64,000 bases of DNA from Robiginitalea sp. SC105 (lineage in GTDB: Bacteria; Bacteroidota; Bacteroidia; Flavobacteriales; Flavobacteriaceae), in the NCBI RefSeq assembly GCF_014243345.1, contig NZ_JACLZF010000001.1:1786682-1850681 (forward strand). The letters run 5' to 3'. How positions within the stretch are numbered: the first letter of the stretch is position 1; each line of letters begins with the position of its first letter. This document shows positions 1 through 64,000 of this stretch, in pieces. A program made the translations under genes and the position numbers. The notes beneath the pieces were generated by a model. That model had not been told where the DNA came from. It did not search any database and worked only from the letters and a program-made list of their open reading frames with translations.

Positions 1-3000
1 GCCCTCCAGGCCAGCCCGGTATTCAGCGGCCTGAACCCGGGTAACTACACCATCGAGGTAGTGGACGGCAACAATTGTTCGGACGCGGTGACCGCTACCA
101 TCAACTCCCAGCTTCGGGTCACCACGAGCATTGACGCGGAAATCCCCTGCGGCGGTGCAGACGGCGGCATCCGGGTCCAGGTTACCGGCGGGTACCTGGC
201 CGGGGCCGGGCCCAAACAATACGAGGTGAGCATCGACGGGGGTACTTCCTTCGGGGGTGCCGTCCCGCTGACCAGCAACAGCTTTACCTACAACACCAAC
301 GTGTCCGGGGATTACGTATTCCGGGTAACCGACAACCAGGGCTGCGTGGCAGTATCCACCCCGATTACCCTCAGCCCGCCGGTGAATATCGACCCGGCTA
401 CGGCCGTGGTAACCCCAGCCAGCTGCGGGGAGACCAACAACGGGATCGTCACGATTACCCCGGATGCCACCAGCGGCATCCCCCCCTATGAAATCAGTTT
501 TGACGGCGGGGCCTTTGGTTCCCAGTCCGTGTTTTCCAACCTGGTTGCAGGCCAGACCTATACCTTTGTCGTCCGGGATGCCCGGGGCTGTGAAACCATC
601 CCTGATGACATTACCATCCCCCTCGACGGGACGCCCCCGCCGGATGCCACCGTGGCCCCGATAACCGCAACCTGCGCTGCCGGGACCGTGGAGGGCAGCA
701 TCCAGGTCACGTCCGTAGCCGGCGGCACCGCCAACTATACGTACATCCTGCAGGACGCCTTTGGCGTGGAACTCGACCGCATCGGCCCGACGGCCAGTAC
801 TTCCGAAACCTTTGCCAACGTCATCCCGGGAATTTACACCGTGGTGACCATCGATGCCCTGGGCTGCCGGGACGAAGACACAGTTACTGTAGACCAGACC
901 ACCCTGGATGTGGTCCCGGACCCGGTGCCGGCCCCGACCTGCGATCCGGGCGGTTTTACCAACACCGTGGAGATCGTCGGTGGGGTAGGACCCTTCCTGA
1001 TCCGCCTGGCTACGGACCCGATCCCCCCGGTATCGCCCAACAGCCCGCCGCGGCGCCATACCTTCAGCGGCCTGCAGTTCGGGGTTTCCTACGAGGTAGA
1101 AGTCACCGACCTGGGAACAGGATGCATCTACCTTGATGTAATCGACCCGGTCGACGGCCCCAGCCCCCTGGACGTGACTGCCACGAGCACCCCGGGCTAT
1201 TGCGATGCAAACCGGAACGGGCAGATCCTCTTTGAGGTAATCGGTTTTGCGCCCGGCTCGGACCTGCTCATCGAATTGCTGAATACGGATGACGGCACGC
1301 GGATCACTATCGACAACCCGACCAATGTCAGTCCGACCTATTCCGGTTCGCACGAGACGCTGCCGGGCAACTACCAGGTCATCGTCACCGACCTGACGAA
1401 CGACTGTACGGATGCCACAGCCATCATGATCGACCAGAATACGCCCTCCATCGACATCCTGGCCCAGGAACCGGCCAACTGTAATGCCTTCGGGCAGTTT
1501 ACCGTACAGGGATCCGGCGGGGGAGGCGGCCCGTATACCTTTGCCTTTATGGATGCCGGCGTACCCCCGTCCCCTGGGGATTTCGATACGGCGACCACCT
1601 TTATTGGCCCGGCCGGGAACTACGACATCTATGTGCAGGACGCCACCGGGTGTACCTCTTTTGCGATCGCCCAGATCATCAACCTGGAACCGGACCTGCC
1701 CAGCCCCGCCTTCGTGGTGGAAAACCAGTGCGACAATACGGTGACTTCCTTCGATATCCTGGTGCAGATGCCTTCCAGTGTGGATACGCCCCGCTTTACC
1801 CTGAACGGGGACGAACAGTTCCCGGTCCTCAACGGCGGGTTCTGGGAGCATACCTTTACGGTTGCAACCCCCGGGGATTACACCGTGGACGTAGTGGATG
1901 CCAATGGTTGTACGAGCCAGGGGACGGCTACCGTCTATGAATTCCTGAGCGCCTCCGGCGGGTTCAGTACAGACCCCACCTGCAATGCGCCCGATGGGGA
2001 GATCACCATCAGCACCCTGGGCGGCAGCGGGGACTTTACCTTTGAGTTGCGCACCGGCGCCGGCGCGTACCTGGCAGACAATACCACCGGCGTCTTCACC
2101 GGCTATGCCCCCGGGGATTATGAGGTGCTTGTTACCGACAATATAGTGACCGACGGGGTGATCAACTGTTTCTTCCTCGTAGACGGGATTACCCTGGATC
2201 CGGCCATCCCGCCCGTGATCAGCGCCGTGCTGGATACGGATATCTCCTGCAACGGAGCCGATGACGGCGCCATCGACGTCTTCCTCCAGGCGGGCACGGA
2301 TGCAGACAGCCCGATCACCTATACGCTCTACCAGGCCGGGACCTCGACGGTCGTCCAGCAAAACAGTTCCGGTTCATTTACAGGGCTGTCATCCGGCACG
2401 TATGACGTCACCGTGGTGACCAGCCGCGGGTGCGAAGACCGGCAGGATGACATTGAAATTTCCGAGCCGACGGTGTTCTCCATCTCGGCCAACGCCCCGG
2501 ATTTTGCCTGCGAACCCGGTGCCAACCGCTACAGTTCCACCATTGTGACCGTCAACGTGGTGGACGCAGGTACACCTGGTTACCAGTACAGCATTACGGG
2601 CTTTGGGAATTACCAGACCTCGAACACCTTTGAGATCGTGGATAATGGTTCGCCCCAAAACATCGTGGTGTATGCCATCGATGCGAATGGCTGCCAAGAC
2701 ACCTTTGCACTGCCAACCCTCAATCCTCCTACGGACGTGCTGCCGACACTCTCCCTGCAGGCGGCCCTCACCTGTACCACGGACGAGCGTATCCGGGTAG
2801 ACGTAGTGGGAAGCACTGATTTTACCCTTTCCGTGGCCAGCGGCCCGGCGGCCCCGGCTCCCAGGACGAACAACCCGGGCGACAGCTTTGTGGAGATGGA
2901 CCTGCCGGTGGCCGGTGGCTACCTGCTGGAAATCACCGACAATATCGGCGGGTGTACCTATCCGCTGCCCCTGCACGAGGTGTTCGAACCCACCTATCCC

Positions 3001-5757
3001 GTCCCGGTCATCAGCGAAGCCAACCCGGTGCGCTGCGCCATCCCGGGGAATGACGGGGCCCTGTTTATCGAGGTTTCCGACTATACCGGGGTATACGACT
3101 ACCAGGTCTACCGGGTAGACAGCGGCGGGAACCGCATCCTGCCGGCCCTGGCCAGCGGCAGCTTTGATACGGCCAATTACCCGGATGTGAGCGGGGATCC
3201 GGCCCGGATTACCGGCCTGCCCGGCGGCAACTTTATCGTGGATATCGTTTCCCAGGATTCCCCGGGATGCCCGGCCGAATCCAACGTGGCCACCGTCCGC
3301 GCCCCCAATGGCCCCCTGCTGCCGACTCTCGAAGAGGAGGGCAACGTATCCTGTAACGACAACCTCGGGGTTATCGTGGCTTCCGCTACCGGTGGCTGGG
3401 ATATCGCCCCCTATGAGTACCGCCTCCTCCGGGATGACGGGAGCGGCTATACGGAGGTAGTGGCCTTCTCTGCCAGCGACCGGTTCGAGAACCTGAGCAG
3501 CGGTGACTACCGGGTGGAAGTCCGGGATATCGAAGGCTGCATCGAAGCGGCAGATATCACCCTTTCCCCGATACCGCCCATCCTCGTGGGGATCCGCGAG
3601 CCCCAGGCACTGATCTGCCCCGGCGGCAACAATGCCATCCTGGAGGCCTATGACCCGGCCACAGGCGATGCCACCACGGCCCTGACCGGCGCTTCGGGCG
3701 GTGTCCCGGGTTCCGGATACAAGTACCAGCTGATCTACCTGGGCAGCAATGACATCACGGACGAAATCTCCCGCAGCGGCCTGCAGGACACCCCGGTGTT
3801 CGCCGGTGCGGCGGGGGAAGGGTACATCAGCACGGGCTGGTATGCCATCGAGGTATCCTCCACCTACGACTGCGTCGGGGTGAGCGAACCCTATTTCGTA
3901 AACCCCCCGCCCCCCATCATCCCAACCCTGGTACAGGTCCGTGCCCCGGGTTGCGGGGGGCAGGGCGAAATGCGCCTGAGCATCCAGAACCCCGAGCCTG
4001 GGTTCGACTACGAATACCGGTCCATTACGGCCCTGCCATCGGATCCCTTTATTTCCATGGGACCCGGACAAACCTCCGTACTGATCATGGGAGGCCCCGG
4101 GTTCTACCAGTTCGACGTCCGCAAGATCAACGCCTCCAATGTATGTGACGTGGTCCGCGCCAACGGGCTGACACTCATCGATGCCCAGGACCTGGACCTG
4201 GTGGTCAACCTGCCGGACGATATTTCCTGTGCCAATGAGATCGACGGCCGGATCGAATCCTTTGCCAGCGGCGGGGTAGGGAACAACAGCTTTATCCTGT
4301 ATGACGGGGATCCGGGGCCGGACCCTTTCAACCCGCTACCGGGCGCAACAGTGGTCCGCGGGCCCCAGCCGGACGGCACCTTTGAACAGCTTTCGGACGG
4401 GAACCAGTATTACGTGGCGGTAACCAGCGGGAATACCTGCGGCGATGTGGAAGGCCCCCTGACCATCATGCGCCCCGCACCGATTGTCTTCACCGCATCT
4501 GCCACTCCGGTTTCCTGCGCGGGCGAGGACGACGGCAGCATTACCGTTGAGGTGACCAGCGGGGGCGAAGGCCTGATCCAGTTTGCCATCGCGCCGAATT
4601 TCAATGAGTTCTTCAGTGACCCGGCCACCCCGGGGCGCTATACCTTCACCGACCTGGAAGGCGCACCCGGAGGGCGTACCTACGACATCCTGATCCAGGA
4701 TGCGGAGGGCTGTTCCGAGCTTACGACGGTGACGGTAACCGAACCCCAACCCTTGGAGCTGAGCTTTTCGGCCACGGATGAAACATGTATCGGTGCGGCG
4801 GACGGATCGGCCCAGCTGACTATTACGGGCGGCACCCCCTTTGTGGATGCCTCCGGGATCCCGTATTACGAAACGAGCCTGGATTCCTCCGCCGATGTGG
4901 ACTACGTCCGGAACGATGCCCTTTTCTACGACAACCTGTTGGGCGGGCAGTCCTATGTGGTCTTTGTCCGGGATGCCAATGGCTGTATGGCCAATATCGT
5001 CGTCCCCATCGAGATAGGCGTGGACCTGACGGCCACCGTGGATGTGCGCTACGGGTGCGACGGGATTTTCCCGAACAATTCGGCAGAAGTAACCCTGAAC
5101 GACAGCAACCTGTATTCCGGGGTGCTGATCGCGCTGGACCCCCTGGACCCGACCGATGCCATTACGGCCGAAGCCACGGATGTCCGCAGTTGGGGCGACC
5201 TGCCTGCAGGGGACCACATCGTGTACATCTACCACGAAAACGGCTGTACGATCTTTGAGGAATTCACCATCGACGACTACCAGCCGCTGACCCTGGATGC
5301 CATGCAGACCGGCCCGAATGAAATCACGGCCACGGCCAGCGGCGGTTTTGGCGGCTACGAGTATTTCTTCAACGGCGATTCCTTTGGCAGCAACAATGTA
5401 TTCACCATCAGCTACGATGCCAATATCCGGATCCGGGTGGTGGACCAGCAGGGATGTACGGTGGAGATCAGTTTCCCCTTCGATTTTGAGGGTATGGTGG
5501 AGCTGCCCAATTATTTCACCCCGGACGGGGACGGGATGAACGACCAGTGGTCGCCCGGAAACCGGGAATTCTTCCCGAATATCGAGATCAAGATCTACGA
5601 CCGCTACGGCCGGGTCGTGGCCATCCTGGACCAGGTCAGGAACTGGGACGGCACCTACGAGGGATCGGACCTGCCCAGCGGCGACTACTGGTATGTAGTC
5701 AATGCCAACGACAATGAAAAACAGCAATATGTAGGGCACTTTACCCTTTACAGATAG
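1..5757 (+). CDS. Giant T9SS-exported adhesin with SprB-like repeats (5' end outside window)
   Basis: The reading frame is open from base 1, so the protein is N-terminally truncated by the window edge; at least 1,918 residues are visible. It consists of many diverged repeats of about 70-90 residues, each with a Cys near the start, an acidic 'NGxxDG' turn, a 'GG..PY.Y' core and a closing 'G.Y.V.V.D..GC'. This is the pattern of SprB-type repeats of gliding and adhesion proteins. The last ~85 residues (NYFTPDGDGMND, then IYDRYGR, then GDYWYVV) match the type B gliding-motility-associated C-terminal domain that directs export through T9SS. Expected location is the cell surface or outside the cell. 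Codon use is strongly GC-biased, which creates long antisense open frames. No neighbour in the window points to a ligand, and a rho-independent terminator follows. The family assignment is firm; the binding partner is unknown. Confidence 0.9.
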   Translation, partial: ALQASPVFSGLNPGNYTIEVVDGNNCSDAVTATINSQLRVTTSIDAEIPCGGADGGIRVQVTGGYLAGAGPKQYEVSIDGGTSFGGAVPLTSNSFTYNTNVSGDYVFRVTDNQGCVAVSTPITLSPPVNIDPATAVVTPASCGETNNGIVTITPDATSGIPPYEISFDGGAFGSQSVFSNLVAGQTYTFVVRDARGCETIPDDITIPLDGTPPPDATVAPITATCAAGTVEGSIQVTSVAGGTANYTYILQDAFGVELDRIGPTASTSETFANVIPGIYTVVTIDALGCRDEDTVTVDQTTLDVVPDPVPAPTCDPGGFTNTVEIVGGVGPFLIRLATDPIPPVSPNSPPRRHTFSGLQFGVSYEVEVTDLGTGCIYLDVIDPVDGPSPLDVTATSTPGYCDANRNGQILFEVIGFAPGSDLLIELLNTDDGTRITIDNPTNVSPTYSGSHETLPGNYQVIVTDLTNDCTDATAIMIDQNTPSIDILAQEPANCNAFGQFTVQGSGGGGGPYTFAFMDAGVPPSPGDFDTATTFIGPAGNYDIYVQDATGCTSFAIAQIINLEPDLPSPAFVVENQCDNTVTSFDILVQMPSSVDTPRFTLNGDEQFPVLNGGFWEHTFTVATPGDYTVDVVDANGCTSQGTATVYEFLSASGGFSTDPTCNAPDGEITISTLGGSGDFTFELRTGAGAYLADNTTGVFTGYAPGDYEVLVTDNIVTDGVINCFFLVDGITLDPAIPPVISAVLDTDISCNGADDGAIDVFLQAGTDADSPITYTLYQAGTSTVVQQNSSGSFTGLSSGTYDVTVVTSRGCEDRQDDIEISEPTVFSISANAPDFACEPGANRYSSTIVTVNVVDAGTPGYQYSITGFGNYQTSNTFEIVDNGSPQNIVVYAIDANGCQDTFALPTLNPPTDVLPTLSLQAALTCTTDERIRVDVVGSTDFTLSVASGPAAPAPRTNNPGDSFVEMDLPVAGGYLLEITDNIGGCTYPLPLHEVFEPTYPVPVISEANPVRCAIPGNDGALFIEVSDYTGVYDYQVYRVDSGGNRILPALASGSFDTANYPDVSGDPARITGLPGGNFIVDIVSQDSPGCPAESNVATVRAPNGPLLPTLEEEGNVSCNDNLGVIVASATGGWDIAPYEYRLLRDDGSGYTEVVAFSASDRFENLSSGDYRVEVRDIEGCIEAADITLSPIPPILVGIREPQALICPGGNNAILEAYDPATGDATTALTGASGGVPGSGYKYQLIYLGSNDITDEISRSGLQDTPVFAGAAGEGYISTGWYAIEVSSTYDCVGVSEPYFVNPPPPIIPTLVQVRAPGCGGQGEMRLSIQNPEPGFDYEYRSITALPSDPFISMGPGQTSVLIMGGPGFYQFDVRKINASNVCDVVRANGLTLIDAQDLDLVVNLPDDISCANEIDGRIESFASGGVGNNSFILYDGDPGPDPFNPLPGATVVRGPQPDGTFEQLSDGNQYYVAVTSGNTCGDVEGPLTIMRPAPIVFTASATPVSCAGEDDGSITVEVTSGGEGLIQFAIAPNFNEFFSDPATPGRYTFTDLEGAPGGRTYDILIQDAEGCSELTTVTVTEPQPLELSFSATDETCIGAADGSAQLTITGGTPFVDASGIPYYETSLDSSADVDYVRNDALFYDNLLGGQSYVVFVRDANGCMANIVVPIEIGVDLTATVDVRYGCDGIFPNNSAEVTLNDSNLYSGVLIALDPLDPTDAITAEATDVRSWGDLPAGDHIVYIYHENGCTIFEEFTIDDYQPLTLDAMQTGPNEITATASGGFGGYEYFFNGDSFGSNNVFTISYDANIRIRVVDQQGCTVEISFPFDFEGMVELPNYFTPDGDGMNDQWSPGNREFFPNIEIKIYDRYGRVVAILDQVRNWDGTYEGSDLPSGDYWYVVNANDNEKQQYVGHFTLYR

Positions 5758-5782
5758 CCAGCGATACGTGGAGCAAGTTGGT

Positions 5783-5826
5783 ACCGGCATCCGGATGTAT
5801 TTCCGGGTGCCGGTTTATTTATTTTG
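5783..5826 (+). terminator. Rho-independent terminator after the adhesin gene
   Basis: A 12-bp stem with one G-U pair (ACCGGCAtCCGG against CCGGgTGCCGGT) and an 8-nt loop is followed by TTTATTTATTTT. It begins 26 bases after the adhesin stop and separates that gene from the convergent minus-strand gene. Confidence 0.85.
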
Positions 5827-5874
5827 GAAGGTGATCCGCGGGTCCCCGGTAACTGCCTGAAAATTGCTGGCCAG

Positions 5875-6648
5875 CTAGTGGAGCAAAAGCCCGTCCTCGA
5901 GCAGGATATCATACCGGTAACCCGCCCCAAAATCGCGGTTTAGGCTGACCCGGGCGCGGAAGGTGACAGTCTGCCCGGCCTCTGTGGTGGCCCCTGTCGT
6001 GAGCACCAGCTCGGCCGATTCTTCATCAGGGTCCCGGAGGTGCACCCAGTTTCGGCCCATTATCCCCGAATTTACCTTCGTACAGATACCGGTTACTTCT
6101 ACCCAGGAGCCGGCATGTTCCTCAGGGCTTTTCAAGAGTTGGTGGATCCCTATGCGGGTCACTTTTTCCGGATTGCCCTCCGGGGACACCGGGTTTTCGG
6201 ATCTGTCCCCCTGAAGGGCATGGGGATTGGGGGGCCCCTTGCGCAGTCGGGAACGCTCTGATTCTGTCACCAATCGGGTTACCAGGTAGAGCGTATCGAA
6301 TACCCGGCCCAGGGCCGGACTTTCAAAATTTTTCTTCTGAACTGCTTCATTGTAGAAATACGTGCCCCCTTTGGTGGCGTTCCCTGTGCGGGTGGCAATC
6401 CAGTATACCCGATCGCCTTCGTTTACCTGCAGGTACCAGTAGTTATCTGCCGGAAGGACTTCCGATACGCGGACCTCGTGGAGGTCCAGGACCACATCGC
6501 CAGTGTTTGAAGGTTGCGTAGTTGTGGCACTTAACTGGTAATCCCTTTCTCTTGGCCCTCCGCAGGAAAGCAGCAGACAGGCAATCAAGGCAGTCCACAT
6601 TTGGAGATTTATCGGTTGTTTCACGGGAATCCGTTTTAATTTGAGCAC
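5875..6648 (-). CDS. Lipoprotein with NrfJ-like / OB-fold domains
   Basis: A 257-residue protein with a basic start, a hydrophobic segment and a lipobox ending LLLSC, so a periplasm-facing lipoprotein is expected. The first half contains 'YWYLQV..GD..YWIAT' and 'YFYNEAVQKKNF...FDTLYLV'. The second half contains 'GSWVEVTGICTKVNSGIMGRNW', the hallmark of the small OB-fold proteins annotated as NrfJ-related that occur beside c-type cytochromes. Middle residues are proline- and charge-rich, probably a linker. The start codon overlaps the 3' end of hemA by 13 bases, so the two are translationally linked and follow the cytochrome operon. Function is not established; a role in cytochrome or heme handling is inferred from the family and the neighbours. 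Confidence 0.6.
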   Translation of the reverse strand: MLKLKRIPVKQPINLQMWTALIACLLLSCGGPRERDYQLSATTTQPSNTGDVVLDLHEVRVSEVLPADNYWYLQVNEGDRVYWIATRTGNATKGGTYFYNEAVQKKNFESPALGRVFDTLYLVTRLVTESERSRLRKGPPNPHALQGDRSENPVSPEGNPEKVTRIGIHQLLKSPEEHAGSWVEVTGICTKVNSGIMGRNWVHLRDPDEESAELVLTTGATTEAGQTVTFRARVSLNRDFGAGYRYDILLEDGLLLH

Positions 6649-7844
6649 GGTACAGGTAATTGGGGTCGGGAATTGCCCTCGTCTTGATAATGGATGGGCG
6701 GCTCCTCGTTATGCCGGATCACTTCGCGGATCATCCGGTTGGCAATCTGGTCAATCTGTTCCGGGCTTGCAAGCGGATAGGTGGATTGCAGTTGCTTCCG
6801 GATAGATCGCTTGCGGCGGGCCAGCAGTTGCCGGAAGGGTTCTTTCTGCACCCAATCCATATAGGCTTGAAGTTCTTCGGCGAGAATCCGTTCCACCGTG
6901 CGGATTGCCGCTTTGCGTTTGGCACGGGTGCCTTCCAGTTGGGCTGTAATGGTATCCAGGTCGCATCGGATTACATGTTTATGCGCACCGAGGGATTTGT
7001 CGATATTTCCCGGTACAGCGAGGTCGATAAGCAAAACCTTGCGATCAGCCGCAATCCCGCCCGTAATAAGCCCGGGACAGTCGGACACTGCGGAAACCAC
7101 TACGTCGAACGCTTCCAATTGGTTTTCCCTGAGCCGGACCCAGGGCCAGCTCTTTATATTGTTTTCCCGTACCAGGGCCATCATTTTTGCCTCCGTGCGA
7201 TTGGTGATGCTCACATCCCGGAAACCAAATCGCGGGCTGTACTTCAATACCTGTCGGATAATGTCCCCGGCTCCCACCAGCAGGATCCGCTTATTTTTGG
7301 CATCCGTTCCAAAACTGTCCTGGACCATTTTAAGGGCCTTGTAGGCGGTGGATGTGGTCCCGTCCCGGAAGGCCGTTTCGTTGCGGATCCGTTTATGTGA
7401 ACGGAAAACGGTCTGCATGCCCCTTTCCAGGAGCGATCCCTGCCTTCCCCTCCGAATGGCACGCCGGTAGGCTTGCTTCACCTGGTGGTGGATTTCGGCA
7501 TCCCCGATAACGGACGATTCCAGACCGGCCGATACAGCAAGCAGGTGCTGAAGGGATTCCCCGGTGGCATCGCAGCAGGTAAACAGGTTCTTTTCCCGGG
7601 TCCCGGGTTTGCCCGGGGAATGTGTCAGCAGGTAATCGCGAAGTTGTCCGGCGGTCGTGATGCTGGATTCGAAATAGACTTCCGTCCGGTTACAGGTTAC
7701 CAACAGCAAAAATCCGGTAATATCGGGAAAAGCTTCCTGTAGGCCCTGTAAAAAGGATTCTTTGTCCGCTTCTGTAAAGTGGAACCGCTCCCGCTGGGAA
7801 ACAGTGGCCGAATGATGGGATATACTGGTGAATCTGAGTTGCAT
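6636..7844 (-). CDS. hemA: Glutamyl-tRNA reductase
   Basis: A 402-residue protein of normal length for the family. It catalyses NADPH-dependent reduction of glutamyl-tRNA(Glu) to glutamate-1-semialdehyde, the first step of C5 tetrapyrrole synthesis, in the cytoplasm. The catalytic Cys51 lies in TCNRTE; SVIGDAEIHHQVKQAY follows at about 111-126 in the catalytic domain; the NADPH-binding LLVGAGDIIRQ starts near 188; the C-terminal part is the helical dimerisation domain. It sits 81 bases downstream of a cytochrome operon, not with hemC or hemD, and overlaps the following lipoprotein gene. It may be a second copy dedicated to supplying heme for the cytochromes; this cannot be decided without the rest of the genome. 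Confidence 0.92.
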   Translation of the reverse strand: MQLRFTSISHHSATVSQRERFHFTEADKESFLQGLQEAFPDITGFLLLVTCNRTEVYFESSITTAGQLRDYLLTHSPGKPGTREKNLFTCCDATGESLQHLLAVSAGLESSVIGDAEIHHQVKQAYRRAIRRGRQGSLLERGMQTVFRSHKRIRNETAFRDGTTSTAYKALKMVQDSFGTDAKNKRILLVGAGDIIRQVLKYSPRFGFRDVSITNRTEAKMMALVRENNIKSWPWVRLRENQLEAFDVVVSAVSDCPGLITGGIAADRKVLLIDLAVPGNIDKSLGAHKHVIRCDLDTITAQLEGTRAKRKAAIRTVERILAEELQAYMDWVQKEPFRQLLARRKRSIRKQLQSTYPLASPEQIDQIANRMIREVIRHNEEPPIHYQDEGNSRPQLPVPCSN

Positions 7845-7925
7845 ACTATTTAATTGGTAGGTTTAGACCGGCCTGCACCCTGCGGGCCGGGCCATTACGA
7901 ATAGAATTTTCGGGGTGGAACAGGA

Positions 7926-8330
7926 CTATTCTTTCAGGGTTCTCACATAATTTACAATGAGCCACCGGTCTTCATCATCCGGTAGTTTTTTGGCAAATTC
8001 CGGCATATCGTCGCGTCCAAAGGTGGTTTTGTAAAACAGCGCCCCGTCGGTTTGAGCCTGAAAATCCGAGGTGGAAAAATCCCCCAGGTTACCTGTGAGG
8101 TCGGCTGCCTTGGGGCCATCCCCATACCCCTCGGACCCATGGCATGATTTGCAATGCTTGGAATAGAGGGATTTGCCGATGGCCATATTTTCCCGGTCGG
8201 ACGCATCGGTTGGGTTTTTCATGTCCTTGTATTCCTTGGGTACCACCCAGGTATCCTGGTAATTGGTAGTGAAAGCGAACAGAAACAGGGACAGGATCCC
8301 TGCAGCGGTTAGTAGCATCTTATTTTTCAT
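7926..8330 (-). CDS. Monoheme c-type cytochrome, periplasmic
   Basis: A 134-residue protein with an N-terminal hydrophobic signal (LLTAAGILSLFLFAF) and a single heme-attachment motif CKSCHG near residues 60-65. A distal Met in 'DDMPEFAKKL' and the C-terminal helix 'DRWLIVNYVRTL' are typical of small class I cytochromes c (cytochrome_CBB3 type). It is the last gene of the electron-transfer run, and its start overlaps the stop of the upstream anchored protein by 4 bases. It probably shuttles electrons in the periplasm for the NrfD/Fe-S module. The cytochrome call is certain; its partner is inferred. Confidence 0.88.
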   Translation of the reverse strand: MKNKMLLTAAGILSLFLFAFTTNYQDTWVVPKEYKDMKNPTDASDRENMAIGKSLYSKHCKSCHGSEGYGDGPKAADLTGNLGDFSTSDFQAQTDGALFYKTTFGRDDMPEFAKKLPDDEDRWLIVNYVRTLKE

Positions 8331-9205
8331 GTCAGATCATTTTTGGATTTAGAAATTTTGTAAAGATTTATCAGTAAATAGGCAATCGTCCCCCAAACCC
8401 CCAAAATCAGCAGGTTAGGTATCGTAAGCAGGAATATGGGGGTTTTATCGGGCGGCGACCACATGGTGCGTTCATCAAAAGTAGACTGGTCCGTTACCGG
8501 GACTCCGAGGGGTGCCGTAAAGCGGCTTTTGACCGTGCCGTAGTCCTCGTGGTCGGAGACCCGGGCCTCGAAGGTAAGGTTGCCATCGACACCTGGTATA
8601 TCCCCGGGAACGGGGACCATAACACTGCCGGAGTCATCGGTCAGGTTGAAATCCCCGCCGATGGCCAGTGGCCGGAAGAGCCTGGAAACGCTTATGCGGA
8701 CCGGATTCTCGCTTACCGGTTCTCCGGAGTACTCGTCGGTGAGGGTGGCTTTCACGTAATGCTGGTCGTTTTCTTCTACGATGTGGATATCCAGTATGGC
8801 GCGCCTGAAAGAAATCTCCCGTTCGACCTGTTTAAAGTCGGGATGATCCAGAGAGATTGCACGGTAGGTGTAGGTGCCGGTAGAATCCCGGTTGCATGCC
8901 CCGGGTTCCTGTAGGACAAAAACAGTTTTACCCATGTTGTCCGTAATTGCAGAACCCGTGGCCACCAGGCTGTCGTTCGGATACACGCAGAAAAGGTCAA
9001 AACCAAGACCCTCTGCAGGTTCAAAACCATTTTCCCCACGGAACCGGGCCTGAAGTTCCACTGCAGAAAAGTCCGGCATTTCAGCGATATGGTTCAGGGA
9101 GACCCGGACCTGGTTTTTTTCCTGGGCGCTCAGGTTCAGGCCGCTACATAGCAACAGGGCGGATGCCCAAAGGAGGTGTCGGGTATATTTAAGGCAAGGA
9201 CTCAT
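8327..9205 (-). CDS. Periplasmic beta-sandwich protein with C-terminal membrane anchor
   Basis: A 292-residue protein with a signal peptide (LLWASALLLCSGLNLSAQ), a long beta-rich periplasmic part that looks like two Ig/FixG-like sandwich domains (about 35-130 and 135-245), and one transmembrane helix near residues 260-280 (LTIPNLLILGVWGTIAYLL) followed by a short basic cytoplasmic tail. I do not recognise a named family. It overlaps its neighbours by 4 bases on both sides, between the NrfD gene and the cytochrome gene, so it is very likely a structural or assembly subunit of the same complex. Confidence 0.65.
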   Translation of the reverse strand: MSPCLKYTRHLLWASALLLCSGLNLSAQEKNQVRVSLNHIAEMPDFSAVELQARFRGENGFEPAEGLGFDLFCVYPNDSLVATGSAITDNMGKTVFVLQEPGACNRDSTGTYTYRAISLDHPDFKQVEREISFRRAILDIHIVEENDQHYVKATLTDEYSGEPVSENPVRISVSRLFRPLAIGGDFNLTDDSGSVMVPVPGDIPGVDGNLTFEARVSDHEDYGTVKSRFTAPLGVPVTDQSTFDERTMWSPPDKTPIFLLTIPNLLILGVWGTIAYLLINLYKISKSKNDLT

Positions 9206-10515
9206 AGCTCCCGGTTTTTAGCAGTTGATGCTTCCCGTTCTTCGATGGCATGGTGAATCGGGACTATCGGAAGAATCCGGACCAGCAGCGTGATTATGAG
9301 CAGCGCCATCGCGAGGGTACCAAAGGTCACGGTCCATTCCAGTCCCGTTGGGAAGTAGTGGTGCCAGCTCTCCGGCACTCCTTCAATAGGCAGAAACGGG
9401 TGCAGCAGGGTTGGCGTGACAATGAGGTAGCGTTTCCACCAGGCACTGACTACAACCACCAGGCTGATGACAAACAGGGGCATCGGTTTGCGAAAGCGGG
9501 GGAAAACCAGCAGGACAATGGGCATGACCAAACCGCCTGCGGTAACAAACCAGAAATAGGTGCTGTACGCACCCGTAAACAAGGATTGCAGGTGCTGGGC
9601 CTCTTCAACCGTATTTTTGTATGCGGGCACGAGGTACTCGTTTACGTTGAAATACAGGTAGACAAGGCAAAGCAGTACCAATAGGCGTCCCATCCGGTCA
9701 AAATGCATATCCGTGATAAATTTTTCCAATCCGTAAGCGCGGCGTATCACGTACATAACTGCAATAACCGCGCCAGCCCCGGCGACGAAGGCGCCAGCAA
9801 TGAAATATGGACCGAAGTTGGTACTGTCCCAGCCCGGGCGGTAGGTGGTTGCGAAAAGCCAGGCCGTGACGGTGTGAATCCCGAATGCCACGGGTATGAT
9901 GAGTACACTAAGCATCTGGATGGAGGTCCGGTACAGTTTTTTTTGCCGTTCCGAATTGTTCCAGTTGAGCGATAGTTTCGCGAACCTGCGGCTTAATTTG
10001 GGCCGGTCTTTAAAATACCGTTTCAACAGGGCAAAATCGGGTAACATGGGGTAATAGAGCAGCAACAGGCTGATGACCAGGTAGGTGGTGATCACGATAA
10101 CATCCCAGATGATCGGGGATTGCAGGCGGCCATGGGTAAACAGGAAAAACAGCCGCTCGGGCCGTCCCATATCGATAATGATGGTGAGCCCGGCCATCAC
10201 TATGGCCGCGACAGCAATGATTTCCGAAATACGCGTGAGCGGGGTTGCCCATTTGGCTCCGGAAAGGTGGAGCACTGCCGAAATCAGAGATCCCACCAGG
10301 CTGATGGCCACAAAGAAAACGAAATTGGAGATGTAAACCCCCCAGAGGGCGTAGTCCCGCATCCCGGTTACTACGAGTCCTTTTTGCAACTGGATGCCAT
10401 AGGCGATTAAAGAGGCGAGGATAATGGCCAGCAGGCAGGCTACCCAAACCTTACCCACCCGCGTAAACTTACGGGGTGCCAACTTCTCCAGGATTTCCTT
10501 TTGTGCTTCCATCAT
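9202..10515 (-). CDS. NrfD/PsrC-family integral membrane quinol-interacting subunit
   Basis: A 437-residue polytopic protein with about nine or ten hydrophobic helices. The first two helices (VACLLAIILASLIAYGIQL and VYISNFVFFVAISLVGSLISAVLHL) and 'DMGRPERLFFLFTHGRLQSPIIWDV' are typical of the NrfD/PsrC/ActC family, which exchanges electrons or protons between membrane quinones and a partner Fe-S protein. The start overlaps the stop of the four-cluster Fe-S gene, the usual partner. No molybdopterin catalytic subunit lies nearby, which sets it apart from classical polysulfide or DMSO reductases. The family is firm; the direction of electron flow is unknown. Confidence 0.88.
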   Translation of the reverse strand: MMEAQKEILEKLAPRKFTRVGKVWVACLLAIILASLIAYGIQLQKGLVVTGMRDYALWGVYISNFVFFVAISLVGSLISAVLHLSGAKWATPLTRISEIIAVAAIVMAGLTIIIDMGRPERLFFLFTHGRLQSPIIWDVIVITTYLVISLLLLYYPMLPDFALLKRYFKDRPKLSRRFAKLSLNWNNSERQKKLYRTSIQMLSVLIIPVAFGIHTVTAWLFATTYRPGWDSTNFGPYFIAGAFVAGAGAVIAVMYVIRRAYGLEKFITDMHFDRMGRLLVLLCLVYLYFNVNEYLVPAYKNTVEEAQHLQSLFTGAYSTYFWFVTAGGLVMPIVLLVFPRFRKPMPLFVISLVVVVSAWWKRYLIVTPTLLHPFLPIEGVPESWHHYFPTGLEWTVTFGTLAMALLIITLLVRILPIVPIHHAIEEREASTAKNREL

Positions 10516-11489
10516 TCTTCGGATAAGTCAACCGATTTGTAGGGTTCGTAATTCTCAAGTCCTTCCTGGAAATCCACCAGGCGATTGGAGGGGGGCAGGT
10601 AGTAAACGCTGGGCTCTGTCCCCAGTTGCTCCAGCAGGCGGTAGCCGGCCCGTTCCTCAAGTAACTCACTGAGGCGGAAGGATTCATCCCCGTTGGTCAC
10701 GGTATCTTCGTAGGCGTCCCCAAAGAAAAACACGCCGTTCGGGCAGGCAGTCACGCAATGGGGCAGCTCATTTTTATCGATCATGTGCGGACAGAAATCG
10801 CATTTGTCGACGGTTCCTTTCAGGCTGGGCATCCCGGCATAATCCGGGGAGCTTTCCGTGTGTTCCAGATGCATGTGGATCTCGGTGGTTTCCCCCTGTC
10901 TGGGTTCCTCCCAGTTGAATACCCGGGTGGAATACGGGCAGGCAGCCATACAAAAGCGGCACCCGATGCAACGCTCATTGTCGATCAGCACCAGGCCGTC
11001 ACGCCTTTTGAAAGTCGCATCCACCGGGCAAACCTTGACACAGGCGGGTTTATCGCAGTGCATGCACATGGTGGGCTGCCAATAGGGAGCCGTTTCCTGC
11101 GATTCCTGCATCTTGTATACCTTGATCCAGGCGTTTTCACCGGTTATGAAGTGGCTCTTGTTGCAGGAGGAAATACACTTCTTGGCATTTTTGCACCGGG
11201 CCAGGTCTACCACCATCACGAACTTCCGGTTTGGGAAACCCTCGCGGACCCGGTAATCGTCCCCCTTCAGGTTCTCCGTTTCCGACAAGGCGGTAACCGG
11301 TACCTCTATAAGGTGGCCGTCGGTAGTCATTAATTCCACGGTTTCGGAATTTGCGGAAGCGGATGCAGCGGCACCTGCATCCGAGCAACTTTTGAGTGCC
11401 TGCAGTGCGCCGGTGGCCACGCTGCCCAGCAGGGCGGCTTTTACTCCGTTCCGGACAAATTCCCGTCGTTTGTTGTTCGTATCATCCAT
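10512..11489 (-). CDS. Tat-exported four-cluster ferredoxin-like subunit (NrfC/HybA/ActB type)
   Basis: A 325-residue protein whose N-terminus (KRREFVRNGVKAALLG) is a twin-arginine signal. Four Cys groups follow: CKNAKKCISSC, CMHCDKPACVKVCP, CIGCRFCMAACP, and CDFC...CVTACP. This is the arrangement of the electron-transfer subunits paired with NrfD-type membrane proteins. In the first group the expected second Cys is Ala, giving C-x5-C-x3-C, so one cluster may be [3Fe-4S]. The gene overlaps nrfD-like downstream by 4 bases, and a 91-residue Tat-like protein lies 9 bases upstream. It should carry electrons on the periplasmic face between the quinone site and the cytochromes. What it reduces or oxidises is not visible. 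Confidence 0.88.
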   Translation of the reverse strand: MDDTNNKRREFVRNGVKAALLGSVATGALQALKSCSDAGAAASASANSETVELMTTDGHLIEVPVTALSETENLKGDDYRVREGFPNRKFVMVVDLARCKNAKKCISSCNKSHFITGENAWIKVYKMQESQETAPYWQPTMCMHCDKPACVKVCPVDATFKRRDGLVLIDNERCIGCRFCMAACPYSTRVFNWEEPRQGETTEIHMHLEHTESSPDYAGMPSLKGTVDKCDFCPHMIDKNELPHCVTACPNGVFFFGDAYEDTVTNGDESFRLSELLEERAGYRLLEQLGTEPSVYYLPPSNRLVDFQEGLENYEPYKSVDLSEE

Positions 11490-11498
11490 TAGCTAGGC

Positions 11499-11774
11499 TC
11501 ATTCATTGTCTATGGTGTCCAACCAGCTCTTCAGCGAGTCGTTTGAAATGTTTTTGGCCACTACCCGGGCCCGGTCAATCGTGCCTTTGGGTACACGCAC
11601 AGTGGTTCCATCAGGCTTCAGCAGGGTTTCATAGGGCTCGTCCAGGGATTCCCCCCCGGTATTTTGCCCGGCACCAGGCCCTTCCGCGGCCCCGGCCAGG
11701 AACGGTATGGCCAGGCCGCCTGCGAGCAGTGGCAGCAGTTTTCTCCTTGGGATGCCGTTTTTTTCGTCTTCCAT
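11499..11774 (-). CDS. Small exported protein with twin-arginine-like signal
   Basis: A 91-residue protein that begins MEDEKNGIPRRKLLPLLAGGLAIPFLAGAA, a twin-arginine (RRKLL) signal-like region, followed by only about 55 mature residues that are acidic and lack Cys or His clusters. It is tightly packed between the beta-barrel gene (2-base gap) and the Tat-exported Fe-S gene (9-base gap). Shared Tat targeting suggests it is co-exported or acts as an assembly partner of the Fe-S subunit. I do not recognise the family. The gene is supported by its position, frame and codon use. Confidence 0.6.
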   Translation of the reverse strand: MEDEKNGIPRRKLLPLLAGGLAIPFLAGAAEGPGAGQNTGGESLDEPYETLLKPDGTTVRVPKGTIDRARVVAKNISNDSLKSWLDTIDNE

Positions 11775-11776
11775 TT

Positions 11777-12658
11777 TTAAAAATTGTATTTACGGGTGAT
11801 GTTGAAGCCTATGAGGTATTCTCCTTTAAAAAAATCGTTCTGGTTGAACATGACATTTTTCTGGGGTACGATGCCGTAATAGTTACTGATAAACAGCTGG
11901 AATGCGTGGCCCGAAGTGCCGAATTCAACTCCCAGGCTAAACCCCGGTTCCGGGTCCATATCCAGGTCTACTCCATTGAGGTGGTGTACAAAGGGCTGGG
12001 TATAGTCCAGCAGGATGGCCGTTTGCGGGCTGATCTTATACCGTCCGCCGGCTGAAAGGGCGATCACATCATTACGCATGCGCTGGGGTACCAGGTTGTA
12101 ATGGGAAACGCTGCCGCCCACCTGCAGGGACAGGTTACGGTTGAACCGGCGTGCTACGATCAGTTGGTTGAAAAAGGAGTAACGGGATTGCCTGGTCGGG
12201 AAGAGGCCTCTTCCCTTGTTCCGGGCGTCAATGGTAAAATTCCCGTAATAGCTGACGCTTACGGGTATCCTGCCGGAGCGGGTCTGCTGGATCAGGCCCA
12301 GTTTCCAGCTGAAGTCCTGCAAACGGTCTACCTTGGTGGTCCCGTATCCGATCGTCAGCCGGTCGTGTATCGCATAGGAGGCCCCAACCCGGATATTCGC
12401 GGGTCCCCAGATCCCGATCAGGTCGTTGTTGTTGCTTCCTTCTGCATTAATCAGCCCGAAACGGTGGGAAAATACAATTTCCAGGGTGTTTTTCGGGTAC
12501 AGGACATTGGTTGGGTTGTCTATGATATGGGAACTCTCGAACGCAGCCCTTTCGGGTTTATCCTGCACCGTGTCCCTGGCGGTTTCCTGACCGAGGGCAA
12601 CACCATGTGCGATCAGGCCCGACGCCAGTAACAGGAAGCCCTTTTTTAAGATGTCCAT
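11777..12658 (-). CDS. Outer-membrane beta-barrel protein, DUF5777-like
   Basis: A 293-residue protein with a signal peptide ending near ALGQ. The mature part alternates hydrophobic and polar residues in many amphipathic strands (for example TLEIVFSHRFGLI, RLTIGYGTTKVD, PVSVSYYGNFTID) and ends KYNF, a beta-barrel closing residue. This matches the Bacteroidetes barrel family DUF5777, which I know to occur beside cytochrome genes. Within the operon it lies between two exported heme proteins and the Tat/Fe-S genes, so it may be the outer-membrane component of the electron-transfer module. The barrel is too small to resemble the 26-strand MtrB conduit directly. The family call is from memory of the pattern. 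Confidence 0.7.
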   Translation of the reverse strand: MDILKKGFLLLASGLIAHGVALGQETARDTVQDKPERAAFESSHIIDNPTNVLYPKNTLEIVFSHRFGLINAEGSNNNDLIGIWGPANIRVGASYAIHDRLTIGYGTTKVDRLQDFSWKLGLIQQTRSGRIPVSVSYYGNFTIDARNKGRGLFPTRQSRYSFFNQLIVARRFNRNLSLQVGGSVSHYNLVPQRMRNDVIALSAGGRYKISPQTAILLDYTQPFVHHLNGVDLDMDPEPGFSLGVEFGTSGHAFQLFISNYYGIVPQKNVMFNQNDFFKGEYLIGFNITRKYNF

Positions 12659-12670
12659 GTTTGGAAGTTT

Positions 12671-13066
12671 TTAATTGTTTTCGGCGCCCCGGTCTATCCA
12701 GGTTTTGATTAGCTGTATTTCTTCTGGGGTCAATTCAAAAGAGATTTGTATGCGGTGGCCAACCCCGGGCAACCGTTGGTAGAACAAGCTGCCCTCGGCA
12801 TTGCCGGCCTGTATGTACCCCCCTTGCTGCAGTGCCGCATAGGCCTGCCCCACCCGGAGGTCCGGGTCCTGGATCAGGCCGTTGTGGCACTGGGTACAGT
12901 TCTTGTTCGCCCGGGAAAACAGGGGTTCGATATCATCGGCAAATGAAATCACTATATCGTCTGGCAGGTTATCAATGGGTGCTTGCGGCAACTCCTGGTC
13001 GTAGTAACAGGAGCCCACGAATAATAGTAATCCGATGCCCATACATATTCCGAGTACTCGTTTCAT
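12671..13066 (-). CDS. Monoheme cytochrome c-like lipoprotein
   Basis: A 131-residue protein with a signal ending in the lipobox VGSC (Cys19) and one heme motif CTQCHNG preceded by 'DIEPLFSRANKN', the layout of the planctomycete-type (PSD1-like) cytochrome domain. The tail 'ELTPEEIQLIKTWIDRGAENN' is the standard C-terminal helix of that domain. The operon places it between the hexaheme lipoprotein and the beta-barrel, so both heme lipoproteins may face the same compartment. The heme attachment site is certain; the redox partner is inferred. Confidence 0.85.
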   Translation of the reverse strand: MKRVLGICMGIGLLLFVGSCYYDQELPQAPIDNLPDDIVISFADDIEPLFSRANKNCTQCHNGLIQDPDLRVGQAYAALQQGGYIQAGNAEGSLFYQRLPGVGHRIQISFELTPEEIQLIKTWIDRGAENN

Positions 13067-13111
13067 GCGCTAAAATTTTTCAGTTCCGGAAGCAGTTGCA
13101 CCTGTGTCCGA

Positions 13112-14182
13112 TCAATTTTCAAGGGCCTCGATGGAATTCTTGAGAAGTGCCTTGGCATAGTTCGGATTGTGCACTCCCATGCTCTTGTCTTCCATCAGCA
13201 TCCTCCAGTTCCAGGTTGCCTGGGCGACATTTGCAGGGAATACTCCCAGGACTGCACTGCTGTCCGGGGCAATGGAACCGGCCGCTATCAGGAGGTCGCG
13301 GAGCCGATCAAAGTCGGCTTCAAAACCGTCCACCTCCGATGGTGGTCCACCCGTATGGCAATTCAGGCAGGTGTTTGTAGTGGGCTCCCAGGTGTGCCCC
13401 CCATCCGAGCCATTGGTCGTGGGGCCCATGTGGCAGGCGATACAGGAAGATCCCTGCCGGTGCCCGGCCGATCCACGCCCGGGATAGTCCAAGGCCCCGG
13501 AAATATTCGCGCCAAAGATGCCCTCCAGCATGGTGGACTGTGGCCCGTGGTGCGGCCCGAAGCGGCTACTGGTAATCTCAAAATCCGCCGTTGGCCCGGG
13601 GATGTCATATTGGTTACGGGGCTGGTGGCAGTTCACGCAGAGGTTGCTCAGGCCCAGCTCATCCGAGGCATTCCGGATATCGATGGTGATATCCGGGTCC
13701 AGGAAGAGGTCCACCGGCGTGATACTGCGGACCGCCTTATCATTGCCGTCCTCCTCGAAATTAAACGATCGGTGCATATCGTGGCAGGTGGTGCAGCTGA
13801 TCGGGTCCGGGACATCGTAACCATCCGGATTGGCTGTGGCAAAACCCAGCGAGTCGATGTAGAGGTTGGACAGGTAGTCCTGGAACCCCTGGTCATTGTG
13901 GCAGCGGGCGCAGGTGGCACTTGCGCCAAAGGATCTCAGGTTGGCATGTGCGGATTCCGAATATGCCAGGAGGATGGGTTCCCGGTAGGCGTTGGAGTGA
14001 CAGTTGATACAGGAGGTGGTGCCATCCACCCCGTCCATCCCGTCGATCCCGTCGATGCCGTCGATGCCGTCGGCCCCGGGAGGTCCCGGTATGGGGTCGC
14101 TGGTACACTGCACCATAAAGGTTGCACTGGCAACCAAAAGCAAAAATCTAATAAATCCGAATGTTTTCATAAGGCCGGTCAT
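13112..14182 (-). CDS. Hexaheme c-type cytochrome lipoprotein with collagen-like neck
   Basis: A 356-residue protein with a lipobox (FMVQC, Cys26), then a collagen-like run of Gly-X-X triplets (GADGIDGIDGIDGMDGVDG), then six CxxCH heme motifs: CINCH, CARCH, CTTCH, CVNCH, CIACH and CLNCH. The number and spacing resemble multiheme cytochromes of respiratory electron transfer. I see no CxxCK active-site heme, which argues against a classical nitrite reductase. It is the first gene of the eight-gene module, and an inverted repeat lies 21 bases upstream of the start. An alternative start at Met5 (14170) is possible; the first ATG has the more A-rich upstream context. Confidence 0.88.
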   Translation of the reverse strand: MTGLMKTFGFIRFLLLVASATFMVQCTSDPIPGPPGADGIDGIDGIDGMDGVDGTTSCINCHSNAYREPILLAYSESAHANLRSFGASATCARCHNDQGFQDYLSNLYIDSLGFATANPDGYDVPDPISCTTCHDMHRSFNFEEDGNDKAVRSITPVDLFLDPDITIDIRNASDELGLSNLCVNCHQPRNQYDIPGPTADFEITSSRFGPHHGPQSTMLEGIFGANISGALDYPGRGSAGHRQGSSCIACHMGPTTNGSDGGHTWEPTTNTCLNCHTGGPPSEVDGFEADFDRLRDLLIAAGSIAPDSSAVLGVFPANVAQATWNWRMLMEDKSMGVHNPNYAKALLKNSIEALEN

Positions 14183-14202
14183 TTAAATAAGATTGCACCT
14201 AA

Positions 14203-14218
14203 TGTAACCCAGGTTACA
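14203..14218 (-). promoter_or_regulatory. Perfect inverted repeat (candidate operator) upstream of the hexaheme gene
   Basis: TGTAACC-ca-GGTTACA is a perfect 7-bp dyad 21 bases before the first ATG of the electron-transfer operon. The position suits an operator or activator site. The regulator is unknown; the half-site is not the FNR TTGAT. Confidence 0.45.
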
Positions 14219-14454
14219 AAGAAGAACTATGACAATTATCAGGTTATTTGGGATTTCAGGGTTGGAATAAGGTCGCGGGCCGGTTGCCGCCGGGAATTCC
14301 AGAACCTCCATTTGATAGGGCATGAGGTGATAAGGGGACCCTAAAAGTTCATTTTTGTTGAGGATAGTTTCGCTATTGTTTTATATTTGCAAGCCGAAAG
14401 AAATCCCAGGCTGGTTTTCTTTCGGAATGTGAACAGGCGAGCAAGTTCACACGA

Positions 14455-14516
14455 GGCCAACGCACCAGCTGGCCCTTCGCTAAAAAAGGTCCACCGGACC
14501 TTTTTTGACCGCTCAG
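14455..14516 (+). repeat. tRNA-Pro-linked dispersed repeat, copy 1, with perfect hairpin
   Basis: Sixty-odd bases starting GGCCAACGCACCAGC closely match a second copy at 44504-44563. The core is a perfect 11-bp stem, AAAAAAGGTCC-acc-GGACCTTTTTT (14482-14506). It lies immediately before tRNA-Pro(GGG). The hairpin looks like a bidirectional terminator, but conservation extends well upstream of the stem. Confidence 0.75.
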
Positions 14517-14518
14517 TC

Positions 14519-14592
14519 CGGGATGTAGTTCAGCCTGGTAGAATACACGCATGGGGTGCGTGTGGTCGCTGGTTCGAATCCAGTCATCCCGA
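14519..14592 (+). tRNA. tRNA-Pro (anticodon GGG)
   Basis: The 74 bases fold as a cloverleaf: acceptor CGGGATG/CATCCCG, D arm GTTC...GAAT, anticodon stem CACGC/GCGTG with loop ATGGGGT (anticodon GGG, G37), and T arm GCTGG-TTCGAAT-CCAGT. C1:G72 and discriminator A73 are the bacterial tRNA-Pro identity elements. The 3' CCA is not encoded (CGA follows). Confidence 0.95.
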
Positions 14593-14599
14593 CGAAGCA

Positions 14600-14631
14600 A
14601 ACCCCGGCAACGCAAGTTGCCGGGGTTTTTT
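14600..14631 (+). terminator. Rho-independent terminator after tRNA-Pro(GGG)
   Basis: A 12-bp stem AACCCCGGCAAC/GTTGCCGGGGTT closed by a GCAA tetraloop is followed by a T run. It starts 8 bases after the tRNA. Confidence 0.9.
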
Positions 14632-14650
14632 ATTTCCCGCAGGCGCTGAA

Positions 14651-14706
14651 GCTCGCTTCAAAGCGCCGGAGGGGAATGAAAAACCCTAGCTGGGTGTAGC
14701 CCAGCC
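14651..14706 (+). repeat. 56-bp direct repeat, copy 1
   Basis: The segment runs from GCTCGCTTCAAAGCGCC to GTGTAGCCCAGCC and recurs almost unchanged at 14765-14820. Each copy contains small inverted repeats (GGCGCTTTGAAGCG-like and GCTGGGtgtaGCCCAGC). It is non-coding, downstream of the tRNA terminator. Confidence 0.85.
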
Positions 14707-14764
14707 GGTGTTTGCTTCAGGCCACCCCCAACGCTGGATCACCGAGCGCAGTGAGGTAATCCAG

Positions 14765-14820
14765 GCTCGCTTCAAAGCGCCGGAGGGGAATGAAAAACCT
14801 ATGCTGGGTGTAGCCCAGCC
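14765..14820 (+). repeat. 56-bp direct repeat, copy 2
   Basis: Second copy of the 14651-14706 unit, differing only at three or four bases around 14800. The 58 bases between copies are unique. The copies are far too long and too few for a CRISPR array. Confidence 0.85.
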
Positions 14821-14908
14821 CGGCTGAACCCTTGAATTTTGTCGAATATCCGGATCCCTGGGCAATCTCCTGCCCGGCAATGACGTTCCAACAGGAAATA
14901 CCACTGTT

Positions 14909-15754
14909 ATGAGGTGCCCTTTCGTTTTATTCCTGCTGACCCTGACCCTGATAGTATCCTGCAGCAAGGATGAGGCCCCACCGGATGACCTGGTGGAGGC
15001 CACCCCCGTAGATGGTGCGGAAGAGACCCCGGGAGACGGGACAGAGGAAACGCCCGCAGATGGGACGGAAGAAACACCGGGAGAAGAAATGCCCCCGGAG
15101 GAATCCGAAAACCCCCAGGGCGATTGCCCGGCGAACGTGGGTTATGTATTCGCGGAATCGGAAGGTATCGTATCCATTGAGTTTGAAGACAGCGCCTATC
15201 CGGATGGCTGGGTACTGAAAACAGACGTGAGCGGCGTTTCTGGAGACGGCTACCTGCAGTGGGAAGGAAGCCCCAGCCTGGGAAGCCCCGGTAATGGGAC
15301 CATCACCTTTCCGATACGGATCGCTACAACCGGGACCTATCGATTTACCTGGTATTCGTCCTTTAGGAAGGGGGACAACGGTACCGAGCACAATGATTCC
15401 TGGTTGCGATTCCCGGATGCGGATGATTATTTTGGCAGGCAGGGGGATGGCAGTACGGTATACCCGGCAGGTTCCGGGAAGGAGCCCAACCCGAATGGTG
15501 CTTCCGCAGACGGGTGGTTCAAGATTTACCGCAGTGGCAACGACAACGCCTTCAGCTGGCAGGCCAGGACCTCAGACAATGATCCCCACGATATCTATGT
15601 GACCTTCTCTATGCCGGGAATCTATCTGATGGAAGTCTCTGCCCGGTCTGATTTCCACGGGATCGACCGCATTCTGCTCTTCCGGGAGGACATTTCCCAA
15701 AACATGGCTATCGATCGGGCTGCGGAATTCAGCGTGAAGGAAACCTGCAACTGA
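14909..15754 (+). CDS. Lipoprotein with Pro/Glu-rich tether and carbohydrate-binding-like domain
   Basis: A 281-residue protein with signal and lipobox LIVSC (Cys18), then a low-complexity tether of imperfect 'DGTEETPG/A' repeats (about 30-70), then a beta-sandwich-like domain of about 200 residues. The latter begins 'VSIEFEDSAYPDGWVLKTD' and includes 'SGDGYLQWEG' and 'ITFPIRIATTGTYRFTWYSS', which is the pattern of CBM6-like or glycoside-hydrolase-associated lectin domains ('E.E......W' and 'TYR.TWYS'). It ends 'HGIDRILLFRED'. A surface sugar-binding lipoprotein is likely. No enzyme domain is seen. A bidirectional terminator follows the stop. Confidence 0.65.
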   Translation: MRCPFVLFLLTLTLIVSCSKDEAPPDDLVEATPVDGAEETPGDGTEETPADGTEETPGEEMPPEESENPQGDCPANVGYVFAESEGIVSIEFEDSAYPDGWVLKTDVSGVSGDGYLQWEGSPSLGSPGNGTITFPIRIATTGTYRFTWYSSFRKGDNGTEHNDSWLRFPDADDYFGRQGDGSTVYPAGSGKEPNPNGASADGWFKIYRSGNDNAFSWQARTSDNDPHDIYVTFSMPGIYLMEVSARSDFHGIDRILLFREDISQNMAIDRAAEFSVKETCN

Positions 15755-15802
15755 CCCCCTGCTACCTGAGGGCCTTCCGCGATCATGTCCGGCTTATCCC
15801 AT

Positions 15803-15836
15803 AAAAAAAGGCCCCCGGTGGGAGCCTTTTTTTTTT
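15803..15836 (+). terminator. Bidirectional rho-independent terminator
   Basis: A run of A, then the AGGC-c-CCC / GGG-a-GCCT stem with a 3-nt loop, then ten T. It lies between convergent genes and can serve both strands. Confidence 0.85.
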
Positions 15837-15853
15837 ACCAATGCAAATATCAT

Positions 15854-16627
15854 TTAATCATCGATCAGGTCGATATGGGCCTTGATGGCCTGGCGGATAC
15901 TTTCGGCCAGGTCGTTGTTGCCATCCGGGTCCATGGGGCTGATTTCAATGGTGCCGTCCTCGTTCCCATCTGCCGCCTGGGTGAGGTCCACCCCCGCTGT
16001 GCTGTCAAAAACCAGGCTCAGGTCAAAATCGATCACGATTCCCTCGGGCGTTTCGGAAATCGTTATATCGAAGTTCTGGTCCTCGAAATCGACTTCCACC
16101 TCATCCTCAAAATCATGCCAGAAGATAAAAGGGGTACCCTGAATAGTTCCCTGGATCAGCACGGACTTACCAAAAAGGTCACTGGTGGCATTAGTCCCGG
16201 CATCGAACTTGAATTCCAATTCTTCAAAGTTGCCCATGGGCAGGGAGACGTTCAGGAAAGTAACCTGGCCGGCCAGCAGGTCCAGCTCAAAGGGGCCGTC
16301 CAGTTCAATCTCATCCTCATAATCGTAATAGCCATCGTCGTCCCAATGCTCGTTCTCGTCGTCCTCGTAATCGTCCCCGGGGTCCTCCATATCGAACTCC
16401 AGTTCAAATTCCTTGAGGTTCAACCTGAAATCGGTGATCTCCACGTCGCTGTTGATGCTCTTGGCCGTAGCCGATTTAGCGGTGGAACTATTCAGGGTAC
16501 TTTTGGCACTCACGCTCAAACGTCCGGTCCCTGCGGGGTCTTCATCTTTGGAGCATCCGGTCAGGACAAGGGCAAAGAGCCCTATCAGGGCGGTAAATAA
16601 CTTCGGTAGGAAATGGGTAATTTTCAT
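15854..16627 (-). CDS. Acidic lipoprotein, DUF4382-like
   Basis: A 257-residue protein with lipobox LVLTGC (Cys25) and the 'CSKDED' that often follows the acylated Cys of flavobacterial surface lipoproteins. The mature part starts 'GRLSVSAKSTLN', followed by a very acidic, Tyr-rich insert (about 83-110, runs of D, E and Y). The remainder is beta-rich, with 'LLAGQVTFLNVSLPMGNFEELEFKFD', which resembles DUF4382-type proteins. No catalytic motif is visible. It is transcribed alone and converges on the previous gene across a shared terminator. Function unknown. Confidence 0.6.
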   Translation of the reverse strand: MKITHFLPKLFTALIGLFALVLTGCSKDEDPAGTGRLSVSAKSTLNSSTAKSATAKSINSDVEITDFRLNLKEFELEFDMEDPGDDYEDDENEHWDDDGYYDYEDEIELDGPFELDLLAGQVTFLNVSLPMGNFEELEFKFDAGTNATSDLFGKSVLIQGTIQGTPFIFWHDFEDEVEVDFEDQNFDITISETPEGIVIDFDLSLVFDSTAGVDLTQAADGNEDGTIEISPMDPDGNNDLAESIRQAIKAHIDLIDD

Positions 16628-16725
16628 AGTACAGTATTAGGTTTTTATACAGATAACAACCAACACTGGGTTTACCCTACCCGTTGTACCGGATTTTTTT
16701 CCAATCCCCGTGGACCCGGTCCGGA

Positions 16726-17304
16726 CTACCGCGTCAGCAAATCCCCTGTTCCCAATCCGATCCGCTGTAAATTTTTTACGGCTTCGGGTACGCTGATCCC
16801 CAGTTTCCGGACCCGGGAGGGCTCTACGTAGAGTACGCTGCCCGACCAGGGGCTGGGCGCGCCCGGGAGGTAGACCACCACCTTGTTGTCCGGGGTGCGT
16901 TCAATCTCAAAGCAAAGCTGCTCGTTGTCGTCAAAGGTGACCAGTACCGGTATAAAATTTTCCGAAGCCTCTTCGGTAGACTTCAGGCTCTCCGTAAATC
17001 CTTTTACCATGGCATATCCGGGGATCTTGACCAGCAACCTGCTTTCAATGCCTTCCCGAAGTTTTTCCATGATTTTCTGCCTGGCGAACAGCCCGGCGAT
17101 AAAACAGATGGAGAGGATCAGCAAAACCACGAGGATATCGGCAAGTGCCACACCCGCCAAGTTATCCAGCGGAATCAGGTTGCCCAGGGGTTTGGCAACC
17201 TGCAGCAGTAGCTGGTAGGCCTTGGATAGGATGATCAGGAGCAGGATGAACGGGGTCAGGAATAGCAAGCCCCCCACAAGGGTTGTACGGATGAATTTTA
17301 TCAT
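16726..17304 (-). CDS. DUF502 family inner-membrane protein
   Basis: A 192-residue protein with two N-terminal transmembrane helices (TTLVGGLLFLTPFILLLIILS and ALADILVVLLILSICFIAGLFA) and a conserved cytoplasmic part. The order of motifs, 'PGYAMVKGFTESLKS', 'VLVTFDDNEQLCFEIE', 'VVVYLPGAPSPWSGSVLYVE', is the DUF502 signature. Length matches the family. The biochemical role is unknown. It stands alone between a lipoprotein gene and an AraC regulator on the same strand, with gaps of about 100-225 bases. Confidence 0.88.
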   Translation of the reverse strand: MIKFIRTTLVGGLLFLTPFILLLIILSKAYQLLLQVAKPLGNLIPLDNLAGVALADILVVLLILSICFIAGLFARQKIMEKLREGIESRLLVKIPGYAMVKGFTESLKSTEEASENFIPVLVTFDDNEQLCFEIERTPDNKVVVYLPGAPSPWSGSVLYVEPSRVRKLGISVPEAVKNLQRIGLGTGDLLTR

Positions 17305-17529
17305 AACTTTTGGTTTAGCAGGGCAAAGCCATCTGGTTACCAGCTGCCGGAAAGGGGCTGAATGATTTATTCTTTTTTAAAAACCAGGCATTTGCACCCA
17401 GTGAAAAGATATGAAAATTAGCGAACCGGGTACCCGTTCCCAATTTCTGCCGGTGAAACGGCCCGGGTGCTGAGTTCCCTGTGGCCGGCACGTATTCCCT
17501 GGCATTGGCCACCCAAAAAAGGGAATCCT

Positions 17530-18537
17530 TCAGGAAGAACTCTTGTACGAGCTCGGCAGGACGCCGTAGCGGGACCGGAACATCTTAGAGAAATGGCTGC
17601 GACTGGAATACCCGATGCTGTAGCAGATCTCGGAGATATTCATATCAGTGGTTTCGATCAGTTCCCGGGCCAGTTCCAGGCGGATGTTGCTGATGAACTC
17701 GTGGGCGGAGTGTCCGTACAGGTAACGGATTCCCTTTTGCAGCTTTTTTACGGGCAGGCCAATCTCCCGGGCCATGTCCTCGAGGGTTATTTTCCGCTCG
17801 ATATGGTCCCGGATGTTGTCTGCCAAATCCCGGACACGTTCCAGTTCGGATGCGCTGAGGTCGGTGGGTAGCGCAGTGCCCATGGCCTGGTCTTCCCGGT
17901 GGGCCTCGAGCTGGGAGGCGAGCATGCCGATCACCGCCCCTTCCGTGAGCAACCGCCCCACCAGGTCCGTCCGGCGGTTGTTCACAATGGTTTCCACGTA
18001 CTGCCCAATCTTGGTGTCGATGGATCCCAGCAACCGGAAGGGCCCCTCCTGTCCGCTGCGGCTGATGAGTTCCTGCAGGTAGGCTTCCAGGTGGTTTTTG
18101 GCCTTGAAGTCCGCCTTTTTCAGGAGCTTAGGGTTCACGATCAGGTAACAGCTCTTGAATGGGACGTTGGCTGGTATGATAAATTCTGCCTGGGTACCGG
18201 GCTTGCCCATCAGCAGGAAATTCTGCCATTGGCGGATCTCCTGGTAATCGGCCTCATGGCCGAATTTATGCAATTGGTGCCCGGAAAGGTGGTAGCCAAA
18301 ATAGTAGGGTTTGTCCTCGGAAAAATTCAGGTCGAGGGTCAGGTCGGAAGTAAAGGTGATGTCATAGACCCAGGCCGTCAGCCCGGACAGCAATTCGAAC
18401 AGCTTGATGGTCCCGGAGCCCCGGTTGTTATCCAGGAGGAGGTTCCCCGAAACCGGGCCTTCCTGCAACTTGGCGTTCAGGTATACGGCGAATTGCCGCA
18501 ACATATCAATTGGGGAGCTCTCCCGCAGGCCTAACAT
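17530..18537 (-). CDS. AraC-family transcriptional regulator
   Basis: A 335-residue protein. The C-terminal ~95 residues form two helix-turn-helix motifs: 'KITLEDMAREIGLPVKKLQKGIRYLYG' and 'MNISEICYSIGYSSRSHFSKMFRSRYGVLPSSYK'. The N-terminal ~230 residues are a cupin-like or AraC-effector domain with no recognised ligand. The 'KLQ.G...YG' variant is typical of flavobacterial AraC proteins that I associate with heme-biosynthesis or iron loci, but no such operon adjoins here. It is a monocistronic gene and its target cannot be deduced. Confidence 0.85.
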   Translation of the reverse strand: MLGLRESSPIDMLRQFAVYLNAKLQEGPVSGNLLLDNNRGSGTIKLFELLSGLTAWVYDITFTSDLTLDLNFSEDKPYYFGYHLSGHQLHKFGHEADYQEIRQWQNFLLMGKPGTQAEFIIPANVPFKSCYLIVNPKLLKKADFKAKNHLEAYLQELISRSGQEGPFRLLGSIDTKIGQYVETIVNNRRTDLVGRLLTEGAVIGMLASQLEAHREDQAMGTALPTDLSASELERVRDLADNIRDHIERKITLEDMAREIGLPVKKLQKGIRYLYGHSAHEFISNIRLELARELIETTDMNISEICYSIGYSSRSHFSKMFRSRYGVLPSSYKSSS

Positions 18538-18814
18538 GTAATACCGCTTTAATTAACCCTTCATAGCAATACGGGAAGATACTATTTTCCCTTATTTTTC
18601 CTACACAAGGAATCTTTAAAATTTGGATCGTGACCCGCGGGGTCCATGGAAAGTTTTAACTTGCTTTTGCCCGGAAGAATAGCACGCCCGGGCGCGTCAG
18701 GGCACCTTGGTAATATTCAGTCCCGCGGCAAAAATGAAAAACACTTATATGCTGACCCATGAGATACCCGAAAACCCTTACAATCCCGAAAGCGCTGAAT
18801 AAACCCAAAAACCT

Positions 18815-19186
18815 ATGAAAATACGAATCCGGGGAAACACGATCCGCTACCGGCTCACCCGCCCCGAGGTGGACACCTTTTGCCGGGAGGGCTATCTGGA
18901 GGAAGAGACGGTATTCCCGTCCGGGACATTCCGCTATGTGCTCCAGGCGGAGGATTCCATTTCGGAACCCATCGCGGATTTCCGCGATGGGTGCGTGGTG
19001 GTTTCCCTCCCCGCTTCCGCCCAAAGCGACTGGCTGGCCGAAGACCGGGTGGGATTCAGCAATTCGGCCGACTGGAACGACCCAGCCCGCCTCTCCATCC
19101 TGGTGGAAAAGGATTTTGCCTGTATCGATAACCCTGCAGAAGACCAGTCGGAGAACTTCCCGAACCCGAAAGGGGAGGCGTGCTAA
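18815..19186 (+). CDS. Conserved hypothetical protein (DUF7009-like)
   Basis: A 123-residue soluble protein with no signal peptide. The sequence starts MKIRIRGNTIRYRLTRPEVD, followed by 'EGYLEEETVF', 'DWLAEDRVGFSN' and the C-terminal 'LSILVEKDFACID...EDQSENFPNPKGE'. This motif order recurs in a small uncharacterised family of Bacteroidetes and other phyla; the DUF number is from memory. The family is of about this size, so the gene is complete. It converges on the Wzc gene with a 74-base gap. No function is proposed. Confidence 0.65.
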   Translation: MKIRIRGNTIRYRLTRPEVDTFCREGYLEEETVFPSGTFRYVLQAEDSISEPIADFRDGCVVVSLPASAQSDWLAEDRVGFSNSADWNDPARLSILVEKDFACIDNPAEDQSENFPNPKGEAC

Positions 19187-19260
19187 AACGGGGTGCAAGC
19201 CGGATACCTCCGGGTCGTGGAAGGTGCTTTGCTACGGAGGGCGCCAAGAGCCCCGACCCC

Positions 19261-21558
19261 TTAGTAATGGTACCGCCTGGAATTCAGGGATCCCACGTCA
19301 TTGAGTACATAGGCCATGTTGGGAAGTTGCTTTTTCTGGGAGAGCTCCCGGGAATGCCGCACCATGTTTTTATCGGAAATGCCCGAACGCACCAGGTACA
19401 CCGTTGCGTCGGCATGCTTGCCAATCAGCAGCGGGTCGGCCACTGAGAGGGAAGGGGGAGAATCGATCAGGACAATATCGAATTCCGCCAAAGCCCGCTC
19501 GATGAATTGGGCAAACCCCTTACCTGAGAGGAGTTGGGTGGGGTTCGGCGGCATCTTGCCCCCAAAGCAGACCTTCAGGTAATCCAGGTTGTCGAACCCG
19601 CCCATGATAATGTCCTTCCACTGCACGCGGGATTCGCTCAGGTATTCTGATAGCCCGTAGGCAAAGGAATCCGGCTTGAAGTACTTCATCAGTTCCCGGT
19701 TTCGCAGGTCGGCGCCCACCAGCAGGACCTTGTGGTGCATGCTGGCGTAGGCCTGGGCCATGTTCAGGGCAGTGGTGGTCTTGCCCTCCCCTTTGACCGA
19801 GGAGGTTACCAGGATGCAGTGGCCCGTGCCCTCCGCCTTTTCCGGCAGGAGCGTATCCAGGTTGGTCGTCGCAATCCGAAACGATTCGGCCAGGACCGAG
19901 CGGTCTTCCGAATTGATGACTTTCCGGGATTTCTTGAAGGTAGGGATCTCCGCCAGTATGGGTACGTCCGGACTCAGGCGGGCCAGGTCGCCCCGAATCT
20001 GGATTTTCCCGTTCAGCGTAAAGTGCAGGTAGAGCACGATAAAGGGCACAAACAGGCCCACCATCAGGGACATGGGGTAGACAATCCGTTTTTTGGGCGA
20101 GAGGGGCTCGGTGTCGGTGAGCGCATAATCCACCACCTTGATCGAGGGGGCTGTAACCGCATAACTCAGGGCCGCCTCTTCCCGTTTTTGAAGGAGCAGG
20201 ATAAAGAGGTTTTCCTTGATGTCCTGCTGGCGTTCGATAGAGCGTAACATCTTCTCCTTTTCGGGCAGGCGGGAAAATACCGTATTGGCCCGGTTTTTCT
20301 CCCGGGTAAGCTGCCGCAGGGAGAGTTTGAGCTGCGTCTGGTAGATGTTGAGCGTTTTCAGGATGTTCACCCGGGCGTTCTGCAACTGGGCGGAAAGGGC
20401 GATCAGGGTTGGGTGGCTTTCCCCCACGCTGCTGAGAAGTTCTTCCCGTTGGATCACCGTCCGGTTGTAATCTGAAACCATGGAATTGAGTCCCGTGTTT
20501 TCCAGGCCTACATCCACAGGCAGCAATTCGTAGGAGGATTGGGCGGTAACCGCTTTTTTAAGCAGCTCGGCCAGGGACACCTGGGTCTCCAGCTGGGTCA
20601 CCTCGTCTTCCGCCACGGCCCGCCGCTGCAGGGAAAAATCCACATCCGATTCAATATAGGACAGGTCGTTGGTCCGCTTGAAATCCTCCTTGCCCACTTC
20701 TATGGAATCGAGCTCCTGGGACAGGCTCAGAAAGCGTTGGTCTATAAAGTCCAGGGTGAGCTTCGATATCCGCTGCCGGTCCCGGATGCCGTCCTCGTTG
20801 AATTTGTTGATCAGCTCATTCAGGATGGCCTCAGAACGGTCCACGCTTTCTCCCTTGATGGAGAGGGCGAGGATTTCGCTGTTTTTACTAACATGAGAAA
20901 CCCGTAGCTTTTTCGCAAGGTTAAGCACGGCCTGCTTGACTGGGGTCAATTCCACTCGGAATAGGATGCTCGTATATTCTTCTGGTTCTTCGTCGGGTCG
21001 CAGCGTAATGTCAAAGGGCAATTCCGTCTCCAAGGAGTCCGGTTCCATCAGAGATACGGAATAAGTCCGGTCGGCCTCGTCCGTAATTTTCGCATTCATA
21101 CCCTGGATTGATACATGGAAAGAACGGGAGACTGTTAGACTATCCTCGGTAACCAGTTTGGTCACGCCAAAAGGCGGGTTCCAGATCTCCGTTGTTTTGA
21201 TGTTACCCACCTGGAAATAGGAAATATCCAGGTTGAGGGACTCCACCACCTGTTTCAAAATGCGGTAGGACCGGAGTACCTGCACCTCGTTCTCCATATT
21301 GGCCGAAGTCCCCTGGCCAAGCAGTGACAAGGCGTTCTGTGAGATATCTACCCTCTCGGATTCGTCGATGATCTCGATCTTGGCAACCGACTCGTAGGTC
21401 ACCGGAGCATAACGCATGTACAGGTAGCCAAGCCCCAGGCAGATGACCACCCCCAGCAGAAACCAGGGCCAGTAGGGGAGATACCGGCCGATCACCTGTT
21501 TCAGATCGCCGCCGCCTTCACCTTCGTCTTTGTCGAATTCTAATGTCGATTTTGCCAT
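19261..21558 (-). CDS. wzc: Polysaccharide co-polymerase / bacterial tyrosine kinase (Wzc type)
   Basis: A 765-residue inner-membrane protein that controls polymerisation and export of surface polysaccharide. The N-terminal Wzz domain has one helix at about 33-50 and a long, coiled periplasmic part with 'PVDVG' and 'YNRTVIQREELLSSVGESHPTLIALSAQL'. A second helix lies near 505-525. The kinase domain occupies about 575-765, with Walker A SSVKGEGKTTT (about 586-596), Walker A' LLVGADLR (the usual first Asp is Gly) and Walker B IVLIDSPP. The C-terminal tail has only YHY, a small Tyr cluster. It is the last gene of the polysaccharide locus, 76 bases after a GT2 gene. No wza-type exporter gene is in the window. 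Confidence 0.9.
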   Translation of the reverse strand: MAKSTLEFDKDEGEGGGDLKQVIGRYLPYWPWFLLGVVICLGLGYLYMRYAPVTYESVAKIEIIDESERVDISQNALSLLGQGTSANMENEVQVLRSYRILKQVVESLNLDISYFQVGNIKTTEIWNPPFGVTKLVTEDSLTVSRSFHVSIQGMNAKITDEADRTYSVSLMEPDSLETELPFDITLRPDEEPEEYTSILFRVELTPVKQAVLNLAKKLRVSHVSKNSEILALSIKGESVDRSEAILNELINKFNEDGIRDRQRISKLTLDFIDQRFLSLSQELDSIEVGKEDFKRTNDLSYIESDVDFSLQRRAVAEDEVTQLETQVSLAELLKKAVTAQSSYELLPVDVGLENTGLNSMVSDYNRTVIQREELLSSVGESHPTLIALSAQLQNARVNILKTLNIYQTQLKLSLRQLTREKNRANTVFSRLPEKEKMLRSIERQQDIKENLFILLLQKREEAALSYAVTAPSIKVVDYALTDTEPLSPKKRIVYPMSLMVGLFVPFIVLYLHFTLNGKIQIRGDLARLSPDVPILAEIPTFKKSRKVINSEDRSVLAESFRIATTNLDTLLPEKAEGTGHCILVTSSVKGEGKTTTALNMAQAYASMHHKVLLVGADLRNRELMKYFKPDSFAYGLSEYLSESRVQWKDIIMGGFDNLDYLKVCFGGKMPPNPTQLLSGKGFAQFIERALAEFDIVLIDSPPSLSVADPLLIGKHADATVYLVRSGISDKNMVRHSRELSQKKQLPNMAYVLNDVGSLNSRRYHY

Positions 21559-21634
21559 AAGGTTTCCGGATCTGGGAGCAGTAAAAATAGGAAAGATTTT
21601 AAAGTACCCATGAATTCTACTGTAATTAACGTTA

Positions 21635-22384
21635 TCAGAAAAACTGGGAGAGTTTTGAAAAATTTTTCAGGAAAAGTGCGTAAAGTGGTCTGGGTATTCC
21701 GTTAGCCTTCAAGGCACGTAGGTCTTCAAGGGATTTTCTAATGATGTTCCTAATACTGCGGTTGCTGACCCCACCGACGCGCATCTTGGTAATGACCTCA
21801 GGGATATAGGCAAATCTATATTGCGGATCTTGCATTACCCTTAAAATAAAGTCATAATCTGCTGCGATTTTATAGGATAGATTGAATCCACCATGTGTTT
21901 CATAAACTGATTTCCTGAGAAATAATGCAGGATGGGGAGGCATCCAACCTCTTTTAAGCAGCTGCACATTGAAGGACCGGCTTTTCCAGTGGCGAATTAT
22001 ATGATTGGCGTCCGATTTCCGCACATACTGTAAATCGCCATATACTCCATCAACCTCATCTGTTTTAAAAAGTTCAATTATTTTGCCAATCACGCTTGGT
22101 CCAGCCAAAAAGTCATCTGAATGTATAAAGCCTATAACTTCTCCTTGTGACATAAAAAGAGCCTTATTCAGAGCGTCATAGGTGCCACAGTCCGGTTCTG
22201 AATTTACGCGAGCCCCGGAACTTGCATTTTTGTAATCTTCTAGAAGTTTCAAGGTTCCGTCTACTGATCCTCCGTCCTGGATGAAATGCTCGATATGAGG
22301 ATAGTCCTGAGCAACCACTGAATTCAAACAATCCCTAAGAGTTTGACAACTATTGTAGGTAGCGGTGATGAGGGAGACTTTCAA
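21635..22384 (-). CDS. Family 2 glycosyltransferase
   Basis: A 249-residue enzyme with the GT-A start 'KVSLITATYNSCQTLRDCLNSV', the substrate region 'HFIQDGGSVDGT', the metal-binding HSDD near residue 88-91 and 'KIAADYDFILRVM' (the conserved ED/DYD-like acceptor motif). It is similar to WcaA/WcaE-type glycosyltransferases, which transfer a sugar from a nucleotide donor to a lipid-linked intermediate on the cytoplasmic face. The donor and linkage cannot be read from sequence. It lies 42 bases downstream of the acyltransferase gene and before wzc, in the A+T-rich cassette. Confidence 0.88.
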   Translation of the reverse strand: MKVSLITATYNSCQTLRDCLNSVVAQDYPHIEHFIQDGGSVDGTLKLLEDYKNASSGARVNSEPDCGTYDALNKALFMSQGEVIGFIHSDDFLAGPSVIGKIIELFKTDEVDGVYGDLQYVRKSDANHIIRHWKSRSFNVQLLKRGWMPPHPALFLRKSVYETHGGFNLSYKIAADYDFILRVMQDPQYRFAYIPEVITKMRVGGVSNRSIRNIIRKSLEDLRALKANGIPRPLYALFLKNFSKLSQFF

Positions 22385-22425
22385 ACTATTAATTGTATAA
22401 ATAAACCTTATAAATCAGACTCGCT

Positions 22426-22974
22426 TTAACTGATGACTCGTTCTCTAATATTTTTGGCCGGATTACCCATGTAAATCCGGTAGGATTCCAATTCTGATGT
22501 GGCAACAGAGCCAACACCTAGGACTGAATGATTACGACATATTACACCAGGACATACTATGCCCCTAGCTCCAATCCAAACCCCTTCTTCCAAGGTAATT
22601 TTCTTTGTAATTAAATCAAACTCCGGACTTTTATAATTATGGTTACCACAGAGGAGCATAGCCCCTTGAGAAATGCAGACGTTGGAACCTATGAAAACAG
22701 ATGATAAATTATCTATCCATACATTTTCTCCTATCCAAACATGATCAGAAATTTCTAAAAACCAGGGATATTTAATTGAAACACCCGGCTTTATTATAAG
22801 CCCTTTACCAACCTTAGCACCAAAAGCTCTCAACAATATTATTTTAAACTTTGTTGGGAATGGAATAGAAGTTTTTATAAAAAGACGGTTACACGCATAC
22901 CATAGTACTCGCTTTGGCAAACCTCCTGGATTGTACCAGGTATTATCATATGACTTGAGTTTGACTTCTTTCAA
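22426..22974 (-). CDS. WcaF-like hexapeptide acetyltransferase
   Basis: A 182-residue left-handed beta-helix acyltransferase. The N-terminal 'NTWYNPGGLPKRVLWYACNRLFI' resembles the WcaF (colanic acid) start, and the rest shows hexapeptide repeats ('ISDHVWIGENVWIDNLSSVFIGSNVCISQGA' pattern, then 'CGNHNYKSPEFDLI', 'GVWIGARGIVCPGV'). His in CGNHNY is the expected catalytic residue. It probably O-acetylates a residue of the repeat unit with acetyl-CoA. It lies between a GT4 and a GT2 gene of the same operon. Confidence 0.85.
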   Translation of the reverse strand: MKEVKLKSYDNTWYNPGGLPKRVLWYACNRLFIKTSIPFPTKFKIILLRAFGAKVGKGLIIKPGVSIKYPWFLEISDHVWIGENVWIDNLSSVFIGSNVCISQGAMLLCGNHNYKSPEFDLITKKITLEEGVWIGARGIVCPGVICRNHSVLGVGSVATSELESYRIYMGNPAKNIRERVIS

Positions 22975-23051
22975 AATTTAGTGTTTGTCTACCCGTTTTA
23001 AGAGTTTGTGAGATATACTTCAATAACTTCAAAATTGGAAATTTTGCTTAT

Positions 23052-24188
23052 TCAGACAATAAAATCTGGTCTTGGTACTTTTCCTAACATCCATTGATAA
23101 AGTTGTAACATTTGTTTAGCAACCACATTGATATCATATTGATTTTCAACCAGTAGTCTGCCATTTAGTCCCATAATTTCCAATTCCTCCTGATTCATAC
23201 TCATAGCCTCTTCCAACGCAATTTGAATGGACGTCCGATCAATATCCACCCACCAGCCACAATTATACCCAGGAAGGCCACTCCAGGGTGCCCCTTTAGT
23301 AGTAATTACCGGAGTGCCACAGGCTAATGCTTCGGGAACTACGATACCGAAATTTTCGCTAAAAGTTGGAAGAACAAAAATGCTGGCATTTTGGTAAAGA
23401 TTGGATTTTTCTTTTCCATATACAGGAGGCTTGATATTAATAATATCTTCAAGTCCTTTACTGGAAATCAATCGATTTAGAGAGTTAATATATTTTTTGT
23501 TTCCATTGCCGACAATCTCTACAATCCAATCTCTCGATAACTTTGCAGGCAATTCTGACCAGGCATTAATAAAAAGTTCTAATCCCTTTTTAGGATGAAT
23601 ACGCGAGAGAAATAATGCTTTTTTGATTTTTCTTTTACCTGTAACCTTAAGAGGGAAATTGTTCAATTTAATCCCATTTGGAATTACAGCAATGGGATTT
23701 GTAAACCCTAAATCCCTCAGATTTTCTGCCTCCGTGGTGCAGGTGGCATGAATACAGGATGCGTTTTTCAAGTCTTTTCGCTGATATAAATGAAGAGCAA
23801 TTCTCTTTTTCCAAAATTTCTGTGATAAGGACCAGGGTTCAAGCATACCACGAGGTGATATTATATAAGGGATTCCATTTTTCCTTGCTATCACCGCAGA
23901 TTTATGGAGTGAGATAGGCCAGATTGTATGGATATGCAATAGATCCGGACTTAGTTCTATGATCTGGTTCTTCAATTGATGGAATTGTCCCGTAATACTT
24001 TTGGAGTAGGTTAAATACCTATAAAGTGCTCCTTCCGCTTCAGAAATGGAATTGTCACTCTTTTTTGTGTGCAAATAAAAATGGCCTTCGGCATTGAGAC
24101 CAACTAGGGCGGTAAGGATATCATCCACGCTGCGCGGAGGTCCACCATATGACTTGTCCATTGTAGGTACTATATAGGAGATTTTCAT
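23052..24188 (-). CDS. Family 4 glycosyltransferase
   Basis: A 378-residue GT-B enzyme. The N-terminal part has 'PTMDKSYGGPPRSVDDIL' and 'LLHIHTIWPISLHKSA'. The C-terminal nucleotide-sugar domain includes 'VIPNGIKLNNFPL', 'ALFLSRIHPKKGLELFINAW' and the E-x7-E motif 'PTFSENFGIVVPEALACGTPVITT'. This is the standard GT4 layout. It overlaps the downstream reading frame of the second GT4 gene by 4 bases (ATGA type) and belongs to the A+T-rich cassette. Sugar specificity is unknown. Confidence 0.9.
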   Translation of the reverse strand: MKISYIVPTMDKSYGGPPRSVDDILTALVGLNAEGHFYLHTKKSDNSISEAEGALYRYLTYSKSITGQFHQLKNQIIELSPDLLHIHTIWPISLHKSAVIARKNGIPYIISPRGMLEPWSLSQKFWKKRIALHLYQRKDLKNASCIHATCTTEAENLRDLGFTNPIAVIPNGIKLNNFPLKVTGKRKIKKALFLSRIHPKKGLELFINAWSELPAKLSRDWIVEIVGNGNKKYINSLNRLISSKGLEDIINIKPPVYGKEKSNLYQNASIFVLPTFSENFGIVVPEALACGTPVITTKGAPWSGLPGYNCGWWVDIDRTSIQIALEEAMSMNQEELEIMGLNGRLLVENQYDINVVAKQMLQLYQWMLGKVPRPDFIV

Positions 24189-25168
24189 TGTGCTTCAAAG
24201 ACTTCCTTGTACAGCTTCATAAAAGATAAAGTAAATTGTTGTTGGGAAAACCTTTGTGTATTCTCATAACCTTTCTGTATCAATTCCACCCTGTATGTGT
24301 TATCATTCATAATTTTAATTATGGATTTCCTGATTTCTTCAATGTTGTATGGGTCAACGAGGTGCGCTCCATTTCCGGCCACGAATGGCATGGATGATCT
24401 ATCTGAAGTTAAAACAGGAAGCCCGCACGATTGGGCTTCTAAAATGGGTAGTCCGAAACCTTCTCTTGTTGAGGCAAAGAAAAGCAGGTCGGAGCTGTTG
24501 TAGCATTCTTCCAATTCCTTGCGTTGGATATTAAAATGCTGTACGAAATCAATCTGGTTTAACTCCAGGAATCGTTTAAGTTCTGCATTAATTCTCCCGA
24601 CAAGGCATAATCGGGCATTTGGAATATTTAGTATTGCTTTCGCCAGACGAAGCTGATTTTTCAATTCCAATGATCCGATTGTCAAGATAGTAAATCCAGT
24701 TGCATCCTTTACTACCTTCCTCTTTTCAACTGGAATAAAACTATTAGGAATGACATGGGTCTTGGCCCCTGCAATCTTGAAATGTGCGTCCAATTGATTT
24801 TTAGTAAATGGAGAAATTACGGTAATGGCATTTGCAAATTTCATGGGTAACCTGTACCACAAGAAACCCATTAACCATTTCTTCATTCCCCCGAGAATTT
24901 CGTAGTGATTACAGTCGTGAATTGTGAGGATTGTTTTTTTCCAGAAAAGGAAAAACGCCATATAGTGGACATCGCCGGTAATATGAATATTTTTCTCCTT
25001 TACGCTAAATGCAAACCAAAAAAGCCTAAAAACATCAGAGGGAGATTTTAGGTCACATGGTAATTCTTTACGATGAACAAACCCCAACCTTTCCAATGGT
25101 TTAAATACATTTTCGATGCTTTTTCTGTCTGGACTTTGTAATCTGTAAAGAAGAATAATTTTAGACAT
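24185..25168 (-). CDS. Family 4 glycosyltransferase
   Basis: A 327-residue GT-B enzyme, slightly short for GT4. Visible motifs are 'LTIHDCNHYEILGG' and 'AITVISPFTKNQLDAHF' in the acceptor domain, then 'VIPNSFIPVEKR', 'LTIGSLELKNQLRLAKAI' and the E-x7-E 'ASTREGFGLPILEAQSCGLPVLTS'. The start overlaps the end of the polymerase gene by 8 bases, and the stop overlaps the next GT4 by 4 bases, so translation is coupled. Donor and linkage unknown. Confidence 0.88.
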   Translation of the reverse strand: MSKIILLYRLQSPDRKSIENVFKPLERLGFVHRKELPCDLKSPSDVFRLFWFAFSVKEKNIHITGDVHYMAFFLFWKKTILTIHDCNHYEILGGMKKWLMGFLWYRLPMKFANAITVISPFTKNQLDAHFKIAGAKTHVIPNSFIPVEKRKVVKDATGFTILTIGSLELKNQLRLAKAILNIPNARLCLVGRINAELKRFLELNQIDFVQHFNIQRKELEECYNSSDLLFFASTREGFGLPILEAQSCGLPVLTSDRSSMPFVAGNGAHLVDPYNIEEIRKSIIKIMNDNTYRVELIQKGYENTQRFSQQQFTLSFMKLYKEVFEAQ

Positions 25169-26597
25169 TCAGCAAATGTTTTTGTCTAAACATCAATCTA
25201 TGAATTAAGAATATTATAAATATATTTTGCAGTATCTCAGCAATCTTGAAATAAATATCTGATTCAACCTTCAAGAGCGAAATAAGTAGCGTGATATATA
25301 TCAATCGATGTAAAAAACGATTAGTTAAATTATTCTCCAAATAGGATATAAAGAAACCAAATAAAGCAAAAGCCATGAATGTTGTGATATACCCCCCCTC
25401 AAAAAAGGCCCAGCCATAGGTGGAAGGGGTAATTGACGTCCTATTTTGTCTACCGGTAGATGTTTTATATAAAGTTCCACCAATGGTCGCTACCGGCTTA
25501 TCCGGGATTAAAAATCGTGGGATTATCCATGATATGGGGAGATATATGTATCGATTGAAGTATTTATATTCATTCCAGTCTTTCTCATTTTCAATACTAT
25601 ACATTAAAACGGGAAAAAGAGATATTCTGTCCTGATAGCTATCTGTACCACTTTGAAAATTTTCAGCAATTCCATTTTCAAAAGTTCTTTCTATTGCATT
25701 TATGAAAACTGTGATTTTACCGGAAGACCTTTCTTCGCCTAATTCTTTTCGATAATTGTTATTTATAGGATAAAGAAAAAGGACAAAAATTACTCCCAAG
25801 GTTATTAGTACATTGTTTAATTGTCTGCCTGACATAATAAATGGAATTATAACCAATAAAAATGGTACGATTATTTGTTCCTTCATTCCTGATAGAAAGC
25901 CAAATATTATTTCTAGCAAGAAGAACCCGGCGAATGATAACTTAAACAACAATGTCCTGTATTCGTATAGGAAAAATAAGGATGAAAGTATGAGTAGTAT
26001 TAATGGGCCTAGTATATCAACAATGATTATTAAAAATGAAAAGGATGAAAGATTGTACTCTAAGTCTGATTTATAGCCTACAATCCCATTTAAAATAAGG
26101 TAGATTTGTACTAGACCTACGAGTATTACACTTGTGTAAAAAAAACTTCTATTTCGTATTCCAAATCGAATTGTAGATTTAGAACTGTTAATCGAGTAAA
26201 ATTGTTTAGCCAATACTTCTCCGCAATCTATAGCGAGCAATCCTATTAGTATAGTAATTATTGCAGGCAACGCTGTCAATGATTTAACATAAACAGCCTC
26301 TAATAAAACCAAATGACTATTTTGGTCTAGGAAAAATAGCAGGAATAGAAAGTTTAATATTAAAAAAACAAATGTTGAAAGTCTAAACCAATCAAGAAGT
26401 TTGGGTCTTTTAAACCTGTACCAATTTTTTAAAAAACGAATAATTGTAAGTTCAATTATTATAAAGCTAAAGACAGTTGCAATAATTAATTCTTCAGAAT
26501 CTATGCTGAAAAGGACAATAATAAAATAGAATAAATATCCTACCCTTATTGACCTAATTAACCAATAGAAAGATGTTGTGTTTAGTTGGAATTGCAT
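25161..26597 (-). CDS. Oligosaccharide repeat-unit polymerase (Wzy type)
   Basis: A 478-residue integral membrane protein with about 11-12 hydrophobic helices and very low sequence conservation, as is usual for Wzy. A large periplasmic-type loop of about 100 residues near 300-390 contains 'ISWIIPRFLIPDKP' and 'TYGWAFFEGGYIT'; this loop and the final helices resemble O-antigen/EPS polymerases of the oligosaccharide repeat-unit type. It is the only polymerase candidate in the locus, which already has a flippase and a Wzc chain-length regulator, so a Wzx/Wzy-dependent pathway is indicated. Function is inferred from topology and context. Confidence 0.75.
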   Translation of the reverse strand: MQFQLNTTSFYWLIRSIRVGYLFYFIIVLFSIDSEELIIATVFSFIIIELTIIRFLKNWYRFKRPKLLDWFRLSTFVFLILNFLFLLFFLDQNSHLVLLEAVYVKSLTALPAIITILIGLLAIDCGEVLAKQFYSINSSKSTIRFGIRNRSFFYTSVILVGLVQIYLILNGIVGYKSDLEYNLSSFSFLIIIVDILGPLILLILSSLFFLYEYRTLLFKLSFAGFFLLEIIFGFLSGMKEQIIVPFLLVIIPFIMSGRQLNNVLITLGVIFVLFLYPINNNYRKELGEERSSGKITVFINAIERTFENGIAENFQSGTDSYQDRISLFPVLMYSIENEKDWNEYKYFNRYIYLPISWIIPRFLIPDKPVATIGGTLYKTSTGRQNRTSITPSTYGWAFFEGGYITTFMAFALFGFFISYLENNLTNRFLHRLIYITLLISLLKVESDIYFKIAEILQNIFIIFLIHRLMFRQKHLLNV

Positions 26598-26628
26598 TTA
26601 CCGTTCTTATGTCGACTAATATTCAAAA

Positions 26629-27747
26629 TTATAGTTTGAGAAGATTTTCATGATATCTTTTTCCATATGCATTCCAACTAAATTCACTTATTGATTCAAG
26701 ATCAATATATTTTCTGATGCCTATTTGGCTTGCTGCTAAAGCGAGGGCCTCAGTTACGTTTTGCTCGAGCGATTTCAAACTATATTCATCCATTTCTACG
26801 ATCCATTTTGGATCAGAAATAAACGATTTTAAATCACGCCCCCCTGTATATTTTGAACAAACCAGGGGTAGACCACAAATTATTGCTTGTAATTGAACCA
26901 TTGCCAATCCTTCTTCTCGGGAGGGAAGCACAAAGATTTTGGCTTTTTTATAGAATTCAATGAGTTTTCTCTGGTCGACGGCATCCACATGATCCATATT
27001 GCTGGCATCAGGAAACTCCATATCCACAATAGGACCGACATGTAGGAGTCTGTAACCTGTCCTTTCGCATAATTTTATCAATAGATCACTTCCCTTCCGA
27101 AAACTCCATTGACCTACCATTAGGATGTCATATGGATTCTCTTTGGTTAATTCTGTAGGTCTAAAATCGATGGTGCTAACACCATAAGGATTAATAAGTA
27201 GTTTTTGGTTTGGAATACCATTTTTAATAAAGCTGCGTCTCACGTGATCTGATGCGATTGAAATATAGTCTGCAGTTTTATAGCCCCTTAAATCACGAGA
27301 AATAATAAACTTAGGTTTGGCAGTTTTCCCTTTGTATCTAGGATTCCTACTGAGCACTTCAACTTCATCTAGAACATGACTATTCCCCCTTTCCAGAACA
27401 GTTACTGCGCCATATTTCCTTTTCAAATATTTTAAGGAATATAAATGCATTGGACTTTGACCAATGAAAACATCACATGGCCTTGAAAACCATGCTGTGT
27501 AGTAATCAAAAGTGATTTGAAAAAGGAATTCCGACCAGATAGCCTGTTTGGTCAGGCGCATCAAGGCAATGAAGGGTAATGCGACCAGGAAATAGGAGTA
27601 GTTATTTTTAGGATGTAACCCAAAATGCTTCGCTCGTTTGTCGGGAACAAATGAGTAAAAACGTACTTCATGCCCAAGTTCGCTCAATTCTCTTGCCAGG
27701 TCCAGAAGATGGGAACGACCTCCGAATGAAGCAATATTGATTTTCAT
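26629..27747 (-). CDS. Family 4 glycosyltransferase
   Basis: A 372-residue GT-B enzyme. The start 'MKINIASFGGRSHLLDLARELSELGHEV' and the second-domain motifs 'LLINPYGVSTIDF', 'DILMVGQWSFRKGSDLLIKLCE' and 'VLPSREEGLAMVQLQAIICGLPLVCS' (E-x7-like) are those of GT4 enzymes. The start codon overlaps the stop of the glycosyltransferase-flippase fusion by 4 bases. It is part of the A+T-rich cassette; specificity unknown. Confidence 0.88.
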   Translation of the reverse strand: MKINIASFGGRSHLLDLARELSELGHEVRFYSFVPDKRAKHFGLHPKNNYSYFLVALPFIALMRLTKQAIWSEFLFQITFDYYTAWFSRPCDVFIGQSPMHLYSLKYLKRKYGAVTVLERGNSHVLDEVEVLSRNPRYKGKTAKPKFIISRDLRGYKTADYISIASDHVRRSFIKNGIPNQKLLINPYGVSTIDFRPTELTKENPYDILMVGQWSFRKGSDLLIKLCERTGYRLLHVGPIVDMEFPDASNMDHVDAVDQRKLIEFYKKAKIFVLPSREEGLAMVQLQAIICGLPLVCSKYTGGRDLKSFISDPKWIVEMDEYSLKSLEQNVTEALALAASQIGIRKYIDLESISEFSWNAYGKRYHENLLKL

Positions 27748-29990
27748 CTCTTTGCTTTTAACATGATTAGTAATTCGTGAAAGTACGAGTCACTCAGGTA
27801 AAGGATTAACAGATAGATAACTGGGGCGAAAATCCCATTTATTAGGAGCACTAAATACAGGTTCTCAATATATTCCCTGGATAAAAAGAAGCAAAACCCA
27901 AAAACCAGCATACTTATTGCGAAATATTTCAGAATTGGCGATAAAACTTCATACCAGTCAACACCATAAAACTTAAGAGCTCGGATGGTGAGAAACGGTG
28001 AAGCAAAAACATGGAATATTGCAACGGATATTATGGTACCTTTTACACTGTAGGCATATGTAAAAGGAATTATTAAACCCAAGAACAATAGGGCGGAAAA
28101 AATTGAATATTTAGCCTGTTTTCGAAAATCCCCCCTCAACTTTAAGGACAAGGGCCAAAGCGTACCAATTACTGAAAATCCGATACCCAAAGACAGCATT
28201 TGAATTAGCGGAATAGTTGGATTCCATTTTTCTTCGAGAAATAATGTCACCAAAGGTTGTGCCGTAGCAGCCTGCCATAAAGCAAATGGCATACCAGCCA
28301 TTGAAAGAAAAATTACGAACTTGACCAACAGGGGGGGGATTTCGCCAGATCTTGATTTCGGAATCTTCATAAGTGTTGGAAATAGTACAGGGGTTATACT
28401 ATTAACAACAAACCCAATTACCTGAACACTTAAACTATAGGCAAGATAATAGATTCCTACTGTCGCTTTAATGACAAACAACCCCAAAACCAAATAGTCG
28501 GCTTGTTGAATAACCCTTTGAGAAGCGGCATGCAGAAACCCCCATGAACTATTGGAAACAAGATGTTTCCATCTTCTGAGAGTGAGCCTTTTTGTTATTT
28601 TAATATCAGCAAGGTTGTTTAAGTATAGCAACCTTAGAATGGATAGGATTACAGGGGAGATGACAAAACTATAAACACCAAATGAAAACAATGCCAGCCC
28701 GAGTATTAGTAGCTGGTTCAAAAAATCATACTTGATTTGAACTTTTGAAACTTCTTTAAACCGCAGGTCTATTCTTAGTTTCGATTCTGAAACGGTACTA
28801 AGGGCATTAAAAGGGACTGATAGGCTATATATCAGTACGAGATGGGTAATTTGAATATCCTCATAAATAATTCCCCCCAAGAAACCGAGCCCAACAGTAA
28901 CTAACAGGCATAATAAGCCGGTAACAAGACTTATGGATTGAGATAGCGGCAAAAGAACATTAAAGGATTTCCCTCTGTTTATCAATACATCTTGCAAACC
29001 GAAATTTTGAAAAAGAAATGCAAAGCTGGTTATGGATAGGGCCATGGCCATTTTCCCAAAATCATCTGGAAGCAGTATCCATGCCAGTGCAAATTGACCA
29101 AGAATTGAAAATATTTTTGATAGCACAATTTGAACACTTATCCACTTGGCCCCAAATAAAAGATTACGAGAAATATCTTTTAAATACCGAACCTTGTAGA
29201 GCCCAAATTCCTTTCGGATTTTTGTATTCAGAATTCGAAATCGATTATCGTTCAATTTTTTGAAAAGGCCTTGTATGCGAGCAAGACCGGTTCTGTTTTT
29301 ACTGTAAATCCGCTCCCGGACTTTGGCAGAAGACATGTAGTGGTTTTCACCATTAATAATGCTATATACAGTACCTGGAATTGGAAATGGCAATAATTCT
29401 TGTCCCGAATTCAACGCCTTTTTTTCATGAGCGTAGTGCAAATTGGGGTGACGAATTATCAGATCTTCAATCAGTTCAGGCCTTATAATTATACCAGAAC
29501 CGCAAATGGTACTGAAGTTATTGATGTTAAGGTAAATAATCCCGCTACCTTCCTGATAGATCCAACCTTTCTTGAAATACCATCCTTGAACTTCAGGTGA
29601 CGAATGTTTTTCAACTATTTCCACAACCCGATTTGATATACAATCGTCGGCATCCGTAACCATAACAAATGGTGTTGGATTTTCATTTACGAATTCAATT
29701 CCGGCCAATATTTTTTTACACTTATCCTGTTCTTTTAGCGACCAGTGGACTTCTTGATTGTCATTAAGTAAAGCTGGAGGATTAAAATCGACATGGAGAT
29801 AGTGGACATTTGGATGCTCAATAGTCGTATCAGGCTTCTCGTGGCAAATAACCACCACCCTAAAATTAGCTGAGGTCTGATTGAGAATTGATTTTAAGGA
29901 TCTTTCGAATAATGCTGAAAAGTGAGACCATGAATGTGTAACCATTGTACTTTTAACAGGGACAATAAAAGTTACTGCAGGTTTATTCAT
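27744..29990 (-). CDS. Fusion of family 2 glycosyltransferase and Wzx-type flippase
   Basis: A single 748-residue open frame with two parts. Residues 1-250 look like a GT-A glycosyltransferase: 'VTFIVPVKSTMV', an acceptor-side 'NQTSANFRVVVICHEKP', the metal motif DADD (113-116), and 'CGSGIIIRPELIEDLI'. From about 270 to the end are 12-14 hydrophobic helices beginning 'NLLFGAKWISVQIVLSKIFSILGQFALAWILLP', the N-terminal signature of Wzx/PST flippases, followed by 'FQNFGLQDVLINRG' and 'QQADYLVLGLFV'. A glycosyltransferase fused to the flippase would couple the last sugar addition to translocation of the lipid-linked unit. It overlaps the downstream GT4 start by 4 bases. No frameshift is needed to join the parts. 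Confidence 0.8.
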   Translation of the reverse strand: MNKPAVTFIVPVKSTMVTHSWSHFSALFERSLKSILNQTSANFRVVVICHEKPDTTIEHPNVHYLHVDFNPPALLNDNQEVHWSLKEQDKCKKILAGIEFVNENPTPFVMVTDADDCISNRVVEIVEKHSSPEVQGWYFKKGWIYQEGSGIIYLNINNFSTICGSGIIIRPELIEDLIIRHPNLHYAHEKKALNSGQELLPFPIPGTVYSIINGENHYMSSAKVRERIYSKNRTGLARIQGLFKKLNDNRFRILNTKIRKEFGLYKVRYLKDISRNLLFGAKWISVQIVLSKIFSILGQFALAWILLPDDFGKMAMALSITSFAFLFQNFGLQDVLINRGKSFNVLLPLSQSISLVTGLLCLLVTVGLGFLGGIIYEDIQITHLVLIYSLSVPFNALSTVSESKLRIDLRFKEVSKVQIKYDFLNQLLILGLALFSFGVYSFVISPVILSILRLLYLNNLADIKITKRLTLRRWKHLVSNSSWGFLHAASQRVIQQADYLVLGLFVIKATVGIYYLAYSLSVQVIGFVVNSITPVLFPTLMKIPKSRSGEIPPLLVKFVIFLSMAGMPFALWQAATAQPLVTLFLEEKWNPTIPLIQMLSLGIGFSVIGTLWPLSLKLRGDFRKQAKYSIFSALLFLGLIIPFTYAYSVKGTIISVAIFHVFASPFLTIRALKFYGVDWYEVLSPILKYFAISMLVFGFCFFLSREYIENLYLVLLINGIFAPVIYLLILYLSDSYFHELLIMLKAKR

Positions 29991-30040
29991 GACTTTTCAT
30001 CGAATACGGATCGAAAGATATTTAGGCATTCTTGTAAAGA

Positions 30041-30973
30041 TTAAGATAAAAATGACTGTAAAAACCATTCATGTGTCTGCTGAATACCTTCATCCAATCC
30101 AATCTCCGCCTTCCACCCCAGTGCCTTCATCTTGGACACATCCATCAACTTCCTTGGCGTCCCATCCGGCTTGGAGGTATCCCATCGGATTTCCCCCGTA
30201 TGCCCAACGGCCTTTTGGATAATCCCGGCCAGTTCCTTTATTGTGATGTCAGTACCTGTTCCCACGTTATACAGGTTGTCCGGTAGCGGGTGCTCGAGGG
30301 CATGCACTACAGCGCGGGCCAGGTCGTCTACATGCAGAAACTCGCGCCGGGGGGTGCCGCTGCCCCAGAGGGTTACCGGGGCGTTGCCGTTTTGTTTGGC
30401 TTCGTGGAATTTCCGGATCATGGCGGGCAGCACGTGGGAGGTTTCAAGGTCAAAATTATCGTTCGGGCCGTAGAGGTTGGTGGGCATGAGGCTCACATAG
30501 TTGCGGTTGTATTGGTCGCGCAGGGCCTGGCAGAGGCGTACCCCGGTAATTTTAGCCAGAGCATAGCCCTCGTTGGTGGGCTCCAGGGGGCCGGTCAGGA
30601 GGTATTCTTCTTTCAGCGGTTGGGGCGCCATTTTGGGATAGATGCAGGAGCTCCCCAGGAAAATAAAGTTGTCCACGTCGTTTTGGTGGGCGCCCTGGAT
30701 GAGGTTGTTCTGGATTTGAAGGTTTTCCAACAGGAATTCGTATTGGTTCCGGCTGTTGGCCAGGATCCCGCCTACGCGCGCCGCAGCGTCCACGATTGCA
30801 TGGGGCTTTTCCTTCGCGATAAAGTCATGGGTGGCCTGGGTATCCCGCAGGTCCAGCTCGGAGCTCGACCGGCCTATAAGGTGGGTGTACCCGGAGGCTT
30901 CCAGGGCCCTCCAGACGGCGGAACCCACCATCCCCCGGTGCCCTGCCACGTATATTTTAGTGTCTTTTTCCAC
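30041..30973 (-). CDS. fcl: GDP-L-fucose synthase
   Basis: A 310-residue SDR-type enzyme that epimerises and reduces GDP-4-keto-6-deoxy-D-mannose to GDP-L-fucose. Motifs: NADP-binding 'VAGHRGMVGSAVWRAL', the catalytic region 'FLGSSCIYPK' (Ser and Cys) and 'GYALAKITG' (Tyr-x3-Lys), 'NLYGPNDNFD' and 'GSGTPRREFLHVDDLA', all diagnostic for this enzyme. The gmd gene is 2 bases upstream, so the pair makes GDP-L-fucose for the exopolysaccharide. Composition is GC-rich, unlike the cassette downstream. Confidence 0.95.
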   Translation of the reverse strand: MEKDTKIYVAGHRGMVGSAVWRALEASGYTHLIGRSSSELDLRDTQATHDFIAKEKPHAIVDAAARVGGILANSRNQYEFLLENLQIQNNLIQGAHQNDVDNFIFLGSSCIYPKMAPQPLKEEYLLTGPLEPTNEGYALAKITGVRLCQALRDQYNRNYVSLMPTNLYGPNDNFDLETSHVLPAMIRKFHEAKQNGNAPVTLWGSGTPRREFLHVDDLARAVVHALEHPLPDNLYNVGTGTDITIKELAGIIQKAVGHTGEIRWDTSKPDGTPRKLMDVSKMKALGWKAEIGLDEGIQQTHEWFLQSFLS

Positions 30974-30975
30974 AA

Positions 30976-32094
30976 TTATTCGAAATAGTTGGGGGTGGGA
31001 AATCCGCCGTGGTTCAGGTGCCGGTCTTTCTGCATGAGCAGCAAGTCGCTCGCCATCATTTCTTTCACCATGTCCTCCAGGGTGCAGGAGGGTTTCCAGC
31101 CGAGCTTTTCATACGCCTTGGTGGCATCCCCTACCAAAAGGTCCACCTCGGTGGGGCGGAAGTATTTCGGGTCAATGCGCACCACTTCCTTTCCCTTTTC
31201 CAATTGGTAATCCGGGTGGTTGGAGGCGGTTACGTATCCCGTTTCGTTTTCGCCCGTTCCCGAAAATTCGAGTTCCACCCCGATCTCGGCAAAGGCCATG
31301 CGCACCAGGTCCCGCACCCGGGTGGTTTTACCGGTGGCAATCACCCAGTCCTCGGGTTCCTCTGCCTGCAGGATCATCCACATCATCCGCACGTAGTCCC
31401 GGGCATGGCCCCAGTCCCGTTCCGCATCCAGGTTGCCCAGGTAGAGTACCTCTTGCAGGCCCATGGCAATCCGGGAAACGGCCCGCGTGATCTTCCGGGT
31501 CACAAAAGTCTCCCCCCGGATGGGGGATTCGTGGTTGAACAGGATGCCGTTGCAAGCAAACATATTATACGCCTCCCTGTAATTGACGGTGATCCAGTAG
31601 GCGTAGAGCTTCGCCACCCCATAGGGGCTCCGGGGGTAAAAAGGGGTGGTTTCGGTCTGGGGCACCTCCTGTACCTTTCCATAGAGTTCGGAAGTTGAGG
31701 CCTGGTAGATCCGTGTTTTCTGCTCAAGCCCCAGCAGGCGCACGGCTTCCAGGATGCGAAGTGTGCCGGTTCCGTCGGCATTGGCTGTATATTCTGGGAT
31801 CTCAAAGGAAACCCGGACATGGCTCATGGCGGCGAGGTTGTAGATTTCATCCGGCTGGATTTGCTGGATCAGGCGAATCAGGTTGGAACTGTCCGTCATG
31901 TCCCCGTAATGGAGGATGAAATTGCGGTTTTCCACGTGGGGGTCCTGGTAGAGGTGGTCGATGCGCTCCGTGTTAAAAAGGGAGGAGCGCCGCTTCAATC
32001 CGTGGACGATGTACCCCTTCTCCAGCAGGAACTCACTGAGGTAGGCCCCATCCTGTCCGGTGACCCCGGTTATAAAAGCTACTTTTTGCTTCAT
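30976..32094 (-). CDS. gmd: GDP-mannose 4,6-dehydratase
   Basis: A 372-residue NADP-dependent enzyme that converts GDP-D-mannose to GDP-4-keto-6-deoxy-D-mannose. The signature '[22 protein letters not shown]' is at the N-terminus, with '[17 protein letters not shown]' (Ser/Thr and Glu of the active site) and '[20 protein letters not shown]' (Tyr-x3-Lys), then '[20 protein letters not shown]'. Normal length. It precedes fcl directly and follows the wecA-like gene by 92 bases. No mannose-GDP synthesis genes are in the window. Confidence 0.95.
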
Positions 32095-32186
32095 TGATTC
32101 GTTTCTTCTGTCTGCTTATCATTTATTCAAAAAAAGCTTGATACGGGGGATTTTTGATATGTTGGTTGCGGGGTTTGGTCCCTGTA

Positions 32187-33491
32187 TTATTTTAAGTCCG
32201 GTTGTCCCTCCAGGTGTTTTTCACGGTACGATTTACCGGCTTTTTTCCAGGATTCGGAGCGGTCTCGCTTTTCGCCGGGCTCTTTAACAAAAGCCTGTTT
32301 GGCATGGGTGAATACGCTTTGACGTTTCCGGTAGATTTCCTGGGATTTCCGCACAAAGTAGTTTTCCGGCTGGCTTTCCGGCACCATGATGGGTCCGGAA
32401 GTAGCAGGGCGCGGCACCGGCAGCACGAATGGGTACATATAGAGCGCCACTCCGGCCAGGAAGCCAATGAGTAGCTGTAGGGTGGGGTCCCAGTCATTGA
32501 CGGCCCAGACCAGTCCGATGAGCAGCAGGTTGCTCAGAATTATGGCCGCGGTGGCCTGCTTGTGCGTAAACCCCTTGTCGATAAACCGGTGGTGGATGTG
32601 GTTGCGGTCCGCGCTAAAGGGGCTGCGTTTATTGAAAATTCGGATAGAGAATACCCGCAGCGTATCCAGGAGCGGGTAGGACAGGATGGCCAGCAACATA
32701 TTGGGTGCATGCTCGATGGAGTCCATCGAGCTCAATGTATTATTCACAGCCACGAAGCTCACCCCCTGCCAGGCCAGCAGGTAGCCCAGGAACAGGGAGC
32801 CGGAATCCCCCATGAACAGCTTGTCCTTCTCCGAAAAATTATATCCCAAAAAGCCGATGATGGCACCTACCAGCGCAAAGGAGGTGACGGCCAGCAGCAA
32901 CTGGTTGTTGACCAGGAAAAACACCCCGAAAACCAGGCTGGACAGGGTGGCCAGGGAACCGGCCAATCCGTCGATGCCGTCGGTCAGGTTAAAGGCGTTG
33001 ATGATGGTGATAAAGACAAAAACGGTGAACAGTACGGATACCGCATAGGGCATTTCCCCGAACCCCAGCATGCCGCCAAAGCCGGTGATCCGCAGGTCGG
33101 TCAGCACAATGACTATTGCCGCCGCCAGGATCTGCCCGCCGAATTTCTTCTTAGGGGCGAGCACCACGAGGTCGTCCTTCATGCCCAAAAAAAGCAGGAC
33201 GGTGGAACACGCCACCAGGGAAATTAGTTTTCGCAGGTCCCCGTACGGGAAGTCGATAAAGAGCCCGAAGAGCATCAAGGTAAGGCAAAACGCAAGGAAC
33301 ATCCCGATCCCCCCGAAGGTTGGGGTCTTCAGGCTGTGCGAACTGCGCTCGCCGGGTTCGTCCATCAGGTTCTTCTTCTGGACAATATAGATGATGACGG
33401 GGAATATCCGTATGCTGACGGCCCAGGAGGCAAAAAGCACCAACGGGATGACATAGTTGGTTTGGAATAGTAAACCAATTTTCTCTAGCAT
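32187..33491 (-). CDS. Undecaprenyl-phosphate sugar-1-phosphate transferase (WecA/MraY family)
   Basis: A 434-residue polytopic enzyme with about 11 helices that loads the first sugar phosphate onto undecaprenyl phosphate. Motifs of the family appear in order: 'MKDDLVVLAPKKKFGGQ' (DDxx), 'NAFNLTDGIDGLAGSL', 'FMGDSGSLFLGYLLA' and 'SADRNHIHHRFID'. The C-terminal ~60 residues form a charged cytoplasmic tail longer than in E. coli WecA. As the first gene of the locus it is the probable initiating enzyme of repeat-unit synthesis. The exact sugar (GlcNAc, or another HexNAc) is inferred. Confidence 0.9.
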   Translation of the reverse strand: MLEKIGLLFQTNYVIPLVLFASWAVSIRIFPVIIYIVQKKNLMDEPGERSSHSLKTPTFGGIGMFLAFCLTLMLFGLFIDFPYGDLRKLISLVACSTVLLFLGMKDDLVVLAPKKKFGGQILAAAIVIVLTDLRITGFGGMLGFGEMPYAVSVLFTVFVFITIINAFNLTDGIDGLAGSLATLSSLVFGVFFLVNNQLLLAVTSFALVGAIIGFLGYNFSEKDKLFMGDSGSLFLGYLLAWQGVSFVAVNNTLSSMDSIEHAPNMLLAILSYPLLDTLRVFSIRIFNKRSPFSADRNHIHHRFIDKGFTHKQATAAIILSNLLLIGLVWAVNDWDPTLQLLIGFLAGVALYMYPFVLPVPRPATSGPIMVPESQPENYFVRKSQEIYRKRQSVFTHAKQAFVKEPGEKRDRSESWKKAGKSYREKHLEGQPDLK

Positions 33492-33805
33492 GGGGCGGTG
33501 TTCTCGATGGTTGGTTTCTGGCAGCTAGTTAAACAAATATCTACTCAAAACCCAGTTTGAAAGCTATCAGTTTTTCAATACTTATCCACGGAATTTTCGA
33601 TCAAATGCAGGTTTCCGCTATCAATTTGCGGGGTTGGGGGAATCTGGTGGCATAAAAACGGGATTCCATAGAAATTACGGGCAAAATTTGCCTGTTTTTC
33701 AATGTATTGACATGCCTTAGGAAAGGTCCAATGTGGATAATTATTCGAATTTGCCGGCTGGACCGGAAGCCCTGGCCGAAAGGGGAGGGGTGCTGAAGCC
33801 CCCCC
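33492..33805. other. Intergenic region upstream of the polysaccharide locus
   Basis: This 314-base stretch holds no supported gene. It must contain the promoter of the wecA-led operon, but I see only imperfect TAnnTTTG elements (GATATTTG about 50 bases upstream of the start). A short inverted repeat GGGCAAAATTTGCC near 33678-33693 is followed by TGTTTTT on the plus strand. Nothing else stands out. Confidence 0.5.
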
Positions 33806-34567
33806 TCAGGAGTTGATCCACTCCTTGAATTCCGGGGCTTTGGCCTTGCTGACCACCACGCGTTCCCCGGAGGGCGGGTTGAGCTGCAGGATCAGCTTCC
33901 CGTTGAAGTAGTATTTGATGTTGGCTATGGCATCCCGGTTGACCAGGAACTGCCGGTTGGCGCGGAAAAATCGGGACGGGTCCAGGGAAGCTTCCAGCTC
34001 CTCGAGTTTGCCGTCCAGTGCATGGGACTGCCGTTCAAAGGTGGTGGCCTTCACGATGCCCGTATCGATATGGATATAGGCGATTTGCGCCGTCTTAAGG
34101 GGGATGAGCTCGTCCCGGTGGGCAGCCAGGAGGGTGGATTTGTAGGTACGCGACCCGCGGTTGAGCAGCTCGAGCAACCCGGACACCTGCTCTTCCCGGA
34201 TGGCTGGGGCTTCCTTCTGGTCGTGGAATTGCTTGAGGGCCTTTCTGAGGTCCTCCGGGTCGATGGGTTTGAGCAGGTAGTCGATGCTGTTGACCTTGAA
34301 GGCCTTCAGGGCGTACTGGTCGTAGGCCGTGGTAAAGACCACCGGCGAATGGATGGGCACCTGCTCAAATATCTCAAAGGAAAGGCCGTCGGCCAGGTGA
34401 ATGTCCATAAAGATCAGGTCGGCTTCCCCTCCGCCACCAAAGTAGTCCACGGAAGCCTTTACCGAATCCAGGACGGTTAGGATCCGGATCCCCGGGTCAA
34501 TGCGCCCCAGGAGGTAGGCCAGGTTTTCGCTGGCGGCCAGTTCGTCCTCGATGATGACCACTTTCAT
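33806..34567 (-). CDS. LytTR-family response regulator
   Basis: A 253-residue two-component regulator. The receiver domain has the acidic pocket 'IIEDE', phospho-acceptor Asp55 in 'LIFMDIHLADG', Thr in 'VVFTTAYDQYALKAF' and Lys in 'DYLLKPID'. The C-terminal LytTR DNA-binding domain runs from about 150 to 250 ('IAYIHIDTGIVKATTFERQSHALDGKLEELEASLDPSRFFRANRQFLVN' pattern). Its start overlaps the stop of the sensor kinase by 4 bases, a coupled pair. Target genes are not evident; the adjacent exopolysaccharide locus is one possibility because LytTR systems often regulate surface polymers. Confidence 0.93.
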   Translation of the reverse strand: MKVVIIEDELAASENLAYLLGRIDPGIRILTVLDSVKASVDYFGGGGEADLIFMDIHLADGLSFEIFEQVPIHSPVVFTTAYDQYALKAFKVNSIDYLLKPIDPEDLRKALKQFHDQKEAPAIREEQVSGLLELLNRGSRTYKSTLLAAHRDELIPLKTAQIAYIHIDTGIVKATTFERQSHALDGKLEELEASLDPSRFFRANRQFLVNRDAIANIKYYFNGKLILQLNPPSGERVVVSKAKAPEFKEWINS

Positions 34568-35598
34568 GCGACAGGCTTTAAGGGCAGGGTAACCGTAAAG
34601 GTATCGGCTGTCCTGCGGATCACGATATCCGTTTTCTTGATCAGTGAAAACCGCTTCTGCAGGTTGGTCAGCCCATAGCCCGTCTGGTCCGGGAGGGAGG
34701 TCCTTTCGCGGATCTTGTTGGCCACCACCAGGGAGTCACCCTCCGAATAGATTTCCACCTTCAGCGGGTTGGATTCGGATATTTCATTGTGTTTCACCGC
34801 ATTCTCCACCAGGAGTTGGAGGGCCAGGGGCGGTATGGTGGCGGACAATAGTTCCGGGGCGATGTCCAGGCCGATGTCGAACCGGTCGCGGTACCGGGTT
34901 TTGATCAGGTAGGTATAGCTTTCCAGGAACTTGAGCTCCTCGCGGACCGGGACCAGGTTGTTGTCCCCGCTCTGAAGGATGTACCGGTACATGTGCGAGA
35001 GCTTGCGGACAAACTTGGTGGCGGGTTCATTGTCCCGGATCAGGGAAGTCAGGGAGTTCAGGGAATTGAACAGGAAGTGCGGGTCCACCTGGTTCTTGAT
35101 GGCTGCGAGCTCATTCTGCAGGTTCTGTTGCTTGAGGCGTTCGTATTCAATGAGGTTTTCCTGCTGTTCGGTCTGCAGCCGGAGGATACGCGCTATAAAA
35201 AACAACACCAGCAGCAGAATGGCATATCGGAATTTGAGGAAGCCGATGTCCTCCCGGGTCAGCTCGGTTTCCGCCAGGAAGCCGTGCAGGAATTCCCAGA
35301 GAGCAATAAACAGGACCAGGATACCGATATCGGCCAGGATCAGAGCGGTAAACCGCAGGTAGGGGGGCCAGGTAACCCGGGTATAGGCGAGGTTCGCATT
35401 CAGCTGGAGGATGAGCCAGCCGAAGGTTACCAGAAAGGCGATGCGGAACAGGAAATCCGCAAACCAGATACCCGAAAATCCCATCTTCCCTTCGATCATC
35501 ATGTTGTATAGGTACACGTTCCTCGGGATGGACACCAGCAGGGCCAGCAGGAGGGATATCCGGAGGATGGTCGCTTGTTTGATGGGTTTGGCAGCCAT
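34564..35598 (-). CDS. LytS-type sensor histidine kinase
   Basis: A 344-residue membrane sensor with four hydrophobic helices in the first ~145 residues, a short coiled region 'EQQENLIEYERLKQQNLQNELAAIKNQ', the phospho-acceptor block 'VDPHFLFNSLNSLTSLI' (His_kinase family) and a C-terminal ATPase with 'QLLVENAVKHNE' (N box) and 'QTGYGLTNLQKRF' (G box). An open frame continues 29 codons upstream to 35685, but that part crosses a GC-rich terminator hairpin and is not protein-like, so the ATG at 35598 is preferred. It overlaps the response regulator gene by 4 bases. The signal sensed is unknown. Confidence 0.9.
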   Translation of the reverse strand: MAAKPIKQATILRISLLLALLVSIPRNVYLYNMMIEGKMGFSGIWFADFLFRIAFLVTFGWLILQLNANLAYTRVTWPPYLRFTALILADIGILVLFIALWEFLHGFLAETELTREDIGFLKFRYAILLLVLFFIARILRLQTEQQENLIEYERLKQQNLQNELAAIKNQVDPHFLFNSLNSLTSLIRDNEPATKFVRKLSHMYRYILQSGDNNLVPVREELKFLESYTYLIKTRYRDRFDIGLDIAPELLSATIPPLALQLLVENAVKHNEISESNPLKVEIYSEGDSLVVANKIRERTSLPDQTGYGLTNLQKRFSLIKKTDIVIRRTADTFTVTLPLKPVA

Positions 35599-35633
35599 GA
35601 TCGATCTGTATTCGGTGTTAAATGTACTATAAA

Positions 35634-35683
35634 AAGGGGCCCCCTGAGTAGCGGGGGCCCGAAGTGCGGGGCCGGGGCCCCTC
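35634..35683 (-). terminator. GC-rich terminator after the small secreted protein gene
   Basis: On the minus strand, nested inverted repeats of GGGGCCCC and CGGGCCCC type are followed by a TTTTT run. The structure lies between the stop at 35703 and the sensor-kinase start at 35598. Confidence 0.65.
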
Positions 35684-35702
35684 AATCAAACAATCAACGT
35701 AC

Positions 35703-36125
35703 TTATTGAATCCTTTCGGCGGTACGGGTATCGGTTACCGACTGGCCCAGGTACGGGTCAAACCCGGCAGGCAGGTAGGGCGTGGTGTCAAAACCCAGGT
35801 CGACGGTTTCTTCCACCTTGATCAGGGCAGGGACCTCATGGTCGGAAAGCTTCCCGGCGTAGGCATCAAAGTCCTCCGGCAGGTAGGCCGACGGATCAAA
35901 ACCCAGGTCGATGTCCGCCTCCGCTTCTACGGTCTCCAGCGTCCGCGCATCGAGGTCCAGGACTTCCGACTGGGCCCGCAGGCTGGCTTCGAATTCCTGG
36001 TTCATCTCGGCGACCAGGTCGTGGCAGGGTCCCGGATATATGTTATGGCAGTCGGTGTTTGCGCTAAGCGGGAAAACCGAACTTCCCAGCAGGCTGAAAC
36101 CTAAAACGAGTGTTGCAATTTTCAT
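35703..36125 (-). CDS. Small secreted protein with two 'DLGFD..YLP..FD.Y.G' repeats
   Basis: A 140-residue protein with a signal peptide (LVLGFSLLGSSVFPLSA) and 'DCHNIYPGPCHD', a short Cys-flanked segment that could form a disulfide. The mature acidic part carries two copies of a 20-residue unit, 'DLGFDPSAYLPEDFDAYAG' and 'DLGFDTTPYLPAGFDPYLG'. I recognise this unit only as a recurring motif of uncharacterised flavobacterial exported proteins. It sits alone between the nos cluster and the two-component pair, with a terminator behind it. No function is proposed. Confidence 0.55.
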   Translation of the reverse strand: MKIATLVLGFSLLGSSVFPLSANTDCHNIYPGPCHDLVAEMNQEFEASLRAQSEVLDLDARTLETVEAEADIDLGFDPSAYLPEDFDAYAGKLSDHEVPALIKVEETVDLGFDTTPYLPAGFDPYLGQSVTDTRTAERIQ

Positions 36126-36273
36126 GGTATATAAATTTTAAAGAATTGTGTTTTCAATGATTTACGGGACAAATATAGGCCGGCATCCATGCGTCGGGAG
36201 GGTTGTTCTGACCGAAGCGTCCGAATTTGGTGGTGAAGCATCCGGATCCCAGGGTGAAGTTTTCCCGGAGGCG

Positions 36274-37056
36274 TCAAAAATCCTTCCGCCGCGCTTGCCG
36301 GGTGAGCCACCAGATGGGAAGCCCCGTCCAGAGGAGCAGCACCCCGAGGGAGATCAGCAAGCCGGCCTCCGTGCCGAAAAATTGTTTGAATACCGCCCCG
36401 GTATATCCCAGCAAAGCCGAGATATCGAGTTTCAGCAGGATCAGTGTGCGGGACAGGTCGATGGGGTTGAGCAGCGTCCCGGCCAGGGAGAAATTATCCA
36501 GGGGGTAGGCCTCGAAGAGGATGAGCGACAAAAGGAAGAGCCCGTCGTAGATCACGGCAAGGAAGAGCCACAGGAGCACGGCGTATCCAAACCCCTTGAT
36601 CTTGTTCGCATTGGACAGGGCGATATTGAAGGACAGGGCAGTGAATATCAGTGTGAGGAAGCCACCCGTCACCAGCAGCAGCCCGAAATCCCAGATGGCG
36701 CTGCTTTTGAACAGGCCGTAAAAAACAAAGGGGATGCCCAGGCCCAAAACGAGGCTCAGGCACAGGGAACCGGCCACCCCGAAATACTGGCCCAGGAAGA
36801 TTTGCGTCCGTTTCAGGGGCTGGGCGAGCAGCAACTGGGTGAATTCACGGGAATTGTAGAAATACATCACCCCGAAAATGGTTGCGATCAGGGGTACCAG
36901 GACGATGATCACATTCATCAGGGTGATCACCGCTTTGGAGAGGTCGTTGTTCAGGAACAGCAACATAAAGCCAAGGGCCAGGTAGAAGATGAAATAGACA
37001 TAGCTCCACCGGCTCCGCATCAGGTCGTAAAAGCTGTATTTGAGTATTTTAAACAT
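36274..37056 (-). CDS. nosY: ABC transporter permease of the nitrous oxide reductase cluster
   Basis: A 260-residue protein with six hydrophobic helices and the early 'YSFYDLMRSRWSYVYFIFYLALGFMLLFL', then 'YFYNSREFTQLLLAQPLKRTQIFLGQY', typical of NosY/ABC-2 permeases. It overlaps nosF by 8 bases and is the last gene of the nosDFY block. NosDFY supplies a sulfur or copper species needed to build the CuZ centre of NosZ in the periplasm. Function follows from the family and the gene order. Confidence 0.92.
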   Translation of the reverse strand: MFKILKYSFYDLMRSRWSYVYFIFYLALGFMLLFLNNDLSKAVITLMNVIIVLVPLIATIFGVMYFYNSREFTQLLLAQPLKRTQIFLGQYFGVAGSLCLSLVLGLGIPFVFYGLFKSSAIWDFGLLLVTGGFLTLIFTALSFNIALSNANKIKGFGYAVLLWLFLAVIYDGLFLLSLILFEAYPLDNFSLAGTLLNPIDLSRTLILLKLDISALLGYTGAVFKQFFGTEAGLLISLGVLLLWTGLPIWWLTRQARRKDF

Positions 37057-37756
37057 GGTCTTTCATCGCTATGGCCGCAATGGCGTGCTCCACATCCTGC
37101 TGCCCGGTTTTGTTCTTCAGTGCGTCCAGCGTTCCCCGGAAATAGATTTTGCCTTCGAGCAGGTAGATGACCTGGTCGGCTACCTCTTCCACAAACTGCA
37201 TGATATGGGTGGTGACCAGGAGGGTTTTCCCCTGCTCCCTCATTGAGTGGATGCGTTCCTTCAGCCGGATCAGGGAGGCGGGGTCCAGGCCGGTGGTCGG
37301 TTCATCCAGGATATAGAGCGGGGTGTCGAACATAAAGGTCAGCACCAGATTCACTTTTTGGAGCGTTCCCCCGGACAAAGCACTGAGCCGCTTGTCCAGG
37401 TGGGGTTCCAGGCGGAACATCCCGATCAGGGGGGCCGGGTCTGCGGTTTGTTTCCTCAGGTCGAGGATCATGTCGATGAGTTCGCCAACCCGCAGGTTGC
37501 CCGGGAAACTGGCAATCTGGGGCAGGTAGCTGATCGCTTCCCGGTACCCCGGGTTCCTGCGGATATCGGCCCCGCCCACCGAGATCGTTCCGCGGTCGGG
37601 GAGCACCATCCCGAGTATGCACTTGATGAGCGTGGTCTTCCCGGACCCGTTTGGCCCGAGTACGGCGTAGATGCCGCCTGGCTTCAAGTCCAGGGCCAGC
37701 CCCTCGAGGACCTGGTTTTTTCCGAATCGCTTGTGCAGGTTTTTAATCTGTATCAT
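37049..37756 (-). CDS. nosF: ABC transporter ATP-binding protein
   Basis: A 235-residue ATPase with Walker A 'GPNGSGKTTLIKC', signature 'ALSGGTLQKVNLVL', Walker B 'LYILDEPTTGLDP' and switch His in 'LLVTTHIMQFVEE'. It overlaps nosY downstream by 8 bases and nosD upstream by 4 bases. Partner of NosY and NosD in CuZ maturation. Confidence 0.94.
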   Translation of the reverse strand: MIQIKNLHKRFGKNQVLEGLALDLKPGGIYAVLGPNGSGKTTLIKCILGMVLPDRGTISVGGADIRRNPGYREAISYLPQIASFPGNLRVGELIDMILDLRKQTADPAPLIGMFRLEPHLDKRLSALSGGTLQKVNLVLTFMFDTPLYILDEPTTGLDPASLIRLKERIHSMREQGKTLLVTTHIMQFVEEVADQVIYLLEGKIYFRGTLDALKNKTGQQDVEHAIAAIAMKDHV

Positions 37757-39063
37757 AGGTTGCGTTTCATTTTGGGGTACGGGTCCACCAGGTTATCCGG
37801 CGTAAAGACGGGGGATACTTTTTCCGAGAAATCGATCAGGTCCATAAACAGGCTCCTGAGGAGGACGATGGTTTCCGGTGTGCGGTTCACGATATAGGAG
37901 AACAGTTTTACCGGTCGGTAGGGGACGTCCCCCCGGCCGTCCCTGTCCAGGTCGTAGCCCGCGTAATCGCTCCAGAAGTTGCCCCGGAATACATTGTCGT
38001 TCACATTGCTGTTGTAGGAGACGTCAAAGGCGTTGTGTAGAAAGTCATTGCCGCTGAACGTATTTGCGTAGCAGGCCCCCCGGACCTTGATGGCCCAACC
38101 GTTATTGGCGAATACATTCCCGCGGTATGCAATGCGGTTGGACCCCTCAATGCTGATGCCTACCGTGTTTTCCTCAAAGGTGTTCCCGGTGATCTCGGCA
38201 TCGTTTATCTCCTTGAGCAACAACCCGAAACTGGCGGTTCCCCAATTTTTCCGGAAGGTGTTGCTGTGCATTTCAATGTGTTTTGAAAACATCACGGCCA
38301 CCCCGGCCCCGTTGTTCTCAAACCGGTTGTTCCGGTACTGGTCGTCATTGGAGAACATAAAATGCAGTCCGTAGCGGATATTATCGGCACTGGTGTTGTT
38401 TTCGATCAGTATCCGGTCGGAAAATTCCAGGTAGATCCCGTCCCGTACCCTTTTAACAATATTGCCGGTAACCACCACATCCTTGCAGTACCACAACTGG
38501 ATCCCGTTTCCCGAATTGAATTCTTCCTCGGCCTCGCCCCGGATGGTATTGTCCTCCACGAGGCCTTCACGAGACTTTTCCAGGTAGATTCCAAAAAACA
38601 GGCCTTCCATCACGACGTTCCGGATGGTAAAGGCCCGGCTGTTGACCACCCGGATGGCGGCATTGTCGCGGGTGTAGCTGACCCCCACATTCCGCACTTC
38701 GAGGCCGTCGATGGTGACGCTGTCCGCCTCGATGGTAATCACTTCGCCTTTTTTTTCCCCGTCGATGACGGCCCGCCCCTCCGCGATCAAAGTAAGGGGT
38801 TTGTCGATGGCGATTTCCGATTCCCGGTAAGTACCCGCCCCGATCAGCAGCGTATCGTGGGCCGTGGCCAGGGCGATGGCTTCCCGGAGGCTGCTTACCC
38901 CGCAGTCCGGGCATACCCGAATAGTGCCCGGTTGGGCCAGGGCCGGCACCCAGGTCAGGCACAGGGTTAATAGCAAAATTAAGCTAAGCGCGCCTGCTGC
39001 ATCGGGGAAGGTGCTGCCGTGGGGTGCAACCCGGGGTCTCAGATATGTTAGGCGCTTTGCCAT
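37753..39063 (-). CDS. nosD: Periplasmic NosD, CuZ maturation factor
   Basis: A 436-residue protein with a signal peptide (about 24-43), followed by 'TIRVCPDCGVSSLREAIALA' and a right-handed parallel beta-helix of carbohydrate-binding/sugar-hydrolase (CASH) repeats, rich in 'NTFRNNxxG' units. Family length is about 430. It lies directly before nosF with a 4-base overlap. The long N-terminus includes 'LTYLRPRVAPHGSTF', possibly reflecting a start further downstream (a Met is not available before the signal), so I keep the given start. Confidence 0.92.
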   Translation of the reverse strand: MAKRLTYLRPRVAPHGSTFPDAAGALSLILLLTLCLTWVPALAQPGTIRVCPDCGVSSLREAIALATAHDTLLIGAGTYRESEIAIDKPLTLIAEGRAVIDGEKKGEVITIEADSVTIDGLEVRNVGVSYTRDNAAIRVVNSRAFTIRNVVMEGLFFGIYLEKSREGLVEDNTIRGEAEEEFNSGNGIQLWYCKDVVVTGNIVKRVRDGIYLEFSDRILIENNTSADNIRYGLHFMFSNDDQYRNNRFENNGAGVAVMFSKHIEMHSNTFRKNWGTASFGLLLKEINDAEITGNTFEENTVGISIEGSNRIAYRGNVFANNGWAIKVRGACYANTFSGNDFLHNAFDVSYNSNVNDNVFRGNFWSDYAGYDLDRDGRGDVPYRPVKLFSYIVNRTPETIVLLRSLFMDLIDFSEKVSPVFTPDNLVDPYPKMKRNL

Positions 39064-39071
39064 GTGGGCAG

Positions 39072-39365
39072 TTATCGGATGATCAGGAATTTCGAATCGG
39101 TACAGGCTGTAACCCGGTGGGGCGTATCCCGCTCAAACCGCAAAGCCTCCAACCTGTCCAGCCGGTAGGAGGCATCCCGGATCTGGAAATCAATGGACCC
39201 TTCCAGGACCACCAGGAGAGCATCCCTGGGGGAGACGTGTTCCGGGAAAACCGCAGCCTTTTCCAGGCTGATGCTCAGCACTTCCGGGGTGTTTTCCACG
39301 GACAGCCTGCGGATTTGCAACTGGTCCATGGGTTGGCGGAGGATGGTATCGTCTTTTTGGTACAT
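39072..39365 (-). CDS. Small cupin-like protein in the nos cluster
   Basis: A 97-residue cytoplasmic-looking protein with no signal. The beta-strand pattern with 'AVFPEHVSPRDALLVVLEGSIDFQIRD' and 'LDRLEALRFERDTPHRVTA' is that of a single cupin barrel: G-x5-H-x3-like first motif with His, and the 'P-x-x-x-PH' second motif. It lies 3 bases after nosL and 8 bases before nosD. It may bind a metal or a small regulator ligand. I do not know it as a standard nos gene in other phyla. Confidence 0.65.
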   Translation of the reverse strand: MYQKDDTILRQPMDQLQIRRLSVENTPEVLSISLEKAAVFPEHVSPRDALLVVLEGSIDFQIRDASYRLDRLEALRFERDTPHRVTACTDSKFLIIR

Positions 39366-39368
39366 GTG

Positions 39369-39800
39369 CTAGGGGTTTATAGTTTTTCTGACTTGTTGCC
39401 AGTCGTAGAGTTCACCGCCGAACCGCGCCAGGGCCTCCCGGGCATCCCCGGGGTGTGCAAAGGCCGTCAGGTAGGCGCCCATGGGGCTCGGCAGGTTTTC
39501 GCTGATCAGGTAGGAAGCCTCCCGGGCATCGGTCAGGCCGCCGGGATTGGCAAAATCGGTGACCAGGTAATGGGCCATCTCCACGCCGGGTACCTCCCGG
39601 AGGTAGTTGATCATGCACTCGGTGGCATCGAACTTATAGACCTTGCCCTTGTCGGTGACTAACTCGGCAGCGTGTTGCCTGTCCACGATGGTCATCCGGC
39701 AGAAATGGCAACCATCCGTCCCGTAGGCGATGGGCCGGGGCCCGGTCTGGCAGGCAGACAGGATCGCAATAAGAAGTAGGGGTATCCATCGTTTCATCAT
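39369..39800 (-). CDS. nosL: NosL copper-binding lipoprotein
   Basis: A 143-residue lipoprotein (lipobox LSAC, Cys17) with the NosL motif 'DGCHFCRMTI' (C-x2-C-x-M) and 'KFDATECMINYL'. NosL binds Cu(I) and is a metallochaperone for NosZ. Its start overlaps the stop of the upstream membrane protein by 4 bases. The length is slightly short of the family average (~170) but contains all the recognised motifs. Confidence 0.93.
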   Translation of the reverse strand: MMKRWIPLLLIAILSACQTGPRPIAYGTDGCHFCRMTIVDRQHAAELVTDKGKVYKFDATECMINYLREVPGVEMAHYLVTDFANPGGLTDAREASYLISENLPSPMGAYLTAFAHPGDAREALARFGGELYDWQQVRKTINP

Positions 39801-40393
39801 GCCGTAATTTTATGTTTCGACCTGCGTCCCATCCGGTACGCCACAAACCCGAGGAGGATCCCGGCGGCCAGGAAATAGGCACCTGCCTGCGGATAGGAGT
39901 GGGCCGTAAAATTCAGGATGTGCTTCGTGCCAAAAAAAGGCGGCTGGAAGCCCATTACGGACCCGTCGGGGTTGGTGAACTTCATGATGGCCCGCGGGTC
40001 CAGGTCATGGCCGTAGTCATGCTCCCAGAGATAGAAATCAACCAGCCCTGCCGAACTTACCAGAAGCATCATGAGGAACCAGTAGAGGTACCATTTATAA
40101 GTCCCTTTCCAGGCGATCAACAGCCCGATCAGCGAGGTCAGGATGATCCCTATGGGGAAGATCTTGAATTCCGGGATGGCATCGGGGATATACTTCATCC
40201 CCACATAATGGTTCATCAGGTTGATGTTCTTGATGTCGTGGGGGTTGGCATCGGTAAAGTCGTTGATATGGATATACATTCCCAGGGGTGTCGGGTACTG
40301 CGGAGCTTCCAGGGTGATCTTCCACAAGGGGAAGACAAAGAGGAGCAGGGGTAGCAGGGCCGCTGCAAACATCATTAATCGTCCTTTTTTCAT
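39797..40393 (-). CDS. Membrane protein typical of Bacteroidetes nos clusters
   Basis: A 198-residue protein with four hydrophobic helices (N-terminal LLPLLLFVFPLWKI; ILTSLIGLLIAW; YLYWFLMMLLVSSAG; AGAYFLAAGILLGFV). Its periplasmic loops are rich in His and Asp ('YIHINDFTDANPHDIKNINLMNHYVGM', 'DFYLWEHDYGHDLDP', 'GTKHILNFTAHSYPQ'), suggesting metal or heme contacts. It lies between nosZ and nosL. I know it as an unnamed companion of clade II nosZ in Bacteroidetes; no function has been shown that I am aware of. Confidence 0.65.
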   Translation of the reverse strand: MKKGRLMMFAAALLPLLLFVFPLWKITLEAPQYPTPLGMYIHINDFTDANPHDIKNINLMNHYVGMKYIPDAIPEFKIFPIGIILTSLIGLLIAWKGTYKWYLYWFLMMLLVSSAGLVDFYLWEHDYGHDLDPRAIMKFTNPDGSVMGFQPPFFGTKHILNFTAHSYPQAGAYFLAAGILLGFVAYRMGRRSKHKITA

Positions 40394-40413
40394 GGCTTCG
40401 GGTTCTGAAGGTT

Positions 40414-40438
40414 AAAAGGGCCGGCCTGAGCCGGCCCT
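40414..40438 (-). terminator. Hairpin between nosZ and the nos accessory genes
   Basis: A 9-bp GC-rich stem AGGGCCGGC/GCCGGCCCT with a 4-nt loop is followed by TTTT on the minus strand. Position, 40 bases after the nosZ stop and 21 bases before the next ATG, suggests partial termination or mRNA stabilisation that lets nosZ be expressed above the accessory genes. Confidence 0.65.
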
Positions 40439-40477
40439 CTGATTATCAGGATATGGCTATCCCGGGTTTTACGGGGC

Positions 40478-42433
40478 TTATTCGCCCAGCGACCAGGTCA
40501 GCTCCGTATTGGAGTTGGCCGGGGACACGCGGACGTATCCCTGCATTTCCTGGTGCAGGGCCGAGCAGAAGTCCGTACAGTAAAACGGCCAGACACCGGG
40601 TTGTTTGGGTTCCCAGACAAAGGTCTCGGTCTGTCCGGGCATGATCAGCAATTCGGAGGTATTTGCCCCGATCATCGAAATCCCGTGGGGAACATCATAG
40701 TCCTGTTCCATGTTGGTGACGTGGAAGTAGACCTTGTCGCCCACCTTGACCCCCTCGATATTGTCCGGGTTGAAATGGCTTCGGATTGTGGTCATGTAAA
40801 TATGAACATCCTTGCCATCGCGTTCCACCCGGACATCGGCATCGGTGGAAACACCATAGGGGTGCTTGTTGTCTTTGAGCTCAAAGATCTTCTTGGACCG
40901 TGCCTTGACGATATCCGCGGCAATCCCCGCGGCATAGTGGGGTTCCCCAACCGTCGGGAAATCCAGCAGCAGTTCCATCTTATCCCCGGAGATGTCGTAG
41001 AGCTGGGCCGATTGGGTCACCTCCGGCCCGGTGGGCAGGTAGCGGTCCTTGGTAATCTTGTTCATAGCCACTACGTATTTGCCGAAGGGTTTCCGGGAGT
41101 TTCCGCCCGGGATCATCAGGTGCCCGACAGAATAAAAACAGGGCTGGCGGTCTACCACTTCCCAGGTACCCAGTTTCCATTTGACCACTTCAGAGGAGAT
41201 AAAGAAGGTGGTATACGCATTTCCCTCCCCGTCGAACTCCGTATGGAGTGGGCCCAGGCCGGGCTGGCTGACCGTGCCTGCCAGTACATCCTCAAAACTC
41301 AGGATCGGGATGCCGTAGGCGTCCCCGTCGTATTTTTCATTCTCGATGGCTTCCAGCATCCTGGTAAAGGAATGCACTGTCAGGTCCGCCGATAATTTCC
41401 CGTTCCCGACAATATATTCCCCGGAAGGGTCCACATCACATCCGTGGGGGGATTTCGGGGTTGGCAACAGGAATACGGCCCCGGGGACATCCGCCGGGTT
41501 TACCACGCGGACCTCCTTCTTCATGGTCGAAGTGGCCATCTGGGTACTCTCGTCATACACGTTGTGGGCGTAATTGGCCGGCATCAGCGTACCGCCCCCG
41601 TTGTTTACATATTCCTCGATTTTCTTCCAGTTGACGGCCGCAATGAAATCCTTGTCGTTCTGGGAGGCGTTCACCTCCAGCAGGGAATTGGCCTCTTCCG
41701 TGTTATAAGTGGTAAAGAAGAACCAGCCGTGGGATTTGCCCCGTCCAGGGTGGGAAAGGTCGTAATCAAACCCCGGCATGATCAGCTGAAATTTGATATC
41801 CATCCCGCCATCCTCCGGGTCCACACTGATAAAGGTGAGGGCCCCCTTGAAATTTCCCTTGTATTCGGATATGGGCATATCCCGCTGGGGGATGGGTACC
41901 GAGAAACGGGTCCCCGCCACCACGTATTCCGTGTTTTCGGTCACAAAGGCGGAACTGTGGTTCCCGGCGCTGTTGGGCACCTCGATGATCTCCGTGGTCT
42001 CAAAAAGGCTCAGGTCTACTTTGGCAATCCGCGGGGTATTGTTCCCGTTGATAAATACCCAGCGGCCATCCAGTTCGCCCGCTGTTTGCGAGATATCCGG
42101 GTGGTGGGAGTCATCCCAGGGAATAAACCCGTGGGAGGTGTTCAGCATGGGCCTGGTCTCTTCGTTGTACCCGTAGGCCTTTTCGGCGTCCTGCGAAAAC
42201 ACCGGGATTACCTTGAAAAGGCGTCCGGAAGGCAGGCCGTAAACCGAGAGCTGGCCGCTGAAGCCGCCCGAGATAAAGGCGTAGAATTCGTCGTGTTCCC
42301 CGGGGGCTACATATACGCGTTCTGCCGCGTTCGAGGTAAGGGCCCCGTTGGAACCCTGGCCCCCTTCCCCGCATCTTACAAAAAACAGGGAGGCAACCAG
42401 GAACGTTGCAATGGTGTATTTGAATCGTGTCAT
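40478..42433 (-). CDS. nosZ: Nitrous oxide reductase, clade II
   Basis: A 651-residue periplasmic copper enzyme that reduces N2O to N2. The signal 'YTIATFLVASLFFVRC' is Sec/lipoprotein type instead of twin-arginine, the hallmark of clade II enzymes. The beta-propeller carries the CuZ histidines (in 'DSHHPDIS', 'SHPGRGKSHGW', 'NYAHN', 'SPHGCD', 'GPLHTEF'). The cupredoxin domain has 'FHVTNMEQDYDVPHGI' and the CuA ligands in 'YCTDFCSALHQEMQ' (C619, C623, H627, M630). All expected ligand motifs are present, so it should be active. The upstream genes are a fasciclin lipoprotein and a c-type cytochrome; nosL and nosDFY follow. Confidence 0.96.
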   Translation of the reverse strand: MTRFKYTIATFLVASLFFVRCGEGGQGSNGALTSNAAERVYVAPGEHDEFYAFISGGFSGQLSVYGLPSGRLFKVIPVFSQDAEKAYGYNEETRPMLNTSHGFIPWDDSHHPDISQTAGELDGRWVFINGNNTPRIAKVDLSLFETTEIIEVPNSAGNHSSAFVTENTEYVVAGTRFSVPIPQRDMPISEYKGNFKGALTFISVDPEDGGMDIKFQLIMPGFDYDLSHPGRGKSHGWFFFTTYNTEEANSLLEVNASQNDKDFIAAVNWKKIEEYVNNGGGTLMPANYAHNVYDESTQMATSTMKKEVRVVNPADVPGAVFLLPTPKSPHGCDVDPSGEYIVGNGKLSADLTVHSFTRMLEAIENEKYDGDAYGIPILSFEDVLAGTVSQPGLGPLHTEFDGEGNAYTTFFISSEVVKWKLGTWEVVDRQPCFYSVGHLMIPGGNSRKPFGKYVVAMNKITKDRYLPTGPEVTQSAQLYDISGDKMELLLDFPTVGEPHYAAGIAADIVKARSKKIFELKDNKHPYGVSTDADVRVERDGKDVHIYMTTIRSHFNPDNIEGVKVGDKVYFHVTNMEQDYDVPHGISMIGANTSELLIMPGQTETFVWEPKQPGVWPFYCTDFCSALHQEMQGYVRVSPANSNTELTWSLGE

Positions 42434-42468
42434 TTTTTTGGTGTTTATGTTAATTGCATTGATGGTTG

Positions 42469-43044
42469 TTATTCAGCGGGGGGCAGCAGTACCTTGTCCA
42501 CCACATGGACAATCCCATTGCCGGCCGGTACACTCGCAAGGATCCGGGCGCCCCCTACATATACCTCGTCCCCTTTGACTTCGACGGCTACGTCCTGGTT
42601 GTTGGCCTGGCCGAGTTTTTTGAATTTCTTCAAAAACTCCTTGCTGTAATTCCCGGGGGTCACATGGTATTTCAGGATGTTTGCCAGGACTGCCTTGTTC
42701 TCGGGCTTGAGCAGGTCCTCCACCGTACCCTCAGGCAGTGCGTCAAACGCCTCATTGGTAGGTGCAAAGACCATCAGGGGCCCGGCATTGACCAGGGCAT
42801 TTTCCAATTCGGCGGCCTGGACGGCAGCCACGAGCGTGCTGTGGTCTTCCGACCCGATGGCAATGCTCAGGACGGTGGGACGGGAGACGTCGTCTTCAAT
42901 AAATGCCTGCCCGGTACGGGCGGGTTCACCGGAAACTTCGGGTTCCGGGGTGGCGGCGTCCCTGCCTGTATCCTTGCAGCTGCCAAAAGCGAGCAAAATC
43001 AGGCATGCGCCCAGAAAAACGGTTAATTGCTTGGGTGTTTTCAT
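42469..43044 (-). CDS. Fasciclin-domain lipoprotein in the nos cluster
   Basis: A 191-residue lipoprotein (Cys15 in ACLILLAFGSC-type lipobox region) with one fasciclin (FAS1) domain: 'EDHSTLVAAVQAAELENAL', 'LMVFAPTNEAFDALP', 'ILKYHVTPGNY' and 'GNGIVHVVDKVLLPP'. It sits 36 bases before nosZ and 7 bases after the cytochrome gene. FAS1 lipoproteins in flavobacterial nos operons have no demonstrated function; a scaffold or adhesion role at the periplasmic face is inferred from the fold. Confidence 0.85.
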   Translation of the reverse strand: MKTPKQLTVFLGACLILLAFGSCKDTGRDAATPEPEVSGEPARTGQAFIEDDVSRPTVLSIAIGSEDHSTLVAAVQAAELENALVNAGPLMVFAPTNEAFDALPEGTVEDLLKPENKAVLANILKYHVTPGNYSKEFLKKFKKLGQANNQDVAVEVKGDEVYVGGARILASVPAGNGIVHVVDKVLLPPAE

Positions 43045-43050
43045 AGTTAG

Positions 43051-43557
43051 CTATTCTAAGGTTCTGAAGTATTCGAGCACAGCGCGGGCCTGTTCCTCGG
43101 TCAGGCCCTGGTTGGCCATGGGCGAGCCGTTGAATTCCATCAGCAGGTCCCTGGCAAGCGGGTCCTCCTTGACCATCACTTCCGGGTTCAGGATCATATT
43201 CATGACCCATTCCGGCGTGCGGCGTTCCAGGATGCCGTTGGGGGGAGGCCCGATGAAGCGTTTGCCTATTTTATGACAGGCCAGGCACATCTGGTTGTAA
43301 ATTTTCTCGCCTTCGGCTGCCATGCCGGTATCCACATCAGGATCCAGGGTTACCGACTGGACAGGGCCCACGCCCTTGTTGTCCAGGGCCACCCGTTCCG
43401 AGGCGTTCACCCCTGGTTCCGGGGTGGTGGCGGGGGCGGCAGCAGGTTCGGATTTGCGTTGCATTTCAAATCCGTCGTTTTTCTTTTCTTCCTTCCCGCC
43501 GCAACTCATGATGAGGAGGACCAGTAGCAGGGTGGGGTATTTCATGTATCTTTTCAT
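43051..43557 (-). CDS. c-type cytochrome lipoprotein of the nos operon
   Basis: The preferred start at 43557 gives 168 residues, with lipobox LLIMSC and one heme motif CLACHK followed by 'FIGPPPNGILERRTPEWVMNMILNPEVM' and a distal-Met 'FNGSPMANQGLTEEQARAVLEYFRTL', a class I cytochrome c. It is the likely electron donor to NosZ. The frame stays open to 43719, but that stretch is A+T-rich, crosses the nos promoter elements and enters the divergent regulator gene, so the longer form is unlikely. A further ATG at 43545 is also possible. Confidence 0.88.
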   Translation of the reverse strand: MKRYMKYPTLLLVLLIMSCGGKEEKKNDGFEMQRKSEPAAAPATTPEPGVNASERVALDNKGVGPVQSVTLDPDVDTGMAAEGEKIYNQMCLACHKIGKRFIGPPPNGILERRTPEWVMNMILNPEVMVKEDPLARDLLMEFNGSPMANQGLTEEQARAVLEYFRTLE

Positions 43558-43581
43558 ACCATATGGGATTACAATTCGAAT

Positions 43582-43589
43582 CAAAATTA
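43582..43589 (-). promoter_or_regulatory. -7 promoter element of the nos operon
   Basis: TAATTTTG on the minus strand is an exact match to the Bacteroidetes TAnnTTTG element. It lies 25 bases upstream of the preferred cytochrome start. No -33 TTG is at the right distance, as expected for an activator-dependent promoter. Confidence 0.65.
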
Positions 43590-43611
43590 CTGGGAGAATC
43601 AGGGGAAAAAG

Positions 43612-43625
43612 ATGATATATATCAT
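43612..43625. promoter_or_regulatory. FNR/CRP-type palindrome in the nos promoter
   Basis: ATGATatatATCAT is a perfect 14-bp dyad containing the TGAT-N4-ATCA core of FNR/DNR-type sites. Its centre is about 33 bases upstream of the centre of the -7 element, which corresponds to about -40/-41, the class II activator position. The same site lies upstream of the divergent Rrf2 gene. Confidence 0.65.
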
Positions 43626-43678
43626 AAAAAGGATAAAAATATCTTTTGATCTTTATATAAATAAACCGAAATTGCGGC

Positions 43679-44110
43679 ATGCTCTCAAAATCATCCAAAT
43701 ACGCCATCAAGGCGGCCATCTATCTGGCACTGAATACAGATAAGGATAAAAAGGTCCTTGTCCGCGACATGCACCAGAAGGTGAATGTTTCCGAATCCTA
43801 CCTGGCCAAGCTGCTGCAGGAACTCTCCCGTCATGGCATCATTTCATCTACCAAGGGCAGGGGAGGGGGCTTTTATACCACCGATTCCAACCGGCAACGG
43901 ACGTTGATGGATATCGTTAAGGTCATCGACGGGCCGGATAATGTAAATGCCTGCGTGCTGGGCATCGCCCATTGCGACATGTCCAATCCCTGTGCGCTGC
44001 ACCACCTGGTCGGGCCAGGGAAGTCGGCATTCAACAGCGTACTGGAAAACACCACCCTTCAAAAGCTCGCCGAAGACTACAGGGGCGAAGCGCCCTATTT
44101 TCCGCTCTGA
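43679..44110 (+). CDS. Rrf2-family Fe-S transcriptional regulator
   Basis: A 143-residue winged-helix protein. The start 'MLSKSSKYAIKAAIYLALN' and 'VSESYLAKLLQELSRHGIISSTKGRGGGF' are the Rrf2 DNA-binding helices, and the three cysteines Cys92, Cys99 and Cys105 (C-x6-C-x5-C) are at the cluster-binding positions of IscR/NsrR proteins. It is divergent from the nos operon, so it probably senses NO, O2 or Fe-S status and regulates denitrification genes, like NsrR. IscR-type function is the main alternative, but no isc/suf genes are nearby. Confidence 0.9.
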   Translation: MLSKSSKYAIKAAIYLALNTDKDKKVLVRDMHQKVNVSESYLAKLLQELSRHGIISSTKGRGGGFYTTDSNRQRTLMDIVKVIDGPDNVNACVLGIAHCDMSNPCALHHLVGPGKSAFNSVLENTTLQKLAEDYRGEAPYFPL

Positions 44111-44237
44111 TAGCCCATTGCCGGTGAATCTGCTGGCTCGTCGTGAAATCCTCCCTATACGGTACATGTTTCGCGCAGATCCATCCCCGGAATTTTGTCC
44201 GGAATCCAACAAAAGTTTTATCTTTGCCCACCGGTTT

Positions 44238-44314
44238 CGGGATGTAGCGCAGTCCGGTAGCGTACTTCGTTCGGGACGAAGGGGTCGCAGGTTCAAATCC
44301 TGTCATCCCGACCA
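44238..44314 (+). tRNA. tRNA-Pro (anticodon CGG), CCA encoded
   Basis: Cloverleaf: acceptor CGGGATG/CATCCCG, D arm GCGC...GCGT, anticodon stem CTTCG/CGAAG with loop TTCGGGA (anticodon CGG, G37), and T arm GCAGG-TTCAAAT-CCTGT. C1:G72 and A73 are tRNA-Pro identity elements. The 3' CCA follows A73 in the DNA (44312-44314), unlike the GGG isoacceptor at 14519. Confidence 0.95.
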
Positions 44315-44324
44315 AGCAGAAAAG

Positions 44325-44350
44325 CGGTTTGCGAGAGCAAACCGTTTTTT
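44325..44350 (+). terminator. Rho-independent terminator after tRNA-Pro(CGG)
   Basis: An 8-bp stem CGGTTTGC/GCAAACCG with a GAGA tetraloop is followed by six T, 10 bases beyond the tRNA. Confidence 0.9.
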
Positions 44351-44736
44351 ATTTCGACCAGCGTCGAAAGGTTTCTTTCGTAAGCTGGGAGGAGTAAAAA
44401 ACGAGTGGGCGTCATAACGCCCGCTTTTCTATTTGCAATGAGGGATAAAACGGATTGCGCCGACCAACGGGAGTCGAAATCCGAAGTCTCATCGTCCTTG
44501 AACGGCCAACACACCAGCAGGCTCCTCACTACAAAAGGTCCACCGGACCTTTTGCGTCCGTTCGGCCCTCTGTTTGCACCCAAGGATGCCCAGGATTGCG
44601 CCGAGCCCTGCGAGGCGAAATCCCAAACCCGCAGAAAACCCATTTTCACAAGCGGATCGAAAAATAAAAGGGGAAAAACCGGACAAGCACACAGAACCTG
44701 CACACCCATCCGGCCGATGATTCAATGAATAAACCC
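44351..44736. other. Intergenic region after tRNA-Pro(CGG)
   Basis: No gene is supported. It contains a second terminator-like hairpin (AGTGGGCGT-cata-ACGCCCGCT then TTTT, 44404-44429) and copy 2 of the tRNA-linked repeat (44504-44563). It also contains two loosely related 'GGATTGCGCCGA.C' segments (about 44452 and 44593). Open frames here are short and not protein-like. Confidence 0.55.
44504..44563 (+). repeat. tRNA-Pro-linked dispersed repeat, copy 2
   Basis: It starts GGCCAACACACCAGC and contains the perfect 9-bp hairpin AAAAGGTCC-acc-GGACCTTTT (44533-44553), matching copy 1 at 14455-14516 over about 60 bases including the ACC loop. It lies about 190 bases downstream of tRNA-Pro(CGG), whereas copy 1 lies upstream of its tRNA. 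Confidence 0.75.
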
Positions 44737-45123
44737 CTAGGCCATTTCAGCTTCTTCCTTGCGGTTTTTGTTTTTGGCCAGTTTCTCGATCAGGTCGGGT
44801 ACCTTTTCAAAGGCTGCAGCCAGCCCGTGGGTCTTGCCGGCGGCGAGGAAGGAAATCTCCTCTCCCCGGGTGACCAGGAATCCCATGGGCTCGATGCCAA
44901 CCCCGGCACCAGCGCCACCGCCCTGGCCTTTTCCCTTGTGGTTTTTGGCGTCAAAGCCTTCGCCTTCGCCGGCACCGGTACCAAAGCCCATGCCCACCTT
45001 GATGACGGGCACGCACTTGAAGGCACCCAGATCAAAGGGCTCCCCGATGATGGTTTCGGTTTTTGCCTCCGACTTGATGAAGTCGGTAATCTTACCCAGT
45101 AATTCTTCGAAATGCAGTTCCAT
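44737..45123 (-). CDS. GerW/YtfJ-family protein
   Basis: A 128-residue soluble protein with 'TETIIGEPFDLGAFKCVPVIKVGMGFGTGAGEGEG', a Gly-rich central block, and 'VGIEPMGFLVTRGEEISFLAAG', the diagnostic order of the GerW (YtfJ) family first named in sporulating Bacillus. The C-terminal ~25 residues are Lys-rich. It follows the DUF2953-like membrane gene by 10 bases in the same direction, the same pairing as ytfI-ytfJ in Firmicutes, though this organism is not a spore former. Function in Gram-negatives is unknown. Confidence 0.85.
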   Translation of the reverse strand: MELHFEELLGKITDFIKSEAKTETIIGEPFDLGAFKCVPVIKVGMGFGTGAGEGEGFDAKNHKGKGQGGGAGAGVGIEPMGFLVTRGEEISFLAAGKTHGLAAAFEKVPDLIEKLAKNKNRKEEAEMA

Positions 45124-45133
45124 GATGTATTAT

Positions 45134-45685
45134 TTAATTGTTAATGAATGATTTAAGTAATCGGAGGGGCCTGTTTTCCAGGTGCACCACCAATTGGTTC
45201 CTTCCCTCGAAGTTGCAGTTGAAATTCCCCAGCCGGCCGTTGAGGAGTGCAAAAGCCGGATAGAGTTTGGCATTCAGCGGGAAATTTCCGGTATCCAGGT
45301 ACAGGGTTAGTTCCCGTACCCGGAAGGTCCTCAGGATGCGGATGATTTTCCGAAACCCCGGCCGCTTCCGCGAAGATTTCCGTTTCTGCTTCTTTTTTTC
45401 AGTATCTGCCGGTTTGTGGGTGGGCCGTGCTTTTAGCGGGTAGAAGTAGAAATTCCGGAAGAAGGCCTGCAGGCGTATCCGCAGGATGTTTTCCGGGTCA
45501 CCTTCCACACGTACCCGGACCAGTCCCCGCCACCGGGCCCAATATTCGTTCGTGCCGGTATTGAGGTATACTTCCAGGGGGAGCAACAACAGGCCGACCA
45601 ACAGCAGCATCAGGAAAACCAGGATGGCGATCAGGTACATTTTTCCTTTTTCGGCAAAGGAACCCTGCAATTTGAATTTCGACAA
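45134..45685 (-). CDS. DUF2953-like membrane-anchored protein
   Basis: A 183-residue protein with one strong N-terminal helix (MYLIAILVFLMLLLVGLLLLPLEVYL), then 'RWRGLVRVRVEG', a Lys/Arg-rich stretch (about 100-120), and a beta-rich end 'TLYLDTGNFPLNAKLYPAFALLNG'. The layout and its place next to a GerW gene are those of DUF2953 proteins (YtfI). The gene probably acts with the following GerW-family protein at the inner membrane. The family call relies mainly on layout and neighbour. Confidence 0.6.
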   Translation of the reverse strand: MSKFKLQGSFAEKGKMYLIAILVFLMLLLVGLLLLPLEVYLNTGTNEYWARWRGLVRVRVEGDPENILRIRLQAFFRNFYFYPLKARPTHKPADTEKKKQKRKSSRKRPGFRKIIRILRTFRVRELTLYLDTGNFPLNAKLYPAFALLNGRLGNFNCNFEGRNQLVVHLENRPLRLLKSFINN

Positions 45686-45828
45686 TGACCTGGGTCAGGA
45701 AGCCAGTTTTATACTTCGGGTGTACCAACAGGCAGATAGGGGCTGCCCGTCTCTGCACCCAACGGGAAATAAGGGGCAAAGTTGTGGATTCAGCAGATAT
45801 TCGCGCCGGTTCTTTGCAGGAACTGCTT

Positions 45829-45836
45829 TATATTTG
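45829..45836 (+). promoter_or_regulatory. -7 promoter element upstream of the DUF4136-like gene
   Basis: TATATTTG is an exact TAnnTTTG match 78 bases before the preferred ATG at 45914. No convincing -33 TTG is at 17-23 bases; the nearest TTG is 12 bases upstream. Confidence 0.45.
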
Positions 45837-45913
45837 AAAATCATGGCAATCAGCTTTACCACCTTTGGGTTTACAGGCCGGATGCCCATAAAAAGAAAAA
45901 TTCTGAACCAAAT

Positions 45914-46588
45914 ATGATTAAATCCCGATTTATTTTAATAGCCCTGGGGGCAATGATGCTGCAGGCTTGCGGCGGTGTCAAAGTACTGAGTTCCTGGAAG
46001 GCCGAACCGCCCACCCTGGCGAAATTCAAAGAAAAGGAAGTCCTGGTCATCGCCCGGACCGCGGACAATGCGGCCCGTACGGCCTTTGAGATTGAAATTG
46101 CAGAGGCCTTGAGCGCCAAAGGCATCAGTGCAACCGAAAGCTACAAAAAAGTGCCCCGGCTCAACCCCCAGCAGGAACCTTCGGAGGAACGCGCCCAGCG
46201 GGTCCTCTCGATGATCCGAAGCGAGGGGTTTGACGCGATTGTCCTCACCACGGTAAAGGACAAGCAGCAGACCGTACATACCTCCACCACCGGGGTATCG
46301 GTCAGGGCCTACGGGGGCTACTACCCGGGGTATTACGGCGGTTTCAACAGCTACTATATGTATCCGTATGCCTATGGCCCCTATTACGGCACGGCCGGGT
46401 ATATCCCCATGGGGACCACCACGAGCAAGTCCACCACCTATGTCCTGGAGACGGTGGGGTACAACCTGGATGAAGAAGCGGAAAACCAACTCGTCTTTGT
46501 GGTGTCCACCGAGTTGTCGGACCCAAAGGATGCCTATAAAACCGCGGAGGAGTACGTGAAAAAGGTCACGGAAGCACTGGAAGACTGA
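45914..46588 (+). CDS. DUF4136-like lipoprotein
   Basis: A 224-residue lipoprotein from the ATG at 45914. Its lipobox is MLQAC, whereas the longer frame from 45782 adds 44 residues that include no signal peptide and cross the promoter. The mature part begins 'GGVKVLSSWKAEPPTLAKFKEKEVLVIARTADNAARTAFEIEIAEAL' and continues with a Tyr/Gly-rich region (about 135-170) and 'YNLDEEAENQLVFVVSTELSDPKD'. These match DUF4136-type outer-membrane lipoproteins. Function unknown. A perfect hairpin follows the stop. Confidence 0.7.
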   Translation: MIKSRFILIALGAMMLQACGGVKVLSSWKAEPPTLAKFKEKEVLVIARTADNAARTAFEIEIAEALSAKGISATESYKKVPRLNPQQEPSEERAQRVLSMIRSEGFDAIVLTTVKDKQQTVHTSTTGVSVRAYGGYYPGYYGGFNSYYMYPYAYGPYYGTAGYIPMGTTTSKSTTYVLETVGYNLDEEAENQLVFVVSTELSDPKDAYKTAEEYVKKVTEALED

Positions 46589-46609
46589 AATCCAGTGAAA
46601 TAATCCGTA

Positions 46610-46647
46610 AATTTAAAGGGGCGCCCGGTTTGGCGCCCCTTTAAATT
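46610..46647 (+). terminator. Long perfect hairpin between two genes
   Basis: A perfect 16-bp stem AATTTAAAGGGGCGCC/GGCGCCCCTTTAAATT with a 6-nt loop. It ends only 7 bases before the ATG at 46655, so it is both a probable terminator for the upstream lipoprotein and a structure in the leader of the following gene. A T run after the stem is weak. Confidence 0.6.
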
Positions 46648-46654
46648 GTGAAGC

Positions 46655-48910
46655 ATGCAAAAGAGACAGAATACCGCGTTTACCCGGCGACAGTTTTTTA
46701 GATCCACGGCCCTGGCGGGGGGAGGCCTCGTGCTAGGGGTTAGCTGGATGGCTTCCTGCGGCAATCCCGGGGAAGTGGCCCCAGGGCCCGGGGAGGCGGA
46801 CTGGGTGGAGCTCAATGGCTATATCAAAATTACCCCGGACGGCCGGATCACCATCATCTCCCCGAACCCCGAAGGGGGGCAGAACGTCAAGACTTCCATG
46901 CCGATGATCGTGGCGGAGGAACTCGATGCAGACTGGGCCAGTGTCACCGTGGAACAGGCACCCCTCAACACCGAATTGTATACCCGCCAGTTCATCGGCG
47001 GGAGCCAGGCACTGCGCCAGGGCTGGGAACCCCTCCGCAGGGCAGGGGCAGCGGTGCGCGCGATGCTTATCGAAGCTGCCGCTGCCGATTGGGGGGTACC
47101 CGCCGGGGAAATCCGCACCAGCGGCGGCCGGCTTTTGCACGAGGCCAGCGGGCGGGAAGCAGGTTACGGGGATTTTGCCACCGCGGCGGCTTCCCTGCCG
47201 GTTCCCGAAAGCGCCCTGTTAAAAGCCCCTACGGAATTCCGCCTGATCGGGACCTCCCGGAAAAATGTGGACGGCAGGGCGATTGTGACGGGAAAACCGC
47301 TCTTCGGGATCGATGTGGCCCGGGAGGGGATGCTGATCGCGATGGTGGTTCACCCCCCAGCTTTCGGGATGCAGCTGGATGCCGTCAATGAGGAATCCAT
47401 TCGCGACATGCCTGGTATCCGGGGCGTCTTTCCGGTAAAGGTTTACCCGGACGACTATACCTGGCAATATTTTGACACCTGTTCCTTTAACGAGGTTGCC
47501 GCCATTGTTGGGGAAACCACCTGGGAGGTGATGCAGGCCCGGAATGCCCTGGAAGTCAATTGGTCGAAAGCCCCTGCAAAAAAGGTGGTCCGGGACCGTT
47601 TCGGGACGGAGCAGACCCTGGAGATGCCCGCAGGCCTGGAAAGCACCGGCCAGCAGGATGCGCAGATCGCGAACCTGCCGGGAAATGAAATCCGGGAACA
47701 GCGCCGGGACGGCGACCCCGAAGCGGCCTTCCGGGATGCGGCCCGGGTGATCAGCCGCGACTATACGGCCCCCTTCCTGGCACATAACTGCATGGAGCCG
47801 ATGAACTTCTTTGCCCATGTGACCGAAAACAAAGCCGAACTGGCAGGCCCCCTGCAAAAGCCGGAATACACCGAGAAGACCGTTTCTGCACGCCTGGGCA
47901 TCCCCCTTGAAAACATCGACATCCAGATAACCCGCCTTGGGGGCGGGTACGGCCGCCGTTCCTATGCCCACTGGCTGGTGGAAGCCGCCGTGATCTCGAA
48001 GGAGGTCGGGGCACCGGTCAAGCTGGTTTACACCCGGGAGGACGACATGACCTCCGGCATCTACCGCCCCAGGTACAAGGCGACCTACCGGGCCGCACTG
48101 GATGCCCGCAACCGGCTGACGGGTTTCCACGTAAATGCCGGGGGCATCCCCGAGAGCCCTCTGTATGCCAACAGGTTCCCGGCCGGCGCAGTGGCCAACT
48201 ACCTGGCCGAGGATTGGGAAATCCCCTCGAACATCACCGTGGGCTCCTTCCGGGCCCCCCGGTCCAATTTCATGGCCCCCGCCGAACAGTCCTTCCTGGA
48301 CGAGCTGGCCGAGGCGATGGGGAAGGACCCCATTGAACTGCGCCTGGAACTCCTGGAGCAGGCGCAGGCAAACCCTGCGGGGCAAGACAACGATTACGAC
48401 CCTGCCCGGTACGCAGGCGTGCTGGAACTCGTTCGGGATAAATCCGGCTGGGGGCAGGAGGAACCGGGGATTTACCGGGGCGTGTCTGCCTATTTCTGCC
48501 ACAACACCTACGTGGCCCAGGTCCTGGACCTGAAAATGGTGGATGGGCGGCCAAATGTGGAGCGGGTTTATTGCGCGGTAGACTGCGGCATCGTGGTCAA
48601 CCCGGATGCGGCCCGGAACCTCGTGGAAGGCGGGGTAGTGGACGCCATCGGCAATGCGTTCTACGGGGAGCTGACCCTTGCCGACGGAAAACCGGAACAG
48701 GCCAACTTTGACGCGTACCGGATGATCCGGATGGCGGAGGCCCCGAAGGAGATCCACGTCCATTTCGTACAGAACGGCATCGACCCGACCGGGCTGGGGG
48801 AACCTTCCTTCCCCCCGACGTTTGCCGCCCTGGCCAATGCGCTCTACCGCGCTACCGGCAGGCGGTTTTACAGCCAGCCCTTTATGAAGTCCCTGTCGCT
48901 GAAAGCCTAG
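46655..48910 (+). CDS. Molybdenum hydroxylase large subunit (IorB/xanthine dehydrogenase-like), copy 1
   Basis: A 751-residue Tat-exported protein (FTRRQFFRSTALAGGGLVLG) of the aldehyde/xanthine oxidase family, closest in layout to the beta subunit of isoquinoline 1-oxidoreductase. Motifs: 'VKTSMPMIVAEELD', 'GTSRKNVDGRAIVTGKPLFGIDV', 'LGGGYGRRSYAHWLVEAA', 'DCGIVVNPDAARNLVEGG' and the molybdenum-site Glu in 'DPTGLGEPSFPP'. It should bind molybdopterin cytosine dinucleotide. It is paired with the [2Fe-2S] gene 113 bases downstream and with a paralog at 49535. The substrate is unknown. Confidence 0.9.
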   Translation: MQKRQNTAFTRRQFFRSTALAGGGLVLGVSWMASCGNPGEVAPGPGEADWVELNGYIKITPDGRITIISPNPEGGQNVKTSMPMIVAEELDADWASVTVEQAPLNTELYTRQFIGGSQALRQGWEPLRRAGAAVRAMLIEAAAADWGVPAGEIRTSGGRLLHEASGREAGYGDFATAAASLPVPESALLKAPTEFRLIGTSRKNVDGRAIVTGKPLFGIDVAREGMLIAMVVHPPAFGMQLDAVNEESIRDMPGIRGVFPVKVYPDDYTWQYFDTCSFNEVAAIVGETTWEVMQARNALEVNWSKAPAKKVVRDRFGTEQTLEMPAGLESTGQQDAQIANLPGNEIREQRRDGDPEAAFRDAARVISRDYTAPFLAHNCMEPMNFFAHVTENKAELAGPLQKPEYTEKTVSARLGIPLENIDIQITRLGGGYGRRSYAHWLVEAAVISKEVGAPVKLVYTREDDMTSGIYRPRYKATYRAALDARNRLTGFHVNAGGIPESPLYANRFPAGAVANYLAEDWEIPSNITVGSFRAPRSNFMAPAEQSFLDELAEAMGKDPIELRLELLEQAQANPAGQDNDYDPARYAGVLELVRDKSGWGQEEPGIYRGVSAYFCHNTYVAQVLDLKMVDGRPNVERVYCAVDCGIVVNPDAARNLVEGGVVDAIGNAFYGELTLADGKPEQANFDAYRMIRMAEAPKEIHVHFVQNGIDPTGLGEPSFPPTFAALANALYRATGRRFYSQPFMKSLSLKA

Positions 48911-49023
48911 GCTGCCTGCATCTGCAGGCCACAACCGGCAACTTATGAGAAGGGCTGGCACCTGGTAAAAAGGACTGGCAGCGAGAACTAAATTATTGTA
49001 TATTTAAAAGAATTTCAGATACC

Positions 49024-49491
49024 ATGGCAACATACAACCTCAACATCAACGGCAAATCCATGGAAGTGGATGCCGATCCGTCAACGCCCCTGCTTTGGGT
49101 CCTCCGCGACCACCTTAACCTGGTCGGCACCAAATACGGCTGCGGGATCGCACAGTGCGGCGCCTGCACCATCCATTTGGGGAATACCGCGACGCGCTCC
49201 TGCATGCTCCCGGTATCCTCGGTGGGCAACCAGGAAATCACCACAATTGAAGGGCTTTCCGAAAACGGCGACCACCCGGTACAGCAAGCCTGGCTGGAAG
49301 TGGACGTGCCCCAGTGCGGGTACTGCCAGGCCGGTCAGATCATGTCGGCGGCCGCCCTGCTGAAGAGCAACCCGAACCCGACAGATGCAGACATCGAAGG
49401 TGCCATGAACGGCAACATCTGCCGATGCGGCACCTATGTGCGGATCAAAAAGGCCATCAAGCTGGCCGCATCCAGTTCCTCCGAGGCATAG
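49024..49491 (+). CDS. [2Fe-2S] small subunit of molybdenum hydroxylase (IorA-like)
   Basis: A 155-residue protein with the plant-type cluster '[15 protein letters not shown]...RSC' and the second cluster 'CGYCQAGQ' plus 'CRCGTY', the standard small subunit of xanthine dehydrogenase-type enzymes. It has no export signal of its own, as expected for a protein exported with the Tat-bearing large subunit. It lies between two large-subunit paralogs and could serve both. Gap to the second large subunit is 43 bases; an A+T-rich leader upstream (TATATTTA, near-consensus) may be a promoter. Confidence 0.93.
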
Positions 49492-49534
49492 GCCCGGAAA
49501 ATCCATCTTCCCAACGAATCAAAAAAGACACACA

Positions 49535-51796
49535 ATGACGCATATACAAACCAAGATCGGACGCCGAGCCTTTATCCGGAATACCAGTATGGCCGGGGGC
49601 GGACTGGTGCTGGGCTTCAGCTGGCTCAATTCCTGCAAACCCAAGGAGGCAGCCGAAATGGCCGTGCTGGAAATGCCGGAGGAATGGTTCGAGATGAATG
49701 CCTTCCTCAAAATCGGGGATAACGGGGTAGTGACCATCATGTCGCCCAACCCGGAAATCGGCCAGAACGTAAAAACCTCCATGCCCATGATCGTTGCGGA
49801 AGAGCTCGATGTGGACTGGGACAACGTCATTGTGGAACAGGCGGCCCTGAATACGGAAAACTTCACCTGGCAGGTTGCCGGGGGAAGCCGCTCCATCGCC
49901 AACGGCTGGCCCGCACTGCGGATGGCCGGCGCAACGGCAAGGCACATGCTCCGGGAGGCAGCTGCCCAGGCCTGGCAGGTGCCCGCTGCAGAAATCACCA
50001 CTTCTGACGGGGTACTCCACCACGAGGCCAGCGGCAAATCTGCCGGTTACGGGGAAATGGCTGCAGCGGCCGCTCTGCTGGAGGTACCGGAGGAAGTCAC
50101 CCTCAAGGAGCCCTCCGAATTCAAGATTGTCGGGACTGCCCGCAAGAATGTGGACGGCCGGAAAATAGTCACCGGGAAACCCCTCTATGGCCTGGACGTA
50201 CAGCGGGAAGGCATGCTGATTGCGTCCCCCGTCCACCCGCCGGCATTCGGTATGAAATTAAAGTCATTTGACGCCGAGGGCGTGAAGTCCATGCCCGGGA
50301 TCCGGGATGTATTCTCCATAAAACTTTACGATGACGATTACAGCCGGGGCGCCTTTGACCATACGGCCTTCAATGAGCTGGTCATCGTCCTTGGGGAAAC
50401 CACCTGGCAGGTCTTTCAGGCCAAAAAAGCCCTGAACGTTGAATGGGAAGCCACACCCGACCAGGCGTTCCCCATGACCTTCTTCGGCAACGACATTGTG
50501 GTGAACCACCCGGCGGGGGCCGAAAATTCGGCGGACCACCGCATGCAGATGGAAGAGCTCAATGCCCGCACGGGCCGGGTTGTCCGCAAGGACGGGGACC
50601 CGGAGGCCGCCTTCCGCAACGCCGCCAAGGTGGTTGAAAGCACCTACAGCTGTCCGTTCCTGGCGCATAACACCATGGAACCGATGAACTTCTTTGCCCA
50701 TGTCACTGAAGACCGGGCGGAACTCCTGGGCCCCACCCAGACCCCGGAATGGATGGAGCCGGCGGTTGCAGCGCGCCTGGGGATGCCATTGGAAAAAATC
50801 GATATCATGATGACCCGGATGGGCGGTGGTTTTGGCCGGCGGCTCTACGGCCATTTCCTGGTGGAGGCCGCGGCCATTTCCCAGCGGGTGAAGGCACCCG
50901 TCAAACTGGTATACACCCGGGAAGACGATATGTCCCAGGGTACCTACCGCCCTGCCTATATGGCCACTTACCGGGCGGCCCTGGATGCAGACGGCAACAT
51001 GACCGCCTTCCACGTAAGAGCCGGCGGGGTGCCCGAGAGCCCGCTATTTGCCAACCGGTTCCCGGCGGGAGCGCTGGAGAACTACCTGGCAGAGGACTGG
51101 ACGCTTGAATCGAACATCACGACCGGCGCCTTCCGCGCGCCCCGGTCGAACTTTATCGCCGGTGCCGAACAGGCCTTCCTGGACGAGGTGGCCGAAGCGG
51201 CCGGGAAAGACCCGATCGAATTCCGCCTGGAATTGCTCAAACGGGCCCAGGAGAACCCGGTGGGGGAAAACAACGACTACGAAGCCGACCGGTATGCGGG
51301 CGTGCTGGAACTGGTGCGGGAAAAATCAGGTTGGGGTCAGGATGCCGGCGGCAAGAGCCGGGGTGTCTCGGCCTATTTCTGCCATGACAGCTACGTGGCC
51401 CAGGTACTGGATGTGGTAATGGAAGGCGGAAAACCAGTGGTTGACCGGGTGTGCACGGCCATCGACTGCGGGATCGTCATCAACACGGATGCCGCCACCA
51501 ACCTGGCCGAAGGCGGGGCAGTGGACGGGATCGGCCACGCCATGTACAGTGCGCTGACCTTCAGGGACGGGGCACCGGAACAAACCAATTTTGACCGTTA
51601 CCGGCTGATCCGCCACAGCGAGGCGCCGAAAAACATCGATGTGCATTTTGTGAAGAACGAAATAGACCCGACAGGGCTGGGGGAACCCCCTTTCCCGCCG
51701 GTTATGGGGGCGCTGGCCAATGCCATGTACAAGGCAACGGGCCGCAGGTATTACAACCAGCCTTTTATTACGGACAAGCCGCCGCTTGTGGGTTAA
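49535..51796 (+). CDS. Molybdenum hydroxylase large subunit, copy 2
   Basis: A 753-residue paralog of the protein at 46655, with many blocks identical ('GQNVKTSMPMIVAEELD', 'DPTGLGEP', 'AYFCH'). Tat signal 'GRRAFIRNTSMAGGGLVLGF'. The motif set is the same, including 'MGGGFGRRLYGHFLVEAA' and 'DCGIVINTDAATNLAEGG'. The frame is open 33 codons upstream, but the extension runs through the end of the small-subunit gene in another frame, so the ATG at 49535, which gives the Tat signal at the very N-terminus, is chosen. The two copies look like an old tandem duplication around one electron-transfer subunit. Confidence 0.9.
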   Translation: MTHIQTKIGRRAFIRNTSMAGGGLVLGFSWLNSCKPKEAAEMAVLEMPEEWFEMNAFLKIGDNGVVTIMSPNPEIGQNVKTSMPMIVAEELDVDWDNVIVEQAALNTENFTWQVAGGSRSIANGWPALRMAGATARHMLREAAAQAWQVPAAEITTSDGVLHHEASGKSAGYGEMAAAAALLEVPEEVTLKEPSEFKIVGTARKNVDGRKIVTGKPLYGLDVQREGMLIASPVHPPAFGMKLKSFDAEGVKSMPGIRDVFSIKLYDDDYSRGAFDHTAFNELVIVLGETTWQVFQAKKALNVEWEATPDQAFPMTFFGNDIVVNHPAGAENSADHRMQMEELNARTGRVVRKDGDPEAAFRNAAKVVESTYSCPFLAHNTMEPMNFFAHVTEDRAELLGPTQTPEWMEPAVAARLGMPLEKIDIMMTRMGGGFGRRLYGHFLVEAAAISQRVKAPVKLVYTREDDMSQGTYRPAYMATYRAALDADGNMTAFHVRAGGVPESPLFANRFPAGALENYLAEDWTLESNITTGAFRAPRSNFIAGAEQAFLDEVAEAAGKDPIEFRLELLKRAQENPVGENNDYEADRYAGVLELVREKSGWGQDAGGKSRGVSAYFCHDSYVAQVLDVVMEGGKPVVDRVCTAIDCGIVINTDAATNLAEGGAVDGIGHAMYSALTFRDGAPEQTNFDRYRLIRHSEAPKNIDVHFVKNEIDPTGLGEPPFPPVMGALANAMYKATGRRYYNQPFITDKPPLVG

Positions 51797-51806
51797 CATA
51801 CCAGGC

Positions 51807-52577
51807 TCAGCCGCCTTTTTTCACGAATACCATACAGTGCTGCCAGGGCAGGTTGCCGAAGTTGCGCCGCAGTTCAAAACCGGCTGCTTCCATCTCTTTT
51901 ACAGCCTGGGCCTCCGACATTTTATGCAGTTCCTTGATAGGGACCTCCGGGTCCTCTTTCCGGTACTCGATGAGGTAGACGGCCCCCCCGGGTTTCAGGG
52001 ATTCCCGGATGGACGCGAGCATTTCCACCGGAAAGGCGAATTCGTGGTAGACGTCCACCATCAGGACCTTATCCACGGTATTTTTAGGTAGGTTGGTGCT
52101 TTTTTCGCCCCCCTGGACCAGCTTGATATTCTTCAGGTCCAGTTCCCTGTTCTTCTTCCGGATGGCAGCGAGCATTTCCTCCTGAATGTCGACGGCATAG
52201 ATATGGCCCGGCTCCGCCATGGGCGCCATTTTGAAAACGTGGTAGCCGGATCCCGCCCCGATATCGGCCACGATGTCCCCGGGTTGTATATCCATATTGC
52301 GTAAAAGCTTCGCGGTTTGCTCCTCGGCCTCCCGCTCGGGGCGCTCCAGCCAACGCATCCCCTGAAAGCCCATCACATGGGCGATTTCACGTCCCATATA
52401 CCATTTACCCGTACCAAAAACGCTGCCGTTCTTATAGGTGTACGGTTCTTCCTGCTTCGTTCCAGGCCCTGCGCCCCCGCGTGTTTCCGGAGGTGTTTGG
52501 GCCTTCTCCTGTCCCCGGCAGGAACCCAGGGGTAAAAGGATCAGGAAGGCAAAAAGCGGGTAGCACAAATGTTTCAT
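51807..52577 (-). CDS. Exported class I SAM-dependent methyltransferase-like lipoprotein
   Basis: A 256-residue protein with a lipobox (LLPLGSC, Cys20) followed by a Pro/Glu-rich linker and a Rossmann methyltransferase fold. SAM-binding motif I 'DIVADIGAGSGYHVFKM' is intact, with 'IYAVDIQEEMLAAI' (acidic residue of motif II) and 'KVLMVDVYHEF'. The upstream 'YMGREIAHVMGFQGMRWLERPERE' is a conserved lead-in I know from similar exported methyltransferases of Bacteroidetes and Planctomycetes. A SAM-binding enzyme outside the cytoplasm is odd because SAM is not expected there. It converges on the second large-subunit gene with a 10-base gap. Confidence 0.75.
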   Translation of the reverse strand: MKHLCYPLFAFLILLPLGSCRGQEKAQTPPETRGGAGPGTKQEEPYTYKNGSVFGTGKWYMGREIAHVMGFQGMRWLERPEREAEEQTAKLLRNMDIQPGDIVADIGAGSGYHVFKMAPMAEPGHIYAVDIQEEMLAAIRKKNRELDLKNIKLVQGGEKSTNLPKNTVDKVLMVDVYHEFAFPVEMLASIRESLKPGGAVYLIEYRKEDPEVPIKELHKMSEAQAVKEMEAAGFELRRNFGNLPWQHCMVFVKKGG

Positions 52578-52608
52578 GGCAACTGTTTTTGCCTTAAAGA
52601 TACAGTGA

Positions 52609-52640
52609 TTGGCAAAATGGACGGATTATGGTTATTTTCG
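52609..52640 (+). promoter_or_regulatory. Promoter of the AraC-type regulator gene
   Basis: TTG (52609-52611), 21-base spacer, TATTTTCG (7 of 8 to TAnnTTTG, 52633-52640). It fits a start of translation at 52666 and not at the ATG 52609, which lies inside the -33 element. Confidence 0.5.
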
Positions 52641-52665
52641 GATTCCTTTATATCGAGGCTCCTCC

Positions 52666-53463
52666 ATGCAAATCGAAAGCCACCTCCCCGAACCTGCGCT
52701 CCGGCATCTCTTAAAAGAGTACTATTATTTCTCCAGCGGGGAGCAGGCCACTTCCCGGTTTGTCCCGGTCATCGACGATTGCTGTTATGACTTCATCTTT
52801 TTCAGGGAACGGGAAAGCACGCTTGTCTGGGGCGGGAAGCCATCGCGGATACCGGTACCCTACAAGGTATTTACGATCCACCAGCTCCGCCCCCCCTATC
52901 AAATCCGCTTCGGGGACTCCCTGACATTTTTTACCGTAAAAGCACAGCCCTGGGCAAATGCCCATTTTTTCGGGCGCCTGGGCAAGCCAGGTGTTGCCGA
53001 TTTGTTGCCCGTATATCCCCGGCTGGAGGGGCTTTATGCCTCATTGATGGAGGCGCCTTCCCCGGAAGTTTGTTTTGGTTTGGCCGATAATTTTTTCAGG
53101 GATACTGCCGATGCATTGTCCCCCGGGGCCCAAATGGCCCGGCAGCTGTGCCAGGCCATCGCGGAATCGGAAGGGCGGATAACCGTAAAAGAACTCAGCG
53201 AGTCCTTTGAGCGGTCCCGGCAGTACCTCGGAAAGGTATTCAGGCAGGAAGTGCTGTATTCGCTCAAGTACTTTATCCTTACCGTCCGCATGATGGGGCT
53301 GGTGAAGTTCCGCATCAAAAACCCGGAGGTTTCCATGACGGAACTCTGTTACCGGTTCGGGTATTTTGACCAGCCGCACTTCAACCGGGACTTCAAGCGC
53401 ATTTGCGGGGTCACACCTACCCGGTTTTTCGGCAATCTGCCCGAATTCCTCCTGCGGCACTGA
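52666..53463 (+). CDS. AraC-family transcriptional regulator (DUF6597-type N-terminus)
   Basis: A 265-residue protein. The start 'MQIESHLPEPALRHLLKEYYYFSS' is the beginning of the N-terminal sensor domain (DUF6597-like, with 'YDFIFF' and 'WGGKPSRIP'). The C-terminus has two HTH motifs, 'ITVKELSESFERSRQYLGKVFRQEV' and 'VSMTELCYRFGYFDQPHFNRDFKRICGVTPTRF'. A longer frame from 52609 adds 19 residues lying in the promoter and is rejected. It is divergent from the exported methyltransferase gene and may regulate it; that link is inferred only from position. Confidence 0.85.
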   Translation: MQIESHLPEPALRHLLKEYYYFSSGEQATSRFVPVIDDCCYDFIFFRERESTLVWGGKPSRIPVPYKVFTIHQLRPPYQIRFGDSLTFFTVKAQPWANAHFFGRLGKPGVADLLPVYPRLEGLYASLMEAPSPEVCFGLADNFFRDTADALSPGAQMARQLCQAIAESEGRITVKELSESFERSRQYLGKVFRQEVLYSLKYFILTVRMMGLVKFRIKNPEVSMTELCYRFGYFDQPHFNRDFKRICGVTPTRFFGNLPEFLLRH

Positions 53464-53527
53464 GGGTTTCCATTTTTACAATGTTCTTTGCGAGGATCTC
53501 CGTTGCTTTGCCATAAACTATCTGGAG

Positions 53528-54895
53528 ATGATACGGAATACCCTTATTGCCCTTTTAACACTCGCAAGCGGCCTGTCCTGCCCGGTACAATCGCAGGCAG
53601 GCGGCCTGGGACAATCCCAAGCAGGTGGCAAGGGAAGCGTTTTGGTGGCGACCGACCCCCGGGCGGTCCTGGCAGACAACTACCTGGAAAAGCTGACGGC
53701 CCTGCATCAGTTCAATGGGGTCGTCCTGCTGCGGGCCGAAGGAGAGCTCTTGCTTCGGAAAGCCTATAACATGCCTTCAAAGGGACTTGCCCACCTGGCA
53801 GTAACCCCGGAGAGTCGCTTCGACCTGCGATCCGTGGCCAAGCTCTTTGCAAAGGCCGCTGTTCTGCAACTGGAGGCAGGGGGGCAACTCAAACGGTCAG
53901 ATACAATCGGGAGCCACCTGCCGGGTTTCCCGAATGGGGGTGAAATCACCATCCGGCACCTGATGGACCACAGTTCCGGGCTCCCGAGGGAATTCAACGA
54001 TTCATTGACAAACCTCCTGGATAAGACCCCTCGGGAACTGGTGGCCCTCGCAGCCCTGGAACCGCTGGAATTCAAACCGGGAACCCGGGAGCAATACTCC
54101 AACGTCGGGTATCAGCTGTTGTACCGCATCATCGGGAAATACTCCGGGGATGAAACCTTTTCGGCCTATCTGCAGGAACACTTCTTTAGTCCGCTGGGCA
54201 TGGAAGCCTCCGGGAGCAATTTCGGGCCGGATACCACCTATTTGAGCAACTATGCCTACGGACACTACGAGGACCGGGATGGCTCGCTCCGGTGCGAAGA
54301 CCGTTTTCCTCCCGATGATTTGCAACAGGGAAACCTGCATGCCACGGTCGATGACCTGGATCGCTTCCTCTCATGGCTCGCCCCCGGAAAACACGCTGGC
54401 CTGGCCGCTGAAAACCGGATTTCCCATGCCGGGGGCACCCGGGGCAAGCGGGCCTATGTGGAGAGAAGTTTTGAGCCGGATTATCAGTTGGTTTTCCTGG
54501 CCAATTACGATGGGATCCCATTTGAACAGTTGGTAACTGACCTGCGGTTGATCCTGGCCGGGGGGGAGTTACCCCTGCCCGAACGGGTTGAGCGAAAAGC
54601 AGTGGCAGTGGCCCCGGAAATCCTGAGCCGGTACGAGGGCACCTATGATTTCGTGGAAGCAGGCCACCTGATCCTGGACCTGAAACTGGAGCAGGACAGC
54701 CTGCGCGTCTATCAGAAAGGACAATACAACGGGGTCTTGTACCCGGAAAGCGAACGTGTGTTTTTCGGGGATCCAAACTCTGCGGAGTCCCTGGAATTCG
54801 TGCCGGATCCCGATGGCCGCTATTTCATCCTGATGGATTTCCAGGGCGTGCGCTGGAAAGGGATACGAATCTCCGGTGGGGCAGAAACCGAATAA
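53528..54895 (+). CDS. Beta-lactamase-like serine hydrolase, secreted
   Basis: A 455-residue protein with a signal peptide (LIALLTLASGLSCPVQSQ). The catalytic pattern of class C / DD-peptidase-like hydrolases is present: Ser-x-x-Lys in 'DLRSVAKLF', Tyr-Ser-Asn in 'REQYSNVGYQ', and 'HAGGTRG' for the third motif. Family context also includes 'GEITIRHLMDHSSGLPREF'. The C-terminal ~90 residues form a beta domain ending in 'GVRWKGIRISGG'. Substrate may be a D-amino-acid ester or peptide. The frame extends upstream to 53366, but that part overlaps the regulator gene and is not chosen. Confidence 0.85.
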   Translation: MIRNTLIALLTLASGLSCPVQSQAGGLGQSQAGGKGSVLVATDPRAVLADNYLEKLTALHQFNGVVLLRAEGELLLRKAYNMPSKGLAHLAVTPESRFDLRSVAKLFAKAAVLQLEAGGQLKRSDTIGSHLPGFPNGGEITIRHLMDHSSGLPREFNDSLTNLLDKTPRELVALAALEPLEFKPGTREQYSNVGYQLLYRIIGKYSGDETFSAYLQEHFFSPLGMEASGSNFGPDTTYLSNYAYGHYEDRDGSLRCEDRFPPDDLQQGNLHATVDDLDRFLSWLAPGKHAGLAAENRISHAGGTRGKRAYVERSFEPDYQLVFLANYDGIPFEQLVTDLRLILAGGELPLPERVERKAVAVAPEILSRYEGTYDFVEAGHLILDLKLEQDSLRVYQKGQYNGVLYPESERVFFGDPNSAESLEFVPDPDGRYFILMDFQGVRWKGIRISGGAETE

Positions 54896-54938
54896 GACCG
54901 ATTGGAAGGTCCTTGGCATAAATTTTGTAAATTATAGT

Positions 54939-54951
54939 GTAGGTAACCTAC
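54939..54951 (+). promoter_or_regulatory. Inverted repeat before the dioxygenase-like gene
   Basis: GTAGGT-a-ACCTAC is a perfect 6-bp dyad ending 5 bases before the ATG at 54957. A near -7 sequence (TAAATTTTG) lies 12-20 bases upstream. Candidate operator covering the transcription start; unproven. Confidence 0.4.
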
Positions 54952-54956
54952 CCTAT

Positions 54957-55658
54957 ATGTATTCCAATTCGCTATTTTTTTTACGAAGCAGCCTGGGGAT
55001 ATGCCCAGTCCTGGATTGTTGGCAAACCGTCCGTCTGACGCTCCTGCTGATCCTTGCGATCGGTATTCTTGGTTGCAACGGGCAGCAAAAACGCAATTCC
55101 CTTGCTGAGCGCAGGGTAGGAGGGCCCTGTGAAGGGTGCGAAGCATTGCTTGAATTCGGGGATCGAACGCTCCACTCAACGGATACGCTGCCGGGATTTA
55201 AAGCCAATACACCCAAAATCAAGCTTACCGGGACCGTGTTCGAATCAGATGGCAAAACGCCGGCAGAAAACATCATTTTATATTTCTATCACACGAACCG
55301 GGAAGGCATCTACGAGAAACGGGGGGATGAAACCGGCTGGGGCCGAACCCATGGTTACATCCGGGGATGGTTGCGGACAGGCCCTGATGGGTCTTATACC
55401 CTGTATACTTTCCGGCCGGGCGCCTATCCCAGCCGACGGGAGCCGGAACATATCCACCTCACCGTAAAGGAACAGGGAACGATCCCCTACTACCTGGAAT
55501 CCTACCATTTTGAAGACGACCCGTTGCTAACCCCGGCGGTCCGTGACAACATGAGAAATAGGGGCGGGTCGGGGATTGTTCTTCCTCAATCGGAGAACGG
55601 TATCCTGACGGTCCACAGGGACCTGATCCTTGGAATGAATATTCCGGATTACAATTAA
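54957..55658 (+). CDS. Intradiol ring-cleavage dioxygenase-like lipoprotein
   Basis: A 233-residue protein from the preferred start at 54957; the frame also opens at 54876, inside the preceding gene. A hydrophobic segment with lipobox ILGC precedes 'CEGCEALLEF', a short Cys pair typical of Bacteroidetes members. The core has the protocatechuate-dioxygenase fold motifs 'KLTGTVFESDGKTPAENIILYFYHTN', 'TGPDGSYTLYTFRPGAYPSRREPEHIHL' and 'YYLESYHFEDDPLL'. The Fe ligands would be two Tyr and two His; the HIH in 'EHIHL' is present and Tyr candidates are in 'GAYPSR'. A standalone exported member may act on a non-aromatic substrate. Confidence 0.75.
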   Translation: MYSNSLFFLRSSLGICPVLDCWQTVRLTLLLILAIGILGCNGQQKRNSLAERRVGGPCEGCEALLEFGDRTLHSTDTLPGFKANTPKIKLTGTVFESDGKTPAENIILYFYHTNREGIYEKRGDETGWGRTHGYIRGWLRTGPDGSYTLYTFRPGAYPSRREPEHIHLTVKEQGTIPYYLESYHFEDDPLLTPAVRDNMRNRGGSGIVLPQSENGILTVHRDLILGMNIPDYN

Positions 55659-55742
55659 CCGGTCAATGTCGACCGAGCTGGCTGGGCGCCCGCCGTCAAT
55701 CCAGGTTGCCCGGACCCTGCGGGCCGCCTGTACGCCGCGTAT

Positions 55743-55982
55743 TCATTTCTTTTCCTTGTCCGCTACGATGAATTCTATGGCATTTCCCTCCGTTTCGGCA
55801 AACCGAAAGACGATGCAATCGTTCTCCGCTTCGTTGTACCAGGGCTGCTTTTTGCTGAAGAGGCTGGAATGGGTAAATTCATACCCCATTTTGATCAATT
55901 CCTTATGGGCTTCCAAAATGGGCATCCCGTTGAGTTTGTCCAGGTCGCCCGACGCTTGGTTCTGGCCTGTTGCTGAAGCCAT
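55743..55982 (-). CDS. Short secreted protein, start codon uncertain
   Basis: The ATG-initiated frame encodes 79 residues, 'MASATGQNQASGDLDKLNG...', ending 'NAIEFIVADKEKK'. Reading further back in frame reaches CTG at 56007-56009, with codons for TLTIALLVMASATGQ, an evident signal-peptide hydrophobic core, before an in-frame stop at 56013. The true start may therefore be the CTG, or an upstream ATG has been lost. Two-domain features or homologs were not recognised. It lies between the dioxygenase-like gene (convergent) and a tandem repeat. Confidence 0.5.
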   Translation of the reverse strand: MASATGQNQASGDLDKLNGMPILEAHKELIKMGYEFTHSSLFSKKQPWYNEAENDCIVFRFAETEGNAIEFIVADKEKK

Positions 55983-56110
55983 AACCAGAAGCGCAATTGT
56001 AAGGGTCAGACTTTAATTGGATTTTTTCAAGGGGTAAATGTTCGTTTTTAACCAATAGAATGGATATGGTCCGTTGGATTGCTTGATAGTATCCAACAAA
56101 AAGAAAATTA

Positions 56111-56140
56111 TTAAAGGCCTTTAAAGGCCTTTAAAGGCCG
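56111..56140. repeat. Three tandem 10-bp units (TTAAAGGCCT)
   Basis: Two exact copies and one with a final G in place of T. Each junction is palindromic (TTTAAAGGCCTTTAAA), so the stretch can form alternative hairpins. It lies in a gene-free stretch downstream of the HhH membrane-protein gene. Confidence 0.85.
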
Positions 56141-56170
56141 TTTGGCTCCATTTACAGGGGCTTAAATAAG

Positions 56171-56201
56171 CAGCAGCATCGCAATAAATACGATGCTGCT
56201 G
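56171..56201 (-). terminator. Hairpin downstream of the HhH membrane-protein gene
   Basis: CAGCAGCATCG-caataaata-CGATGCTGCTG is a perfect 11-bp stem 23 bases after the stop on the minus strand. The following CTTATTTAAG is only moderately T-rich. Confidence 0.5.
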
Positions 56202-56223
56202 AAAAATAGTGGTTTTCAGGTTT

Positions 56224-56631
56224 TTATACCCCCGCCTTCAGGATTTGTTGCCATTTGGCCAGTTCATCCCACTCATCCAGTTCGGCTAATTTTGCCTGGG
56301 CCGGCCAGGTCAGGGTCATGCCGCGGTGTGCGGCAAAACGGTTTCCACCATCGTGAATGATCTTTTCGAGCGTAGCCACGGTGGTGTTAGATAACTGATT
56401 GTAATTTTTAATCCCCTTCTGGTTGAGGAGTTCCTCGATTTTGGGGCCGATACCTTCGATTTTGGTGAGATCCTGCTTCCCGCCCGGACCTGCCGGAGCT
56501 CCTCCGAGAAGTTGTTTCAGCAGCCAGCCCAAAAGGAAGCCCAGGATAAAGGCTCCGAGCAACCATAGGAGCCAGGGCCAAAAAACGTCCGACCCGTCGC
56601 ATGCAATTGTATTTATCTGTAATAGTTTCAT
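56224..56631 (-). CDS. Membrane-anchored helix-hairpin-helix protein
   Basis: A 135-residue protein with one strong transmembrane helix (FWPWLLWLLGAFILGFLLGWLL, about 17-38) and a soluble part containing 'DLTKIEGIGPKIEELLNQKGIKNYNQLSNTTVATLEKII', a helix-hairpin-helix motif of the kind found in small Bacteroidetes proteins (DUF4332-like). The motif usually binds DNA non-specifically, but the membrane anchor here is unusual. It lies 31 bases downstream of the OmpA-family gene in the same direction and is probably co-transcribed with it. Function unknown. Confidence 0.7.
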   Translation of the reverse strand: MKLLQINTIACDGSDVFWPWLLWLLGAFILGFLLGWLLKQLLGGAPAGPGGKQDLTKIEGIGPKIEELLNQKGIKNYNQLSNTTVATLEKIIHDGGNRFAAHRGMTLTWPAQAKLAELDEWDELAKWQQILKAGV

Positions 56632-56661
56632 AATTGAGGTATTTTATAGTGTTGTGATTGG

Positions 56662-57429
56662 TTATTCGATAATATGTACTTCCACACGGCGGTTCATCCT
56701 TTTGTTTTCCTCCGTATCGTTGGGCCTCATGGGCATGGATTCCCCTTTTGACTGAATGTCTATCTTGTCAGCACTCACCCCAAGGCTTATCAGGTGATTT
56801 TTGTATTCCTCTGCCCGCTTCATTGCGAGGTTTATGTTGTATTCATTCGTGCCATCACTGTCGGTATGCCCCGTGATCATGATCCGGTCTCCTGAGGACT
56901 TGAGAAAGCCCGACAGTTCGTCAAAATAAGCCAGGATCCTTGGATTGGTGATTTCCTCGTCCGAGTCGTATTTGTAGAAAACCACGGTTTTGTCCAGGCG
57001 CTCGATGACATCTTCATTGTTGATTACCCATTTGTATTTCAGCTCGTGAAGCATATTCATTTTTGTCCCTTCGCAATCTGTCGAAGGGTGAGCTGCCGTA
57101 TGGATTTGTGCTGCAGGCATTTCCGTAAACAATGCTTTCACTTTTTCTGCCCGGGCAATCCCTGCCTCTTCGCTTTCTCCTTCGAAATAGGGACCTGAAA
57201 GCAACAGGTTTTTCTCATCCGTACGCGCTGAAATAATCTCCGCTTTTTTATCCGGCCATAATTCGTTGGTTACGACTGCGCCGGTTTCGCAATCAAAGAC
57301 CAAAGGTCCGTATTGAACCACTTCCGGTTCTTCGGGGCAGCAAACCACCGTATCTCGATACCACCCCCATGCCAGCCAAAGCAGCAATAGGAAGAGCAGC
57401 AGAATAATTATTGACAATACTTTTTTCAT
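56662..57429 (-). CDS. OmpA-family peptidoglycan-binding protein
   Basis: A 255-residue protein with an N-terminal membrane segment (LSIIILLLFLLLLWLAWGW) and a C-terminal OmpA domain (about 150-255). Diagnostic residues are in 'TVVFYKYDSDEEI', 'IMITGHTDSDGTNEYNINLAMKRAEEYKNHLI' (Asp and Arg of the peptidoglycan site in the 'TDSDG' and 'A.KRA' blocks), and 'RMNRRVEVHI'. The middle region (about 40-150) is unique. It is the first gene of a two-gene unit with the HhH membrane protein. Confidence 0.88.
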   Translation of the reverse strand: MKKVLSIIILLLFLLLLWLAWGWYRDTVVCCPEEPEVVQYGPLVFDCETGAVVTNELWPDKKAEIISARTDEKNLLLSGPYFEGESEEAGIARAEKVKALFTEMPAAQIHTAAHPSTDCEGTKMNMLHELKYKWVINNEDVIERLDKTVVFYKYDSDEEITNPRILAYFDELSGFLKSSGDRIMITGHTDSDGTNEYNINLAMKRAEEYKNHLISLGVSADKIDIQSKGESMPMRPNDTEENKRMNRRVEVHIIE

Positions 57430-57619
57430 ATCTCGGGTTTTGTGGTTGGTTTTTAATGGTTTATGATATTCGTTAATATAGTCTAGTATAAAATAACCCA
57501 GGGATCCCTGATTTTTCCCTTAAATGTAACCGGAGGCCTGTTTCATTTTTTGCTTGTTGGGTCTGCGCACCATTTCTCCTAAGATAAATTATTATTGGGA
57601 AATAGGCTTCATCGGAAAT

Positions 57620-58468
57620 TCAGGCGTCCTCGCAGACCTGCCGCTGGCAGCCCAGGCCCTCGATGGTCAGCTCCACCACATCGCCGGCTTTCAGGTACAC
57701 CGGGGGCTTCATGCCCAGGCCCACCCCCGGTGGCGTCCCCGTCGAAATCAGGTCACCCGCCTCCAGCGTCATGAACTGGGACAGGTAATACACCAGGTAG
57801 TGGCAGTTGAATACCATGGTTGCCGTATTCCCCTGCTGCCGGGATATGCCGTTTACCTCCAGGGCCATTTTCAGTCGATGTACATCGGGGATTTCGTCCG
57901 GCGTAGCCACCCAGGGCCCCAGGGGGTTGAAGGTGTCGCATGACTTCCCCTTGGTCCATTGCCCACCCCGTTCAATCTGGAATTCCCGCTCCGATACGTC
58001 ATGGGAGATGCAATACCCGGCGATATGGTCGGCCGCCTCCGCTTCCGACCCCAGGTAGCGCGCATCCCTGCCGATGATAATGCCCAGCTCAACCTCCCAG
58101 TCGGTTTTTTTGCTCCCCCGAGGGATCAGCAGTGCATCGTAGGGGCCGACCACCGTATTGGCCCCTTTCTGGAATACAATGGGTTCCTTCGGGAGTTCCA
58201 TCCCGCTTTCGGCCGCATGGTCCGAGTAGTTCAGCCCGATGCAGATCACCTTTCCCGGACGGGCCACCGGGGCAGCCCAGCGGGATGCTTCCGGGACTTC
58301 GGGCAGGCCGGAATCCCCGCCGAGCAGCTCGGCCAGGCGGGCCAGGCCCCCGGAGTTGAAGAAGGGGCGGTCCCATTCCGGAAAATGCGCGGACAGGTCC
58401 CACCGTTTTCCATCCCTGTAGATGCCCGGCTTTTCGGCCCCGGGCGGGCCAAATCGAATGAGTTTCAT
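57620..58468 (-). CDS. FAH-family hydrolase (diketo-deoxy sugar acid hydrolase-like)
   Basis: A 282-residue enzyme of the fumarylacetoacetate hydrolase family. The preferred start 'MKLIRFGPPGAEKPGIYRDGKRWDL' at 58468 is 59 codons inside a longer frame that overlaps the SMP-30 gene, so the shorter form is chosen. Metal-binding Glu/Asp are in 'LNYSDHAAESGMELPKEP', 'WEVELGIIIGRDARYLG' and 'GPWVATPDEIPD', and the active site is completed by 'DLISTGTPPGVGLGM'. In the context of two SDRs and a lactonase it fits the 2,4-diketo-3-deoxy-L-fuconate hydrolase type of the non-phosphorylative L-fucose or L-rhamnose route. It overlaps the lactonase gene by 4 bases. Confidence 0.85.
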   Translation of the reverse strand: MKLIRFGPPGAEKPGIYRDGKRWDLSAHFPEWDRPFFNSGGLARLAELLGGDSGLPEVPEASRWAAPVARPGKVICIGLNYSDHAAESGMELPKEPIVFQKGANTVVGPYDALLIPRGSKKTDWEVELGIIIGRDARYLGSEAEAADHIAGYCISHDVSEREFQIERGGQWTKGKSCDTFNPLGPWVATPDEIPDVHRLKMALEVNGISRQQGNTATMVFNCHYLVYYLSQFMTLEAGDLISTGTPPGVGLGMKPPVYLKAGDVVELTIEGLGCQRQVCEDA

Positions 58469-59379
58469 GAGGCGTCGGTTTTTGGTGCATAGGCAAAGCG
58501 GTCGGTTTCCCGCCCGCGGAACCCGCAGTTGCGGAAGACGAACAGGGACCCGGCCAGGGGCTGGTTGGCCAGCGCTTCGGAATCCAGCCCTTTCCGGGCC
58601 GAGGTCACATACAGGTCGCCCAGGCCGGGCCCGCCGAAGGTGCAACTGGTGATGTGGGCAGCAGGCAGGCTGAGCCCCAGCAGCTTTTTACCGGAGTCCG
58701 GGTCCCAACGGGCTACCTGCGAGCCGCCCCAGTGGGCGATCCAGAGCTTGTCTTCCGAGTCGATGGTCATGCCGTCGGGGAACCCTTCGGATTCCGGGAT
58801 GCCAAAGGCGATCCGTCGGTTGGACAGGGTTCCGTCTTCCCGGTTGAAATCAAAGGCCTGCACGGCCCGGGTGGGCGTATCGATGTAATAGAGGGTGGTC
58901 CCGTCACCGTCCCAGGCCAGGCCATTGGAGATGGTAACCCCCGGCACCCGCACCGATGCGGTTAAATCCTTACCTACACAGTACAGGTTCCCGATGGGCT
59001 GGTTTTCGGAAAGGGGCATGGTCCCCGCCCAGAACCGGCCCGCAGGGTCGCACTTTCCATCGTTGAACCGGAGTTCGGGGCCCCTGCCTTCCAATTGGAG
59101 TACCGGCTGCTGTTTCCCAGTGGAACGCTCAATGAACGCCATACGCGTGTCCAGGGCAGCCAGGAGTTGCCCGCTTTCACAAAGGGCAATGGCACCGAGC
59201 AGGGAACCGGTCTCCAGGCTCTGGTGTTCACCCGATTCGGGATGGTACTGGTGGAGCTGCCCCTTCAGGATATCCACCCACAGCAGGCACTGGGCACGGG
59301 AATCCCAAACGGGGCCCTCCCCGAGTTCGCAGTGGTGGGCAAGGGGGACTTCAAAAGCAACAGGGGGTATCGATGGCAT
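58465..59379 (-). CDS. SMP-30/gluconolactonase-family lactonase
   Basis: A 304-residue six-bladed propeller enzyme. Motifs: 'CELGEGPVWDSRAQCLLWVD', 'LRFNDGKCDPAGRFWAGTM', 'SNGLAWDGDGTTLYYIDT', and 'FPDGMTIDSEDKLWIAHWGG'. The acidic Glu and Asp/Asn of the metal site are present. It hydrolyses a sugar lactone, probably L-fucono- or L-rhamnono-lactone in this operon. It is followed directly by the FAH hydrolase and preceded by an SDR gene with a 5-base gap. Confidence 0.9.
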   Translation of the reverse strand: MPSIPPVAFEVPLAHHCELGEGPVWDSRAQCLLWVDILKGQLHQYHPESGEHQSLETGSLLGAIALCESGQLLAALDTRMAFIERSTGKQQPVLQLEGRGPELRFNDGKCDPAGRFWAGTMPLSENQPIGNLYCVGKDLTASVRVPGVTISNGLAWDGDGTTLYYIDTPTRAVQAFDFNREDGTLSNRRIAFGIPESEGFPDGMTIDSEDKLWIAHWGGSQVARWDPDSGKKLLGLSLPAAHITSCTFGGPGLGDLYVTSARKGLDSEALANQPLAGSLFVFRNCGFRGRETDRFAYAPKTDAS

Positions 59380-59384
59380 CTGCG

Positions 59385-60173
59385 TCAGGTATTTAAGGTT
59401 CTAAAGCCCCCGTCTATCGGGTAATCGCAACCTGTTATGAAGGAGGCCTCGTCCGAACACAGGTACAGTGCCAGGGCGGCTATTTCCCCCGGCTTTGCCA
59501 TCCGGCCTACAGGCTGGGTTTTTGAGAGCTTCTCAAACATTTCGGATTCCCTGCCGGGATAATGCTGTTTCAGGTACCCGTCCACAAAGGGCGTGTGCAC
59601 CCGGGCAGGGGAAATGGAGTTGCACCGGATGCCGTAATCGAGGTAATCCTTTGCCACGGATAGGGTCATGGTCAGGATCGCCCCCTTGGTGGTGCTGTAG
59701 GCAAAGCGCTCCCGGAGGCCTACCGTGCCTGCAATGGACGCCATGTTCAGGACCACCCCGCCCCGTTCCTTCATCAGCGGCAACACGGCGTGCAGGACGT
59801 TGTACACCCCTTTGATATTTACATTGAGCAGGCGGTCCATATCCGCCTCGCTGGTGGTTTCCACCGTCCCGATATGGGACACGGCCGCGTTGTTTACCAG
59901 GATGTCCGGGGTTTCCCCATCCCGAACCAGGCTTTCGACCACCCGGCGGACTGAGGACGCATCTGCCTGGTCACACAAATGGAAAGCGGCAATTCCCCCG
60001 GAATTACGGATGCTTTGCACCCTGGCCTCCCCGGCTTCCGCATCCGTATCCAGGATGCATACGCGTGCGCCCCGGGCCGCGAACATTTCGGAGATGGCAG
60101 CCCCGATCCCTTTGGCTCCCCCGGTCACCAGGGCGAATTTCCCCTCGAGGCGGAACAGGTCATTCGTTTTCAT
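59385..60173 (-). CDS. SDR oxidoreductase (2-keto-3-deoxy-L-fuconate dehydrogenase-like)
   Basis: A 262-residue short-chain dehydrogenase. NAD-binding 'ALVTGGAKGIGAAISEMFAARGARV', 'NNAAVSHIG', and the catalytic Tyr-x3-Lys in 'FAYSTTKGAILTM'. The end 'DEASFITGCDYPIDGGF' is the usual C-terminus. 'CNSISPARVHTPF' resembles 2-keto-3-deoxy-L-fuconate dehydrogenases. It overlaps the second SDR gene by 14 bases. Substrate is inferred from the neighbouring lactonase and FAH hydrolase. Confidence 0.85.
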   Translation of the reverse strand: MKTNDLFRLEGKFALVTGGAKGIGAAISEMFAARGARVCILDTDAEAGEARVQSIRNSGGIAAFHLCDQADASSVRRVVESLVRDGETPDILVNNAAVSHIGTVETTSEADMDRLLNVNIKGVYNVLHAVLPLMKERGGVVLNMASIAGTVGLRERFAYSTTKGAILTMTLSVAKDYLDYGIRCNSISPARVHTPFVDGYLKQHYPGRESEMFEKLSKTQPVGRMAKPGEIAALALYLCSDEASFITGCDYPIDGGFRTLNT

Positions 60174-60918
60174 AGGGGGATGGGCTTACGGCGGTCCAGC
60201 CGCCATCTACTATGAGGGTTTGCCCGGTAATGTGGCGGGCATCGTCCGATACCAGGAAAAGGGCCGTCCGGGCAATGTCGGTTGTTTCGGCAGGCCTGCC
60301 CATCGGGGTGAGGCGGGACCAGAGGGCATCGTAATTGGGGTCTTCCAGGGTGCGTTCCGTTTTGGTGGCCCCGGGGGCAATGGCATTGACCCGGATCCCG
60401 AGATCCGAGACCTCCAGCACCAGGTTCCGCGCCAGCAATTCGATGGCGGCTTTGGTCATTCCGTAGGCCCCCAGGTTTTTGTGGGCCTGGTGGCCGGTTA
60501 CCGAGGACATGAACAGCAGGGCACCCCCATCGCCCTGTGCCTTCATCTGACGGGCGGCCGCCTGCGCGAGGAAAAAGGTGCCGGCCAGGTTGACTTCCAT
60601 CACCCGTTCGAAATCGGCCCTGGAATAATCGAGGAAGCCCCCGAAGAGCGTGATCCCTGCATTGGCGATGGCGATGTCCAGGCGCCCCCCCTGGGAGGTG
60701 GCTGCGGCCACCATCGCTCCGATCACCCCCGGGTCGCTGGCATCCCCGGGAACCGGTATACAGGCTGGCCCGAGTCCGGAGGCGGCTTCCTCTGCCAGAC
60801 CGGCATCGGCATCGTTGAGGACCACCCGGGCACCCTCGCCCAGGAGTTCCCGGCAGATTTCCAGGCCGATGCCTTTTCCCGCGCCCGTAACGATGGCCGT
60901 TTTGTCACTGAATCTCAT
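60160..60918 (-). CDS. SDR oxidoreductase (sugar 1-dehydrogenase-like)
   Basis: A 252-residue SDR with 'AIVTGAGKGIGLEICRELLGEGARVV', 'IANAGITLFGG', 'LFMSSVTGHQ' (Ser) and 'LGAYGMTKAAIELLA' (Tyr-x3-Lys), ending 'TGQTLIVDGGW'. As the first gene of the catabolic operon it is the probable first-step enzyme, oxidising a sugar such as L-fucose or L-rhamnose to the lactone. A dehydratase for the middle step is missing from the window. Confidence 0.85.
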   Translation of the reverse strand: MRFSDKTAIVTGAGKGIGLEICRELLGEGARVVLNDADAGLAEEAASGLGPACIPVPGDASDPGVIGAMVAAATSQGGRLDIAIANAGITLFGGFLDYSRADFERVMEVNLAGTFFLAQAAARQMKAQGDGGALLFMSSVTGHQAHKNLGAYGMTKAAIELLARNLVLEVSDLGIRVNAIAPGATKTERTLEDPNYDALWSRLTPMGRPAETTDIARTALFLVSDDARHITGQTLIVDGGWTAVSPSPYENE

Positions 60919-61094
60919 GAATTATTGGTTAAGGGGTTTGCCCTTCCTGCCAAGATATGAAAATTCGTGGGGTTCCCCGGCGGGTCCATGGAATTCCAAC
61001 AGGGGACGTTTACCATCCCAAATTGGGACAGGCTGTTTTCCCGGTAATGGGGTTGATGTCCCGCCGGTATGGCGGAAAAATGAGTGGGTGCCCT

Positions 61095-61961
61095 TCAGGA
61101 GCGGGTAGCGGGAAACCCTTTCCGGTGCGCCTCCCGAAATGCGCTCGGGTTGCTCCCGGTAATCCGGTTGAAGACCCGGTTGAAGTAGGAGAGGCTCTGG
61201 AACCCCGAAGCAAAGCAGGCATCGCTGACGGAGCTGCCGGCCAGCAGTTCCCGCTTGGCCTGGCTCACCCGGTAGCGGTTGAGGAATTCCGTAAAGGTAT
61301 AGCTCGTCATTTTTTTGAAATATCGGCAAAAGGCTTCCCGGCTCAGGCTGCAGGTATCGGAGATCGCCTCCAGGGAAATCGGGTCCTGGTAATTGGCATC
61401 GATGTACGCGAAGATTTTCCGGATCCGCTCCTGGTCTGATGTGCTGGCGGGGTTTTGGTAGGGTTTCTCGTGCAGTAATTCCGTTTCGCCCGATTCCGCC
61501 AGCGCCTGCAACAGGGCTACCAGGCGGAAATACTGTTCATAGGGGGTCAGGCCTTCCAGTTCAAACAGGGATGCCCCCACCTGTCGCTTCAACGCCCCCC
61601 GGAAGGCCACACCCTGGCTGGAAAGCCTGAATAACCGGTTGATCCGGTCCAGTTCCGGGGTCCCCAGAAAGTGGGATTCCACCCATTCCTTTTTCAGGTG
61701 AAGCACCACCTTCCGGTATTCGGTGGTCACCCCATAGTCAAAATTCAGATGGGGGATGTTGGACCCGATCAGTACCAGGTCGCTCTCGTTGTACCGGGAG
61801 AAATGTTCCCCCACGTGGCGGTTCCCCCAGGCATTTTCGATATAGACCAGCTCGTATTCCGGGTGGAAATGCCAGAAAAACAGGTCGCTCAACCTGGGGT
61901 TGAACATCAGGGAGAAGGAACGGGCCGCCGAACTCGTAATGGTTTCCAGCCGGATCTGCAT
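61095..61961 (-). CDS. AraC-family regulator of the sugar cluster
   Basis: A 288-residue regulator with an N-terminal cupin-like sugar-sensing domain ('FWHFHPEYELVYIENAWGNRHVGEHFSRY', 'LVLIGSNIPHLN') and two C-terminal HTH motifs, 'ISLEAISDTCSLSREAFCRYFKKMT' and 'SSVSDACFASGFQSLSYFNRVFNRITGSNPSAFR'. The cupin start is typical of regulators of carbohydrate catabolism. It lies 176 bases upstream of the SDR operon, same strand, and is divergent from the PhyH gene, so it probably controls one or both. Confidence 0.88.
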   Translation of the reverse strand: MQIRLETITSSAARSFSLMFNPRLSDLFFWHFHPEYELVYIENAWGNRHVGEHFSRYNESDLVLIGSNIPHLNFDYGVTTEYRKVVLHLKKEWVESHFLGTPELDRINRLFRLSSQGVAFRGALKRQVGASLFELEGLTPYEQYFRLVALLQALAESGETELLHEKPYQNPASTSDQERIRKIFAYIDANYQDPISLEAISDTCSLSREAFCRYFKKMTSYTFTEFLNRYRVSQAKRELLAGSSVSDACFASGFQSLSYFNRVFNRITGSNPSAFREAHRKGFPATRS

Positions 61962-62049
61962 CTGCTTGGGTTTAAAGTATACCCTGTTCAGGGTGTTGCC
62001 TCTTTAAGCTGTTATCAGTTTCAGGTCTTAACAGTTTTGGGTGCGCTAG

Positions 62050-62080
62050 TAAAACTACCTGAAAAATCAATTTAGTACAA
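62050..62080 (-). promoter_or_regulatory. Promoter of the sugar-cluster AraC gene
   Basis: On the minus strand TTG (62078-62080), 20-base spacer, TAGTTTTA (62050-62057), 7 of 8 to TAnnTTTG with normal spacing. It lies about 90 bases upstream of the ATG at 61961. Confidence 0.5.
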
Positions 62081-62158
62081 CTATTGATCAAAGGCCTTCA
62101 TCCTTATCAACGTCCCAAATCGCAAATTTGTATAATTAATCGTTGAAACAAGGTGTAA

Positions 62159-62178
62159 AATGCGAGATGGTTCGCATT
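62159..62178 (+). promoter_or_regulatory. Inverted repeat in the PhyH leader region
   Basis: AATGCGA-gatggt-TCGCATT, a perfect 7-bp dyad with a 6-base spacer. It could be an operator for the divergent AraC protein, although AraC sites are more often direct repeats. Confidence 0.35.
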
Positions 62179-62279
62179 GGATCACACAAAAATGATTCCG
62201 TACAGGCTTTTGCCTGTTAATATTATTCAACCTGAGCGGTTTCTACGGACGGAGAACCGCAGGAAAAACCTTAAATTAG

Positions 62280-63257
62280 ATGAAGATGGACCCAAACACC
62301 CAAACCGTGATTCCAGACAACCAGCACAAAGACATCCCGGGCAACCCTTCCACCGCAAAAACCAGCCGTGTAAGGTTGCGCGAACACGCCACGGCCGATT
62401 CGCTCCGCGTACTTACGCCAAAGGACTGGTCCTTTTGGAGAGAGAACGGCTATATCGTCGTAAAGGGGGCCGTTCCCAGGGAGCAGGCCCGGCAAACAGC
62501 AGACTTCCTGTGGGAATTCGACGAGAAGGACCCCAATGACCCCGGCACCTGGTATGCGCCCCCACGGGCGGCCATCCAGATGAAGGAACTCACCGGCACC
62601 GGGATGGTGGAGGTCTACAACCACCAGCAGCTTTGGAACAACCGCCAGAACCAACGGGTGTACGATGCCTTTGTGGATATCTGGGGCACCGAAAAACTCT
62701 GGGTGACCATTGACCGGGCCAACCTGAATTTCCCGATCCGGCCCGGGCATGAATACAAGGGTTTTATCCACTGGGATTACGACCCGGAGACCAAACCGCA
62801 GCAGGTACAGGGCGTACTGGCACTAGCCGACCAAACAGACCCGGAAATGGGGGGATTCCAGTGTATCCCCTGGCTGTTCCGGAATTACGATACCTGGAAA
62901 CAGTCCCAGCCCGCGGACCGCGACCACTTCAAGCCGGATATCACCGGCCTGGAAGACAAAATCGTCAAGGTACCCCTTGAAGCCGGGGACCTGCTCATAT
63001 TCAACAGCTCCCAACCCCATGGCATCCGGCCCAACCACTCGGGCGACAAAGTTCGTATCGCCCAGTATATCTCGATGATGCCGGCCGAAGAATCCAACGC
63101 GGACCTTCGGCAATGGCGGATCCGTTCCTGGAAGGACCGGATTGCGCCCGAAGGCTATGCGTTTCCCGGGGATCCCAGGAACTGGGAGCAAACCCGGTAT
63201 GACCGGGCCAAATTGTCCCCCCTTGGCGAGAAGCTGCTCGGGTTGAAGGACTGGTAA
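62280..63257 (+). CDS. Phytanoyl-CoA dioxygenase (PhyH)-family protein
   Basis: A 325-residue Fe(II)/2-oxoglutarate-dependent oxygenase. The metal triad is visible: His164 and Asp166 in 'GFIHWDYDPE' and His247 in 'SSQPHGIRPN', with Arg250 or Arg259 for 2-oxoglutarate. 'FWRENGYIVVKGAVPREQA' at about 52-70 is the family start. The substrate in bacteria is usually not phytanoyl-CoA; oxidation of a sugar, lipid or small alcohol is possible. It is divergent from the AraC regulator and followed by a terminator, so it is transcribed alone. Confidence 0.85.
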   Translation: MKMDPNTQTVIPDNQHKDIPGNPSTAKTSRVRLREHATADSLRVLTPKDWSFWRENGYIVVKGAVPREQARQTADFLWEFDEKDPNDPGTWYAPPRAAIQMKELTGTGMVEVYNHQQLWNNRQNQRVYDAFVDIWGTEKLWVTIDRANLNFPIRPGHEYKGFIHWDYDPETKPQQVQGVLALADQTDPEMGGFQCIPWLFRNYDTWKQSQPADRDHFKPDITGLEDKIVKVPLEAGDLLIFNSSQPHGIRPNHSGDKVRIAQYISMMPAEESNADLRQWRIRSWKDRIAPEGYAFPGDPRNWEQTRYDRAKLSPLGEKLLGLKDW

Positions 63258-63288
63258 AATGCAGAAAAGCCTGCATTTTATAAGCCTG

Positions 63289-63315
63289 GGGCTCCCGTTG
63301 AGGGAGCCCTTTTTT
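63289..63315 (+). terminator. Rho-independent terminator after the PhyH gene
   Basis: GGGCTCCC-gttga-GGGAGCCC (8-bp stem) followed by TTTTTT. An extra small hairpin AAAATGCAG/CTGCATTTT lies immediately after the stop codon (63257-63280). Confidence 0.9.
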
Positions 63316-63454
63316 GTCTGCCGGAGGTCCTGGATTACCGGGGGATTTTCCGCAATCCGGAATTGCCGGCTATTTTGTATCTTCTAACATGAAATAAATC
63401 CAATTAATCCCGGCTCGGGAGGTCACTGCTCCCGCCGGTTAAACCCAACCCAAT

Positions 63455-64000
63455 ATGAAGACAAACAGAAGAAATTTTATCCATACCATGGGGGCGGGAG
63501 CCGCCGGGATCGGCCTGGCCTCCGGTATTTCCCTCGGGGCCTCCAAACCCGGCCCGGGAGCCGCCTCCCCCCACGATGCTGAAGACCAGGTATTGTTCAT
63601 CGGGGACGACACGGCCATAGCCGATACGGTTTACGGCAAAGTGCAGGGGTTTATCCTCCGGGACATCTTCCAGTTCCGGGGAATCCCGTATGGGGCTGAT
63701 ACCAGCGGCAAGAACCGCTTCATGCCCCCGCAGAAACCGGAACCCTGGTCCGATGTACGGCCTGCGGTCTGGTGGGGCAATTCGGCCCCCCAGGACATGG
63801 AAAACCGCTATGGCAACCCCTGGTATTCCTTTGCAGACCATTGGAATTACGACGATGTCAGTGAGGACTGCCTGCGGTTGAACGTCTGGACGCCGGCTAT
63901 CGCAGACGGGGGGAAACGCCCGGTTATGGTTTGGTACCACGGAGGCGGATACCGCAACGGTAACGCCATTGAGCAGGATGGCTACATGGGGGAGAACCTA
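63455..64000 (+). CDS. Tat-exported carboxylesterase type B (3' end outside window)
   Basis: The frame is open from the ATG at 63455 to the end of the window (182 codons), so the C-terminal part is missing. The N-terminus KTNRRNFIHTMGAGAAGIGLASG is a twin-arginine-type signal. The mature start has 'GKVQGFILRDIFQFRGIPYG' and 'SEDCLRLNVWTP', then the oxyanion-hole 'PVMVWYHGGGYRNGN', the order found in carboxylesterase type B. The catalytic Ser is beyond the window. It follows the PhyH terminator and may start the next transcription unit. Confidence 0.88.
   Translation, partial: MKTNRRNFIHTMGAGAAGIGLASGISLGASKPGPGAASPHDAEDQVLFIGDDTAIADTVYGKVQGFILRDIFQFRGIPYGADTSGKNRFMPPQKPEPWSDVRPAVWWGNSAPQDMENRYGNPWYSFADHWNYDDVSEDCLRLNVWTPAIADGGKRPVMVWYHGGGYRNGNAIEQDGYMGENL

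Follow-up and report, generated by a model that had tools for sequence, protein, structure and literature searches.

An eight-gene NrfD module in Robiginitalea as a candidate menaquinol:cytochrome c oxidoreductase

Eight genes of Robiginitalea sp. SC105 appear, judging from their sequences, to encode a small membrane machine that draws on the quinone pool for electrons and delivers them to cytochromes, of which some may be tethered to the outer membrane. They lie in a window, by which we mean the whole stretch of DNA that was analysed, 64,000 nucleotides in length. We believe, at odds slightly better than even (about 0.52), that the core of this machine is a minimal menaquinol:cytochrome c oxidoreductase similar to a cut-down alternative complex III (ACIII). 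The module looks like a variant of known respiratory complexes and not something wholly foreign.

The main points of the proposed mechanism are these. Menaquinol would be oxidised at a site on the periplasmic side of the NrfD-like protein, as the conserved residues there suggest. The architecture points to a Tat-exported Fe-S subunit as the next carrier, after which a small His/Met cytochrome c would receive the electrons and may pass them on, for instance to NosZ and to a cytochrome c oxidase. A beta-sandwich protein would act as membrane anchor or as a dock for the cytochrome. The core would amount to the equivalents of ActB-C, ActC and ActE, and its quinone site would follow that of DsrP. 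The other genes, which we call the cassette, probably divert some of the electrons to heme carriers that are anchored in a membrane, most likely the outer one.

Gene order and the division into core and cassette

All eight open reading frames were confirmed by checking their coordinates on the sequence; they occupy 7926-14182 on the minus strand (Table 1). The earlier note called them tightly packed, and they are: the gaps are 45, 12, 2 and 9 bases, followed by three overlaps of 4 bases, so a single operon is likely. CXXCH motifs number six in the hexaheme protein and one each in the small lipoprotein and in the cytochrome encoded by the last gene. No Pfam family matched the mini-protein or the sandwich protein. 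The next gene downstream is hemA, 81 bases away; hemA HMM matches were present in 24 loci.

Table 1. Features of the window discussed in the text
Feature	Position	Strand	Evidence or remark
Hexaheme c-type lipoprotein with collagen-like GXDG linker	13112..14182	-	6 CXXCH; lipoprotein by signal reading
Monoheme lipoprotein, PSCyt1-like	12671..13066	-	weak PF07635, E 0.0044, under cut-off
DUF5777 beta-barrel protein (predicted), 293 aa	11777..12658	-	PF19089, E 1.2e-72
Tat-signal mini-protein without cysteine	11499..11774	-	weak likeness to Fe-S protein N-terminus
Tat-exported Fe-S electron-transfer subunit, DsrO/ActB-C/NrfC-like	10512..11489	-	15 Cys, Fer4_11 E 3e-19
NrfD-like integral membrane quinone protein, ActC/DsrP-related	9202..10515	-	PF03916 E 1.9e-34
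Periplasmic beta-sandwich protein with C-terminal membrane helix	8327..9205	-	AlphaFold2 model
Monoheme cytochrome c, ActE-like, His/Met ligation predicted	7926..8330	-	Cytochrome_CBB3 PF13442 E 3e-11
hemA (glutamyl-tRNA reductase), next downstream gene	6636..7844	-	PF05201 E 3.5e-33
nos cluster	36274..43719	-	nosZ 40478-42433, NosD-like 37753-39063, NosY-like 36274-37056, monoheme cytochrome about 43051-43719

Comparing gene order among relatives, a check that had been proposed earlier, divides the module in two. The conserved core is the 15-Cys Fe-S protein, the NrfD-like protein, the anchored beta-sandwich and the monoheme cytochrome c. Many loci across the Bacteroidota have it, at times as tandem copies, and in a Chitinophagaceae-type group it is present without the cassette. 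The cassette (a heme lipoprotein that varies between loci, the monoheme lipoprotein, the DUF5777 barrel and the Tat mini-protein) shares the operon of the core, which it accompanies in the Flavobacteriaceae and several other lineages.

The core and its quinone site

The Fe-S subunit had been described as a four-cluster protein. Four motifs are indeed there, but they hold 15 cysteines and not 16 (C99/C105/C109 plus three full motifs), so one cluster would have only three Cys ligands in its own protein. All 15 are kept in 94/94 aligned rows (92 distinct), and RRx[FL] stands near the N-terminus in 90 of the 94. An AlphaFold2 model of the sandwich protein (pLDDT 89.2) agrees with its earlier description as anchored: two regions are rich in strands, and a helix at 257-291 forms the C-terminus. 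The protein's fold matches are only generic, of the immunoglobulin/macroglobulin-like kind.

The best PDB chains for the NrfD-like protein are 8k9e_C (E 1.9e-48) and the ActC chains 6f0k_C and 6btm_C. In a tree rooted on one ActF the module NrfD form a clade of their own (101 sequences, monophyletic, support 0.983), apart from DsrP, from the NapA-linked NrfD and from ActC, whose 23 sequences are also monophyletic (0.992). Y61, S133 and D138 are each found in 100/101 module sequences, with one gap each, and D115 in 94/101. The match to PF03916 together with D115 and S133 places the protein, as far as its sequence can tell, in the ActC/DsrP/QrcD group of NrfD-like quinone proteins. These four residues and their spacing of 54-18-5 are identical in 12/12 DsrP rows, and Y/D/S/D is the quinone set of DsrP1 (PMC8076601 Table 2). 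All 23 ActC rows differ, the ActC quartet being D/H/S/D. R362, aligned with ActC Arg395, is invariant (101/101).

Three observations count against our main reading where direction is concerned. The position of ActC Asp253 holds Leu or Ile in 101/101 module NrfD, H214 is retained in just 65/101, and D115 is replaced by Cys in 6/101. The machine might instead run in reverse as Qrc does, with electrons from cytochrome c, perhaps of external origin, reducing menaquinone. The helix-2 Asp (D115) is common to QrcD and DsrP, where ActC has His, and Asp253 of ActC is absent; QrcA, like the module's large cytochrome, is a hexaheme protein (PMC8076601 Table 1). However, the hexaheme protein gives no match to the QrcA model at E <= 0.1, and the genome's own ActA scores 63.8 bits on that model (cut-off 180). 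The monoheme cytochrome also argues against reversal: C60, C63, H64 and M109 are invariant in 80/80 rows, and since His/Met cytochromes tend to have a high potential, quinol oxidation is favoured. We consider the reverse direction quite unlikely.

Known relatives and the missing molybdopterin subunit

The earlier note had seen no catalytic subunit among the eight genes, and our searches agree: no neighbour of the Mo-bisPGD type lies at the module loci examined. FdhF and NapA-like BLAST queries (E 1e-5, alignments >250 residues) gave no match at these loci. A BLAST query with residues 91-750 of the ActB from this genome, run against the module-locus ORFs at E 1e-3, found ActB itself only. Molybdopterin oxidoreductases were also to be sought elsewhere in the genome; its single PF00384 match is a protein of the FdhF/YdeP family on a different contig. 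The phrase "unclassified respiratory chain segment" fits the module, and no published function for the eight-gene set was found in the literature searched. The rule that NrfD and its Fe-S partner usually serve a molybdopterin enzyme or ACIII is incomplete, since Mo-free pairs are not exceptional. The ten-helix group (QrcD, HybB, HmcC, DsrP, ActC) has non-standard partners, for example multiheme cytochromes and cofactor-less subunits (PMC6303296).

ACIII and the module have in common an Fe-S protein paired with NrfD, a multiheme cytochrome and a monoheme cytochrome c of the ActE kind. By reading and HMM the window genome has an ACIII cluster as well, and the module HMMs match its ActB at 103 bits, its ActC at 264 and its ActE at 51. 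There are clear differences. The module has no relative of the Mo-like N-terminal half of ActB, and it has one NrfD gene and no ActF, which sits at the ACIII locus (L129). Its NrfD falls outside the ActC clade with a different quinone quartet, and the hexaheme profile has no ActA match, while plain BLAST aligns just short segments (best E 0.001 when two sequences were compared alone). It counts against our main reading that the genome already has an ACIII cluster, so that a second such enzyme needs a reason.

DsrMKJOP is another relative. The Fe-S protein scores 183 bits on the DsrO model, below the cut-off of 200, and the quinone quartet and spacing of DsrP are shared. The NrfD protein reaches 151 bits on the DsrP model, far below its cut-off of 350, and lies in a separate clade. 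None of the eight proteins passes the NCBIfam cut-off for DsrM, DsrK or DsrJ (the hexaheme protein has 15.8 bits on DsrJ, cut-off 100). QrcABCD, NhcABCD and HmcA-F resemble the module in joining NrfD, an Fe-S protein and a multiheme cytochrome with no working Mo site, according to PMC6303296 and PMC8076601 (Table 1); a QrcB-like neighbour was not seen beside the module. A cluster in other Flavobacteriaceae (L229-L232) likewise has Fe-S, NrfD and multiheme cytochromes, but differs in its Mo-type subunit of 774-784 aa (NapA by reading), its two tetrahemes and its separate NrfD clade.

Where the electrons may go

The heme protein of the cassette is, depending on the locus, the hexaheme protein, a protein of EB_dh fold with a CX3CH motif, both, YceI, or none detected. 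The hexaheme protein has six conserved non-motif histidines (H79, H137, H211, H241, H263, H338), candidate distal ligands that suffice for the second face of all six hemes. This suggests an electron carrier rather than an enzyme. The earlier proposal that it could be the terminal partner finds no support here in the sense of a catalytic one; the protein is also replaced, or not found beside the cassette, in many relatives. A terminal reductase like NrfA or MccA, made of the hexaheme or the EB_dh protein, has precedent in NrfABCD and MccACD (PMC8076601 Table 1), and there is a weak, sub-cut-off Cytochrom_C552 match near the hexaheme C-terminus. Given the histidines, and the swapping or apparent lack of the cassette heme protein in relatives that keep the core, we regard it as very improbable.

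The small monoheme lipoprotein has matches, some short, in 49/85 scanned loci, and the heme motif in relatives is of CXXCH or CX4CH-like form. At E<=1e-3, an HMM built from the window's mini-protein and 36 others matches 20/94 Fe-S rows; for the Fe-S protein of the window itself, E is only 0.02.

Could the cassette be an outward conduit? Quinol electrons would then pass through the Fe-S protein and heme lipoproteins to an external acceptor at the cell surface, and would leave the outer membrane by way of the DUF5777 barrel and a hexaheme or EB_dh lipoprotein. Both lipoproteins and the barrel are encoded in the operon of the core. Among 199 Flavobacteriaceae genomes the hexaheme family is nearly confined to those with the module (12 carry it and 11 of these have the module; the twelfth is a contig-end fragment), and a cluster of 11-heme, 3-4-heme and propeller-like proteins adjoins the module at three loci (L036, L065, L136). 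A conduit of the MtrAB type is a large barrel sheathing a decaheme-class cytochrome. The module resembles it in keeping barrel and multiheme lipoprotein genes together, but has six hemes and a barrel that we judge too small to enclose a cytochrome as MtrB does. DUF5777 is found in 96/199 genomes, mostly without the module, against 13/199 with the module. The 11-heme protein occurs in just 2/199, one of them module-free, and is absent here; 16/61 distinct cassette loci show no hexaheme, EB_dh or YceI protein beside the cassette (4 more are at contig edges). Such a conduit seems to us rather unlikely.

The window also holds a nos cluster, a possible user of the module's electrons, which begins about 22 kb from the module, with nosZ about 26 kb away. 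The nos_propeller match (PF18764) is at 1827618-1827830 of the contig, window about 40937; the other nos names are by reading only. In one other genome (G007) a single contig carries both the NosZ and the NrfD match, separated by about 23 kb. NosZ occurs in 90/199 Flavobacteriaceae genomes, in 13/13 with the module and 77/186 of the others (p = 2.0e-5, ancestry ignored), while NirK (2/13) and NrfA (3/13) show no association. One could argue that feeding NosZ is the module's main task. However, NosZ is frequent without the module, and is missing from 9 of 49 further module genomes reached through loci (present in 40). Within the genus, 1/6 module genomes lacks it (G005) and 4/4 module-free genomes have it. 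Because of these, the family-level link may reflect lifestyle or ancestry. A dedicated N2O-respiration donor is unlikely in our opinion; NosZ is likely an acceptor of the module, but not an obligatory one.

A broader proposal is that, next to bc1/b6f and ACIII, the module represents one more class of quinol:cytochrome c oxidoreductase. Its electrons would cross the periplasm to heme lipoproteins (hexaheme c or EB_dh-fold) that are anchored in the outer membrane and can replace one another. The Bacteroidota would then have a respiratory branch that terminates at the outer membrane and needs no MtrAB-type conduit. We offer it tentatively, as doubtful but worth stating, and the variable heme lipoprotein next to the core makes such a branch directly testable. 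If the main reading is true, the Bacteroidota have a second, undescribed route from menaquinol to cytochrome c beside ACIII, found in several families and associated with N2O reductase in the Flavobacteriaceae. An NrfD-type complex could then be as small as an Fe-S protein, NrfD, an anchor and one cytochrome.

Make-up of the module and its standing in the literature

Functionally the module would resemble a pared-down alternative complex III, but it is not a member of that group. It has none of the three defining features of alternative complex III that we tested, and it is not a Dsr complex either. The earlier note described eight tightly packed genes, and all eight open reading frames are present on the minus strand of the 3.58 Mb genome, spaced by 45, 12, 2 and 9 bases and then by three 4-base overlaps.

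Features of the module and of the rest of the window
Feature	Position	Strand	Remarks
Hexaheme lipoprotein	13112-14182	minus	cassette
Monoheme lipoprotein	12671-13066	minus	cassette
DUF5777 barrel	11777-12658	minus	cassette
Tat-signal mini-protein	11499-11774	minus	cassette; no cysteines; weak resemblance to N-terminus of adjoining Fe-S protein
Fe-S protein	10512-11489	minus	core
NrfD-like protein	9202-10515	minus	core
Beta-sandwich protein	8327-9205	minus	core
Monoheme cytochrome c	7926-8330	minus	core
hemA	next after module, 81 bases on		hemA matches in 24 loci
Gene after hemA	5875-6648		no Pfam match; OB-fold-like by reading; relatives in 12 of 85 loci
Low-GC region	22001-30000		35-38% GC against 50-62% over most of window; some genes read like glycosyltransferases and flippases; could be a polysaccharide island acquired from elsewhere
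nos cluster	36274-43719		nosZ, NosD-like, NosY-like, monoheme cytochrome c, by reading; nearer end about 22 kb from module
Two Tat-signal paralogs near each other	46655-48910, 49436-51796		read like molybdenum-hydroxylase large subunits

Pfam and NCBIfam place the barrel in DUF5777 and others in NrfD, Fer4 and CBB3-type cytochrome c. The hexaheme lipoprotein matches general multiheme models, several over cut-off (Cytochrome_C7, NrfB-like, c3), and its predicted structure is poor (pLDDT 56.6). In NCBIfam the Fe-S protein falls slightly short of the cut-off for the Dsr subunit DsrO (183 of 200 bits) and the NrfD-like protein well short of that for DsrP (151 of 350 bits); the genome's own ActC, a subunit of alternative complex III, scores 66 bits on the DsrP model. 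Five PDB sequences match the NrfD-like protein. The top two are 8k9e_C (E 1.9e-48) and 6f0k_C; 6btm_C, labelled Alternative Complex III subunit C, is also among the five. A fold search with the sandwich protein gave generic immunoglobulin- or macroglobulin-like matches only, with query TM-scores of 0.20-0.33 among the 50 matches listed.

A published function for this exact operon would have refuted the earlier note; the literature searched (subscription papers aside) does not name the gene set. The available portions of the Melioribacter (PMC3534657) and Lutibacter (PMC5219744) genome papers do not mention it. A survey of 4,545 NrfD-like sequences (PMC8076601) describes no complex of this make-up in its introduction, its tables or its sections on distribution and quinone site, and a literature search for DUF5777 gave no papers.

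Quinone-site and iron-sulfur residues

The module NrfDs (101 sequences) group in a single clade with a FastTree support of 0.983; 23 ActC, 12 DsrP and 4 NapA-linked NrfD sequences fall outside it. The tree was rooted on ActF, took 12 of 30 DsrP, merged identical NrfD stretches and left out the HybB, QrcD, NrfD and PsrC types. In the alignment, ActC His139, Ser164, Asp169 and Asp253 fall on module D115, S133, D138 and L220. The first is Asp in 94 of the 101 (Cys in six, one gap), S133 and D138 are each kept in 100 with one gap apiece, and the position of ActC Asp253 is Leu or Ile throughout; H214 is His in 65. All 12 DsrP rows share Y61, D115, S133 and D138 with the spacing 54-18-5, and these correspond to the DsrP1 quinone residues Tyr52, Asp106, Ser124 and Asp129 as Table 2 of PMC8076601 lists them. 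ActC differs, since its quartet is D/H/S/D with the spacing 54-26-5 in 23 rows, whereas that of the module NrfD is Y/D/S/D. R362 lies at the position of ActC Arg395; every module and ActC row has Arg here, and the DsrP rows have Lys. At the level of aligned residues the module NrfD combines DsrP and ActC traits, since its quartet is as in DsrP and its R362 as in ActC.

Fifteen cysteines are conserved in all 94 rows of the Fe-S alignment (92 distinct, tandem paralogs included). The second Cys position of motif I is Ala in 67 rows and Cys in 23; the other four rows have Gln or Leu, two each. By analogy with NarH, the cluster of motif I is presumably the one most distant from the quinone, at the place to which a Mo subunit would bind. 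In ActB of the same genome the three-Cys motif stands third, by reading, whereas in the module Fe-S protein it is motif I. The module protein may carry a [3Fe-4S] cluster. Its export by Tat is likely, because RRx[FL] lies within the first 40 residues in 90 of the 94 rows. We set aside the idea that loss of the motif I Cys tracks the cassette. The Cys is kept in none of the 45 cassette-linked rows, and the 23 rows in which it is present are all without the cassette; 22 rows with no detected cassette, some of them from short loci or tandem second copies, lack it too (three rows are unplaced), and clade membership confounds the comparison.

A recurring core and a variable heme protein

Searching for relatives of the Fe-S protein yielded 77 loci, whose record titles include Flavobacteriaceae, Cyclobacteriaceae, Chitinophagaceae and Ignavibacteria, and gene order across relatives reveals a core of Fe-S protein, NrfD, sandwich protein and cytochrome. 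In the survey of gene order that the earlier note proposed, the conserved part is this four-gene core. Chitinophagaceae-type loci lack the cassette and have the core followed by a 387-aa protein (no Pfam match in the example), and elsewhere the heme protein of the cassette varies. Second cores occur, for example, in loci L044, L054, L061, L064, L071, L076, L081, L082, L083 and L101. The tally of heme proteins counts a cassette if it shares the strand of the Fe-S gene and lies no more than 4.5 kb from it; it covers 61 distinct loci (69 less 8 duplicates). The cassette stands beside a hexaheme protein in 26, EB_dh in 7 and both in 5; the remainder have YceI (2), EB_dh with YceI (1), none detected (16) or a contig edge (4), with a YceI profile built from one sequence that may miss YceI. 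EB_dh is above the Pfam cut-off in all four proteins scanned (from L044, L066, L092 and L098), and of 20 distinct EB_dh-type ORFs all but one, a 101-aa fragment, contain CX3CH. In these lipoproteins (L044:5059-6291, L066:3964-5244 and others) the motif may mark a covalent heme besides heme b.

The cassette also occurs away from the core. Barrel and monoheme lipoprotein seem to be an independent unit to which the core was added, because a monoheme-lipoprotein match is present in 19 of 20 core-free regions picked around DUF5777 matches (L179-L198). Often a neighbouring gene reads as YceI-like. In five such regions inspected, including L179, the second DUF5777 copy of the window's genome, a 173-191-aa protein reads as YceI. 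Often a small OB-fold-like gene is there as well, by reading.

Other neighbours were considered as partners. Copper or efflux genes (a P-type ATPase in Pfam, others that read like CusB/CusA) lie beside Cyclobacteriaceae loci, and we judge them to be neighbours, not partners; Pfam matches of ten proteins do not support a nos or nor cluster beside the Chitinophagaceae-type loci. In three loci (L036, L065, L136) the module has propeller-like proteins and cytochromes of 11 and of 3-4 hemes beside it. The arrangement is rare, and as a general partner we reject it: it is found in 2 of 199 family genomes and is absent from the window's own.

For the hexaheme protein we rely on a 19-row alignment, cleaner because the larger one (36 rows, 31 distinct, the window's sequence twice) repeats sequences. 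Besides the six motif His, five others (H79, H137, H211, H263, H338) show no variation and H241 is kept in at least 90%; H212, beside H211, is conserved too. That six extra His match six hemes suggests bis-His carriers. The earlier note had offered this protein as a possible terminal partner; the six conserved candidate distal His make that less probable, and on the same grounds we downgrade a catalytic enzyme. The cytochrome of the last gene keeps Met109 in all 80 rows (78 distinct). In ten relatives the small lipoprotein has no CXXCH and mostly a longer-spaced C...CH such as CX4CH.

Catalytic partners, NosZ and the proposed electron path

No catalytic subunit was found for the module: BLAST finds no Mo-type neighbour at module loci in the available flanks, which are short or cut by contig ends in a number of them. 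Three queries were used. NapA-like and FdhF homologs (alignments >250 residues) are found only in L130 and L229-L232 and at none of the module loci; the Mo-like half of ActB matches nothing but ActB itself. The earlier note advised looking for molybdopterin oxidoreductases elsewhere in the genome; its single PF00384 match (E <= 0.001) is over the NCBIfam cut-off for the FdhF/YdeP family and lies on a different contig. The absence of a Mo enzyme is not strange in itself, because the ten-helix NrfD group has non-standard partners, as part of PMC6303296 describes. The NapA-like cluster of other Flavobacteriaceae (L229-L232) is built differently, with a Mo protein, two tetrahemes, an Fe-S protein and NrfD; its NrfD exceeds the DsrP cut-off in two genomes (G010 and G064).

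Among 199 Flavobacteriaceae genomes the module (Fe-S match at E <= 1e-60) occurs in 13, NosZ in 90, DUF5777 in 96, NirK in 37, NrfA in 26 and the hexaheme protein in 12. Hexaheme carriers are 11 module genomes plus a contig-end fragment in G080. In the remaining two module genomes, G094 and G114, EB_dh takes its place (L145, L143). We see no link to NirK (2 of 13 module genomes) or NrfA (3 of 13). NosZ is present in all 13, where 5.9 are expected (Fisher 2.0e-5, kinship ignored). A strict link to NosZ is doubtful, because it is present in 40 of 49 genomes behind other loci (drawn from 50 of the 77, some repeating family-set genomes such as G242) and in 5 of 6 module genomes of the genus. All four module-free genomes of the genus have it, one of them (G008) 74% complete.

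At the sequence level, gene packing, a recurring core, an NrfD clade of its own, conserved quinone and heme residues and a variable heme protein are established. We believe that the core would oxidise quinol and that electrons would pass through the module's proteins, probably placed in the periplasm and outer membrane, to their putative acceptors.
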